Source: Aplectana chamaeleonis (Eukaryota > Nematoda > Chromadorea > Rhabditida > Cosmocercidae). From it: a stretch of DNA of 64,000 bases. The position numbers were made by a program, and so were the translations under genes. The DNA lies in assembly GCA_029168955.1 (NCBI GenBank), contig JAPDOI010000976.1, positions 172,501 through 236,500 on the forward strand, given 5' to 3'. Under the pieces are notes generated by a model. It saw nothing but the letters and a program-made list of their open reading frames with translations. It was not told the origin of the DNA and made no database searches. Positions 1 through 64,000 of this stretch are shown piece after piece; position 1 is the stretch's first letter, and every line of letters starts with the position of its first letter.

Positions 1-1772
1 TATAAAGTCTAGTTTTTAGAAGCCAAGAATTTCCAGTTAACTTGTTTACTACTTAACAAATAACCTTTTGAAAAACCTACTTTTTTGAGGACTGACGTCT
101 TTTTTCGACGGTTACGCCCAAAGTGTAGCGCCCTTCTCTGAGAAAATCTTTCGTGCTAGTACCGTGATGCTACCGCGATCCGTAATACTACCGTATTCGT
201 CTCTCCCTAGTCCAGCGATCCGCGCCCGTTCCGCGATAGTCACTCATTTGACTCATTCCTTGGCAGTCTCGTTCTCGTACCGTGATGGTACCGCGATCGT
301 TACCAAGCTTACCGCGCTAGTACCGTGGTGCACTCACGATCCGCGCTCGTGCCGTGATTGTTTCCACGGTCCTGCGTTCTCATGAGATGCAGATTTGTAA
401 AGCAGCGCGAAATACGGCAAGGACAATACCTTACAGCTCCGTATTGATCTGATAGGCAACACCCGTTCGGGTGAAACACCGTGAGGGCATGGATGCGTCA
501 CGATCACGGTTGGAGGATGGTGGAATCGCGTGACCGTTCCGCGACAGCCCCATTCCAGTATCCTCTCGGCCCCTACCAGAAACCGAGAGGATTCTATCCG
601 TGAACGATCGCGGGGGATTCTCTCAGAGTTCAACGTCCACCTTGAATCTTAAAAGTGAGTTAGTTTGAAGTTTGTTTGGGTTTGGTAGTGTTTTTTTACG
701 ACATTCTACTTAAGCATTTTAAAAAACGGCAAACTCCTCTCAAGCACTCTCTCAAGCACTGAGAAAAGTTCTATTTGCTTTATTAAGAAAGTCAAAAACA
801 AAAACAAAGCAGGGACAAACAAGCAACAATAACAGAGAGCTCAACTCACCTAGAATATCAGATGCGCTGTCGATCGATGACGAAATCTGGCAAAGCACCA
901 GGTTTTCCACCGTATTGTTAGTGTGTCGACCGCGACCGCTTCATAGCCTTTTAGCATTACCCTGTACACAAACTTTTACCTTATGATATGGACGCTGAAG
1001 GGCGCTTCACACACCTTTCTCAGGTGTGGTCCCGCCGGAACTCAACAATTTCGAAAACTAGGAGTCTCGAGAGTAGGATATTTTATTCGAGCGTGGTCGA
1101 TTTACTGCGTGAACTCACTTTTAAGATTTAAGGTGGACGTTGAACTCTGAGAGAATTCCCCGCGATCGTTCACGGTTAGAATCCTCTCGGTTTCTGGTAG
1201 GGGCCGAGAGGATACTGGAATGGGGCTGTCGCGGAACGGTCACGAGATTCCACCAGCCTCCAACCGTGATCGTGACGCATCCATGCCCTCACGGTGTTTC
1301 CCCCGAACGGGTGTTGTCTATCAGATCAATACGGAGCTGTAAGGTATTGTCCTTGCCGTATTTCGCGCTGCTTTACAAATCTGCATCTCATGAGAACGCA
1401 GGACCGTGGAAATAATCACGGCACGAGCGCGGATCGCGAGTGCACCACGGTACTAGCGCGGTAAGCTTGGTAACGATCGCGGTACCATCACGGTACGAGA
1501 ACGAGAATGGCAACGAATGAGTCAAATGAGTGACTATCGCGGAACGGGCGCGGATCGCTGAACTAGGGAGAGACGAATACGGTAGTATTACGGATCGCGG
1601 TAGCATCACGGTACTAGCCCGAAAGATTTTCTCAGAGAAGGGCGCTACACTTTTGGCGTAACCGTCGAAAAAAGATGTCCATCCTCAAAAAAGTAGGTTT
1701 TCCAAAAGGTTATTAGTTAAGCAGTAAACAAGTTAACTGGAAAATCTTGGCTTCTAAAAACTAGACTTTATA
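1..1772. mobile_element. Long foldback (inverted-repeat) element, about 1.77 kb
   Basis: The first roughly 661 bases reappear as their reverse complement at about 1111-1772. The outermost bases TATAAAGTCTAGTTTTTAG are mirrored exactly at the right end, and the arms stay highly similar to the inner edge (TTGAATCTTAAAAGTGAGTT at 642-661 against 1111-1131). The arms enclose a spacer of about 450 bp at 662-1110. Within each arm, short degenerate units built on CCGTGATGGTACCGCGATC recur, a usual makeup for foldback elements. No transposase-like frame is present, so the element is non-autonomous if mobile. The left end coincides with the window edge, so it may extend further and no target duplication can be read. 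Open frames inside the arms (334-633 minus, 1140-1415 plus) mirror each other and look incidental. If transcribed it would make a very long hairpin RNA. Confidence 0.85.
662..1110. other. Spacer of the foldback element, no gene seen
   Basis: Unique sequence between the two arms. It has an A-rich stretch around 795-830 and no open frame of interest. I see no domain, RNA gene or repeat in it. Confidence 0.6.
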
Positions 1773-2104
1773 CCGTTTGAAACCTTCCGCAGACCTGGAG
1801 AAAGCCTTCGAAACAATTCACGAGGTGTGAGTTCTCCTTTGAAATGCACTGCGGGCCCACAGCTGGGCCCACACCTGACTACCGAGGAAGCGCGAAAAAT
1901 TTTGCAGAACCCACACCAGGAAATTTTTTTTCGAAGGTTCTCTCCAGGGGTGCAGGAGGTCCTAAACGGTCGGCTTCAGAGCGTAGTTTCTTGAAGCTAG
2001 AAATCTTCCGTGTTCCCACTTTAGAACTTAAGTTACTGCAGTTCTAAAACCCTAATTTATGTTCGTGGACTTCGAGGTTTTTTTTTTCGTCGTCTCCCGC
2101 TATC
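1773..2104. other. Intergenic, no gene seen
   Basis: Short unique stretch between the foldback element and the next hairpin element. It contains a 67-codon open frame (1844-2047, plus) with no recognisable similarity. I assign no function. Confidence 0.5.
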
Positions 2105-2357
2105 TACAGGCCATAAAACGGCCAATGTCTCACCGTCGACTGCGTACCACGCGCTGCGCGACTGCACGCGCGTCGGAAGCGAACGGGTTTTGGCCGCCGC
2201 GCGACGAGTTTTGGCCGCCGCGCGACGTTTCGGCCCCCGCGCGGCGGCCGAAACTCGTCGCGCGGCGGCCAAAACTCGTCTGCTTCCGACGCACGTGCGG
2301 TCGCGCAGCGCGTGGTACGCAGTCGACGGTGAGACATTGGCCGTTTTATGGCCTGTA
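2105..2357. mobile_element. GC-rich palindromic hairpin element with TA-type ends (MITE-like)
   Basis: The sequence reads TACAGGCCATAAAACGG inward from the left and is mirrored by CCGTTTTATGGCCTGTA at the right, with the arms pairing almost to the centre near 2231. The core is extremely GC-rich and repeats GTTTTGGCCGCCGCGCGAC twice on one side. Ends of the form TA-CAGG...CCTG-TA suit a Tc1/mariner-type TA target duplication, but that is inference, as no transposase is present. At 253 bp it fits the MITE size range. Long open frames on both strands here are consequences of the palindrome and GC content. Confidence 0.75.
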
Positions 2358-4013
2358 TGTAACGGTCTTCGGCGTTCATCTAGTAATAGCTACGAGAAAT
2401 CTACACGGTGAGTCGATCGGTATCGTTTGATTTATAAGCATTAAGTGAACAACTTGTAAACCAGTTCCCCGCAGGTTCAGGTGGACCGTTGTCCAGGGCC
2501 TCGACGATATTTCGCCCCATTGAAGATCAAACCTTGTGAAAAGCCCATGAAGTAGAATGTTTTTTCCAAATCAGATATCTGTTAGTCGTAGCTTTCCTAG
2601 AGACTCCATCGGTATCATTTGATTTCTGAGAGCTGTATCTTTCTCTCCTCTCTAGAATTCTGAGTGCTTCCTCACTCCCAAACTAGGATTGCTCTAATCC
2701 CTGTACTGTACAGCCAGAGCTGTAAATAATTCCTCCCCGCGGAGACACAAAGATAGACAGTTTGCACTCTGGCCGGCCGAGAGGGTGCCAAGCCGGCTGA
2801 TAGCGCATTTCTTTTCGCCCTCTGCGCTCATCATACTGACTCGAACACCCGGCGTGCCGGGTTGTCAATGCTCCGAAGACCCTACCCCGGGGGTCATTTG
2901 GGGTGCAGAACAATAATCTGGCGGTCATTTTACTGTTTTCGATGGAATTTCTGTCGGCCGCAATAGGTCACCTCTATGTCAACGTTTCAGGTTTGTTGCA
3001 ACTCCGTTCGGGTGATTATTGCTGTTCTGCGATTTTTGAGGAAATACAGAAATTACGAGAGGGCAGCTGCAAGGGTCCAAGCAGTGCACGTTCACGAACG
3101 CGCGCTAACTAAGTGGCAAAGCCTGCTTCAATCATGGCACTTACCCACCAGACCGCGCGTCCACGCATGTCACCAACTGAAACGATTAGCTAGGAGCGCG
3201 CGTTCTTTTAAATCCATTGTACGCGTTGAGAACCACCAAGCGGTTTTCGTGTTTGATTATTCGGCTGGGGCAGTTCAAGAACGCAGCTGAGACTGTTGGC
3301 TCTCCAACGCACTATTGTGAATATAAAGGAGATACAGTTTACCGCAATGTTAACAGGCCATGATGCGGTAGCGGTAAACACACTAAAACGGGACAGGGGC
3401 CGTCTACACACACAGGAGTTGTTCCGTTTTTGCAGTTTGAGGTGGCACGCCATTCAACGCGAGCGAAGTGGTCCCGAGTGGAATTAGAGCCGCAAAAGGC
3501 GGGACAACTCCTCCCTCGGTGTGTACTCATGCAAACTCAAATGTCGACAGCAGGTTGACTGACCCATTTCTCAAGCAACCCGGTGATGGCATGTTTTTTT
3601 TGGGAGAAAAACATAGACCTGTTATCGACCTGCTATCGAACTGTCGATAGCAGGTTCACGGCAGGTTGTTAATGGCACAGTGCAACCTCGGAATCTAACT
3701 TTTGTTTCCCTGCCTATCTTGGGGGAAATTTCACGCAGCCATCGTTCTAAAACAAGTCATAATATAAAGTCAGACCGAAAACAAATAGAAGAACAAAGAT
3801 TCTGAGTAAATTCGATCGCGCTTCTCTTCCCTATTCGAATCGGAAACTTGTCGGAGGGCGTCACCCATTTTCTCCTTCAAGGGGGCGGGGCCGACTTTTT
3901 CCTTGCTCTTTCTCGCTTATTTGAGCGAATCGAGATTTCGCGTTTGGCAGGGTTGCTATACACGACGACTAGACTATAATATCAAAAATTACCCCTGAGC
4001 TTGGACTGTGCCT
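2358..4013. other. Intergenic, no gene supported
   Basis: About 1.65 kb with several open frames of 60-104 codons on both strands (for example 2683-2928 minus and 2976-3290 plus), none with a recognised domain. A short partial inverted repeat around GACCTGCTATCGA...TCGATAGCAGGT occurs at 3626-3656. No RNA gene or promoter was recognised. Confidence 0.5.
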
Positions 4014-4473
4014 TTAAAGGCAGTGTCCACGATAGAAACCATGTCAGATTTTTTTGGTGGAGATCGGCAGCTGCGGGGCCTAGCGCAACCCTGACGTTGA
4101 AAAAACTGAGAAAAATGAACTCGAAACGGTCCCCTACGGCCCCAAAGTTGGACACCCGTCAGCTCATCACACCCAGATGCACTTTCCACGCCCACCGACG
4201 TGAACAAATGAATGCTCGAGATTGTGAGATGAGCGATGTCCCAACTTCTCTCTTTACTCAGGTCATCTCGCATACATCGGCTGCAAAAGACGGAAGTTAC
4301 AAGCCTCGGACAACTCGTCCACCATGCCTCCCTAGCTCAATTTTTGAGGGAGAATAACTCCGTTCCTAGAAGGTCTTCTACGATTCAAAAACACCATTGG
4401 AATCAGCATGGAACCGTCTTCAAGATAGGCGGAAAAGCAGAAAAGCGATTATTATCGTGAACACTGCCTTTAA
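4014..4473. mobile_element. TTAA-flanked MITE, copy 1
   Basis: Begins TTAAAGGCAGTGTCCACGAT and ends with the inverse ATCGTGAACACTGCCTTTAA, so TTAA lies at both borders (4014-4017 and 4470-4473). Its interior from about 4235 to 4460 is closely similar to 16550-16775 of the copy at 16294-16785, sharing for instance GACGGAAGTTACAAGCCTCG. That two copies match internally and at both ends establishes a repeat family rather than chance inverted repeats. There is no coding potential for a transposase. TTAA target choice is typical of piggyBac-type transposases, but the family assignment is inference. Open frames here (4001-4357, 3989-4273) are not supported as genes. Confidence 0.88.
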
Positions 4474-6744
4474 GGCAACACATCCTATCGCCGGTAAACA
4501 TTGGTCGCCCAAACCTCCATATGCTTGACGAAATGTTCACTAGGTTGAACGATTGAAGAATCTGCTTTTGTCGCTATCTCCTTGTCTTTCATTCGCGAAG
4601 CTCGTGAACTTTGAGCAGTAACACGCACAGTAGGCTTTAGATTGCATGGAATCATTACTAGAGTAATGTTCTGAGCATTCTCCAAATGTTCGAAAATTTT
4701 ATTATTCTTTGGATTTTTAGTCGCCAGTATGTATAATAGATGTATGGGGGCGTCTCAAACATTTTTTCAGTTCGATTCTGTCATGATTTTAGGCTTCTGT
4801 TTCTCGACTTACTCGGTGTTTCGAACTTTTTCAACACTTAAGTGCTCAGTTTATTCGCGAGATCGAAAAATTTAGTGTTTTTTGGCAGCTGAAATGTCCG
4901 ATCGGTGGAATATTTGTACGAATTCTCTCACACATTCGAACTGAATACGGAATATGTATGTTGTTTTACGATTTTATTCATTCATTAGAAAATTTCTACA
5001 TGTCTTACTCCAGGTTTTTAATATCATTGGGAAACCTTATAAAGGTCATCTCCGAGAAATCCTCCTAATTCCATACATATTTGATCTAGTATTGACGCTG
5101 TTGTTAACAGATATCGGCATTCGACGCTACGTTTTGAATAAATGGGTGATCCGAATATTGTATTTTTGGAACACCTTCAATGAATGGATAGTTTGGAGAA
5201 TCCCTTTCGAAAAATTTCGGGTGATTGAATATTTCAGCTATAGATTTTTTGAAATTACTGAATGGAAGAATGTATTGGAATGAGGTAATTTTCAGGTCGC
5301 CGAATGAATGTTTCGAGTAACGAGGTTTTTAAGATTTGAAATGAGGCCTCTCAAAATTTTCGAGAATGAATCAATTTATTCTATTTGGAAGCCTGTCCAC
5401 CATTTGATTCAAATGAATCTGTGTCTTGAAAATTCAAACAAATTTTCGCATCAAAATTCGATTTTCGAATTCTTCCCGAATAAATCATGACCATTTTTTT
5501 GCAATTTTTTTAGTGGCCAAATATTCACATAGCGTGACTCGAAATTAGGTTACTCAAATGCCCGAATAAAAAACAAAATTTTCAATTCCCCAATGAATCG
5601 ATTTTTCGGAAAATTAGAACTTGAATTTACCGATTGAATAGGCACTTGGAGTCCAAGTATCACAGGTTACATTTTGGGATAGGTGCAAAACGATAAAGCT
5701 TCCCTTAGGATGTTTGTGATTCGTAGCCATACCTACACACCGCATCTACACAGCGAATACCGGAGGCTATTCCCGTGTAGATGCAAGCACGCAACTGGAC
5801 GAAGCCATACCGGGGCGGGCTCTGAGGAACCTCTTTAAACTAAACACGCACCCCAGGCGATGGATTGTAGGGAGCCTCTACAGATCGCTATATGTGTTTA
5901 CTGCAGTACAAGGTAGAGCACTTAGAATGTATTAAAGTATTCGAGAGCACTAATACCGAGAATAACAGCCTACCCAAACTGACTAGTGTGACCGTTAGAG
6001 TTCTTAAGGCTCCTGTGATTCAAGGGCGGCCGCCGAGGACGGCGAAATGGCCTAAACGTGTGGCGTGCAAAAAAACACTGGAATGCACTGGTTCTGAGAA
6101 AGTCGAACATGGCTATAGCAATATTATCAGGTCGTTGAGAAATTCCCGCACTAATTGTACCCGCTAATCGGAATTCTGCAGGCCAGGCTTGCGCTAGGGC
6201 GCTCGGCCGCAGTGCGTGTCTCTTGGTCCAGCGCTAACTTTTCAATGCATGTGCTCCACTGATTCACATAATATGCACTGTCTGCTTCCAACTCCCCAGA
6301 GCGCCAGGGGCTGATTTTTGTTAGGAGCGGGCGGTCGAACTGTGTTTCTTCTGATGCGGTCGAGTGGCGCCGGAGCAGAATGAAAACCGTCAAGACGGGC
6401 CAAACAGATTTTAAAGCCTTATTTCAAAAATATCACTCAGGTGCCACTCGGGTGGATCGAACGACACACAGTGCGGCCGCTCGCCTCTGACGCGAGCCAG
6501 ATCGTCTGGTCTGCGGAATTCCGGACAGAGAGTAGGTCAGCGAGTTTCTTCGTTTTCGTACATACATATGTACTTTCGAGCAAATGTGGTATACTAAGCG
6601 TAAGCGCAACGCTTCCTCTATCTAATCTCATTACCCGAACAACTCCACCTTTGGAGGTTTCGGGCACCGAAAAGTTCTGAATACACCACTTTCTACGCTT
6701 CCTCTCTATCAGGGGGCTGCTTAGAATCATGGGCATTCGAACTG
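4474..6744. other. AT-rich intergenic DNA, no gene supported
   Basis: 2.3 kb, mostly AT-rich, with many degenerate GAATGAAT/CGAATATT-like words between 4900 and 5650 that suggest a decayed simple repeat. The longest open frame (4954-5283, 109 codons, plus) is rich in F, I, Y and W as expected from AT-rich DNA. A small perfect hairpin has a 10-bp stem, GCATCTACAC at 5742-5751 with GTGTAGATGC at 5775-5784. Minus-strand frames at 6151-6393 and 6437-6736 look slightly more protein-like in composition, but I recognise no domain and no convincing splice sites. Confidence 0.5.
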
Positions 6745-6759
6745 CTCAGAAAAATGAAA

Positions 6760-7035
6760 ACATATTACATGTAATATAAAAGGCCTGAATTAATATACAT
6801 GTAATATAAGTTGGCCAATGTATATTACTTGCAAATTATCTCGACCGATGTGTGTTACATGTAATATATCGTTCCCTCGCTCGCAGACCAAATGTCACAC
6901 GTAATATGTTTTTGATGGTGAAAACATTATACTTGTAACATAAGAGACGATTACAATATACTTGTAATATATCTCCGTCAATGTAAGTTACATGTGAATT
7001 ATCTCTACTAAAGTAAATTACATGTAGTATAAGTG
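6760..7035. repeat. Left cluster of TTACATGTAATATAA repeats
   Basis: At least eight copies or near copies of TTACATGTAATATAA separated by roughly 20-40 bases of less conserved DNA. The core TTACATGTAA is a perfect 10-bp palindrome. The cluster is subterminal in the 6745-8038 element and has a smaller partner at 7908-8020. Confidence 0.75.
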
Positions 7036-7420
7036 GAACATAATTCAATTATCTCCAGCAACTGAGGGCCCATGCTGAAGACCTTCTGCAAACCTGCACA
7101 GCATACGGGCCGCCTCATACCTTACCGATGAGCGCAAGCCCATGGGATTGACATTCGACGGGGTGGTCACTCGCCCTGGCCGAGTCGTTGATCTCTCACT
7201 CCTGATGGTTCGTTTTAATCGTGAGGGAGAATTACAGGGAGCGACAAGCAATATTTTTGAAGCTAGCTTAAGCCCATTGCTTCTTGAATGAAGCTGTGGG
7301 ATCGAAGCCTGCTGCTTCAGTCATGAAGCAGCAAGCTTAAAGCTCCTGGGATGCCCAAGAGAGCTTGAAGCTTACTGATTTATACCTGAAGCAGTAGCCT
7401 GGAACTTGCAGCTCCAACCC

Positions 7421-7875
7421 TTAAAGGCAGCGTTCACGATGATCATCCTCGTTGACTTTCCACAGTGAAATGATAGGCGAGAAGGATCCTAGGCTCCCAG
7501 TGTCGAAAGAACGGTAGAAAACGAGCTAAGAGCGGTAAAATAACGGCTGCAAACAAGCGTTTTGGTGCGCCAGACACGCCCCGTGCCCCAGATCCGCCCC
7601 GCGAAAGGAACAAATGAAGTCTCAGATTATAAGAATGATCAAGTGAAGGAAGTGCTGACAAGTGAGCTGTTTGCTTCATTGCAGTGATAGGTATCATCAT
7701 TCTAGCGGTCAATTCGTCCACGCTCAAAAATCAACGTAAACAAGGGAGGGCCTATTTTGGCTCAAAAACACGTCTTTCCTGTCCATTTTAAGCATGCCTT
7801 GCTATATAGGGCACCAGACCTTCCGTAAACCGTGGAGATATCGGAAGTGAAATTTATCGTGAACACTGCCTTTAA
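7421..7875. mobile_element. TTAA-flanked MITE, copy 2 (nested)
   Basis: Starts TTAAAGGCAGCGTTCACGAT and ends ATCGTGAACACTGCCTTTAA with TTAA at both borders (7421-7424, 7872-7875). It sits inside the 6745-8038 element. Its interior resembles the other copies only near the ends, so it may be a subfamily sharing termini. A 94-codon minus-strand frame (7443-7727) is not supported as a gene. Confidence 0.8.
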
Positions 7876-7907
7876 TGCATCGAGCTTCAACTTGCAGCTC
7901 TAATTAA

Positions 7908-8020
7908 GTTACATGAAATATAAGTGTATGTTACATGTAATATAAGTGTAGGTTACTTGCGATATAAAGGTAATATACTTGAATGCCTCAAGTATCTTAC
8001 CCTTTATATTACATGTAACA
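7908..8020. repeat. Right cluster of TTACATGTAATATAA repeats
   Basis: Three or four copies of the 15-base word, including GTTACATGTAATATAAGTG and an inverted copy TTATATTACATGTAACAT that forms part of the right TIR. It is the partner of the left cluster at 6760-7035. Confidence 0.7.
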
Positions 8021-8038
8021 TGTTTTCATTTTTCTGAG

Positions 8039-10307
8039 TGTGTGGGGGCTGAATTATAGCAGCGAAACGGACTCCCTGATTTTCTACTTGACTTAGCAAA
8101 GTTCGAATTTTTTAAGTTTCTGAAAGAATGCAATTTCCATCATATTTTCATTATCGAACGACTTCAGCCCAAACAAGTTTAAAATTGATCATTATGCAGA
8201 GTGTCTGATACTATGTACTATACTCATTTTTTTAATTATCAATAGTTGTTTGAGAAGTTCGATTTTCACAGTTTTCAGTGGTTTTCGAAAAAAATGAACA
8301 CAGTTGAGAATTGACCTCCGAAAAAAAAGCGAATTCCGTCATATTGGAGAAATTCATTAAAACCGTTCCAGTACCGCAATCCAGCCCTCACATATCTCGA
8401 ATATTCTATAATCTTATGTAGGCCTGTTGGTAGGGAATAAGAGAACGAGGAGCGTTTAAAAATTACCGATGTCCAAAGCCTTGTCTATACTTCGATGTGA
8501 AATACACAGAAGGTCCAGTTTTCCGGGCTGCTAGGACGCAGCTGTTCGTTTGTCTGCCATGCTTTTCTTTTACATTTTAACTTTCCTTCTTTCTAGCTCT
8601 TTAATTTTTCGAAAATTTTTATTGTGTGAATTCCTGTACTATAAGAACTTCATCTCTTTATCCAAAGAATATTATTCTCACCTTCTCGTTCTAACAATTC
8701 GGCTTCATTGAGAGATTTTATATATAGTAGAGATATTGTATTGTGAGCACCTTTTCTTTGTATTATTTTGCTCAAATGAAAAACATTGGTTGCTTTTCTT
8801 TCCTAAAGGCCTAATAATTGGAACGTATCAGTAATACTAAAGCAAAAAAGCCGAGTCGTACGCGTGGCTGTCATGAGATCGTCTCCCTAGTTGAATTCTC
8901 CGAATAGGCCACCCTGTTGATAAAAGCTCGTCCATAGCATGTCTACATCAAAATATATAAATCCGGCGGTCGCAGGTCGACAGCTGAACCTTTCGCTGCT
9001 TCAGTTAGGTCGGGAAGGGGTCTTTAGGATAAAATCATAATAGGATAGAGAGAGTAATTATACGCGGTCTCGCACCTCGCTACAGTTGCCAGCAGCAATC
9101 TCTCTCGCGAGGCATTGCGAGAGACATCAGACAGCCAAGATTTGGCTGCGGCGAGGAGAGCTGGGACTCGGACGAGATGTACAGACGCCCTCGACAATGA
9201 AGGCTGGGCCTCTCCGATATTGAGTGGACCACACAGATGAAGACTGATTTGGTGCCTCCATTGATTGCAGGATGGATAGATACGGCTCGTTAGATTAATT
9301 TATGCCTTATAATACTTCTAGTCCTATATGTTGAGTTTCATTTCAGAAATGATGATTTGGTATTGCTAAATGTTCGAAAGACCAACAATTTTGCGACCGA
9401 GAATCCTGAAAAAAAAACACTGGACATTTCTGCAATTCATATAAGTTTTTTTTTTCAACGCTATGTTTTAGTTTTTGGAACAACTTCGAACTCCCCCCCC
9501 CCAATTTTTTCAATTCCAAATATTATCACGTCTTTCTCGGTAAAATACTTGTCGAGTCGAGTCATCGAGCCTTGATAACGACTGAAACAGTAGATTTCGA
9601 GCCTTTCTAGTATTCGATTCTTTGAAAAAATGTTCAAGCTGCCGAAATATACTCGGTGCCCACCGGACCGTAATCGCTTGGCTCTGAGCCACAAATGATT
9701 TGGAGTGATGACAAACTCTTCTTTTTTAGTAAATATTTCAGTAACCGGATCGGTGGGCCGATAATAAAACATTGCGTATCACTATTAAGCTATCCACAAT
9801 GCTACCTCCGCGTCTTCGCTTCACTCTCCCTCACTATTTCTCTGAACAGAAGCAGTCCTGTTGGCCACGTAGGATTGTTTTAACCTCACCCTACCATTTT
9901 ATTTATACGTATCGACATGGCGGGTGTTGGTGGGTGTTGGCGGGCGAAGGAGGGATACAGCAGGTCACGGCGATGTTGGCGGATTACATATGCAAATTTC
10001 TGAAAATTTCGCTTACTGGCAAAAGTAACGTTTTGGTAATGCCATTTAGAAGTAAAAAAAATTTTAAAAATATCTTGAAAAGTCCTAGAAAACGATTTGG
10101 CGTAAAATGGCCTGGAATAATAAAAAAGCTAGGAAAATGAAGTGAAATTGCCCAAAAATACGATTTGGTGGTCGATCATTTCACAAGCTTCTCCGTTAAA
10201 CTTATCAAAACGGAATCAAGCGCCCCTGGGAAACATTAAGCCATTTCTTAAAGCTGTAACAAGGGAATCAGCATAGGCCAAACTAGGTGAACGCGGCGTT
10301 CGAATCC
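8039..10307. other. Intergenic, no gene supported
   Basis: 2.3 kb of mainly AT-rich DNA. A TATATAAAT word at about 8955 with a TCAGTTAGG initiator-like word near 9001 resembles a polymerase II core promoter, possibly from an old LTR, but no downstream gene supports it. A C10 tract occurs near 9493. Open frames up to 122 codons (9772-10140) show no domain. Confidence 0.45.
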
Positions 10308-10656
10308 ATATCAAGTACCCTCTACTTCCCCACAGCTCGCACTTAGTTCGGCTGCAGTTTGAACTGCGATCCGCGTGTGCGTTGCGGCCTGAAGAACAGT
10401 TCGTGCTGTGGGTGGCCGTTTGTGAGATGCCACCCAGGTGGCCATCAATCGATGCAACACGAATTTTCGCCGTCCCAATCATCTGTTTTACCTCGGCGGC
10501 GAGCATTTTCGGTGCTCTCATCATTTTCTTCTCAACTAATCTTCCGAGTTCGATATTTTCTGCTGCTCTATCCAATCTTTGCTCACAGTGAGGGTGAGTT
10601 TTGAACTATTTCCGTTGCTTTAAGAGTATTTAATCATTTTTTGTTCATATTTATTC
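10308..10656 (+). repeat. Left arm of an inverted duplication
   Basis: Reverse complement of about 11726-12066. Over the best-conserved 240 bases I count about six substitutions between arms, so the duplication is fairly recent. Similarity fades after an AT-rich TTTAATCATTTTTT stretch at the inner edge. An open frame crosses each arm (10216-10575 minus, 11852-12085 plus), but five of the substitutions change the amino acid in that frame, which argues against selection for coding. The segment could be a transposon end or an exon-derived fragment; I cannot identify it. Confidence 0.8.
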
Positions 10657-11725
10657 GTTTAATCGGTAATTTATTTATGCCTTCATTCGTTCGTCACTTA
10701 TTAACCTTTTGTCTACTTAGGGACTAAAATTTTCGTTTTCCTACGCAGTTATTTAACGTTTTGAATCTATAGATTGTCCATTTACTCATTATTTGATTTA
10801 TTTACTGTCTTAGATATTTGAGTGTATTCATTTGATTATTTCGTTTGTTGCTACCTCATCCAGTTATTACTAATCAGCAACTCATATAATCAAAAAAATA
10901 CTTTCATAGATATTGTTCGAAAATTACATAAAGGGCCCTTTTCCAACCGTATTGTTTTTGCGTTTCAATAGTGACGCTTTTGGCTGGAAAGCAGGAAATT
11001 ATTTCAAATGATTAACAAGTAGTGATGAATAATTTTGATTTATGGGTTGATTGTTTTCACTCGAATAATTTCTGCAATTCTTTTCTATATTCCCCCAACT
11101 TAACTTGTGAGCAATTTGTGGGGGCAAGTTTGCGTTTTAGAACTCTGTTGTCAAAATTAACGTCACTCCATTTCCTGTTCTTGCATTTGATTTTTCTTTG
11201 TGTATCATCAACGCATAAAATTCCGTTTTCGCACACGTTTCCGAATTTAGCAGTGATTTTCACGATTATCTAAAACGTTATTTCCTGCAATGCCTACGAG
11301 AGTGGTGCTGAATTTGCTGGAATCGTGCCGCTGTCAAGGTAGAGGATGTAAAAAAGAATACCAAAAATCAGTTTAGTCGCTCTCCGGTAAGTAGCATAAT
11401 TATTGAAACACCCAAGCAATAAAATCAGATTAAGTGGGCCTATGTAAAGTTTTCGGATAATATCTATCACAATATTTGGAATATGAGAGATGTTCTTTAG
11501 TAATTAATGAAGAAGGTAATAACAAACTAAGTGATAAAATTATTTCAAACAAATGACAGAGACCGCACACAAATGAATGAACAAATGCGAATGAATAAGT
11601 ATAAATGATCAAATAAAATAGCCAGAAATAAAAACATTGATTCCTCAAAAGGTAAAATAGTAAATGAATTGATAGTAAAGGAAATCATGAGTTAATTACC
11701 GAGAGACAAGTGAATGAACGATTTA
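10657..11725. other. AT-rich spacer between the inverted arms
   Basis: About 1.07 kb, strongly AT-rich, with many ATTCATT/AATGAAT words (for example 10680-10860 and 11560-11720) that continue weak mirror similarity of the two arms. No gene is seen. Confidence 0.5.
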
Positions 11726-12066
11726 ATATAAATAAAAAATGATTAAATACTCCGAAAGCAACGAAAATAGTTCAAAACTCACCCTAACTGTAAGCAGAGA
11801 TCGGATAGAGCAGCAGAAAATATCGAACTCGGAAGATTAGTTGAGAAGAAAATGATGAGAGCACCGAAAATCCTCGCCACCGAGGTAAAACAGATGATTG
11901 GGACGGCGAAAACTCGTGTTGCATCGATTGATGGCCACCTGGGTGGCATCTCACAAATGGCCACCCACAGCACAAACTGTTCTTCAGGCCGCAACGCACA
12001 CGCGGAACGCAGTTCAAACTGCAGCCGAACTAAGTGCGAGCTGTGGGGAAGTAGAGGGTATGATAT
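11726..12066 (-). repeat. Right arm of an inverted duplication
   Basis: Mirror copy of 10308-10656, including GCAACACGA..., the CATCAATCGATGC word and the GCTGCAGTTTGAACTGCG word in opposite orientation. Outer similarity stops just past TACCCTCTAC in both arms. See the left arm for the coding argument. Confidence 0.8.
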
Positions 12067-13730
12067 CCGGAACAAAGCGTTGTAGTATCTCGAATGAAAG
12101 AGCTCTAGAATTCTGGAAGAAGGACTTGTAATTGGGTTGAAAAAGTTCATGTGTTAGTACTTGAACTTGCTACTGCACTTTCACTAACTCACCTTTCTAA
12201 ACATCAAAGTGAGATCTTTTGTATGAATTGACTAACATCATGTTTTCCTTTCAATAACAAGTATTGAGTGCACGAATTTCTAATAGATCCAAAGAAGAAA
12301 GAAGTCATTGTCGCAACCAGAAAGCTATTCTATGAAGAATAACAAAACGGGCTTTTCTCCCGAGTTGAAAGTTTCAACTACGGGAATCGGTTCTCGCGAA
12401 ATACTGAACCTTTTTTTTGCATGCTCGTCCCTTCCACTTCCCTATTGGTCGAATTTTTCTTGGAACGTTTCTTCCAGCACCAAACCACATTTGCTTGGTA
12501 GATCCCATTTTCGATAGGTTTTACTTTGCTTTTGCTTTTTTATCACATGTGTAACCAGCAGCGTTAGCAAAGAATCCAGTAGTTCCGAAACTTCCTTGAA
12601 GAAATTGCATGGTGCTATAAAAGAATGAGCGTCAGAATTCTACCCGATCGATCGGAAATCAAAATAATTGGGAACGCTAAAAACTTGTTCTACAGAGACG
12701 CATTTACAGGTGTAATTGTGGTTAGAGCCTCAGCATCCACATATACGAGGCGATCGTGGCTGTGTTTGCCAGAAAATGCATGAAAACCTCAATCATCCGA
12801 GAGATGCCAGTTGATGGCACAATGATAGCGACTTTTTTTAGGTTTCCTGCGTAAGAGGTGAGGTGGAGAGCGCAGCAAGCGTGAGTGAATGTAGGCGATG
12901 CATGCTTGGTTGTCAATGGTACCGCAACCTCGGGTGTGTTCCAGCAAAATCGGAAGCGTTGGCCTAAGGTTTGCATCCAGCGACCCCCTCCCCAAGTGAC
13001 CCTACAGGCGACATCCCAGCAGAATTTGAAGCGTTGATCTACCGCTAATCTTTGGCAGCCGACAGGAATTTCATCGGATATAGTTATCAAAACATAATTC
13101 CATCAGAACAGATTCATCTTCAGCACCCGGAACAAACCACAGGGTGAAGGTTCAGGAAAATCTGAGGTGTTGATCCACTACGGTTACCCACCGGGACAGA
13201 GAGTACTTTTTTCAGAAATCGACATCAGATTCGTAACCAGCTTTGCTTATTGCTCCCCCCCCCCTGAGCGGAGCGTGAGACAATTTCTTCCGGACTACAG
13301 AAGTTCGGGAACTCAAATAAGGTCAATTTCCGAGAAGCAGGTATAGTAATTAGGAAGTAATTAGGAACACTCAAAATGCTTGAGCACTGTAATAATAATT
13401 TGGTCTCAGTATGAAGAACTAACTTGTATTCAAGAAAAATCCATCTCTTGGAAATTGAAAAAAGGCATTGAAAGTTTTATGGCGTGGGTGAGCGGTGTGT
13501 GCACTCGGTCTCTTGTAAGCTAACCGACGAAATTCAATGAAAAGAAAAAATATTACCCTCCAATAATTGAAAAGAATCTTTTCTCTGGCATAATGCTTGA
13601 AACCAAGGGCAGTTAAAGTAGGCTCCGTTGGTTGGGAAAACTTTTTTTTTCAATTTCCAAGTGCATTCGAATGCCAAAGTATATTTGATACCCTCAAGGC
13701 AGGGTGCGATTGCATTATAGTTGTATCGTC
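12067..13730. other. Intergenic, no gene supported
   Basis: Holds a diverged local repeat: CAGCAAAATCGGAAGCGTTG (about 12943), CAGCAGAATTTGAAGCGTTG (about 13017) and a weaker third copy near 13153. This creates the internal repetition seen in a 122-codon minus-strand frame (12722-13090). A C12 tract lies at about 13254. I recognise no protein domain. Confidence 0.45.
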
Positions 13731-13866
13731 GATCACTGGATGGGAGGTAGCAGCGGCGCAGCGATCTCTACCTGATATCACTTGTTCGATGTTCATGACT
13801 ATCATTACCTCCCCGCTTCCGCGCGAGCCCCGTGCGTTCGTCGCGGCTACCTCTCAACCAGTGATC
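13731..13866. repeat. Short inverted repeat, 136 bp
   Basis: GATCACTGGATGGGAGGTAGC at 13731-13751 is mirrored at 13846-13866 with two mismatches. The loop is GC-rich and the flank is AT-rich. It could be a very short MITE, but no second copy was noticed in this window. Confidence 0.6.
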
Positions 13867-14720
13867 CGCCATACACGAACAAAATTTTTGAGAAAATTAC
13901 TTCGAAAAATTCGCGAAGGGAATTTTTTAAAATTTTGCTCGTTCGAAATTTCGTCAAACGATTTTTTTTCAACTTTCGTTCGTTCGAGATCTAATTTTTC
14001 ATTTTTTTTCTAAATTTCGTTCGAATTCCGAAATTTCTCGATCTCTGGATTGGACTGTTTTGTTCTTCCTCGGGTCGAGTTGTCATGGGCGTGGCCGAAT
14101 AGCTCTCCTTCTCGAATAAGTTGTTCCTGGGACCTGTGAATATACTGCCTTTCTCGTTCGCATGTGTCCGGGCTGAGCAAGCAGCGGAGCGATCGATCGT
14201 GGCAGAATAGGTATAACACTGATTGGGAGGACTCGACATGATGAGCCATCACATCGACCGGCTTGAAATGAGGAAGAAAGGCTATACATGCTCGCGACTC
14301 GAGTAGAAATCAAACACGTCTGGAAAATTCATTCTATGGCTGAGCGTTGTTTTTAGATAAAGCGTCGAGTCCGATTTCGAAAAAAGATTCGAATTTTTTC
14401 AAGGAATTTCGAAAACAAATCCCAAAATTGCGAACGAATTTCGAAAAAGAACCGAAATTTCGACCGAGTCAAGAAATCCAAAGTTTCGAACGAATTCGGA
14501 AAACATTCATCATTCTGATTAGTTTTGAATTTTGTTTGTTCGACCTCCGAAATTTCGGAAGTTTTTCAAATTTTGTTCGTTTGGAAGTTTTTCAAAATTT
14601 GTTCGTTAAAAAATTTTTCGAACGATTTTTTATCATTTTTCGTTCGTTCGAAATTTTTTCAAAGGAAAATTTTTCAATTTTTGTTCTGTCGACATTTTTT
14701 CCGAGATCGTACAACTATAG
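13867..14720. other. AT-rich segment dense in TTCGAA/GAAATTTC words
   Basis: Two blocks (13880-14040 and 14370-14710) are full of TTCGAAATTTCG, TTTTTCAAATTTTG and GTTCGTTCGAA variants in both orientations. They create two overlapping phenylalanine-rich frames at 14347-14832 and 14525-14914 that are not convincing genes. This looks like a degenerate simple repeat with inverted character. Confidence 0.5.
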
Positions 14721-14918
14721 TATGCATAAGGAAGTATGCAAACTCATTTGGCCTCATTATACATCAGCGCGTCGCTTTGCCGGTTTTTTGGGGCTCGTCT
14801 GTGATTGGAGCGATTTCGACATGGACCAATAGCAAACCTTTCGCGGAAGGCAGCGGCAGCGAAGCGCCTGTGTATAACTATGCCTTTACGCTCCTATCTC
14901 GACTACAGCTGTAGCTCA

Positions 14919-14990
14919 GAGGCATTGTTCACGACGAGCTTCATCTTCGAGTGTTCCACATAAGACAGCTGTGATGACTTTCAGAAGTAA
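14919..14990 (+). mobile_element. Left-end fragment of the TTAA MITE family
   Basis: AGAGGCATTGTTCACGACGA followed by TTCATCTTCGAGTGTTCCACATAAGACAG matches the left end of the copy at 16294 and the fragment at 15938. The starting TTAA is degenerate and no matching right end was found nearby. Confidence 0.55.
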
Positions 14991-15937
14991 GTTAGCTTGC
15001 GGAGAAAATTCAAGCAGTGATGAACCAAAAAATCTTCAATATACAGAGCATATATTCATAAATTGAAGTTTCAACATCTAAGGGAAACTGCGTTTCTAGA
15101 CATACATGCCTTTGATCAAGATGTGCTTGACCTCTGCATTTTAACAAGAAGAGGACAATACAAGCCAAGAAAGACCGCATCTCTGCTGTATGGTATTTGG
15201 CTTCAAGAATACAATTTGGAGAATTGGAAAATGATTTTTCCGCAAACGAAATGAAGAATGATGTACCTCAACAAGACGGTAGCCGAATCTGATCTGGATA
15301 ATCCATTTTGCTTCACACGAAAGTGGCGGAAGTTGCTGATTACGCTGCCTATCGTCACTTACTTTCGTCTGGTCTATAACCTCATCGAGAATTTCGCATG
15401 CCACTCTCCTTGGAAACGTACACTATTATGTAATCCGAGCTCCTCATAACATGCATTGAAGTGATCTTCTCCCTCCCCTACATTACATATGTCGCATGGG
15501 CACTTTGAACTTATCTGATTCAATGAAAGAGGTGTTTACTCCTTTGATATGTTCGAATGCATATGATAATCCAATAAAGTTCGCGCTCACGCACTCCTTC
15601 TGCAAAGTGAAACTGACTTCTTTTCGACCATTACAACCAATATCTGCAGATCACAACCTGCAAATCTTTTTTTAGAATCCTCTTTTATCTCGCGGCATAG
15701 GTGGTCGTACATATAATCTAACCCTCCAAGAATAGGCGATTGCAGTAATAATACTTATGTTTCTGTGTAACATAAAACGGCAAAAGTATGGAAGATGTCT
15801 CGTTGTGGTTATATCTTAAAAACAAAACCATTCTAAATTTTAGCCTTACGATTTTCGAAAAACTAGCCGAAAATGCGAAACATAAAAAGAAAGAAATTAT
15901 CACAAGACCATACTTCCAGAAGGCCCAGAAGGTCAGA
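14991..15937. other. Intergenic, no gene supported
   Basis: Two short plus-strand frames (15063-15254 and 15258-15449) are nearly adjacent in the same frame and have a fairly protein-like composition, but I recognise no domain, start context or splice sites. The rest is AT-rich without structure. Confidence 0.4.
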
Positions 15938-16060
15938 GGCAGTGTTCACAATGATTTTTGTCTCTGAGTTTTCCACATAAAACGATACGTTGGCCTCCAA
16001 GTGTCACAAAAATTACGAAGAAACGGCGAGAAACGCATTAAAAGTCGTAATTCAGTAACA
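15938..16060 (+). mobile_element. Left-end fragment of the TTAA MITE family
   Basis: AGAGGCAGTGTTCACAATGA, then GAGTTTTCCACATAAAACGA, resembles the first 60 bases of the copies at 16294 and 14919. The right end is missing. Confidence 0.55.
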
Positions 16061-16293
16061 CTATTCTATAACATGGACCAGTTGCCCGGTTGGATGAACA
16101 TGTTCATGGTGGTTGTCATCGGTGGAAAATTGGGTCAATCGAAAATAGAGGAATATTCTATGCAAAGCAGGATTAGTTAGGGCTCTAAGGAAAGAACGGA
16201 GCAATAGAGAGCAGTAAATTGCGAAGGACGAGCCCACATAAGATTTCATTGTCACAAAACACTTTCTGTGATGCCTAAGAGGCGAGGTGATAC

Positions 16294-16785
16294 TTAAAGG
16301 CACTGTTGGCGATAAACTTCATCCTCGAATTTTCCATGACAAACGCTTCTCGTGGTTCTCAGAAGCAGAACAGCGTCGAAAAACGGGACGAAAAGCTACC
16401 CAGGAGCCGCAAAACGGCTTAGAAAAGTGGGGAAACCCCGCCATTGTGGGCAAGTCCCGCCTCTTCCCGCCCCTCGACGTGAACAAAAGAACACTCGAAG
16501 TCGTGAGTTGAGCGATGATTTCCGATTAAAAGCCCCATTCTTCCTTTCATTCTCAACTTCTCTCTTTACTCAGGTCAGCTCGCTCACATTGGCTGCAAAA
16601 GACGGAAGTTACAAGCCTCGGACAACTCGTCCACCATTTTACCTAGCTCAACTTTTGAGGTACCATAACTCCATTCCCAGAAGGTCTTGTAAGATTCCAG
16701 AAGCATCATTGGAATCAGAATGGGACCGGTTTCAAGATAGGCAAAAAAACAGAAAATCGATTTCTATCGCGAACAGTGCCTTTAA
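16294..16785. mobile_element. TTAA-flanked MITE, copy 3
   Basis: Starts TTAAAGGCACTGTTGGCGAT and ends ATCGCGAACAGTGCCTTTAA, with TTAA at 16294-16297 and 16782-16785. The second half is nearly collinear with copy 1 at 4235-4460, including the TCTCTCTTTACTCAGGTCA and GACGGAAGTTACAAGCCTCG words. It lacks a transposase. The 160-codon frame 16352-16834 runs through the element and out of it and is not supported as a gene. Confidence 0.88.
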
Positions 16786-17188
16786 AGGCACGGCTCGGTC
16801 AAATTCTTACACTAGCGAAATTTGGGTTAAATAGATTGGGCTGGCCTAGCTGAACATCGTCTGAACGTTTCACGAACTCTGAGTCCTTAGTTGTGGAGAA
16901 AACAGCCTCAAAGTCAGGGATTACGGTATTTACAGCATGATATTCATGGCTGGAATGACCGATATTTACACTGCAGTATTGAATAATGCGTGGACGACCG
17001 ATAAAATATGGACGATGACCACACTTTTCCGACTTTTCTGACACAGCGGTTGACGGAAGCTGCTGGAATAACTTGAAGAAGACCGGTTTTTTACGCAGTT
17101 TTCGCATGTTCGTTGGGACTACCTGTAGCAAGAGCACCGATTTAGCGGGGGATCTCAAAATCGAAATTCCGCTCGAATCCTGCCTTTA
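16782..17188. mobile_element. Possible second TTAA element abutting copy 3
   Basis: From the shared TTAA at 16782, TTAAAGGCACGGCTCGGTC runs inward. At the other side AATCCTGCCTTTAA (ending 17188) gives an inverse of similar form. The inverted similarity is short and imperfect, so this is a tentative call. A 119-codon minus-strand frame (16799-17158) fills much of it without a recognisable domain. Confidence 0.4.
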
Positions 17189-17988
17189 AGGATTTCGTAC
17201 ACTTTTGGTGGGTTTTCCTCAATTTCTACATCAATTTAATTCTACCCGGGGGCCACTTAATCAATATAGCGAATAATCTAAAAATTGAAGATTATTGTGA
17301 ACACTGGCCTTTAAAGGCACAGTACACCCTCAGACATGAATTTGGTGATTTTTATTTCATTGTGTAGTAGACCCCTCCTATATAACACGTGCAAAGTGCG
17401 AGATCTCATTTTCTCCAAATAAGCAAGATATAAGCGACCACCACAGACTCGATTTCCTTTGCTCACCACCACGGGCCACACCCCCTACCAGATTTTCGAA
17501 GTCGACAGCGGCTAGATGGACGGATGAATTCTCAACGAGTCGTCGTTCCTCAGCCAATTGCCGGACTATCTCCTTATCCTGGCTCGCTTTTGCGCAAAGA
17601 TTGCGAATGACTCAGACAGAGAGAAAACCTGACCGCGGGCAACTATTTGAAATAGGCTGACCGCGACAATGCGGCAGTTGAAGCGCGTTCCGACCGCGCT
17701 CATGTTTTACCGGCGGTCGAACCGCGCTTGGACGCGGTCAAACCGCGATAAGAAACAACGGTCGTATCCCATGCATCGCAAAATCAGCGCCCGCGAGAGG
17801 CAGGGCGGCGCGGCTCTTAGTCCGTTGTCTGTAAATCAAGAAGATTCAGAACACGTTTACATATGATGTAACTTCTGCTTAAGTTGTCACGCACGATGCA
17901 TAACATATTAGTCCGACTTATCATTCATTGGTTCTTCTAAATAAGAATTAATATTAATCATATTATTTATAATTTTCAATTATTTTCG
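17189..17988. other. Intergenic with a MITE right end, no gene supported
   Basis: TTATTGTGAACACTGGCCTTTAA at about 17287-17309 is an isolated right end of the TTAA MITE family. A run of CCGCG/GACCGCG words lies at 17630-17760. No gene is seen. Confidence 0.5.
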
Positions 17989-18175
<187 letters not shown>

Positions 18176-18496
18176 CCTTATACTTAAGACAGTTATGTCC
18201 CGATGTGTGTGTGTGCATGTATGTGTGTCCCGCGGATCCAAGGAATGACCGATCAAAACTTGTATGAAATGGTACTATCATTTAGGTGGGTAGGACATAA
18301 ATCGATTACCAAAAAATCAGCCTGAAAACAAAATCACCTCTTACGTGCCTCGGGGCAACCGTGCTTGTTCGCGGAGCGCACTTTTAACCGTGGGTCATGA
18401 TAACTTCTGCGAGTTGTCTAGCGCTAGAAGGGCTACGCTCTAATCAAAGCGATAGGTTTCCAGTAACAGAGGATAGGACGCCATACAGATTCGATA
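18176..18496. other. Unique flank between microsatellite and array 1
   Basis: Contains a short GT-rich stretch (GTGTGTGTGTGCATGTATGTG). No gene, RNA or promoter was recognised. Confidence 0.5.
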
Positions 18497-21400
18497 GGTT
18501 TGCAGAGTAAGCAGGACTTTATCGATAGTGAGCAGGACCTCAGCGGGAGTGTGCAGGACATCATAGAGAATGCGCAGGTCCCCGGTGGGAGTGTGCAGGA
18601 CGTCACAGAAAGTGTGCAGGACCCGAATGGGAGTGCGCAGCTCGTCACAGAAAGTGTGCAGGACCCGAATGGGAGTGTGCAGCACGTCACAGAAAGTGTG
18701 CAGGACCCGAATGAGAGTGTGCAGCACGTCACAGAAAGTGTGCAGGACCCCCGTGGAAGTGTGCAGGACTTTACAGAAAGTGCGCAGGACCCGAATGGCA
18801 GTGTGCAGGACGCCATAGAAAGTGTGCCGGCCCCCGACGGGAGTGTGCAGGACGTCACAGAAAGTGTGCAGGACCCGAATGGGAGTGCGCAGCTCGTCAC
18901 AGAAAGTGTGCAGGACCCCGGCGGGAGTGTGCAGGACGTCACAGAAGGTGTGCAGGACCCCAGTGGAAGTGTGCAGGACTTCATAGAAAGCGTTCAGGAC
19001 CCGAATGGCAGTGTGCAGGATGTCATAGAAAGTGTGCAGGACCCCGGCGGAAGTGCGCAGGACGCCACAGAAAGTGCGCAGGACCCCAGTGGGAGTGTGC
19101 AGGACGTCATAGAAAATGCGCAGGTCCCCGGTGGGAGTGTGCAGGACGTGACAGAAAGATTTGCAGGACCCAAATGGGAGTGTGCAGGACGTCATAGAAC
19201 GTGTGCAGGACCCCGGCGGGAGTGTGCAGGACGTCACAGAAAGTGTGCAGGACCCGAATGGGAGTGTGCAGTACGTCATAGAAAGCGTCCAGGACCCAAA
19301 TGGGAGTGTGCAGGACGTCAAAGAAAGTGTGCAGGACGCCAGCGGGAGTGTGCATGACGTCACAGAAAGTGTGCAGGACCCGAATGGGAGTGTGCAGCAC
19401 GTCACAGAAAGTGTGCAGGACCCCGGCGGGAGTGTGCAGGACGTCACAGAAGGTGTGCAGGACCCCAGTGGAAGTGTGCAGGACTTCACAGAAAGCGTTC
19501 AGGACCCGAATGGCAGTGTGCAGGACGTCATAGAAAGTGTGCAGGACCCCGGCGGGAGTGTGCAGGACGCCACAGAAAGTGCGCAGGACCCCAGTGGGAG
19601 TGTGCAGGACGTCATAGAAAGTGTGCAGGACCCCGGCGGGAGTGTGCAGGACGTCACAGAAAGTGTGCAGGACCCGAATGGTAGTGTGCAGGACGCCATA
19701 GAAAGAGTGCAGGAACCCGGCGGGAGAGTGGAGGACGTCATAGAAAGTGGGCAGGACCCGAATGGGAGTGTGCAGCACGTCACAGAAAGTGTGCAGGACC
19801 TGTATGGGAGTGTGCAGCACGTCACAGAAAGTGTGCAGGACCCCGGCGGGAGTGTGCAGGACGTCACAGAAGGTGTGCAGGACCCCAGTGGAAGTGTGCA
19901 GGACGTCATAGAAAGCGTTCAGGACCCAAATGGGAGTTTGCAGGACGTCATAGAAAGTGTGCAGACCCCGGCGGGAGTGTGCAGGACGTCACAGAAAGTG
20001 TGCAGGACCCGAATGGGAGTGTGCAGTACGTCATAGAAAGCGTCCAGGACCCAAATGTGAGTGTGCAGGAAGTCATAGAAAGTGTGCAGGACCCCGGCGA
20101 GAGTAAGCAGGACGTCACAGAAAGTGTGCAGGACCCGAATGGGAGTGTGCAGGACGTCATAGAAAGCGTTCAGGACCCAAATGGGAGTGTGCAGGACGTC
20201 ATAGAAAGTGTGCAGACCCCGGCGGGAGTGTGCAGGACGTCACAGAAAGTGTGCAGGACCCCAGTGGAAGTGTTCAGGACGTCATAGAAAGTGTGCAGGG
20301 ACCCCGGCGGTAGTGTGCAGGACGTCACAGAAAGTGTGCAGGACCCGAATGGGAGTGTGCAGCACGTCACAGAAAGTGTGCTGGACCTGAATGGGAGTGT
20401 GCAGAACGTCACAGAAGGTGTGCAGGACCCCATTGGAAATGTGCAGGACTTTATCGAAAGCGTTCAGGACCCAAATGGGAGTGCGCAGGACGTCATAAAA
20501 AGTGTGCAGGACCTCAGTGGGAGTGTGCAGGACGTCATAGAAAGTGTGCAGGACCCGAATGGGAGTGTGCAGCACTTCACAGAAAGTGTGCAGGACCCCG
20601 GCGGGAGTGTGCAGGACGTCACAGAAGGTGTGCAGGACCCCAGTGGAAGTGTGCAGGACTTCACAGAAAGCGTTCAGGACCCGAATGGCAGTGTGCAGGA
20701 CGTCATAGAAAGTGTGCAGGACCCCGGAGGGAGTGTGCAGGACGCCACAGAAAGTGCGCAGGACCCCAGTGGGAGTGTGCAGGACGTCATAGAAAGTGTG
20801 CAGGACCCCGGCGGGAGTGTGCAGGACGTCGCAGAAAGTGTGCAGGACCCGAATGGGAGTGTGCAGGACGCCATAGAAAGTGTGCAGGACCCCGGCGGGT
20901 GTGTGCAGGACGTCATAGAAAGTGTGCAGGACCCGAATGGGAGTGTGCAGCACGTCACAGAAAGTGTGCAGGACCCGTATGGGAGTGTGCAGGACGTCAT
21001 AGAAAGTGTGCAGGACCCCGGCGGGAGTGTGCAGGACGTCACAGAAAGTGTGCAGGACCCGAATGGGAGTGTGCAGGACGCCATAGAAAGTGTGCAGGAC
21101 CCCGGCGGGAGTGTGCAGGACGTCATAGAAAGTGTGCAGGACCCGAATGGGAGTGTGCAGCACGTCACAGAAAGTGTGCAGGACCCGTATGGGAGTGTGC
21201 AGCACGTCACAGAAAGTGTGCAGGACCCCGGCGGGAGTGTGCAGGACGTCACAGAAGGTGTGCAGGACCCCAGTGGAAGTGTGCAGGACGTCATAGAAAG
21301 CGTTCAGGACCCAAATGGGAGTTTGCAGGACGTCATAGAAAGTGTGCAGGACCCCGGCGGGAGTGTGCAGGACGTCATAGAAAGTGTGCAGGACCCGAAT

Positions 21401-24400
21401 GGGAGTGTGCAGTACGTCATAGAAAGCGTCCAGGACCCAAATGTGAGTGTGCAGGAAGTCATAGAAAGTGTGCAGGACCCCGGCGAGAGTAAGCAGGACG
21501 TCACAGAAAGTGTGCAGGACCCGAATGGGAGTGTGCAGGACGTCATAGAAAGCGTTCAGGACCCAAATGGGAGTGTGCAGGACGTCATAGAAAGCGTTCA
21601 GGACCCAAATGGGAGTTTGCAGGACGTCATAGAAAGTGTGCAGGACCCCGGCGGGAGTGTGCAGGACGTCATAGAAAGTGTGCAGGACCCGAATGGGAGT
21701 GTGCAGTACGTCATAGAAAGCGTCCAGGACCCAAATGTGAGTGTGCAGGAAGTCATAGAAAGTGTGCAGGACCCCGGCGAGAGTAAGCAGGACGTCACAG
21801 AAAGTGTGCAGGACCCGAATGGGAGTGTGCAGGACGGCATAGAAAGCGTTCAGGACCCAAGTGCGAGTGTGCAGGACGTCATAGAAAGTGTGCAGACCCC
21901 GGCGGGAGTGTGCAGGACGTCACAGAAAGTGTGCAGGACCCCAGTGGAAGTGTTCAGGACGTCATAGAAAGTGTGCAGGACCCCGGCGGTAGTGTGCAGG
22001 ACGTCACAGAAAGTGTGCAGGACCCGAATGGGAGTGTGCAGCACGTCACAGAAAGTGTGCAGGACCTGAATGGGAGTGTGCAGGACGTCACAGAAGGTGT
22101 GCAGGACCCCATTGGAAATGTGCAGGACTTTATCGAAAGCGTTCAGGACCCAAATGGGAGTGCGCAGGACGTCATAAAAAGTGTGCAGGACCTCAGTGGG
22201 AGTGTGCAGGACGTCATAGAAAGTGTGCAGGACCCGAATGGGAGTGTGCAGCACTTCACAGAAAGTGTGCAGGACCCCGGCGGGAGTGTGCAGGACGTCA
22301 CAGAAGGTGTGCAGGACCCCAGTGGAAGTGTGCAGGACTTCACAGAAAGCGTTCAGGACCCGAATGGCAGTGTGCAGGACGTCATAGAAAGTGTGCAGGA
22401 CCCCGGCGGGAGTGTGCAGGACGCCACAGAAAGTGCGCAGGACCCCAGTGGGAGTGTGCAGGACGTCATAGAAGGTGTGCAGGACCCCGGCGGGAGTGTG
22501 CAGGACGTCGCAGAAAGTGTGCAGGACCCGAATGGGAGTGTGCAGGACGCCATAGAAAGTGTGCAGGACCCCGGCGGGAGTGTGCAGGACGTCACAGAAG
22601 GTGTGCAGGACCCCAGTGGAAGTGTTCAGGACTTCACAGAAAGCGTTCAGGACCCGAATGGCAGTGTGCAGGACGTCATAGAAAGTGTGCAGGACCCCGG
22701 CGGGAGTGTGCAGGACGCCACAGAAAGTGCGCAGGACCCCAGTGGGAGTGTGCAGGACGTCATAGAAAGTGTGCAGGACCCCGGCGGGAGTGTGCAGGAC
22801 GTCATAGAAAGTGTGCAGGACCCGAATGGGAGTGTGCAGCACGTCACAGAAAGTGTGCAGGACCCGTATGGGAGTGTGCAGGACGTCATAGAAAGTGTGC
22901 AGGACCCCGGCGGGAGTGTGCAGGACGTCACAGAAAGTGTGCAGGACCCGAATGGGAGTGTGCAGGACGCCATAGAAAGTGTGCAGGACCCCGGCGGGAG
23001 TGTGCAGGACGTCATAGAAAGTGTGCAGGACCCGAATGGGAGTGTGCAGCACGTCACAGAAAGTGTGCAGGACCCGTATGGGAGTGTGCAGCACGTCACA
23101 GAAAGTGTGCAGGACCCCGGCGGGAGTGTGCAGGACGTCACAGAAGGTGTGCAGGACCCCAGTGGAAGTGTGCAGGACGTCATAGAAAGCGTTCAGGACC
23201 CAAATGGGAGTTTGCAGGACGTCATAGAAAGTGTGCAGGACCCCGGCGGGAGTGTGCAGGACGTCATAGAAAGTGTGCAGAACCCGAATGGGAGTGTGCA
23301 GTACGTCATAGAAAGCGTCCAGGACCCAAATGTGAGTGTGCAGGAAGTCATAGAAAGTGTGCAGGACCCCGGCGAGAGTAAGCAGGACCTCACAGAAAGT
23401 GTGCAGGACCCGAATGGGAGTGTGCAGGACGTCATAGAAAGCGTTCAGGACCCAAATGGGAGTGTGCAGGACGTCATAGAAAGTGTGCAGACCCCGGCGG
23501 GAGTGTGCAGGACGTCACAGAAAGTGTGCAGGACCCCAGTGGAAGTGTTCAGGACGTCATAGAAAGTGTGCAGGACCCCGGCGGTAGTGTGCAGGACGTC
23601 ACAGAAAGTGTGCAGGACCCAAATGGGAGTGTGCAGCACGTCACAGGAAGTGTGCAGGACCTGAATGGGAGTGTGCAGGACGTCACAGAAGGTGTGCAGG
23701 ACCCCATTGGAAATGTGCAGGACTTTATCGAAAGCGTTCAGGACCCAAATGGGAGTGCGCAGGACGTCATAAAAAGTGTGCAGGACCTCAGTGGGAGTGT
23801 GCAGGACGTCATAGAAAGTGTGCAGGACCCGAATGGGAGTGTGCAGCACTTCACAGAAAGTGTGCAGGACCCCGGCGGGAGTGTGCAGGACGTCACAGAA
23901 GGTGTGCAGGACCCCAGTGGAAGTGTGCAGGACTTCACAGAAAGCGTTCAGGACCCGAATGGCAGTGTGCAGGACGTCATAGAAAGTGTGCAGGACCCCG
24001 GCGGGAGTGTGCAGGACGTCACAGAAGGTGTGCAGGACCCCAGTGGAAGTGTGCAGGACGTCATAGAAAGCGTTCAGGACCCTAATGGGAGTTTGCAGGA
24101 CGTCATAGAAAGTGTGCAGGACCCCGGCGGGAGTGTGCAGGACGTCATAGAAAGTGTGCAGGACCCGAATGGGAGTGTGCAGTACGTCATAGAAAGCGTC
24201 CAGGACCCAAATGTGAGTGTGCAGGAAGTCATAGAAAGTGTGCAGGACCCCGGCGAGAGTAAGCAGGACCTCACAGAAAGTGTGCAGGACCCGAATGGGA
24301 GTGTGCAGGACGTCATAGAAAGCGTTCAGGACCCAAATGGGAGTGTGCAGGACGTCATAGAAAGTGTGTGCAGACCCCGGCGGGAGTGTGCAGGACGTCA

Positions 24401-24727
24401 CAGAAAGTGTGCAGGACCCCAGTGGAAGTGTTCAGGACGTCATAGAAAGTGTGCAGGACCCCGGCGGTAGTGTGCAGGACGTCACAGAAAGTGTGCAGGA
24501 CCCGAATGGGAGTGTGCAGCACGTCACAGAAAGTGTGCAGGACCTGAATGGGAGTGTGCAGGACGTCACAGAAGGTGTGCAGGACCCCATTGGAAATGTG
24601 CAGGACTTTATCGAAAGCGTTCAGGACCCAAATGGGAGTGCGCAGGACGTCATAAAAAGTGTGCAGGACCTCAGTGGGAGTGTGCAGGACGTCATAGAAA
24701 GTGTGCAGGACCCGAATGGGAGTGTGC
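18497..24727. repeat. Array 1, 42-bp satellite (left part)
   Basis: About 148 tandem units of 42 bp. Each unit is a dimer of two related 21-mers: GTGCAGGACGTCATAGAAAGT and GTGCAGGACCCGAATGGGAGT. The 21-mers share the first nine bases and the terminal AGT. Variants at the middle bases (CCGAAT, CCCGGCGGG, CCCAGTGGA, CTCAGTGGG) combine into higher-order blocks. A diagnostic GGCGGTAGTGTG unit recurs at about 20311, 21990, 23585 and 24468, spaced near 40, 38 and 21 units. The left edge (18497-18560) is diverged. Because 42 is a multiple of three and the unit lacks stops, long open frames exist on both strands; I do not regard them as genes. The array is interrupted by a retrotransposon and resumes at 35425. 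Confidence 0.97.
24724..24727. other. Target-site duplication, left copy (GTGC)
   Basis: GTGC directly before the 5' LTR is repeated directly after the 3' LTR (35425-35428). Removing the element and one GTGC rejoins a regular array-1 unit (...GGGAGTGTGCAGCACTTCAC) that occurs intact elsewhere in the array, for example near 23835. Confidence 0.85.
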
Positions 24728-24971
24728 AACTTTGCGATTCTTTGCTCGCTCGCCGCTGTTGTTTATGGTAGGAGAGGTGATACGACGTTGTCGTCTATGT
24801 TATGAGAAGGCTTATCACCATTTCGTGAATCTATGCTTGCTCACCACCGTTGTTTATATTAGAAGAAATGATAGGACATTGTTGATTTTTATGTTGTGAG
24901 AAGGGTCTATTCTTTTGATTTCTATGTTATATTCTCTTGTTTTCTATGTTATGAGAAAGGCCTGTTTTTGG

Positions 24972-24978
24972 TATAAAA
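24972..24978 (+). promoter_or_regulatory. TATA box of the LTR promoter
   Basis: TATAAAA in a GGTATAAAAGCCGC context. A start site 25-30 bases downstream, near 25000, would be usual, which leaves an outron-like pyrimidine-rich stretch (25015-25065) before the SL1 sequence. The same box lies at 35195-35201 in the 3' LTR. Confidence 0.65.
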
Positions 24979-25108
24979 GCCGCTGCTTTCAATATGTAGC
25001 GCATATCTTCTGATTTGTTTCTTCTTTTGATCATTTCTCATTCTCGCAACGTTTCTTACTAGTTGCATTGGTTTCACAACGTACATTTGTTTCGATACTA
25101 TTCAATAA

Positions 25109-25130
25109 GGTTTAATTACCCAAGTTTGAG
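25109..25130 (+). promoter_or_regulatory. SL1 spliced-leader sequence embedded in the 5' LTR
   Basis: All 22 bases match the nematode SL1 exon (GGTTTAATTA...AAGTTTGAG), which is highly conserved across the phylum. The next bases are GCTGCTCGTG, not the GTAAAC-type donor that follows the leader in SL RNA genes, and no Sm-site-like sequence follows. So this is the exon alone, as found at the 5' end of trans-spliced mRNAs. It lies 137 bp downstream of the TATA box and 71 bp before the LTR end, in the part of an LTR where R and U5 are expected. Confidence 0.93.
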
Positions 25131-25201
25131 GCTGCTCGTGGTTGTGATATAAATCGTTATACGCTCCACTGTCTTGTAAGAACCACCGACTATCCGCTTT
25201 A

Positions 25202-25219
25202 TGGTGCATCAGTCACAAG
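25202..25219 (+). other. Primer binding site
   Basis: TGGTGCATCAGTCACAAG begins immediately after the LTR. TGG pairs with the CCA end of a tRNA. The first nine bases (TGGTGCATC) would suit the acceptor end of a glycine tRNA, but the remainder fits less well, so the tRNA identity is a guess. Confidence 0.7.
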
Positions 25220-25379
25220 GAGAATAGAAGAACAGAGGTACGATTTGGGCTCTACTTTTTTTGGATTCGCTGCGCTGTTGGAACTTCAATTTTCTTTATT
25301 TGTGGAAGCACTCGCTTTTTACTTTTGATTATTTTTGCGAAAATTTTTTCATCTTTTGGTGTCCTGTTCACTTCTACCC

Positions 25380-26294
25380 ATGTCCGGCCCCATTTCCCTC
25401 AAATCGCAGAAAGGGCTACTCACGAGGTACTGTAACAACTTGACTGCTATTATCACAACGTATGAGGGAGACGAATCATTGCGCAACGCATCATTAGAGG
25501 ATGAAAGCACTTCGCAACGAATCTTGGCAGTAGTATTGGAGCTTAAAGCTACATCTGAACTAGTTCGTAATAATCTCGCCTTATTTGTTGACTCGATAGA
25601 TTCTCTTGCGGATTCGCTCACTGAGGAGCAAGAGGCGCAAGCACTCAACTATATGGATAAAGCGCATATTGCGCTGGACCGTGCCGAGACACTGGCCATT
25701 CAAATTGAAGCCAGACGCCGGAGTGCATGGGAACACAGCCAACCACAAGGCACCAATTCGCGGACGCTCACACACCAAATGAGAGACCAAGGTCACTTGG
25801 AAATGAATACTCCAAAATTACCGGCTATCCCGATCCCGATTTTCGACGGTAAAATATGGGATTTCGTCAACTTTTGGACACTATTCAACGCTAACGTCCA
25901 TAGTCAACCTCTAACGAAGTTACAAAAGTTCAACTATTTGCTTCAATCGCTTCGAGGTGAAGCTAGAAATTTGGTAAGACGCTACGCGATTACAGAGGAG
26001 AATTACGAACCAGCCATTGACCTTTTGCAGAAAAAGTATGGAAATGACGCACGACTTATTAGCTGCCTGCAATCTCGCTTGGAAAGTCTCTCGGCAGAAA
26101 AACCGACGATTCAGGCACAGAGGAAGCTCATCGAAAGCGTGATTCCCATAGTGACACAACTCGCAAAATTAGGGGTCAATCTAGATGGTTCATATCAGGC
26201 ACAAAAACTGCTATCAAAGTTTGCGACAAGGATTCAGCGCAAAGTTCTGGAAAACGCATGGACCAGGAATTGGACGAGGGCCAATGGAAAATAG
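25380..26294 (+). CDS. gag: Gag, BEL/Pao type (DUF1759-like capsid)
   Basis: 304 codons from the ATG at 25380. An in-frame upstream ATG at 25335 exists, but its hydrophobic lead looks like leader sequence. The product would be the structural polyprotein that packages the element's RNA in cytoplasmic particles. The middle part (PKLPAIPIPIFDG, WDFVNFW, LQSLRGEARNLV, AIDLLQKKYGN) matches the conserved pattern of the gag-associated DUF1759 family of BEL/Pao elements. The nucleocapsid zinc knuckles are not in this frame; they lie just downstream in the pol frame. The frame stops at TAG 26292-26294, directly after GGA AAA. The pol frame (-1) overlaps this end, and a slip on the A4 run at 26288-26291 would continue into it. 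Whether that is programmed or a one-base loss cannot be told from sequence. Confidence 0.88.
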   Translation: MSGPISLKSQKGLLTRYCNNLTAIITTYEGDESLRNASLEDESTSQRILAVVLELKATSELVRNNLALFVDSIDSLADSLTEEQEAQALNYMDKAHIALDRAETLAIQIEARRRSAWEHSQPQGTNSRTLTHQMRDQGHLEMNTPKLPAIPIPIFDGKIWDFVNFWTLFNANVHSQPLTKLQKFNYLLQSLRGEARNLVRRYAITEENYEPAIDLLQKKYGNDARLISCLQSRLESLSAEKPTIQAQRKLIESVIPIVTQLAKLGVNLDGSYQAQKLLSKFATRIQRKVLENAWTRNWTRANGK

Positions 26295-29200
26295 AGACCA
26301 TCGTAAGCGACCTTGATACCTCCATCGCAACAGAAGAGCGCATTAATGAAATGGTGAAGCAAGACTCACCACCACCACCAACTCGCAGCGACACAGGGAA
26401 TACTTCCAGCTACAAATCGCAACGTAAATTATTCCCTTGCATGTTCTGCAACTCTTCAGATCACAAATCCGCTGCGTGCCCAAGGCTTCGCACAATTGCA
26501 GACCGGCGCAACTTCCTTCAGGACAATAGGAGGTGTCTCAATTGTGGAAGACAGGGACATTTAGTACGCGAGTGTACCAAAGAAGGGTGCAGACTCTGTA
26601 ACGGAAAGAAACACAATCACACGCTGTGCCCACAAAAAGTAGAATTGGGAAGGATGCCTCAATCACCAAACGCAACGTCTTGGCCAGCACGACCCAAGGT
26701 ACCAACACCTGCGCTGACCAGGCACTCAGCCACGACGCAACAGTTCTCTGGTAATGGAACTCAACGTCAACCTCCCAGGGTTTCACAGGCTCATCCCGTA
26801 CTAGTTCAGCATGAGAGCACATCTCCCGCGGATCACGTTCCGCAGTGTGACAGCAATACGAATGCAGAGACAACCATTCTTCATAGTTGGAAGAAACCAG
26901 TGCAGACAGCACTAAAGAACGTCCTGCTTTTGACCGGAAATGCGAGAATATGGGATTCTCGACATAAGGCTTGGAGGCAGGTTGAGGTCTTGTTCGACAC
27001 GGGCGCAGATCAATCATTCATCAGCCAAAACTTCGCGGAAGACGTCGGACTCGAATGTTCAGAGACGCAGGATCTGACCTTGTACACATTCGGTTCACAG
27101 CAACCCCTTCCGACGCAGTGTGGAATGACTTTCGTGGATCTGTGGGACCAGCAGGGGAACAAACACAATCTCCGCGTATACTCCACGCCGATTCTCACTG
27201 GAAAAGGGAAGACTACTTCTCTCAGTTCGGATGATTTGGATTTCATCGCGCACCACAATATACAGCTTTCTAAAACCGAGGCTGATATTGAAGAATCAAC
27301 ACCACAGATACTGTTGGGATGCGATCAGCTGTGGACCCTGCTCGAAGTTCCTTCCCCACGTTATAGGCTACCGTCTGGGCTACTACTCATCCCATCAAAA
27401 CTCGGATATTTACTGACGGGAAGCCAAAACGTTCCGCAAAATACTCAGGACGCCAACGCAAACACTGTTCACGCTACCATGGTAACTATGGTTCAAGCTA
27501 TCACGGCTGAGGACGACGACATACAGCGCTGGGATAAGTACTGGACCATGGATTCGGCGGGCGTTTGCGAATTCACAGGCACAAAAGACGCGGAAAAGTC
27601 TGCTGTCAACGAAAAGGTATCGCAGTTCTTTGACAACACAATCGAAAAACGTAATGACGGGTATTACGTACGTTTACCATACAAGGTAGGACACCCGCCA
27701 ATACCGTGCAATAAAGCCATAGCTTTAAAACGCCTCAAAAGTGTTTTTAGCACGCTGAAATCCAATCCGCAGCTCCTGAAAGACTACAATGAGACATTCA
27801 AAGGTCAACTGGACAAAGGTATCATTGAGGAGATTCCAAACGATAAACCTTTAGAAGGAGAGGTTCTCCACTACATTCCTCACCAGCCAGTTATCACACC
27901 GCAAAAACAAACCACGAAGCTCCGCATAGTGTTCGACGCTTCATCGCACTTTCGCAACTGTCCATCGCTTAATGACGTTCTTCATCAAGGACCTCTAATT
28001 CTGCCTGAACTGTACGCCATGTTGCTACGCTTCCGATTGTCTAGGTTCGTGATAACCTCTGATGTAGAAAAAGCTTTTCTACAGGTCCGTTTACACGAAC
28101 TAGATAGAGACGCAACTCGTTTTTTATGGGTACGAAACTTAGAGGATTCTCTCGACGAGAATAACATCGTCACGTATCGCTTCACAAGAGTGACGTTTGG
28201 ACTCAACGTCTCCCCTTTTCTCCTAGGAGCAACTATTCGGTATCACTTACGCAACGAAAGAACTGACGGTCAGTTGGAAGGTGAAATCCAAGACAACCTT
28301 TATGTGGACAATCTCATCCTAGCAGCCGAAACGAAGATTGACGCCACACACAAAGCCGCAGAATCCCGTCGCATTTTCGAGCAAATGGGTATGAATCTGC
28401 GAGAATTTCTCGCAAATGACCCGGAGGTAACTGAAGGATTACCAGAGAATGCGCAAGCGGCCGTAAAAATCCAAAAGGTTCTGGGAATTACATGGGACAG
28501 CACGTCGGATACACTCTACATCAGGTGCGATTTTCCCATAGTACCCGCCTTGACGAAACGCTTGGTCGCACGTCAAATCGCATCAATCTACGATCCTTTC
28601 GGATGGATGGTGCCACTTCTCACTAGGGCAAAACGCTTTCAGCAAGAACTGTGGAAGAAAAAATTTGCATGGGATACAATCCTACCGCAGAATCTGCAGA
28701 ACGAATGGAATGTTCTCACCACGAGCGTACATGGCTTCAAAAAGTCCTTCGATAGGAGATTCATCAGTAATCTCGCCGGAAGTAATCTGGCAGTATTCGC
28801 AGACGCAAGCGGGATCGCAATGTCAGCGTGTGCGTACATCTTCAATGGATATGAATCCACGCTAACTATGGCAAAGTGTAAGCTACCATCGATACAATCA
28901 CACACCACGATTCCGAAAATGGAAATGAATGCAATCACGCTCGCAACACGTCTGGCTTACTCCATTTTCAAAGCCATCAAGGACAGAATTGTCTCTTGTC
29001 ATCCCAATGATGAAAAATGGAATATCTATTTCTTTTCGGATTCTCAAATAGCACTCGCATGGCTTTCCTGCTCGCCCACGGACACTAGCCCTGGAGTCAT
29101 GGTTCACAATCGATTGAAGGAAATTCGACGTGTCATAGAAGCTCTTCAGTCTGAAGGGGTCGAATGCGAATTCAGATTTGTCCCGACCAATGAGAACCCA

Positions 29201-30937
29201 GCTGATGCGGGGACGCGCGGTCTTTCACGGCATCAACTAGCAGAACATACTTGGTGGAGCGGCCCGGCGTTCTTGCGCGAGCCGATCACAAACTGGACAA
29301 CACCAATACACCGAGTTAATATTGGAGAAAAACAGGACGACATCAAGGATATTGCAAATGTTTACGCATTGAGGGCTAACCCGATCTCCAACACTCCTTC
29401 TACACTGCTCGAATTGGAGCGATTCAGTTCACTGGATAAGGCAAAAAAGGTCACATCCTTAGTTTTGCTATTCATCAAAAAACTACTTCATCGACTGCCA
29501 CTGACGCGACAAAACACTATAATAGAGTATGTACCTGAGCTGAATGGATTTCCCGATTCTTTACAAGCACTGAATGCCAACGCCATGATCGCATCTCGCA
29601 GAGCGCTGATCAAAAATCATCAGAATGAGTACTTGACATCGGAGTATCGCAGATCGATGGAAAATACGCTACGCCTTTTCAGAGATGACTCGGGTATTTG
29701 GCGTTCCAAAGGTCGGATAGGGAACTCGTCCTTAGACATCGCATGTCACAACCCCATATTCATTTCTCCGAAGACAACGCTCGCTGCTCTCATCATCAGA
29801 GAGGCACATGGAACCTATCATCAAGGCATCGAGCACACAATCGCAACAATCCGCTCACAGTACTGGATTCCTAAACTACGTCAGCAAGTACGCCACGTTG
29901 TTAAGCATTGTGTCCATTGCCGCAGATTCAATGGCCTACCATACGCTTATCCGGAAACCAAGGATTTGCCGCACCGTCGTGTACTACGCTGCCGCACCTT
30001 CCAGCATGTTGGACTTGATTTCTTTGATCTGCCTCCAGTCATAGAGGAAAATGGGGAAAGAAAGATCTATGGATGCATTTTTACATGTACCGTGACCAGG
30101 CTAATACATTTGGAATTGGTACAAAGTATGTCTACTGTGGATTTTCTGAATGCCCTACGTCGATTTGTCGCAAGGAGAGGAGTCCCAGAGTCTATCACCA
30201 GCGATAATGCGCCAACATTCCTCCTCAGTGCAGAGATTTTGACTGCAGGCGCAACGACAGGGCCAATAAACGACGCAATCGCTCGTACCATCGCTCAAAA
30301 GGAAATTCAGTGGTACAATATCACACCGTACGCGCCTTGGCAAGGTGGGTTTTATGAACGCCTTGTAAAGTCTATCAAACTCGCATTATACAAATCGCTT
30401 AGAAGTAAATCGCATCGCTCACTTGACAATCTGGTAACTATTCTAACGGAAGTCGAAGCATGTTTGAATTCGAGGCCTCTCACCTACCAAGGAGAGACAC
30501 AGGAGGATCTCTGTTCAATACGCCCGATCGACTTCCTACAACGAGATCTGCTACTAACTTTGCCATACGATACTTCAAAGGCATCCAATGAAGAGGACCC
30601 AGAATACGTACCACCTGAAGCACAACGTTCGCTGGAAACAAGAAATGATGTAGAACACGCGCTTCATTCGTCGTGCAAGTTCACGGATCGGTTCTGGGAT
30701 CTTTGGCAAACCCATTATTTGACAAGCCTACGTGAATCACACAAGAAATTCATATCGAACAAACGTCATAGTCAACTCACGCCCAAAATTGGAGATGTGG
30801 TATTACTCAGTGACCCGATTGTTCCAAGAAATGCCTGGAAACTAGCACGCGTAATGACTTTCACAAAAGTTCCGATGATCAAGTTCGCGAGGTGGAACTC
30901 ATCACGTCTACGAAAAGAAAGATCAAACGACCAGTGA
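26258..30937 (+). CDS. pol: Pol polyprotein: zinc knuckles, protease, RT, RNase H, integrase
   Basis: 1559 codons from the first ATG in this frame, which is open for at least 100 nt further upstream, so translation probably enters from gag by a -1 step. Domains in order: three CX2CX4HX4C zinc knuckles (residues 61-74, 93-106, 111-124); aspartic protease with DTGA at 247-250; reverse transcriptase from about 550 with FDAS near 558 and YVDN at 682-685 (BEL/Pao often lacks the second Asp of YVDD); A17-type linker; RNase H with an FADAS motif near 849 and SDSQ further on; integrase with HHCC zinc binding (HX3H...CX2C, about 1190-1230); catalytic core D1254, D1316, E1367; and a C-terminal DUF5641-like segment. 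All catalytic residues are present. The frame loses its family-like sequence after ACA AAA at 30863-30868, where the family pattern continues in the -1 frame. Confidence 0.95.
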   Translation: MDQELDEGQWKIETIVSDLDTSIATEERINEMVKQDSPPPPTRSDTGNTSSYKSQRKLFPCMFCNSSDHKSAACPRLRTIADRRNFLQDNRRCLNCGRQGHLVRECTKEGCRLCNGKKHNHTLCPQKVELGRMPQSPNATSWPARPKVPTPALTRHSATTQQFSGNGTQRQPPRVSQAHPVLVQHESTSPADHVPQCDSNTNAETTILHSWKKPVQTALKNVLLLTGNARIWDSRHKAWRQVEVLFDTGADQSFISQNFAEDVGLECSETQDLTLYTFGSQQPLPTQCGMTFVDLWDQQGNKHNLRVYSTPILTGKGKTTSLSSDDLDFIAHHNIQLSKTEADIEESTPQILLGCDQLWTLLEVPSPRYRLPSGLLLIPSKLGYLLTGSQNVPQNTQDANANTVHATMVTMVQAITAEDDDIQRWDKYWTMDSAGVCEFTGTKDAEKSAVNEKVSQFFDNTIEKRNDGYYVRLPYKVGHPPIPCNKAIALKRLKSVFSTLKSNPQLLKDYNETFKGQLDKGIIEEIPNDKPLEGEVLHYIPHQPVITPQKQTTKLRIVFDASSHFRNCPSLNDVLHQGPLILPELYAMLLRFRLSRFVITSDVEKAFLQVRLHELDRDATRFLWVRNLEDSLDENNIVTYRFTRVTFGLNVSPFLLGATIRYHLRNERTDGQLEGEIQDNLYVDNLILAAETKIDATHKAAESRRIFEQMGMNLREFLANDPEVTEGLPENAQAAVKIQKVLGITWDSTSDTLYIRCDFPIVPALTKRLVARQIASIYDPFGWMVPLLTRAKRFQQELWKKKFAWDTILPQNLQNEWNVLTTSVHGFKKSFDRRFISNLAGSNLAVFADASGIAMSACAYIFNGYESTLTMAKCKLPSIQSHTTIPKMEMNAITLATRLAYSIFKAIKDRIVSCHPNDEKWNIYFFSDSQIALAWLSCSPTDTSPGVMVHNRLKEIRRVIEALQSEGVECEFRFVPTNENPADAGTRGLSRHQLAEHTWWSGPAFLREPITNWTTPIHRVNIGEKQDDIKDIANVYALRANPISNTPSTLLELERFSSLDKAKKVTSLVLLFIKKLLHRLPLTRQNTIIEYVPELNGFPDSLQALNANAMIASRRALIKNHQNEYLTSEYRRSMENTLRLFRDDSGIWRSKGRIGNSSLDIACHNPIFISPKTTLAALIIREAHGTYHQGIEHTIATIRSQYWIPKLRQQVRHVVKHCVHCRRFNGLPYAYPETKDLPHRRVLRCRTFQHVGLDFFDLPPVIEENGERKIYGCIFTCTVTRLIHLELVQSMSTVDFLNALRRFVARRGVPESITSDNAPTFLLSAEILTAGATTGPINDAIARTIAQKEIQWYNITPYAPWQGGFYERLVKSIKLALYKSLRSKSHRSLDNLVTILTEVEACLNSRPLTYQGETQEDLCSIRPIDFLQRDLLLTLPYDTSKASNEEDPEYVPPEAQRSLETRNDVEHALHSSCKFTDRFWDLWQTHYLTSLRESHKKFISNKRHSQLTPKIGDVVLLSDPIVPRNAWKLARVMTFTKVPMIKFARWNSSRLRKERSNDQ

Positions 30938-31521
30938 ATCTCGTGATACCCCTGGAAATCAACGACGATCCAATTTTTGTCGACGCAGCACATCAAGAAC
31001 CACAGGAGGAGCCGTCGATTACCGCCAAACCACGAGACACGCCTTCTTATAACCTTCGACCACGGAAGCCAATTAGCTATTCAGAGGATGCAGGGACGTG
31101 CAATACTATACGGAGTACGAATGTACCCTCGGGAAGCTGGTTCTTATTTCATGTAATGATTTTGTCTTTAGTCTCTACTTCCATCGCAACGCATGCAACA
31201 GAAATGAGTATGGCCTGCTCAAAATACGGGGTACGCATAGACGCCTTCACAAACGCCAGCTTTGAAATCTGTGCTGGAAATTACTGCAAATTATATACCG
31301 TCACAACGGGCATGCAAGTGAACACCTACATGGTCAAGTTCCCACCACATGTTACTCTACAAGAACATGTCGTCTTACTGAAATGGAATACACGTCAACA
31401 TCTCTCAATTATGGAGACAACATGTCCGGCTCTGAACTTCTGTGAGAACATAGACTGCAGTTTCTGTCTACCAGTCTTTTTCAATCCAGAATGCTGGCCA
31501 CGGGGAGCAATTTGCTTTTAG
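30892..31521 (+). CDS. Pol C-terminal tail and start of envelope, in a separate frame
   Basis: The frame is -1 relative to pol. The first 60 codons continue the DUF5641-like end of Pol (IKRPVNLVIPLEI) and end in the YNLRPRKP motif common just before the end of Pao-type pol or the start of env. After that comes a hydrophobic signal-anchor-like stretch (FLFHVMILSLVSTSIATHA) and a cysteine-rich ectodomain start with several Cys pairs. So this frame holds pieces of two products. The ATG at 30892 is probably not used. The frame ends at TAG 31519-31521, 31 nt after the next frame's ATG. Continuation into that frame again needs -1, at a T4 run (31516-31519). The element would need spliced or frameshifted expression, or this copy carries one-base losses. 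Confidence 0.75.
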   Translation: MELITSTKRKIKRPVNLVIPLEINDDPIFVDAAHQEPQEEPSITAKPRDTPSYNLRPRKPISYSEDAGTCNTIRSTNVPSGSWFLFHVMILSLVSTSIATHATEMSMACSKYGVRIDAFTNASFEICAGNYCKLYTVTTGMQVNTYMVKFPPHVTLQEHVVLLKWNTRQHLSIMETTCPALNFCENIDCSFCLPVFFNPECWPRGAICF

Positions 31522-33356
31522 TTCTCCTACTTTATAGCATAATCGCCCTGTTGTATCTCTGCCTCTATATGCCAATGACTATCGGAAAACCAATACGGAT
31601 CATGCTACAAGGAACAATGGTAATTGCGCTATTCTTTATGCGACTACTGAAAGGCTGTATTATATTCTTAATACGCAGAACGGTCAAGCGTAGTCGCACA
31701 AGAAGTGAACGCATCGCATCCGCACTCGCAGTTGCTGCATTAATGAGCTCCAGCGTACATTTTGGAACTTTGGCTTGCCAGCATGTAAACGTACTGGAAC
31801 ACAACACTACGATCTGCACACTATTGGATGGCAGAGAACGCTGTCATTTTGCACTCACAGAGGTTTTGAAGATCAATACCTTCCACCAAGAAGCGTGTTT
31901 ACATCTCACGCACAACTCCACATTAATAGCCAATATCAAGATTCGCTGGAAAGGCCTCTATCTCATCTGTGACCACGAGACCCTCTATTTCACTCGCTCG
32001 ACTGAACTGAAGGTAGTAGACAGTAAACGCTGTCCGCACATGGGGTCTTGTACGGGAGATAAATGCGCCGCAATCAACAGTTCCAGTGTCATCCCGGAAT
32101 TGGAACTAGGAAATTCCTACCTTGGTCGCACGAGTTGCCTCGAATCATGCGGAGGACCAGGATGTGACTGTTTCTATCTCAGCTCGGGCTGCCTCTTCTA
32201 TCGCATCTATGCTGTACCCAGAAACGACAACATCTATGAAATCTTTCGGTGTCAGCGATGGGAAGAGATGGTGAAGTTGGAAATCGTTGTTGAGCAACTT
32301 AAGGCAAAACAAGGCCCAACCCGCTTTATCAAAGCCTTCACGCCTAACGTACCACTAACATTCCCATCGTTCTTCATAACGATGACTTCCCTAACGCTAC
32401 CACCCACCCCTTCGCTTCATCAACATTTCGTGACCAACGGATATGAAACCTCTATTTGGGAAAACGACTTCACGCCGGATACCGTCTGCACGACTGTCGC
32501 ACACGCGAACACGTCAGATTGTGCGTTTCGAGACGAATGTCAATGCAGTGCGGCAGAGAATAAAGTCCACTGTGAATGCCCAAATAAGAATTTGGACACT
32601 GAATTCAACCGTGTGGAACGCAAACTTCCCATAAAGCGTGCTTCAATAGAGCTACGACGACACGCTAACGCTCCAGTAACTGCAATAATACCGCACTTGG
32701 TATCGGCTGAATTTATTGTCGAAGTGCGTCAATCCTTCGACATTGATTCGACAGCAATAATCGTCTCGCAAGACACCTGTAAGGTAGATAACAGTGCATT
32801 GCAAGGATGCTACAACTGCGCGACAGGGAGTGCAGCGAAAATTCGTTGTAAATCAAAATCGGAGACCTCCGGTGAAATTATATGCAATCGCTACGCTTTT
32901 GTAATTTCCTGCAGCCCCACGGCACCGGAATCGACTTTACGCTTTTACCTCAATAACGCTCGTCAATTACTCAACTGTACTGTTCGATGCGGAACACAAT
33001 CACACCCTTTCATCCTGGCAGGAGCTCTCAAATACATTGGAAATCCATACGCACCGCTGTTACATGCTCTGTACGGAAATAGTTCAGTGTATAACAATAT
33101 TGAGTGGCCAGATGTAGGACACATTGCAAATGTCATTTTCGATTGGTATAAGTCCCTAATTATAATGCTTGTGATCGTAGCTGCTGTTTTCTTTCTAATA
33201 TACATAGCCCTGCAAGCAACAGGCCTACGTCTTCTCAGACTGCTTTTTCGCATCATCGTAACACTGATAGGCCTACCCTTTCGCCTTGTTCTAGCACTAC
33301 TCCACGCAGTACTAAACCGTACACGGAAGGCGCAGTCACATGAAAAAGCTTTCTGA
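31491..33356 (+). CDS. env: Envelope glycoprotein, phlebovirus G2-like
   Basis: 621 codons. The N-terminus has two or three hydrophobic segments (about residues 8-27, 38-62, 75-95), then a Cys-rich ectodomain with several NxS/T sites. The motif SCGGPGCDCFYLSSGCLFYR (near 219-238) is characteristic of the phlebovirus G2-like envelope family found in nematode BEL/Pao elements. Family knowledge says this is a class II membrane-fusion protein of virion surfaces. A C-terminal membrane anchor lies near 556-578, followed by a second hydrophobic stretch and a basic tail. The ATG at 31491 is simply the first in this frame; the natural N-terminus likely lies in the preceding frame (30892-31521), so this copy of env is split by a -1 offset near 31518. 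Expression would normally come from a spliced subgenomic RNA. It is otherwise free of stops. Confidence 0.87.
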   Translation: MLATGSNLLLVLLLYSIIALLYLCLYMPMTIGKPIRIMLQGTMVIALFFMRLLKGCIIFLIRRTVKRSRTRSERIASALAVAALMSSSVHFGTLACQHVNVLEHNTTICTLLDGRERCHFALTEVLKINTFHQEACLHLTHNSTLIANIKIRWKGLYLICDHETLYFTRSTELKVVDSKRCPHMGSCTGDKCAAINSSSVIPELELGNSYLGRTSCLESCGGPGCDCFYLSSGCLFYRIYAVPRNDNIYEIFRCQRWEEMVKLEIVVEQLKAKQGPTRFIKAFTPNVPLTFPSFFITMTSLTLPPTPSLHQHFVTNGYETSIWENDFTPDTVCTTVAHANTSDCAFRDECQCSAAENKVHCECPNKNLDTEFNRVERKLPIKRASIELRRHANAPVTAIIPHLVSAEFIVEVRQSFDIDSTAIIVSQDTCKVDNSALQGCYNCATGSAAKIRCKSKSETSGEIICNRYAFVISCSPTAPESTLRFYLNNARQLLNCTVRCGTQSHPFILAGALKYIGNPYAPLLHALYGNSSVYNNIEWPDVGHIANVIFDWYKSLIIMLVIVAAVFFLIYIALQATGLRLLRLLFRIIVTLIGLPFRLVLALLHAVLNRTRKAQSHEKAF

Positions 33357-33474
33357 CAACGCATCGTTCGCAACGCTGAGATTAGAAAGCCACACAACAG
33401 TCACGAATCGCAACGCAAAAAAAAAAAACTTGTATCCTTATTTATTCACATCTAATACCGTTTTTTTTTCCTAG
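33357..33474 (+). promoter_or_regulatory. Env-ORF4 intergenic segment with a splice-acceptor-like end
   Basis: 118 bp, containing an A12 run (about 33418-33429) and ending in CCGTTTTTTTTTCCTAG directly before ATGATG of the next ORF. The T-rich tract plus TAG looks like a nematode 3' splice site, usable for cis splicing from the 5' leader or for SL trans-splicing, giving a separate mRNA for ORF4. Confidence 0.5.
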
Positions 33475-34908
33475 ATGATGACCCTTCGAGAAGAGAACGA
33501 GCAAATAATTGATCAGCTACGCTATGCGAACAACGAATTGGAGCGGACACGAGAACACTTGAACGCTACACGTCACGAACTGCATGAGACCCAACGTTCG
33601 TTGCAGAAACTACAAGAGGCTCTACCACAACTGCCACCACCAACAGTATTATATAATAGAATTGTCTCTACCTGTAAACATCTTCGTGTAGTTACTAATT
33701 CTCTGTCTAATTTTCGTAGGCGCATCCAACAGCTACGCGTTTCAGAAGAGGGTTATTCGGAACGCATCGCTGAGCTCCAAATCGTAGAAACGATGTGGGA
33801 TAAAACGCATTTCGAGCTGAAACTGATCCACACTGAACTTGGAACGCTCTTCGCGATGCCTCCTCTTCTAATCGCTACCAACGTAATCACCGAAGAAAAC
33901 TGGACTTCGATGATGACCCAGCCACAAAAAGACGACGACAATAAGAGCTTAGTTATGAATAAGGAACAACTTGAAGCCATACTCACCGATCAACTCGCAG
34001 TTCTCGAGGAATACAAAACCGTTCTTATGGAGTACCGCGAAAACATCCAGCAGGAACATCCGGAGAGATCACAAATATTTCACAACTCTGTTCTGTCATC
34101 GCTCGCGCATATACAGTCGACCGTCGAACAAAGATTCCAGACAATGATGGAACGTATGCAGCAAGACGACACAGTGACGACACTACAGTCAACGATCAAA
34201 GAAGCCGTTTCACACCTCACATCTACAATACAACACACAAACGCACATAGCAGCCGACACTCCGTCGAGGGGGAGGACGAGCAGCAGCACGTTGAAGAGT
34301 TAGTGGGAAACGAAGAAGAGTTGATCGACGAGGATGGCATCATTCGAGCAAACGCGGAGTACATGGAAGCCGTCAATGAGATTGGAGAAGAGGAGGAGGA
34401 GAATGACGACGCAATTCGCAACGCAGTCATTCAAGATCAAAGGCGCCAGCAAATCGAGAGGGAGCTGATACAGGCTAGGCAGGGATTAGCGGACCTGGAG
34501 AATATTCTCGAAGATCTTGCATGGACGCCAAAATGCGAACCGCGCAACTATCGTCGGGGATTGATCTACAAGGAGGAGGACAGATCAATCCGCTGTGTCT
34601 ACTGTGAAAGAATAGGAGATCACTTCTCCGACTCATGCCGTCACTACATGGACATAACCGAACGCCATCGCATTTTAGAAGTCACGAATCGATGCTTTGC
34701 CTGTCTCGAGGTTAGGTACGCACCGCATTACTGCCGTCGCAGTAACGCACCCTGTAACCACTGCCGAGAAAGGGGCCACCACTCGTCGACGTGCGAGCTG
34801 CCTGAACGCAGCGAAGTCTTTCATAATCGCATCCGCAGCGCAATGGCGGGAAGCCGGGAAACGAAAGAACGCATCGAAGCTCTGGAGCGTGAGCTGAGAA
34901 GCCTGTGA
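33475..34908 (+). CDS. ORF4: coiled-coil protein with C-terminal zinc knuckles
   Basis: 477 codons downstream of env, ending 42 bp before the 3' LTR. Residues 1-50 are a strongly charged heptad-like coiled coil (EENEQIIDQLRYANNELER). Further helical, charged stretches follow, with an acidic segment near 270-320 (EEEEEN). The C-terminal part has zinc-knuckle motifs: CVYCERIGDHFSDSC (CX2CX5HX4C), an irregular CFAC...HYC, and CNHCRERGHHSSTC (CX2CX4HX4C). Zinc knuckles bind single-stranded nucleic acid, so this is a likely RNA-binding accessory or gag-like protein, but it has no capsid domain that I recognise. The ATG directly follows a splice-acceptor-like sequence. Function is inferred only from composition. 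It has the same strand and the same codon style as gag-pol, and no frame breaks. Confidence 0.82.
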   Translation: MMTLREENEQIIDQLRYANNELERTREHLNATRHELHETQRSLQKLQEALPQLPPPTVLYNRIVSTCKHLRVVTNSLSNFRRRIQQLRVSEEGYSERIAELQIVETMWDKTHFELKLIHTELGTLFAMPPLLIATNVITEENWTSMMTQPQKDDDNKSLVMNKEQLEAILTDQLAVLEEYKTVLMEYRENIQQEHPERSQIFHNSVLSSLAHIQSTVEQRFQTMMERMQQDDTVTTLQSTIKEAVSHLTSTIQHTNAHSSRHSVEGEDEQQHVEELVGNEEELIDEDGIIRANAEYMEAVNEIGEEEEENDDAIRNAVIQDQRRQQIERELIQARQGLADLENILEDLAWTPKCEPRNYRRGLIYKEEDRSIRCVYCERIGDHFSDSCRHYMDITERHRILEVTNRCFACLEVRYAPHYCRRSNAPCNHCRERGHHSSTCELPERSEVFHNRIRSAMAGSRETKERIEALERELRSL

Positions 34909-34937
34909 CGAGAAAACAAAACCTCGCATTTGCCCTC

Positions 34938-34944
34938 GGGGGAG
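34938..34944 (+). other. Polypurine tract candidate
   Basis: GGGGGAG lies six bases before the 3' LTR as defined by LTR alignment and target duplication (TATCGC in between). A polypurine tract normally abuts the LTR, so either the true LTR includes TATCGC and the 5' copy lost it, or the primer end is offset. Confidence 0.6.
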
Positions 34945-34950
34945 TATCGC

Positions 34951-35424
34951 AACTTTGCGATTCTTTGCTCGCTCGCCGCTGTTGTTTATGGTAGGAGAGG
35001 TGATACGACGTTGTCGTCTATGTTATGAGAAGGCTTATCACCATTTCGTGAATCTATGCTTGCTCACCACCGTTGTTTATATTAGAAGAAATGATAGGAA
35101 ATTGTTGATTTTTATGTTGTGAGAAGGGTCTATTCTTTTGATTTCTATGTTATATTCTCTTGTTTTCTATGTTATGAGAAAGGCCTGTTTTTGGTATAAA
35201 AGCCGCTGCTTTCAATATGTAGCGCATATCTTCTGATTTGTTTCTTCTTTTGATCATTTCTCATTCTCGCAACGTTTCTTACTAGTTGCATTGGTTTCAC
35301 AACGTACATTTGTTTCGATACTATTCAATAAGGTTTAATTACCCAAGTTTGAGGCTGCTCGTGGTTGTGATATAAATCGTTATACGCTCCACTGTCTTGT
35401 AAGAACCACCGACTATCCGCTTTA
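34951..35424 (+). repeat. 3' LTR, 474 bp
   Basis: Identical to the 5' LTR except A instead of C at 35100. It is followed directly by GTGC of the target duplication and the resumed satellite. It carries the second TATAAAA (35195) and second SL1 copy (35332-35353). Confidence 0.94.
35332..35353 (+). promoter_or_regulatory. SL1 spliced-leader sequence embedded in the 3' LTR
   Basis: The same 22-base match as in the 5' LTR, in the sense orientation of the element. In the 3' LTR it would be present near the 3' end of genomic RNA if polyadenylation is downstream, giving homology to an SL1-capped 5' end. Confidence 0.93.
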
Positions 35425-38006
35425 GTGCAGCACTTCACAGAAAGTGTGCAGGACCCCGGCGGGAGTGTGCAGGACGTCACAGAAGGTGTGCAGGACCCCA
35501 GTGGAAGTGTGCAGGACTTCACAGAAAGCGTTCAGGACCCGAATGGCAGTGTGCAGGACGTCATAGAAAGTGTGCAGGACCCCGGCGGGAGTGTGCAGGA
35601 CGCCACAGAAAGTGCGCAGGACCCCAGTGGGAGTGTGCAGGACGTCATAGAAAGTGTGCAGGACCCCGGCGGGAGTGTGCAGGACGTCGCAGAAAGTGTG
35701 CAGGACCCGAATGGGAGTGTGCAGGACGCCATAGAAAGTGTGCAGGACCCCGGCGGGAGTGTGCAGGACGTCATAGAAAGTGTGCAGGACCCGAATGGGA
35801 GTGTGCAGCACGTCACAGAAAGTGTGCAGGACCCGTATGGGAGTGTGCAGGACGTCATAGAAAGTGTGCAGGACCCCGGCGGGAGTGTACAGGACGTCAC
35901 AGAAAGTGTGCAGGACCCGAATGGGAGTGTGCAGGACGCCATAGAAAGTGTGCAGGACCCCGGCGGGAGTGTGCAGGACGTCATAGAAAGTGTGCAGGAC
36001 CCGAATGGGAGTGTGCAGCACGTCACAGAAAGTGTGCAGGACCCGTATGGGAGTGTGCAGCACGTCACAGAAAGTGTGCAGGACCCCGGCGGGAGTGTGC
36101 AGGACGTCACAGAAGGTGTGCAGGACCCCAGTGGAAGTGTGCAGGACGTCATAGAAAGTGTGCAGGACCCGAATGGGAGTGTGCAGGACGTCATAGAAAG
36201 CGTTCAGGACCCAAATGGGAGTGTGCAGGACGTCATAGAAAGTGTGCAGACCCCGGCGGGAGTGTGCAGGACGTCACAGAAAGTGTGCAGGACCCCAGTG
36301 GAAGTGTTCAGGACGTCATAGAAAGTGTGCAGGACCCCGGCGAGAGTAAGCAGGACGTCACAGAAAGTGTGCAGGACCCGAATGGGAGTGTGCAGGACGT
36401 CATAGAAAGCGTTCAGGACCCAAATGGGAGTGTGCAGGACGTCATAGAAAGTGTGCAGACCCCGGCGGGAGTGTGCAGGACGTCACAGAAAGTGTGCAGG
36501 ACCCCAGTGGAAGTGTTCAGCACGTCATAGAAAGTGTGCAGGACCCCGGCGGTAGTGTGCAGGACGTCACAGAAAGTGTGCAGGACCCGAATGGGAGTGT
36601 GCAGCATGTCACAGAAAGTGTGCAGGACCTGAATGGGAGTGTGCAGGACGTCACAGAAGGTGTGCAGGACCCCATTGGAAATGTGCAGGACTTTATCGAA
36701 AGCGTTCAGGACCCAAATGGGAGTGCGCAGGACGTCATAAAAAGTGTGCAGGACCTCAGTGGGAGTGTGCAGGACGTCATAGAAAGTGTGCAGGACCCGA
36801 ATGGGAGTGTGCAGCACTTCACAGAAAGTGTGCAGGACCCCGGCGGGAGTGTGCAGGACGTCACAGAAGGTGTGCAGGACCCCAGTGGAAGTGTGCAGGA
36901 CTTCACAGAAAGCGTTCAGGACCCGAATGGCAGTGTGCAGGACGTCATAGAAAGTGTGCAGGACCCCGGCGGGAGTGTGCAGGACGCCACAGAAAGTGCG
37001 CAGGACCCCAGTGGGAGTGTGCAGGACGTCATAGAAAGTGTGCAGGACCCCGGCGGGAGTGTGCAGGACGTCGCAGAAAGTGTGCAGGACCCGAATGGGA
37101 GTGTGCAGGACGCCATAGAAAGTGTGCAGGACCCCGGCGGGAGTGTGCAGGACGTCATAGAAAGTGTGCAGGACCCGAATGGGAGTGTGCAGCACGTCAC
37201 AGAAAGTGTGCAGGACCCGTATGGGAGTGTGCAGCACGTCACAGAAAGTGTGCAGGACCCCGGCGGGAGTGTGCAGGACGTCACAGAAGGTGTGCAGGAC
37301 CCCAGTGGAAGTGTGCAGGACGTCATAGAAAGCGTTCAGGACCCAAATGGGAGTTTGCAGGACGTCATAGAAAGTGTGCAGACCCCGGCGGGAGTGTGCA
37401 GGACCCGAATGGGAGTGTGCAGGACGTCGCAGAAAGTGTGCAGGACCCGAATGGGAGTGTGCAGGACGTCATAGAAAGCGTTCAGGACCCAAATGGGAGT
37501 GTGCAGGACGTCATAGAAAAAGTGCACACCCCGGCGGGAGTGTGCAGGACGTCACAGAAAGTGTGCAGGACCCCAGTGGAAGTGTTCAGGACGTCATAGA
37601 AAGTATGCAGGACCCCGGCGGTAGTGTGCAGGACGTCACAGAAAGTGTGCAGGACCCGAATGGGAGTGTGCAGCACGTCACGGAAAGTGTGCAGGACCTG
37701 AATGGGAGTGTGCAGGACGTCACAGAAGGTGTGCAGGACCCCATTGGAAATGTGCAGGACTTTATCGAAAGCGTTCAGGACCCAAATGGGAGTGCGCAGG
37801 ACGTCATAAAAAGTGTGCAGGACCTCAGTGGGAGTGTGCAGGACGTCATAGACAGTGTGCAGGAATTGAATGGGAGTGTGCAGGACCCGAATCGATGTAT
37901 GAAGGACGTCATAGGACGTGGGCGGGGCTCCATTGGGAAAATGAAGGACGCCATCGATAGCGGGCAGTTTTCCATAAGGGAGTGTGCAGGACGTCTTCGA
38001 AAGTGT
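35425..38006. repeat. Array 1, 42-bp satellite (right part)
   Basis: Direct continuation of the array interrupted at 24727, about 61 units. The diagnostic GGCGGTAGTGTG unit recurs at about 36553 and 37622. The last 150 bases (37855-38006) hold strongly diverged units with GACGTCATAGGACGTGGGC and GAAGGACGCCATCG, as expected at an array edge where homogenisation is weak. Confidence 0.96.
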
Positions 38007-38569
38007 AGAATGTAGAAAAAATAACGAAATTTTAAATTTTTTTCTCATTCTAATCCGTAAGCTTTGTGTACCGGAGAAAACAATATGAAAACATGTCTCT
38101 TGAGAAGCGTGCGACGCGTTTAAAGGCGAACGCAGAACTCTCGAAACTTTTCATCGCCAATCTGGGGAAGCAAGCAGCAGCTCCCCTTCCACACTTTCTC
38201 TGTTCGTCGCTCATTACAACCGCTCAGTCATTTTGATTTACTAACTTCTATAAACCAGTTTTATCGCTCCAGCCGCGAAGCGGCTGGAGAGGTTTGGTTT
38301 TGCCTAGGCCTTGTGATCACTTAGAATTTTATAAATTAGTTTATAGAATCTTCGAAACAAAATTTCTGGACATACCCTTCTGGATATAAGTGAAGGGGTC
38401 CAGAATACACCGGCTGTCCAAATTTCAGCCAAATCGGTTCACAAATAACAAAGTTGTGAGCCGGAAAGCTTTAGAAATTTTCATGGTGTGCGCCGTAGGC
38501 CGCGGGCCGTGGGCCGTCACGCTTTTCAGTCCTCACTGCTAATAGCCACTGCCAATGTTCGAAGGCAAT
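38007..38569. other. Unique spacer between the two satellite arrays
   Basis: About 560 bp. It holds a perfect hairpin (stem CTCCAGCCGC 38267-38276, loop GAA, partner 38280-38289) followed 14 bases later by CTAG, faintly Helitron-end-like. It also has a GGCCGCGGGCCGTGGGCCG stretch near 38495. No gene is seen. Confidence 0.55.
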
Positions 38570-41500
38570 CATCTGGCTTCTGATGACGTCATCGGGACGT
38601 CGTCAAAAGTGCATCCGGCTTTTGATGACGTCATCGGGACGTCGTCAAAAGTGCATCTGGCTTCTGATGACGTCATCGGGACGTCGTCAAAAGTGCATCT
38701 GGCTTCTGATGACGTCATCGGGACGTCGTCAAAAGTGCATCTGGATTCTGATGACGTCATCGGGACGTTGTCAAAAGTGCATCCGGCTTTTGATGACGTC
38801 ATCGGGACGTCGTCAAAAGTGCATCTGGCTTCTGATGACGTCATCGGGACGTCGTCAAAAGTGCATCTGGCTTCTGATGACGTCATCGGGACGTCGTCAA
38901 AAGTGCATCTGGCTTCTGATGACGTCATCGGGACGTCGTCAAAAGTGCATTCCGATGACGTAATCGGGACGTCGTCAGAAGTACATCTGGCTTCTGATGA
39001 CGTCATCGGGACGTCGTCAAAAGTGCATCTGGATTCTGATGACGTCATCGGGACGTCGTCAAAAGTGCATCTGGCTTCTGATGACGTCATCGGGACGTCG
39101 TCAAAAGTGCATCTGGCTTCTGATGACGTCATCGGGACGTCGTCAAAAGTGCATCTGACTTCTGATGACGTCATCGGGACGTCGTCAAAAGTGCATCTGG
39201 ATTCTGATGACGTCATCGGGACGTCGTCAAAAGTGCATCTGGCTTCTGATGACGTCATCAGGACGTCGTCAAAAGTGCATTTGGATTCTGATGACGTCAT
39301 CGGGACGTCGTCAAAAGTGCATCTGGCTTCTGATGACGTCATCGGGACGTCGTGGAAAGTGCTTCGGGATTCTGACGACGTCATCGGGACGTCGTCAAAA
39401 TTGCATCTGGCTTCTGATGACGTCACCAGAACGTCGTCAAAAGTGCATCTGGATTCTGATGACGTCATCGGAACGTCGTCAAAAGTGCATCTGGCTTTTG
39501 ATGACGTCATCGGAACTTCGTCAAAAGTGCATCTGGCTTCTGATGACGTCATCGGGACGTTGTCAAAAGTGCATCCGGCTTTTGATGACGTCATCGAAAC
39601 GTCGTGAAAAGTGCTTCGGGCTTCTGATGACGTCATCGGGACGTCGTGGAAAGTGCTTCGGGATTCTGACGACGTCATCGGGACGTCGTCAAAATTGCAT
39701 CTGGCTTCTGATGACGTCATCGGTACGTCGTCAAAGTGCATCTGGCTTCTGATGACGTCATCGGGACGTCGTCAAAGTGCATCTGGCTTCTGATGACGTC
39801 ATCGGGACGTCGTCAAAGTGCATCTGGCTTCTGATGACGTCATCGGAACGTCGTCAAAGTGCATCTGGCATCTGAAGACGTCATCGGGACGTCGTCAAAA
39901 GTGCATCGGGCTTCTGATGACGTCATCGGGACGTCGTAAAAGTGCATCGGGCTTCTGATGACGTCATCGGAACATCGTCAAAAGTGCATCGGGCATCTGA
40001 TGACGTCATCAGGACGTCATCGAAAGTGCATCGGGCATTTGACGACGTCATCGGAACATCGTCAAAAGTGCATCGGGCTACTGATGACATCATCGGGACG
40101 TCGTCAAAAGTGCATCGGGCTTCTGATGACGTCATCGGGACGTCGTCAAAAGTGCATCGGGCATCTGATGACGTCATTGGGACGTCGTAAAAGTGCATCG
40201 GGCTACTGATGACATCATCGGGACGTCGTCAAAAGTGCATCGGGATTCTGATGACGTCATCGGGACGTCGTCAAAAGTGCATCAGGCGTCTGATGACGTC
40301 GTCGGAACGTCGTGAATAGTGCTTCGGGCTTCTGAAGTCGTCAGCGGGACGTCGTGAATAGTGCTTCGGGCTTCTGAAGTCGTCAGCGGGACGTCGTCAA
40401 AAGTGCATCGGGCATCTGATGACGTCCTCGGAACGTCGTGAAGATTGCATAGGGCTTCTGATGACGTCATCGGGACGTCGTCAAAAGTGCATCTGGCTTC
40501 TGATGACGTCATCGGGACGTCGTCAAAAAAGCTTCGGGCTTCTGATGACGTCATCGGGACGTCGTCGAAAGTGCTTCGGGCTTCTGATGACGTCATCGAA
40601 ACGTCGTCAAAAGTGCTTCGGGCTTCTGATGACGTCATCGGGACGTCGTCAAAAGTGCATCTGGCTTCTGATGACGTCATCGGAACGTCGTCAAAAGTGC
40701 TTCGGGCTTCTGATGACGTCATCGGGACGTCGTCAAAGTGCATCGGGCTTCTGATGACGTCATCGGGACGTCGTCAAAAGTGCATCTGGCTTCTGATGAC
40801 GTCATCGGAACGTCGTCAAAAGTGCATCTGATTCTGATGATGTCATCGGGACGTCGTCAAAAGTGCATCTGGCTTCTGATGACGTCATCGGGACGTTGTG
40901 AAAAGTGCATCTGGCTTCTGATGATGTCATCGGGACGTCGTCAAAAGTGAATCTGGCTTCTGATGACGTCATCGGGACGTCGTCAAAAGTGCTTCGGGCT
41001 TCTGATGACGTCATCGAAACGTCGTGAAAAGTGCTTCGGGCTTCTGATGACGTCATCGGGACGTTGTGAAAAGTGCATCTGGCTTCTGATGATGTCATCG
41101 GGACGTCGTCAAAAGTGCATCTGGCTTCTGATGACGTCATCGGGACGTCGTCGAAAGTGCTTCGGGCTTCTGATGACGTCATCGGGACGTTGTGAAAAGT
41201 GCATCTGGCTTCTGATGATGTCATCGGGACGTCGTCAGAAGTGCATCTGGCTTCTGATGACGTCATCGGGACGTCGTCAAAAGTGCTTCGGGCTTCTGAT
41301 GACATCATCGGGACATCGTGAAAGGTGCATCTGGCTTCTGATGACGTCATCGGGACGTCGTCAAAAGTTTTTCGGGCTTCTGATGACGTCGTCAAAAGTG
41401 CATCTGGCTTCTGATGACGTCATCGGGACGTCGTGAAAAGTGCATTTGGCTTCTGATGACGTCATCGGGACGTCGTCAAAAGTGCTTCGGGCTTCTGATG

Positions 41501-44500
41501 ACGTCATCGGGACGTCGTGAAAAGTGCATCTGGCTTCTGATGACGTCATCGGAACGTCGTCAAAAGTGCAGCTGGCTTCTGGTGGCGTCATCGGGACGGC
41601 GTCAAAAGTGCATCTAGCTTCTGATGACGTCATTGGGACGTCGTAAAAAGTGCATCTGGCTTCTGATGACGTCATCGGGACGTCGTCAAAAGTGCTTCGG
41701 GCTTCTGATGACGTCATCGGGACGTCGTCAAAAGTGCTTTGGGCTTCTGATGACGTCATCGAAACGTCGTGAGAAGTGCTTCGGGCTTCTGATGATGTCA
41801 TCGGGACGTCGTCAGAAGTGCATCTGGCTTCTGATGACGTCATCGGAACGTCGTGAAAAGTGCATCTGGCTTCTGATGACGTCATCGGGACGTCGTCAAA
41901 GTGCATCGGGCTTCTGATGACGTCATCGGGACGTCGTCAAAAGTGCATCGGGCTTCTGATGACGTCATCGGGACGTCGTCAAAAGTGCATCTGGCTTCTG
42001 ATGACGTCATCGGGACGTCGTCAAAGTGCATCGGGATTCTGACGACGTCATCGGGACGTCGTCAAAATTGCATCTGGCTTCAAATGACGTCATCGGTACG
42101 TCGTCAAAAGTGTATCTGGCTTCTGATGACGTCATCGGGACGTCGTCAAAAGTGCATCTGGCTTCTGATGACGTCATTGGGACGTCGTCAAAAGTGCATC
42201 TGATTTCTGATGACGTGATCGGAACGTCGTCAAAAGTGCATCTGGATTCTGGTGACGTCATCGGGACGTCGTCAAAAGTGCATCTGTCTTCTGATGACGT
42301 CATCAGGACGTCATCAAAAGTGCATTTGGCTTCTGATGACGTCATCAGGACGTCATCAAAAGTGCATTTGGCTTCTGATGACGTCATCGGGACGTCGTGG
42401 AAAGTGCTTCGGGATTCTGACGAAGTCATCGGGACGTCGTCAAAATTGCATCTGGCTTCAAATGACGTCATCGGAACGTCGTCAAAAGTGTATCGGGCTT
42501 CTGATGACGTCATCGGGACGTCGTCAAAAGTGCATCTGGCTTCTGATGACGTCATCGGAACGTCGTCAAAGTGCATCTGGCTTCTGATGACGTCATCGGG
42601 ACGTCGTCAAAGTGCATCGGGCTTCTGATGACGTCATCGGGACGTCGTGAAAGTGCATCGGGCTTCTGATGACGTCATCGGGACGTCGTGAAAAGTGCTT
42701 CGGCTTCTGATGACGTCATCGGGACGTCGTCAAAAGTGCATCTGGCTTCTGATGACGTCATCGGGACGTCGTCAAAATTGCATCTGGCTTCTGATGACGT
42801 CACCAGAACGTCGTCAAAAGTGCATCTGGATTCTGATGACGTCATCGGAACGTCGTCAAAAGTGCATCTGGCTTTTGATGACGTCATCGGAACTTCGTCA
42901 AAAGTGCATCTGGCTTCTGATGACGTCATCGGGACGTTGTCAAAAGTGCATCCGGCTTTTGATGACGTCATCAGGACGTCGTCAAAAGTGCACCTGGCTT
43001 CTGATGACGTCATCGGAACGTCGTCAAAAGTGCTTCGGGCTTCTGATGACGTCATCGGAACGTCGTCAAAAGTGCATCGGGCTTCTGATGACGTCATCGG
43101 AACGTCGTCAAAGTGCATCGGGCTTCTGATGACGTCATCGGGACGTCGTCAAAGTGCATCTGGCTTCTGATGACGTCATCGGGACGTCGTCAAAAGTGCA
43201 TCTGGCTTCTGATGACGTCATCGGGACGTCGTCAAAAGTGCATCGGGCTTCTGATGACGTCATCGAGACGTCGTGAAAAGTGCATCTGGCTTCTGATGAC
43301 GTCATCGGGACGTCGTGAAAAGTGAATCTGGCTTCTAATGACGTCATCGGGACGACCTGAAAAGTGCATCTGGCTTCTGATTGCGTTATCGGGACGTCGT
43401 GAGAAGTGCTTCGGGCTTCTGATGGCGTCATGGGGACGACGTCAAAAGTGTATCTGGCTTCTGATGACGTCATCGGGACGTCGTGAAAAGTGAATCTGGC
43501 TTTTGATGACGTCATCGGGACGACGTCAAAAGTGCATCTGGCTTCTGATGACGTCATCGGGACGTCGTCAAAGTGCATCGGGCTTCTGATGACGTCATCG
43601 GGACGTAGTCAAAAGTGCATCGGGCTTCTGATGACGTCCTCGGATCGTCGTGAAAAGCGCATCGGGCTTCTGATGACGTCATCGGGACGTAGTCAAAAGT
43701 GCATCGGGCTTCTGATGACGTCATCGGGACGTCGTCAAAAGTGCATCGGGCATCTGACGACGTCATCGGGACGTCGTCAAAAGTGCATCGGGCTTCTGAT
43801 GACGTCATCGGGACGTCGTCAAAAGTGCATCGGGCTTCTGATGACGTCATCAGGACGTCATCGAAAGTGCATCGGGCATCTGATGACGTCATCGGGACGT
43901 CGTAAAAGTGCATCGGGCATCTGATGACGTCATCGGGACGTCGTCAAAAGTGCATCGGGCTTCTGATGACGTCATCGGGACTTCGTCAAAAGTGCATCGG
44001 GCTTCTGATGACGTCATCAGGACGTCATCGAAAGTGCATCGGGCATCTGATGACGTCATCGGAACATCGTCAAAAGTGCATCGGGCTTCTGATGACGTCA
44101 TCGGGACGTCGTGAAAAGTGCATCGGGCTTCTGATGACGTCATCGGGACGTCGTCAAAAGTGCATCTGACTTCTGATGAAGTCATCGGGACGTCGTGAAA
44201 AGTGCTTCGGGCTTCTGATGATGTCATCGGGACGTCGTGAGAAGTGCATCTGGCTTCTGATGACGTCATCGGGACGTCGTGAAAAGTGCTTCGGGCTTCT
44301 GATGACGTCATCGGGACGTCGTAAAAGTGCATCGGGCTTCTGATGACGTCATCGGGACGTCGTAAAAGTGCATCGGGCTACTGATGACGTCATCGGGACG
44401 TCGTCAAAAGTGCATCGGGCTTCTGATGACGTCATCGGGACGTCGTCAAAAGTGCATCGGGCTTCTGATGACGTCCTCGGAACGTCGTGAAAAGTGCATC

Positions 44501-47500
44501 GGGCTTCTGATGACGTGATCGGGACGTCGTCAAAGTGCATCTGGCTTCTGATGACGTCATCGGGACGTCGTCAAAGTGCATCGGGCTTCTGATGACGTCA
44601 TCGGAACGTCGTCAAAGTGCATCTGGCTTCTGATGACGTCATCGGGACGTCGTCAAAGTGCATCGGGCTTCTGATGACGTCATCGGGACGTCGTCAAAGT
44701 GCATTTATTTCTGATGACGTCATCGGGACGTCGTAAAGGTGCATCGGGCTTCTGATGACGTCATCGGGACGTAGTCAAAAGTGCATCGGGCTTCTGATGA
44801 CGTCATCGGGACGTCGTGAAAGGTGCATCGGGCTTCTGATGACGTCATGGGGACGTCGTGAAAAGTGCATCGGGCTTCTGAAGACGTCATCGGGACGTCG
44901 TCAAAAGTGCATCGGGCTACTGATGACGTCATCGGGACGTCGTCAAAAGTGCATCGGGCTTCTGATGACGTCATCGGGACGTCGTGAAAAGTGTATCCGA
45001 CCTCTGAAGACGTTATCGGGACGACGTTAAAAGTGCATCGGGCTTCTGATGACGTCATCGAAACGTCGTGAAAAGTGCTTCGGGCTTTTGATGACGTAAT
45101 CGGGACGTCGCGAAAAGTGTTTCGGGATTCTGATGACGTCATCAGGACGTCGTCAAAAGTGCATCTGACTTCTGATGACGTCATCGGAACGTCGTGAAAA
45201 GTGCATCTGGCTTCTGATGACGTCATCAGGACGTCGTCAAAAGTGCATCTGGCTTCTGATGACGTCATCGGGACGTCGTCAAAAGTGCATCTGGCTTCTG
45301 ATGACGTCATCGGAACGTCGTGAAAAGTGCATCTGACTTCTGATGACGTCATCGGGACGTCGTCAAAAGTGCATCTGGCTTCTGATGACGTCATCAGGAC
45401 GTCGTCAAGAGTGCATATGGCTTCTGATGACGTCATCAGGACGTCGTCAAAAGTGCATCTGGCTTCTGATGACGTCATCGGAACGTCGTCAAAAGTGCAT
45501 CCGGCTTCTGATGACGTCATCGGGACGTCGTCAAAAGTGCATCGGGCTTCTGATGACGTCATCGGGACGTCGTGAAAAGTGCATCGGGCTTCTGATGACG
45601 TCATCGGGACGACGTGAAAATTGCTTCGGGCTTCTGATGACGTCATCGGGACGTCGTGAAAAGTGCACCTGGCTTCTGATGACGTCACCGGGACGACGTC
45701 AAAAGTGTATCTGGCTTCTAATGACGTCATCGGGACGACCTGAAAAGTGCATCTGGCTTCTGATTGCGTTATCGGGACGTCGTGAGAAGTGCTTCGGGCT
45801 TCTGATGGCGTCATCGGGACATCGTGAAAATTGCTTCGGGCTTCTAATGACGTCATCGGGACGACGTCAAAAGTGTATCTGGCTTCTGATGACGTCATCG
45901 GGACGTCGTGAGAAGTGTATCTGGCTTCTGATGACGTCATCGGGACGTCGTGAAAAGTGAATCTGGCTTTTGACGACGTCATCGGAACGTCGTCAAAGTG
46001 CATCGGGCTTCTGATGACGTCATCGGAACGTCGTGAAAGTGCATCTGGCTTCTGATGACGTCATCGGGACGTCGTCAAAGTGCATCGGGCTTCTGATGAC
46101 GTCATCGGGACGTCGTGAAAAGTGCATCGGGCTTCTGATGACGTCATCGGGACGTCGTCAAAAGTGCATCTGGCTTCTGATGACGTCATCGGGACGTCGT
46201 GAAAGTGCATCTGGCTTCTGATGACGTCATCGGGACGTAGTCAAAAGTGCATCGGGCATCTGATGACGTCATCGGGACGTCGTCAAGAGTGCATCGGGCT
46301 TCTGATAACGTCATAGAAACGTCGTGAAAAGTGCATCGGGCTTCTGATGACGTCATCGGGACGTCGTCAAAAGTGCATCGGGCTTCTGAAAACGTCATTG
46401 GGGCGTCTTCAAAAGTGCATCGGGCATGTGATGACGTCATCGGGACGTCGTCAAAAGTGCATCGGGCTTCTGATGACGTCATCGGGACATCGTCAAAAGT
46501 GCATCGGGCTTCTGATGACGTCATCGGAACGTCGTGAAAAGTGCATCGGGCTTCTGATGACGTCATCGGGACATCGTCAAAAGTGCATCGGGCGTCTGAT
46601 GACGTCGTCGGAACGTCGTGAATAGTGCTTCGGGCTTCTGAAGTCGTCAGCGGGACGTCGTCAAAAGTGCATCGGGCATCTGATGACGTCATCGGGACGT
46701 CGTAAAAGTGCATCGGGCTTCTGATGACGTCATCGGAATGTCGTGAATAGAGCATCGGGCGTCTGATTACGTCATCGGGACGTCGTGAAAAGTGCGTCTG
46801 GTATCTGGAGATGTCATCGGGACGTCGTCAAAAGTGCATCGGGCTTCTGATGACGTCATAGGAACGTCGTGAAAAGTGCATCGGGCTTCTGAAGACGTCA
46901 TCGGGACGTCGTCAAGAGTGCATCGGGCTTCTGATATCGTCATCGGAACGTCGTGAAAAGTGCTTCGGGCTTCTGATGACGTCATCGGAATGTCGTCAAA
47001 AGTGCATCTGGCTTCTGATGACGTCATCGGAACGTCGTCAAAAGTGCTTCGGGCTTCTGATGACGTCATCGGAACGTCGTGAAAAGTACATCGGGCTTCT
47101 GATGACGTCATCGGAACGTCGTCAAAAGTGCATCTGGCTTCTGATGACGTCATCGGGACGTCGTCAAAAGTGCATCTGGCTTCTGATGACGTCATCGGAA
47201 CGTCGACAAAAGTGCATCTGGATTCTGATGACGTCGTCGGGACGTCGTCAAAAGTGCTTCGGGCTTCTGATGACGTCATCGGAACGTCGTGAAAAGTGCA
47301 TCTGGCTTCTGATGACGTCATCGGGACGTCGTCAAAAGTTCATCTGGCTTCTGATGACGTCATCGGAACGTCGTCAAAAGTGCATCTGGCTTCTGATGAC
47401 GTCATCGGGACGTCGTCAAAAGTGCATCTGGCTTCTGATGACGTCATCGGAACGTCGTGAAAAGTGCATCTGGCTTCTGATGACGTCATCGGGACGTCGT

Positions 47501-50500
47501 CAAAAGTGCATCTGGCTTCTGATGACGTCATCGGAACGTCGTGAAAAGTGCATCTGGCTTCTGATGACGTCATCAGAACGTCGTCAAAAGTGCATCTGGC
47601 TTCTCATGACGTCATCGGGACGTCGTCAAAAGTGCTTCGGGCTTCTGATGACGTCATCGGATCGTCGTGAAAAGTGCATCTGGCTTCTGATGACGTCATC
47701 GGGACGTCATGAAAAGTGCATCTGGCTTCTGCTGACGTCATCGGGATGTCGTCAAAAGTGCTTCGGGCTTCTGATGACGTCATCGGAACGTCGTGAAAGG
47801 TGCATCTGGCTTCTGATGACGTCATCGGAACGTCGTGAAAGTGCATCTGGCTTCTGATGACGTCATCAGGACGTCATCGAAAGTGCATCGGGCATCTGAC
47901 GACGTCATCGGAACATCGTCAAAAGTTCATCGGGCATCTTATGACGTCATCAGGACGTCATCGAAAGTGCATCGGGCATCTGACGACGTCATCGGAACAT
48001 CGTCAAAAGTTCATCGGGCTTCTGATGACTTCCTTAGAACGTCGTGAATAGTGCTTCTGGCTTCTGAAGTCGTCAGCGGGACGTCGTCAAAAGTGCATCG
48101 GGCTTCTGATGACGTCCTCGGAACGTCGTGAAAAGTGCATCGGGCTTCTGATGACGTCATCGGGACGTAGTCAAAAGTGCATCGGGCTTCTGATGACGTC
48201 ATCGGGACGTCGTCAAAAGTGCATCGGGCTTCTGATGACGTCATCAGGACGTCATCGAAAGTGCATCGGGCATCTGATGACGTCATCGGAACATCGTCAA
48301 AAGTGCATCGGGCATCTGATGACGTCATCGGGACGTCGTAAAAGTGCATCGGGCTTCTGATGACGTCATCGGGACGTCGTCAAAAGTGCATCGGGCTTCT
48401 GATGACGTCCTCGGAACGTCGTGAAAAGTGCATCGGGCTTCTGATGACGTCATCGGGACGTAGTCAAAAGTGCATCGGGCTTCTGATGACGTCATCGGGA
48501 CGTCGTGAAAAGTGCATCGGGCTTCTGATGACGTCATCGGGACGTCGTGAAAGGTGCATCGGGCTTCTGATGACGTCATCGGAACGTCGACAAGAGTGCA
48601 TCGGGCTTCTGATGACGTCATCGGGACGTCGTCAAAAGTGCATCGGGCATCTGATGACGTCATCGGAAGGACGTGAAAAGTGCATCGGGCATCTGATGAC
48701 GTCATCGGGACGTAGTCAAAAGTGCATCGGGCTTCTGATGACGTCATCAGGACGTCATCGAAAGTGCATCGGGCATCTGATGACGTCATCGGAACATCGT
48801 CAAAAGTTCATCGGGCATCTTATGACGTCATCGGGATATCGTGAAAAGTGCATAGGGCTTCTGATGACGTCATCGGGACGTCGTAAAAGTGCATCGGGCT
48901 ACTGATGACGTCATCGGGACGTCGTCAAAAGTGCATCGGGCTTCTGATGACGTCCTCGGAACGTCGTGAAAAGTGCATCGGGCTTCTGATGACGTCATCG
49001 GGACGTCGGGAAAAGTGTATCCGACTTCTGAAGACGTTATCGGGACGACGCTAAAAGTGCATCGGGCTTCTGATGACGTCATCGGGACGTCGTCAAAGTG
49101 CATCGGGCTTCTGATGACGTCTTCGGGACGTCGTTAAAAGTGCATCGGGCTTCTGATGACGTCATCGGAACGTCGTGAAAAGTGCATCCCCCTTCTGATG
49201 ACGTCATCGGAACGTCGTCAAAGTGCATCGGGCTTCTGATGACGTCATCGGGACGTCGTCAAAAGTGCATCGGGCTTCTGATGACGTCATCGGAACGTCG
49301 TCAAAAGTGCATCTGGCTTCTGATGACGTCATCGGGACGTCGTCAAAGTGCATCGGCCTCCTGATGACGCCATCGGAACGTCGTGAAAAGTGCATCTGGC
49401 TTCTGATGACGTCATCGGACCGTCGTCAAAAGTGCATCTGGCTTCTGATGACGTCATCAGGACGTCGTCAAAAGTGCACCTGGCTTCTGATGACGTCATC
49501 GGAACGTCGTCAAAAGTGCTTCGGGCTTCTGATGACGTCATCGGAACGTCGTGAAAAGTGCATCTGGCTTCTGATGACGTCATCGGGACGTCGTCAAAAG
49601 TTCATCTGGCTTCTGATGACGTCATCGGAACGTCGTGAAAAGTGCATCTGGCTTCTGATGACGTCATCGGAACGTCGTCAAAAGTGCATCTGGCTTCTGA
49701 TGACGTCATCGGGACGTCGTCAAAAGTGCATCTGGCTTCTGATGACGTCATCGGAAGGACGTGAAAGGTGCATCGGGCATCTGATGACGTCATCGGGACG
49801 TCGTAAAAGTGCATCGGGCTTCTGATGACGTCATAGGAACGTCGTGAAAAGTGCATCGGGCTTCTGAAGACGGCATCGGGACATCGTCAAGAGTGCATCG
49901 GGCTTCTGATGACGTCATCGGGACGTCGTCAAAAGTGCATCTGGCTTCTGATGACGTCATCGGGACGTCGTCAAAGTGCATCGGGCTTCTGATGACGTCA
50001 TCGGAACGTCGTCAAAAGTGCATCGGGCTTTTGATCACGTCATCCGAACGTCGTAAAAAGTGCATCGGGCTTCTGATGACGTCATCGGGACGTCGTCAAA
50101 AGTGCATCGGGCATCTGATGACGTCATCGGAACGTCGTGAAAAGTGAGTGCATCGGGCTTCTGATGACGTCATCCGGACGTCGTCAAAAGTGTATCCGGC
50201 TTCTGAAGACGTTATCGGGACGACGTTAAAATTGCATCGGGCTTCTGATGACGTCATCCGGACGTCGTCAAAAGTGCATCGGGCTTCTGATGACGTCATC
50301 GGGACGTCGTGAAAGGTGCATCGGTCTTCTGATGACGTCATCGGGACGTCGTCAAGAGTGCATCGGGCTTCTGATGACGTCATCGGAACGTCGTGAAAAG
50401 TGCATCGGGCTTCTGATGACGTCATCGGGACGTCGCGAAAAGTGCATCGGGTTTCTCATGTCGTGATCGTAACGTCGTCAAAAGTGCATCGGGCTTCTGA

Positions 50501-53500
50501 TGACGTCAGCGGGAGGAGGTGAAAAGTGCATCGGGCTTCTGAAGACGTCATCGGAACGTCGTGAAAAGTGCATCTGATGACGTCTTCGGGACGTCGTGAA
50601 AAGTGCATCGGGCTTCTTATGACGTCATCCGGACGTCGTCAAAAGTGTATCCGACTTCTGAAGACGTTATCCGGACGTCGTCAAAAGTGCATCGGGCATC
50701 TGATGACGTCATCGAAACGACGTGAAAGGTGCATCGGGCTTCTGATGACGTTATCGGGACGTCGTAAAAGTGCATCGGGCTACTGATGACGTCATCGGGA
50801 CGTCGTCAAAAGTGCATCGGGCTTCTGATGACGTCATCGGGACGTCGTCAAAAGTGCATCGGGCTTCTGATGACGTCCTCGGAACGTCGTCAAAAGTGCA
50901 TCGGGCATCTGATGACGTCATCGAAACTACGTGAAAGGTGCATCGGGCTTCTGATGACGTCATCGGGACGTCGTAAAAATGCATCGGGCTTCTGATGACG
51001 TCATCGGAACGTCGTGAAAAGTGCATCGGGCCTCTGATGACGTCCTCGGAACGTCGTCAAAAGTGCATCGGGCATCTGATGACGTCATCGAAACTACGTG
51101 AAAGGTGCATCGGGCTTCTGATGACGTCATCGGGACGTCGTAAAATGCATCGGGCTTCTGATGACGTCCTCGGATCGTCGTGAAAAGTGCATCGGGCTTC
51201 TGATGACGTCATCGGGACGTAGTCAAAAGTGCATCGGGCTTCTGATGACGTCATCGGGACGTCGTCAAAAGTGCATCGGGCATCTGATGACGTCATCGGA
51301 ACGTCGTGAAAAGTGCATCGGGCTTCTGATGACGTCATCGGAACGTCGTGAAAAGTGCATCGGGCATCTGATGACGTCCTCGGAACGTCGTGAAAAGTGC
51401 ATCGGGCATCTGATGACGTCATCGGAACGTCGTGAAAAGTGCATCGGGCTTCTGATGACGTCATCGGAACGTCGTAAAAAGTGCATCGGGCTTCTGATGA
51501 CGTCATCGGAACGTCGACAAGAGTGCATCGGGCTTCTGATGACGTCATCGGGACGTCGTGAAAACTGCGTCGGGCTTCTGATGACGTCATCGGGACGTCA
51601 TCAAAAGTGCATCGGGCTTCTGATGACGTCATCGGGACGTCGTCAATAGTGCATCGGGCTTCTGATGACGTCCTCGGAACGTCGTGAAAAGTGCATCGGG
51701 CTACTGATGACATCATCGGGACGTCGTCAAAGTGCATCGGGCTTCTGATGACGTCATCGGGACGTCGTCAAAGTGCATCGGGCTTCTGATGACGTCATCG
51801 GAACGTCGTGAAAAGTGCATCGGGCTTCTGATGACGTCATCGGGACGTCGTCAAAGTGCATCGGGCTTCTGATGACGTCATCGGAACGTCGTCAAAGTGC
51901 ATCGGGCTTCTGATGACGTCATCGGGACGTCGTCAATAGTGCATCGGGCTTCTGATGACGTCCTCGGAACGTCGTGAAAAGTGCATCGGGCTTCTGATGA
52001 CGTCATCGGGACGTCGTCAATAGTGCATCGGGCTTCTGATGACGTCCTCGGAACGTCGTGAAAAGTGCATCGGGCTTCTGATGACGTCATCGGGACGTCG
52101 TCAAAAGTGCATCGGGCTTCTGATAACTTCATCGGAACGTCGTGAAAAGTGCATCGGGCTTCTTATGACGTCATCGGAACGTCGTGAAAAGTGCATCGGG
52201 CATCTGATGACGTCATCGGAACATCGTCAAAAGTGCATCGGGCGTCTGATGACGTCGTCGGGACGTAGTCAAAAGTGCATCGGGCTTCTGATGACGTCAT
52301 AGGAACGTCGTGAAAAGTGCATCGGGCTTCTGAAGACGTCATCGGGACGTCGTCAAGAGTGCATCGGGCTTCTGATAACGTCATCGGGGCGTCGTCAAAA
52401 GTGCATCGGGCTTCTGCTGACGTCATCGGAACGAGGTCAATAGTGCCTCTGGCTTCTGATGACGTCATCGGAACGTCGTGAGAAGTGCATCTGGCTTCTG
52501 ATGACGTCATCGGGACGTCGTCAAAAGTGCATCGGGCATCTGATGACGTCCTCGGAACGTCGTGAAAAGTGCATCGGGCTTCTGATGACGTCCTCGGAAC
52601 GTCGTCAAAAGTGCATCGGGCATCTGATGACGTCCTCGGAACGTCGTCAAAAGTGCATCGGGCTTCTGATGACGTCATCGGGACGTAGTCAAAAGTGCAT
52701 CGGGCTTCTGATGACGTCATAGGAACGTCGTGAAAAGTGCATCGGGCTTCTGAAGACGTCATCGGGACGTCGTCAAGAGTGCATCGGGCTTCTGATAACT
52801 TCATCGGAACGTCGTGAAAAGTGCATCGGGCTTCTGATGACGTGATCGGGACGTCGTCAAAAGTGCATCGGGCTTCTGATGACGTCCTCGGAACGTCGTG
52901 AAAAGTGCATCGGGCTTCTGAAGACGTCATCGGGACGTCATCGAAAGTGCATCGGGCATCTGATGACGTCATCGGAACATCGTCAAAAGTTCATCGGGCA
53001 TCTTATGACGTCATCGGGATATCGTGAAAAGTGCATCGGGCATCTGAGGACGTCATCGGGACGTCGTCAAAAGTGCATCGGGCTTCTGATGACGTCCTCG
53101 GAACGTCGTGAATAGTGCTTCGGGCTTCTGAAGTCGTCAGCGGGACGCCGTCAAAAGTGCATCGGGCTTCTGAAGACGTCATTGGGACGTCGTGAAAAGT
53201 GCATCGGGCTTCTGATGACGTCATCGGAAGGTCGTCAAAAGTGCATCGGGCATCTGATGACGTCATCGGGACGTAGTCAAAAGTGCATCGGGCTTCTGAT
53301 GACGTCATCGGAACATCGTCGAAAGTGCATCGGGCTTCTGATGACGTCATCGGAACATCGTCAAAAGTGCATCGGGCATCTGATGACGTCATCAGGACGT
53401 CATCGAAAGTGCATCGGGCATCTGATGACGTCATCGGAACATCGTCAAAAGTTCATCGGGCATCTTATGACGTCATCGGGATATCGTGAAAAGTGCATCG

Positions 53501-56500
53501 GGCATCTGAGGACGTCATCGGGACGTCTTCAAAAGTGCATCGGGCTTCTGATGACTTCCTTAGAACGTCGTGAATAGTGCTTCGGGCTTCTGAAGTCGTC
53601 AGCGGGACGTCGTCAAAAGTGCATCGGGCATCTGATGACGTCCTCGGAACGTCGTGAAGATTGCATAGGGCTTCTGATGACGTCATCGGGACGTCGTCAA
53701 AAGTGTATCGGGCTTCTGATGACGTCATCGGGACGTCGTCAAAAGTGCATCGGGCTTCTGATGACGTCCTCGGAACGTCGTCAAAAGTGCATCGGGCATC
53801 TGATGACGTCATCGGAACGTCGTGAAAAGTGCATCGGGCTTCTGATGACGTCCTCGGAACGTCGTGAAAAGTGCATCGGGCTTCTGATGACGTCATCGGG
53901 ACGTCGCGAGAAGTGCATCGGGCTTCTGATGACGTCATCGGAACGTCGTGAAAAGTGCATCGGGCTTCTGATGACGTCATCGGGACGTCGTGAAAAGTGC
54001 ATCGGGCTTCTGATGACGTCATCGGAACGTCGTGAAAAGTGCATCGGGCTTCTGATGACGTCATCGGAACGTCGTGAAAAGTGCATCGGGCTTCTGATGA
54101 CGTCATCGGGACGTCGTGAAAAGTGCATCGGGCTTCTGATGACGTCATCGGAACGTCGTGAAAAGTGCATCGGGCTTCTGATGACGTCATCGGAACGTCG
54201 TGAAAAGTGCATCGGGCTTCTGATGACGTCATCGGAACGTCGTGAAAAGTGCATCGGGCATCTGATGACGTCATAGGAACGTCGTCAAGAGTGCATCGGG
54301 CTTCTGATAACTTCATCGGAACGTCGTGAAAAGTGCATCGGGCTTCTGATGACGTGATCGGGACGTCGTCAAAAGTGCATCGGGCTTCTGATGACGTCAT
54401 CGGGACGTCGTCAAAAGTGCATCGGGCTTCTGATGACGTCATCGGGACGTCGTCAAAAGTGCATCGGGCTTCTGATGACGTCCTCGGAACGTCGTGAAAA
54501 GTGCATCGGGCTTCTGATGACGTCATCGGGACGTAGTCAAAAGTGCATCGGGCTTCTGATGACGTCATCGGGACGTCGTCAAAAGTGCATCCGACTTCTG
54601 AACACGTTATCGGAACGACGTTAAAAGTGCATCGAGCTTCTGATGACGTCATCGGAACGTCGGGAAAAGTGCATCGGGCTTCTGATGACGTCATCGGGAC
54701 GTAGTCAAAAGTGCATCGGGCGTCTGATGACGTCGTCGGAACGTCGTGAAAAGTGCATCGGGCATCTGATGACGTCCTCGGAACGTCGTGAAAAGTGCAT
54801 CGGGCTTCTGATGACGTCATCGGGACGTCGTCAAAAGTGCATCGGGCTTCTGATGACGTCCTCGGAACGTCGTGAAAAGTGCATCGGGCTTCTGATGACG
54901 TCATCGGGACGTAGTCAAAAGTGCATCGGGCTTCTGATGACGTCATCGGGACGTCGTCAAAAGTGCATCGGGCATCTGATGACGTCATCGGAACGTCGTG
55001 AAAAGTGCATCGGGCTTCTGATGACGTCATCGGAACGTCGTGAAAAGTGCATCGGGCTTCTGATGACGTCATCGGAACGTCGTGAAAAGTGCATCGGGCT
55101 TCTGATGACGTCATCGGGACGTCGTGATAGGTGCATCGGGCTTTTGATGACGTCATCGGAACGTCGTCAAGAGTGCATCGGGCTTCTGATGACGTCATCG
55201 GGACGTCGTGAAAAGTGCATCGGGCTTCTGAAGACGTCATCGGAACGTCGTGAAAAGTGCATCTGATGACGTCTTCGGGACGTCGTGAAAAGTGCATCGG
55301 GCTTCTGATGACGTCATCGGAACGTCGTGAAAAGTGCATCGGGCTTCTGATGACGTCATCGGAACGTCGTCAAGAGTGCATCGGGCTTCTGATGACGTCA
55401 TCGGGACGTCGTCAAAAGTGCATCGGGCATCTGATGACGTCATCGGAACGTCGTGAAAAGTGCATCGGGCTTCTGATGACGTCCTCGGAACGTCGTGAAA
55501 AGTGCATCGGGCTTCTGATGACGTCATCGGGACGTAGTCAAAAGTGCATCGGGCATCTGATGACGTCCTCGGAACGTCGTGAAAAGTGCATCGGGCTTCT
55601 GATGACGTCATCGGGACGTCGTGAAAAGTGCATCGGGCTTCTGATGACGTCATCGGAACGTCGTGAAAAGTGAGTGCATCGGGCTTCTGATGACGTCATC
55701 GGGACGTCGTGAAAAGTGCATCGGGCTTCTGAAGACGTCATCGGAACGTCGTGAAAAGTGCATCTGATGACGTCTTCGGGACGTCGTGAAAAGTGCATCG
55801 GGCTTCTGATGACGTCATCGGAACGTCGTGAAAAGTGCATCTGATGACGTCTTCGGGACGTCGTGAAAAGTGCATCGGGCTTCTGATGACGTCATCGGAA
55901 CGTCGTGAAAAGTGCATCGGGCTTCTGATGACGTCATCGGGACGTCGTAAAAATGCATCGGGCTACTGATGACGTCCTCGGAACGTCGTAAAAGTGCATC
56001 GGGCCTCTGATGACGTCATCGGAATGTCGTGAATAGAGCATCGGGCTACTGATGACGTCCTCGGAACGTCGTGAAAACTGCATCGGGCTTCTGATGACGT
56101 CATCGGAACGTCGTGAAAAGTGCATCGGGCTTCTGATGACGTCATCGGGACGTCGTCAATAGTGCATCGGGCTTCTGATGACGTCCTCGGAACGTCGTGA
56201 AAAGTGCATCGGGCTTCTGATGACGTCATCGGGACGTCGTCAAAAGTGCATCGGGCATCTGATGACGTCCTCGGAACGTCGTGAAAAGTGCATCGGGCTT
56301 CTGATGACGTCATCGGGACGTCGTCAAAAGTGCATCGAGCTTCTGATGACGTCATCGGAACGTCGTGAAAAGTGCATCGGGCTTCTGATGACGTCATCGG
56401 GACGTCGTGAAAAGTGCATCGGGCATCTGATGACGTCATCGGGACGTCGTAAAAGTGCATCGGGCATCTGATGACGTCATCGGAACGTCGTGAAAAGTGC

Positions 56501-59500
56501 ATCGGGCTTCTGATGACGTCATCGGAACGTCGTGAAAAGTGCATCGGGCTTCTGATGACGTCATCGGGACGTAGTCAAAAGTGCATCGGGCTTCTGATGA
56601 CGTCATCGGAACGTCGTGAAAGTGCATCGGGCTTCTGATGACGTCATCGGGACGTCGTCAAAGTGCATCGGGCTTCTGATGACGTCATCGGAACGTCGTG
56701 AAAGTGCATCGGGCTTCTGATGACGTCATCGGGACGTCGTAAAAGTGCATCGGGCTTCTGATGACGTCATCGGGACGTCGTCAAAAGTGCATCGGGCTTC
56801 TGATGACGTCCTCGGAACGTCGTGAAAATTGCATCGGGCTTCTGATGACGTCATCGGGACGTCGTCAAAAGTGCATCGGGCTTCTGATGACGTCATCGGG
56901 ACGTCGTCAAAAGTGCATCGGGCTTCTGATGACGTCATCGGAACGTCGTGAAAAGTGCATCGGGCTTCTGATGACGTCATCGGGACGTCGTGAAAGGTGC
57001 ATCGGGCTTCTGATGACGTCATGGGGACGTCGTCAAAAGTGCATCGGGCTTCTGATGACGTCATCGGGACGTCGTCAAAAGTGCATCGGGCTTCTGATGA
57101 CGTCCTCGGAACGTCGTGAAAAGTGCATCGGGCTTCTGATGACGTCATCGGGACGTAGTCAAAAGTGCATCGGGCTTCTGATGACGTCCTCGGATCGTCG
57201 TGAAAAGTGCATCGGGCTTCTGATGACGTCATCGGGACGTAGTCAAAAGTGCATCGGGCTTCTGATGACGTCATCGGGACGTCGTCAAAAGTGCATCGGG
57301 CTTCTGATGACGTCCTCGGAACGTCGTGAAAAGTGCATCGGGCTTCTGATGACGTCATCGGGACGTAGTCAAAAGTGCATCGGGCTTCTGATGACGTCAT
57401 CGGAACATCGTCGAAAGTGCATCGGGCTTCTGATGACGTCATCGGAACATCGTCAAAAGTGCATCGGGCTTCTGAAGACGTCATCGGGACGTCGTCAAGA
57501 GTGCATCGGGCTTCTGATAACGTCATCGAAACGTCGTGAAAAGTGCATCGGGCTTCTGATGACGTCATCGGAATGTCATGAATAGAGTATCGGGCGTCTG
57601 ATTACGTCATCGGGACGTCGTGAAAAGTGCGTCGGGTATCTGGAGATGTCATCGGGACGTCGTCAAAAGTGCATCGGGCTTCTGATGACGTCCTCGGAAC
57701 GTCGTCAAAAGTGCATCGGGCATCTGATGACGTCATCGGGACGTCGTCAAAAGTGCATCGGGCATCTGATGACGTCATCGAAACTACGTGAAAGGTGCAT
57801 CGGGCTTCTGATGACGTCATCGGGACGTCGTAAAAATGCATCGGGCTTCTGATGACGTCATCGGAATGTCGTGAATAGTGCATCGGGCATCTGATGACGT
57901 CATCGAAACGACGTGAAAGGTGCATCGGGCTTCTGATGACGTCATCGGGACGTCGTCAAAAGTGCATCGGGCTTCTGAAAACGTCATTGGGGCGTCTTCA
58001 AAAGTGCATCGGGCATCTAATGACGTCATCGGAAGGACGTGAAAATGCATCGGGCTTCTGATGACGTCATCGGAACATCGTCAAAAGTGCATCGGGCATC
58101 TGATGACGTCATCAGGACGTCGTCAAAGTGCATCGGGCTTCTGATGACGTCATCGGGACGTCGGGAAAGGTGCATCGGGCTTCTGATGACGTCATCGGAA
58201 CGTCGTCAAGAGTGCATCGTGCTTCTGATGACGTCATCGGAACGTCGACAAAAGTGCATCGGGCATCTGATGACGTCATCGGAACATCGTCAAAAGTGCA
58301 TCGGGCGTCTGATGACGTCGTCGGGACGTAGTCAAAAGTGCATCGGGCTTCTGATGACGTCATAGGAACGTCGTGAAAAGTGCATCGGGCTTCTGAAGAC
58401 GTCATCGGGACGTCGTCAAAAGTGCGTCGGGCATCTGATGACGTCATCGGAACGACGTGAAAAGTGCATCGGGCATCTGATGACGTCATCGGGACGCCGT
58501 AAAAGTGCATCGGGCATCTGAAGACGTCATTGCGACGTCTTCAAAAGTTCATCGGGCATCTGATGACGTCATCGAAACGACGTGAAAATTGCATCGGGCT
58601 TCTGATGATGTCCTCGGAACGTCGTGAAAAGTGCATCGGGCTTCTGATGACGTCATCGGGACGTCGTCAAGAGTGCATCGGGCTTCTGATAACTTCATCG
58701 GAACGTCGTGAAAAGTGCATCGGGCTTCTGATGACGTCATCGGGACGTCGTCAAAAGTGCATCGGGCTTCTGATGACGTCCTCGGAACGTCGTGAAAAGT
58801 GCATCGGGCTTCTGATGACGTCATCGGGACGTAGTCAAAAGTGCATCGGGCTTCTGATGACGTCATAGGAACGTCGTCAAAAGTGCATCGGGCTTCTGAT
58901 GACGTCATCGGGACGTCGTCAAAAGTGCATCGGGCATCTGATGACGTCATCGGAACGTCGTGAAAAGTGCATCGGGCTTCTGATGACGTCCTCGGAACAT
59001 CGTGAATAGTGCTTCGGGCTTCTGAAGTCGTCAGCGGGACGTCATCAAAAGTGCTTCGGGCATCTGAAGACGTCATCGGAACGTCGACAAGAGTGCATCG
59101 GGCTTCTGATGACGTCATCGGGACGTCGTCAAAAGTGCATCGGGCATCTGATGACGTCATCGGAACGTCGTGAAAAGTGCATCGGGCTTCTGATGACGTC
59201 ATCGGGACGTCGTCAAAAGTGCATCGGGCATCTGATGACGTCATCGGAACGTCGTGAAAAGTGCATCGGGCTTCTGATGACGTCATCGGGACGTCGTGAA
59301 AAGTGAGTGCATCGGGCTTCTGATGACGTCATCGGGACGTCGTCAATAGTGCATCGGGCTTCTGATGACGTCCTCGGAACGTCGTGAAAAGTGCATCGGG
59401 CTTCTGATGACGTCATCGGGACGTAGTCAAAAGTGCATCGGGCTTCTGATGACGTCATCGGGACGTCGTCAAAAGTGCATCGGGCATCTGATGACGTCAT

Positions 59501-62500
59501 CGGGACGTCGTAAAAGTGCATCGGGCTTCTGATGACGTCATCGGGACGTCGTAAAAGTGCATCGGGCTACTGATGACGTCATCGGGACGTCGTCAAAAGT
59601 GCATCGGGCTTCTGATGACGTCCTCGGAACGTCGTGAAAAGTGCATCGGGCTTCTGATGACGTCATCGGGACGTCATCAAAAGTGCATCGGGCTTCTGAT
59701 GACGTCCTCGGAACGTCGTGAAAAGTGCATCGAGCTTCTGATGACGTCATCGGGACGTCGTAGAAGTGCATCGGGCTTCTGATGACGTCATCGGAATGTC
59801 GTGAATAGAGCATCGGGCGTCTGATGACGTCATCAGGACGTCATCGAAAGTGCATCGGGCATCTGACGACGTCATCGGAACATCGTCAAAAGTGCATCGG
59901 GCATCTGATGACGTCATCAGGACGTCATCGAAAGTGCATCGGGCATCTGACGACGTCATCGGAACATCGTCAAAAGTGCATCGGGCATCTGATGACGTCA
60001 TCGGGACGTCGTCAAAAGTGCATCGGGCTTCTGATGACGTCCTCGGAACGTCGTGAAAAGTGCATCGGGCTTCTGATGACGTCATCGGGACGTCGTAGAA
60101 GTGCATCGGGCATCTGATGACGTCATCGGAACATCGTCAAAAGTTCATCGGGCATCTTATGACGTCATCAGGATATCGTGAAAAGTGCATCGGGCATCTG
60201 AGGACGTCATCGGGACGTCTTCAAAAGTGCATCGGGCTTCTGATGACGTCATCGGAACATCGTCAAAAGTGCATCGGGCTTCTGATGACGTCATCAGGAC
60301 GTCATCAAAAGTGCGTCGGGCATCTGAAGACGTCATCGAAACGTCGTGAAAAGTGCATCGGGCATCTGATGACGTCATCGGAAGGACGTGAAAAGTGCAT
60401 CGGGCATCTGATGACGTCATCGAAACGACGTGAAAGGTGCATCGGGCTTCTGATGACGTCATCGGGACGTCGTAAAAGTGCATCGGGCCTCTGATGACGT
60501 CATCGGAATGTCGTGAATAGAGCATCGGGCGTCTGATTACGTCATCGGGACGTCGTGAAAAGTGCGTCGGGCATCTGAAGACGTCATCGAAACGTCGTGA
60601 AAAGTGCATCGGGCTTCTGATGACGTCATCGGAATGTCATGAATAGAGTATCGGGCGTCTGATTACGTCATCGGGACGTCGTGAAAAGTGCATCGGGCGT
60701 CTGATTACGTCATCGGGACGTCGTAAAAGTGCATCGGGCTTCTGATGACGTCATCGGAACGACGTGAAAAGTGCATCGGGCTTCCGATGACGTCATCGGG
60801 ACGTCGTCAAAAGTGCATCGGGCTTCTGATTACGTCATCGGGACGTCGTTAAAAGTGCATCGGGCTTCTGATTACGTCCTCGGAACGTCGTGAAAAGTGC
60901 ATCGGGCTTCTGATGACGTCATCGGGACGTCGTCAAAAGTGCATCGGGCTTCTGATGACGTCATCGGGACATCGTCAAAAGTGCATCGGGCGTCTGATGA
61001 CGTCGTCGGAACGTCGTGAATAGTGCTTCGGGCTTCTGAAGTCGTCAGCGGGACGTCGTCAAAAGTGCATCGGGCATCTGATGACGTCATCGAAACGTCG
61101 TGAAAAGTGCATCGGGCATCTGATGACGTCATCGGAACGTCGTGAAAAGTGCATCGGGCTTCTGATGACGTCATCGGAACGTCGTGAAAAGTGCATCGGG
61201 CTTCTGATGACGTCATCGGGACGTCGGGAAAGGTGCATCGGGCTTCTGATGACGTCATCGGAACGTCGTGAATAGAGCATCGGGCGTCTGATTACGTTAT
61301 CGGGACGTCGTCAAAAGTGCATCGGGCATCTGAAAACGTCATTGGGACGTCTTCAAAAGTGCATCGGGCTTCTAATGACGTCATCGGAAGGACGTGAAAA
61401 GTGCATCGGGCTACTGATGACATCATCGGGACGTCGTCAAAAGTGCATCGGGATTCTGATGACGTCATCGGAATGTCGTGAATAGGGGATCGGGCTTCTG
61501 ATGACGTCATCGGGACGTCGTAAAAATGCATCGGGCTTCTGATGACGTCATCGGGACGTCGTGAAAGGTGCATCGGGCATCTGATGACGTCATCGGAACG
61601 TCGTGAAAAGTGCATCGGGCTTCTGATGACGTCATCGGGACGTCGCCAAAAGTGCATCGGGCATCTGATGACGTCATCGGGACGTCGTCAAAAGTGCATC
61701 GGGCATCTGATGATGTCATCGGAAGGTCGTGAAAAGTGCATCGGGCTTCTGATGACGTCATCGGGACGTCGTCAAAAGTGCATCGGGCATCTGATGACGT
61801 CATCGGAACGTCGTGAAAAGTGCATCGGGCTTCTGATGACGTCATCGGAACGTCGTGAAAAGTGCATCGGGCTTCTGATGACGTCATCGGGACGTCGTCA
61901 AAAGTGCATCGGGCTTCTGATGACGTCATCGGAACGTCGTGAAAAGTGCATCGGGCTTCTGATGACGTCATCGGGACGTCGTGAAAGGTGCATCGGGCTT
62001 CTGATGACGTCATCGGAACGTCGTCAAGAGTGCATCGGGCTTCTGATGACGTCATCGGGACGTCGTCAAAAGTGCATCGGGCATCTGATGACGTCATCGG
62101 AACGTCGTGAAAAGTGCATCGGGCTTCTGATGACGTCATCGGGACGTCGTGAAAAGTGCATCGGGCTTCTGATGACGTCATCGGGACGTCGTGAAAAGTG
62201 CATCGGGCTTCTGATGACGTCATCGGAACGTCGTGAAAAGTGCATCGGGCTTCTGATGACGTCATCGGGACGTCGTCAAAAGTGCATCGGGCATCTGATG
62301 ACGTCATCGGAACGTCGTGAAAAGTGCATCGGGCTTCTGATGACGTCATCGGGACGTCGTGAAAAGTGAGTGCATCGGGCTTCTGATGACGTCCTCGGAA
62401 CGTCGTGAAAAGTGCATCGGGCTTCTGATGACGTCCTCGGAACGTCGTGAAAAGTGCATCGGGCTTCTGATGACGTCATCGGGACGTAGTCAAAAGTGCA

Positions 62501-64000
62501 TCGGGCTTCTGATGACGTCATCGGGACGTCGTCAAAAGTGCATCGGGCATCTGATGACGTCATCGGAATGTCGTGAAAAGTGCATCGGGCTTCTGATGAC
62601 GTCCTCGGAACGTCGTGAATAGTGCTTCGGGCTTCTGAAGTCGTCAGCGGGACGTCATCAAAAGTGCATCGGGCATCTGAAGACGTTATTGGGACGTCTT
62701 CGAAAGTGCATCGGGCATCTGATGACGTCCTCGGAACGTCGTGAAAAGTGCATCGGGCTTCTGATGACGTCATCGGGACGTCGTCAATAGTGCATCGGGC
62801 TTCTGATGACGTCATCGGAACGTCGTGAAAAGTGCATCGGGCTTCTGATGACGTCATCGGAACGTCGTGAAAAGTGCATCGGGCTTCTGATGACGTCATC
62901 GGGACGTCGTCAAAAGTGCATCGGGCTTCTGATGACGTCCTCGGAACGTCGTGAAAAGTGCATCGGGCTTCTGATGACGTCATCGGAACGTCGTCAAGAG
63001 TGCATCGGGCTTCTGATGACGTCATCGGGACGTCGTCAAAAGTGCATCGGGCATCTGATGACGTCATCGGAACGTCGTGAAAAGTGCATCGGGCTTCTGA
63101 TGACGTCATCGGGACGTCGTCAATAGTGCATCGGGCTTCTGATGACGTCCTCGGAACGTCGTGAAAAGTGCATCGGGCTTCTGATGACGTCATCGGGACG
63201 TAGTCAAAAGTGCATCGGGCTTCTGATGACGTCATCGGGACGTCGTCAAAAGTGCATCGGGCATCTGATGACGTCATCGGAACGTCGTGAAAAGTGCATC
63301 GGGCTTCTGATGACGTCATCGGGACGTCGTCAAAAGTGCATCGGGCTTCTGATGACGTCATCGGGACGTCGTCAAAAGTGCATCGGGCATCTGATGACGT
63401 CATCGGAACGTCGTGAAAAGTGCATCGGGCTTCTGATGACGTCATCGGGACGTCGTCAAAAGTGCATCGGGCTTCTGATGACGTCATCGGAACGTCGTGA
63501 AAAGTGCATCGGGCTTCTGATGACGTCATCGGGACGTCGTGAAAAGTGCATCGGGCTTCTGATGACGTCATCGGAACGTCGTGAAAAGTGCATCGGGCAT
63601 CTGATGACGTCATCGGGATATCGTGAAAAGTGCATCGGGCTTCTGATGACGTCATCGGGACGTCGTAAAAGTGCATCGGGCTACTGATGACGTCATCGGG
63701 ACGTCGTCAAAAGTGCATCGGGCTTCTGATGACGTCATCGGGACGTCGTGAAAAGTGCATCGGGCATCTGATGACGTCATCGGGACGTCGTCAAAAGTGC
63801 ATCGGGCTTCTGATGACGTCATCGGGACGTCGTCAAAAGTGCATCGGGCGTCTGATGACGTCGTCGGAACGTCGTGAATAGTGCTTCGGGCTTCTGAAGT
63901 CGTCAGCGGGACGTCGTCAAAAGTGCATCGGGCATCTGATGACGTCATCGGAAGGACGTGAAAAGTGCATCGGGCATCTGATGACGTCATCGGGACGTAG
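38570..64000. repeat. Array 2, 42-bp satellite with CRE palindromes; runs off the window
   Basis: About 600 tandem units of 42 bp. A typical unit, read in parts, is GTGCATCGGGCTTCTGATGA, CGTCATCGGGACGTCGTC, AAAA. The middle GATGACGTCATC is a perfect 12-bp palindrome containing the full CRE/ATF octamer TGACGTCA. GACGTC occurs twice per unit, 15 bp apart. Two subtypes alternate in blocks: CATCTGG (dominant 38.6-39.9, 40.5-43.5, 45.1-46.0, 47.0-47.9 kb) and CATCGGG (the rest, nearly exclusive after 49.8 kb). Rare variants recur as sets, for example GTGCTTCGGGCTTCTGAAGTCGTCAGCGG at nine or more places, a unit shortened to about 30 bp (50565, 55256, 55757, 55837), and a GAGT insertion (50144, 55668, 59301, 62360), indicating block duplications. 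Stop-free frames on both strands are a by-product of the period. Confidence 0.97.

Follow-up and report, generated by a model that had tools for sequence, protein, structure and literature searches.

The BEL/Pao element and its two copies of SL1

The window (the whole stretch of 64,000 nucleotides analysed here, positions 172501-236500 of contig JAPDOI010000976.1 in the 1.04-Gb genome assembly of the nematode Aplectana chamaeleonis) contains an LTR retroelement at 24729-35424, which is inserted into a 42-bp satellite array. Two different 42-bp satellites occupy 18511-24728, 35425-37404 and 38570-63998, and the insertion splits the first of the two. The features of the element are as follows:

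24724-24728, no strand: target-site duplication GTGCA, left copy, read by eye; breaks the 42-bp repeat
24729-25201, + strand: 5' LTR, 473 bp, from alignment with the 3' LTR
24972-24979, + strand: TATAAAAG, 137 nt upstream of SL1
25109-25130, + strand: exact SL1 22-mer of the 5' LTR, by sequence match; proposed 5' end of R
25148-25153, + strand: TATAAA, possible poly(A) signal after SL1
25202-25212, + strand: primer-binding site TGGTGCATCAG, directly 3' of the 5' LTR (TGGTGCATCGGC in other families)
25383-26294, + strand: gag-like ORF with DUF1759 (Pfam)
26258-30937, + strand: pol ORF with DUF1758 protease, reverse transcriptase (RT), Pao Peptidase_A17, integrase and DUF5641 (Pfam, scanned in two pieces)
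30892-31521, + strand: ORF with no Pfam match above the cut-off
31491-33356, + strand: env-like ORF with a Phlebovirus_G2 fusion domain, E 1.5e-95 (Pfam)
33475-34908, + strand: 477-aa ORF after env, with no Pfam match above the cut-off
34938-34944, + strand: GGGGGAG, putative polypurine tract just 5' of the 3' LTR
34952-35424, + strand: 3' LTR, from alignment
35332-35353, + strand: exact SL1 22-mer of the 3' LTR, by sequence match
35425-35429, no strand: target-site duplication GTGCA, right copy, read by eye

With Peptidase_A17, RT and integrase domains, two LTRs, a target-site duplication and a primer site, the element is a BEL/Pao LTR retrotransposon, a grouping that is also backed by Peptidase_A17 trees and by protein matches. 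Over the 400 residues searched, pol is closest to Pao-type proteins of strongylid nematodes (Haemonchus and Ancylostoma among them), with 55% identity to the top match; a zinc knuckle in the pol ORF scores just under the Pfam cut-off. The G2 fusion domain is of the phlebovirus type found in env-bearing nematode BEL elements (1.5e-95). Tas and Cer7 are such env-bearing BEL/Pao elements, and in general layout, rather than by sequence comparison, the window element shares with their type a Pao-type pol, LTRs and a phlebovirus-like fusion glycoprotein. The primer site presumably fits the 3' end of tRNA-Gly(GCC); a search for the primer tRNA with ARAGORN, in the window and 60 loci, gave none. Purine-rich ends also precede the 3' LTR in several other SL1-bearing families. 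The alignment of the two LTRs, in which boundaries and differences were read by eye, contains one difference, and the insertion is therefore probably young.

The spliced leader was searched for as GGTTTAATTACCCAAGTTTGAG (22 nt), and the 22/22 match in both LTRs described in the initial annotation was recovered on the + strand at 25109-25130 and 35332-35353. As had been stated, it is in sense orientation relative to the coding frames. Nowhere else does the window come within 3 mismatches of SL1, and no such site arose in 100 shuffles. Across the 1.04 Gb, approx. 0.00014 exact matches are expected from the base composition of the window, 1024 are observed, and the reversed SL1 pattern, used as a control, occurs 0 times; a chance origin, already judged negligible from the window, is thus rejected. 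No SL1 match was found in IMG/VR, from which records near this genome are possibly excluded. Places with at most one mismatch number 3951, of which 2927 have one mismatch. Among the latter, 191 differ at position 1, the base that reverse transcriptase might miss next to the cap, compared with a mean of approx. 130 for each other position (LTRs and SL RNA-like loci mixed). Same-strand pairs approx. 10.4-11 kb apart, paired by eye, also occur with a leader that differs from SL1 at base 1 only: four have A (C11:3839743/3850173, C82:852782/863208, C98:1391736/1402169, C276:1723139/1733552), one has T (C54:1915164/1926128), and one has C (C540:990895/1001582). Base 1 of the leader may be freer than the others.

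SL1-bearing LTR families and their relatives

Fifty-five SL1 sites were inspected, comprising the window, 48 from the list of exact matches and 6 from a list of SL1+GTAA; they include LTRs, dispersed SL RNA-like loci and single sites, the last of which are not all classified. All 18 same-strand SL1 pairs examined (that of the window and 17 fetched from a longer list) proved to be LTR pairs, their alignments being 352-835 bp long. In 17 of the 18, TGGTGCATC lies at or across the 5' LTR end, and the L033/L034 pair has only TGCATCGGC. Genome-wide, SL1 is followed by TGGTGCATC at a distance of 60-90 nt in 38 places, 91-121 nt in 27 and 122-152 nt in 24, and the reversed-pattern control gives 0 in each of the three ranges. 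Judged by eye from the downstream sequence, these 89 places represent roughly 30 LTR families, some of which are mutually related. Within 60 nt on either side of SL1, most of 16 representatives are pairwise no more alike than the shuffled range (mean identity 56%, sd 5, maximum 68%), the exceptions being L050/L068 (73% downstream) and L020/L060 (71% upstream). SL1 itself is exact across the 16, and the Peptidase_A17 domain is only approx. 35-60% identical to that of the window; the exactness of SL1 is inflated, as most families were picked by exact SL1.

Another 11 SL1-bearing elements (L105-L115) were sampled; 10 of them have Peptidase_A17 in their pol pieces, and the eleventh, L110, showed only an env with phlebovirus G2. 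Many members of one BEL/Pao branch carry exact SL1 in their LTRs. The initial annotation had considered such an arrangement unusual, which does not hold: many BEL/Pao families have it here, and the account of Brugia malayi describes a similar pattern (PMC7181701). Shorter elements with SL1-bearing LTRs 1.4-2 kb apart are also present (C2:3231547/3232977, L007/L008; C7:2382571/2384559, L116, which gave no Pfam match) and are probably non-autonomous relatives of longer families. Related LTRs may differ by 1-3 bases in length directly after SL1 (C331, C1099 and C1118; C26 and C1504; C48, C88 and C1591), which could be junction slippage or ordinary indels.

The first Peptidase_A17 tree has a 100/99 branch that separates 10 SL1-bearing rows (a nearly identical pair among them) from 30 further BEL rows, which had been selected by Pfam score. 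From 1073 candidates, 150 BEL matches were scored, and for the 13 on contigs C1-C22 no exact SL1 was seen by eye within 10 kb among the matches listed. A sample independent of SL1 was obtained with the window's pol as query, which gave 56 loci. When these were compared with the SL1 places of the 60-90 and 91-121 nt ranges and with the listed exact matches on the same contigs, 19 proved to have a same-strand exact SL1 at 2.9-4.4 kb upstream; matching by eye with the 122-152 nt range added C832, C1732 and C1931, giving 22. Thirteen stretches in which the LTR was expected were fetched from the 37 pol-picked loci outside the first SL1 lists. One (C1208) has exact SL1 and no primer-site match in the fetched piece; two (C1991, C1015) have SL1 altered only by a first G to T; six (C13, C1386, C36, C1376, C1667, C1415) have a primer site and no SL1, the best match having 9-11 mismatches; and four (C947, C1732, C23, C1329) have neither in the piece, the SL1 of C1732 lying just outside. 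The tally for the 34 of 56 loci covered is 23 with exact SL1, 2 with one mismatch, 6 without and 3 uninformative. None of the readable loci falls between 1 and 9 mismatches.

The six loci without SL1 fall into three LTR types, and C13 and C1376/C1667 from among them were included in a wider tree. There, a 100/99 clade comprises the 10 SL1-bearing rows together with 3 SL1-less and 2 unlabelled ones, and C1376/C1667 (with C947) stand beside L108/L111/C1208. The earlier reading of SL1 as a mark of the whole clade was dropped, as SL1-less relatives lie inside it. The topology needs two SL1 changes, of which well-supported branches force only one, and it shows gain or loss of SL1 within one clade. 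The existence of six relatives without SL1 implies that the leader is not essential. It had been proposed that relatives without SL1 would favour a one-off accident; such relatives do exist, with a primer site in place, but the accident does not follow from them.

Placement and origin of the leader

The position of SL1 can be compared with that of conventional signals. The SL1-less family L117/L120/L121 is, by its sequence layout, a conventional LTR with a TATA box, AATAAA, a U5 box and a primer site: TATATAAAG is followed by AATAAA 34 nt after the start of the box, then by CCGCGTGGCAG and the primer site TGGTGCATCGGCC. In the SL1-bearing L026, read by eye, SL1 is followed directly by GTTCAATAAA, then by CCGCGTGGCAGC and the primer site; the whole stretch after SL1 reads GTTCAATAAATTGTACACTAACCGCGTGGCAGC up to the primer site. 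SL1 ends here 4 nt before AATAAA and a box that matches the one in the SL1-less family. The comparison of the two families thus puts SL1 at the expected start of the RNA. This one family pair, compared by eye, suggests that SL1 occupies the expected 5' end of R.

Across 26 SL1-bearing families (including L030 and L036, whose fetched pieces contain no primer site and which are therefore unproven as LTRs), NATAAA begins within 20 nt after SL1 in 10, compared with a mean of 0.54 and a maximum of 4 in 2000 shuffles, and at 20-40 nt in none of the 26. A purine comes directly after SL1 in all 26 families, and in 23 of them it is G. The leader is followed by GT in 16 of the 26, by GC in 5 and by GA, AT or AG in 5, and all 24 places of the 122-152 nt range have GT or GC there; positions +3 to +6 have no clear donor consensus in the 26 families. 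The statement that no donor GT follows SL1 therefore stands for the window, where GC follows, but not for the 16 families with GT.

The U5 box GCGTGGC lies within 58 nt after SL1 in 13 of the 26 families, mostly as CCGCGTGGC. It was seen between SL1 and the primer site in L020, L026, L050, L060 and others, and it is present in the SL1-less L117 (C13:2813104) as well. We take the box to be complementary to the anticodon arm of tRNA-Gly(GCC), whose 3' end would fit the primer site, hinting at a possible second primer contact. The 330 nt examined in each of 17 representatives were screened for a TATA-like box, defined by no more than 1 mismatch to TATAAAAG. Five representatives (the window, L066, L054, L026 and L012, with L066 closely related to L054) have it 120-180 nt upstream of SL1, 4 have it in another place, and 8 lack it. 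TATAAAAG itself lies 137 nt (window) and 123 nt (L066) upstream. If transcription started 30 nt after the TATA-like box, an outron of roughly 90-140 nt would result.

Two sources of the leader may be considered, a trans-spliced RNA and an SL RNA gene. The window has no Rfam SL RNA match at gathering scores, in line with the earlier remark that the rest of an SL RNA gene is missing. Rfam gave 6 matches on 10 loci, all below the cut-offs, the SL1 RNA match in L053 scoring 26.7 bits against a cut-off of 75. Dispersed SL RNA-like loci do exist in the genome. They have exact SL1, often with GT(A) next, and form two groups, one of 12 loci (L001, L004, L006, L011, L014, L015, L035, L037, L039-L041, L047) and one consisting of L005 and L053; they could be either SL RNA genes of the host or members of a large family of pseudogenes. 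One locus of each group was folded. In the minimum-energy structures, SL1 is base-paired to the sequence that follows it, as it is in SL RNA, although neither complete fold surpasses those of shuffles, and one centroid lacks the SL1 hairpin. Both groups share RTRCGRMGCA at -46/-45 (12 of 14 loci; pattern chosen by eye). In the 17 LTR representatives, the best scores for this motif equal those of shuffles (-1.06 vs -1.06). An SL RNA gene or a derivative of it inside the LTR is thus rejected for want of both the Rfam match and the motif. The SL1 of the LTRs most likely derives from an RNA that had been trans-spliced and not from an SL RNA gene, and entry through reverse transcription, as proposed in the initial annotation, is the best-supported origin, given the missing SL RNA match, the 17 LTR families without the motif and the position of SL1 near the expected 5' end of R.

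Some sites outside LTRs (L028, L043, L048 and single sites such as L018 and L038) look like SL1-headed retrocopies. L028 and L048 have unlike upstream flanks and common downstream sequence beginning at SL1, and in L043 additional bases separate SL1 from the common GTATATGG, as from an alternative acceptor.

A proposed role of trans-splicing in the replication cycle

The association of SL1 with PAO elements and a trans-spliced origin have already been proposed for Brugia malayi, for which Foster et al. 2020 (PMC7181701) describe 120 SL1 sequences outside SL RNA genes, 60 of them within 1 kb of PAO elements, with occasional same-strand pairs, and infer integrated trans-spliced PAO RNAs. The elements studied here are alike in having SL1 22-mers near Pao elements. 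Beyond what that account reports of these sites, SL1 is placed here relative to the TATA box, poly(A) signal and primer site, families with and without SL1 are compared, and a role in strand transfer is proposed (PMC7181701). In flatworms, SL-bearing retrocopies and SL-like loci on LTR and LINE elements are described, with dinoflagellate work cited, and there too the leader is thought to reach genomic DNA via reverse-transcribed trans-spliced RNA; in contrast to the present case, partial leaders occur in 597 discarded loci, and the passages on these loci do not describe LTR architecture (PMC12582326). In C. elegans, the gypsy-type element Cer1 yields a spliced 2.4-kb RNA that carries SL1 and an 8-kb genomic RNA that does not (PMC3315495). 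Cer1 thus resembles the window element in that an LTR element RNA is SL1 trans-spliced, but its SL1 is added to the RNA, whereas that of the window element is encoded in the LTR (PMC3315495). In the openly licensed literature searched, we found neither a report that R begins with SL1 nor a comparison with SL1-less relatives nor a recycling model.

The following cycle may be proposed. Transcription would begin upstream of SL1, in some families at the TATA box, and the first approx. 100 nt of the element RNA would form an outron, which the host would replace with SL1 by trans-splicing at the boundary between SL1 and the following purine. The SL1-headed genomic RNA would be reverse transcribed from the tRNA primer, and the first-strand stop DNA, ending in the complement of SL1, would pair with the SL1 copy of the 3' LTR, so that R would comprise SL1 and the sequence after it as far as the poly(A) site. 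The finished DNA would have SL1 in both LTRs, with the outron persisting as the end of U3, and, after its entry from a trans-spliced RNA, SL1 would be rewritten from the host SL RNA in each cycle. Directly observed are SL1 in both LTRs, its place close to a poly(A)-like signal and ahead of the primer site, its occurrence in families with unrelated flanks and its absence from some relatives; that the genomic RNA is trans-spliced, that R begins at SL1 and that SL1 is rewritten is what we infer. That SL1 was captured from a trans-spliced RNA and lies at the 5' end of R appears fairly probable; that it is re-copied from host SL RNA every cycle and supplies the homology for first-strand transfer is a more tentative proposal, to which we give somewhat less than an even chance.

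Rewriting would explain how SL1 stays exact despite diverged pol (approx. 40-58% identical to that of the window among pol-picked loci) and randomised flanks, and why it is either whole or absent, a pattern that it would fit more easily than would selection on an encoded leader, which could equally account for the exactness. Several observations count against the model. The acceptor TTTGAG that it requires is presumably a poor nematode 3' splice site, many families lack a TATA-like box, the six SL1-less pol-picked relatives indicate that SL1 is dispensable, and the frequent GT after SL1 is left unexplained. The escape of the Cer1 genomic RNA from trans-splicing also weighs against it.

The strongest alternative, which we regard as unlikely, is that SL1 was captured once and has been inherited as an encoded sequence under selection, for example as a translation leader, with the genomic RNA starting at the TATA box and not trans-spliced. 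The SL1-bearing elements in the trees do fall in one BEL/Pao clade, and both the escape of Cer1 genomic RNA and the presumably weak acceptor at the end of SL1 are in its favour; however, 22 bases would have to remain fixed while the flanks randomise, SL1-less relatives inside the clade imply that the leader is dispensable, and 10 of the 26 families have a poly(A)-like signal immediately behind SL1, as expected near the start of R. SL sequences are promoter elements of Ascaris SL RNA genes, and SL1 might accordingly be an internal promoter or initiator derived from such genes, with transcription starting at its first G. This would likewise place the start of R at SL1 and would suit the 8 of 17 representatives without a recognisable TATA box, but the -46/-45 motif (chosen by eye) is absent from the 17 LTR representatives, where its mean equals that of shuffles, and TATAAAAG at 137 and 123 nt upstream (window and L066) points to an upstream start, which leaves the promoter a very improbable explanation. 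A slightly poorer prospect still is a cis-splice donor exon, with SL1 followed by GT or GC, for spliced env or accessory messages: the GT of 16 families and the GC of 5 others among the 26, together with GT or GC throughout the 24 places of the 122-152 nt set, speak for it, and GA, AT or AG in 5 of 26 and the lack of a clear donor consensus at +3 to +6 speak against it. An accidental one-time insertion with no role is scarcely credible and was rejected, for although SL1-headed retrocopy-like sites show that SL1 does enter DNA here, its comparable LTR place in many families with unrelated flanks contradicts an accident.

If the trans-splicing model is true, a retroelement uses host trans-splicing within its replication cycle, and R, which normally results from the element's own promoter and poly(A) site, begins with a host leader. 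The model would offer a testable answer to the question of how LTR elements cope with hosts that replace the 5' ends of RNAs, and SL1 in the LTR would be a sequence mark by which the use of trans-splicing may be traced across nematodes.
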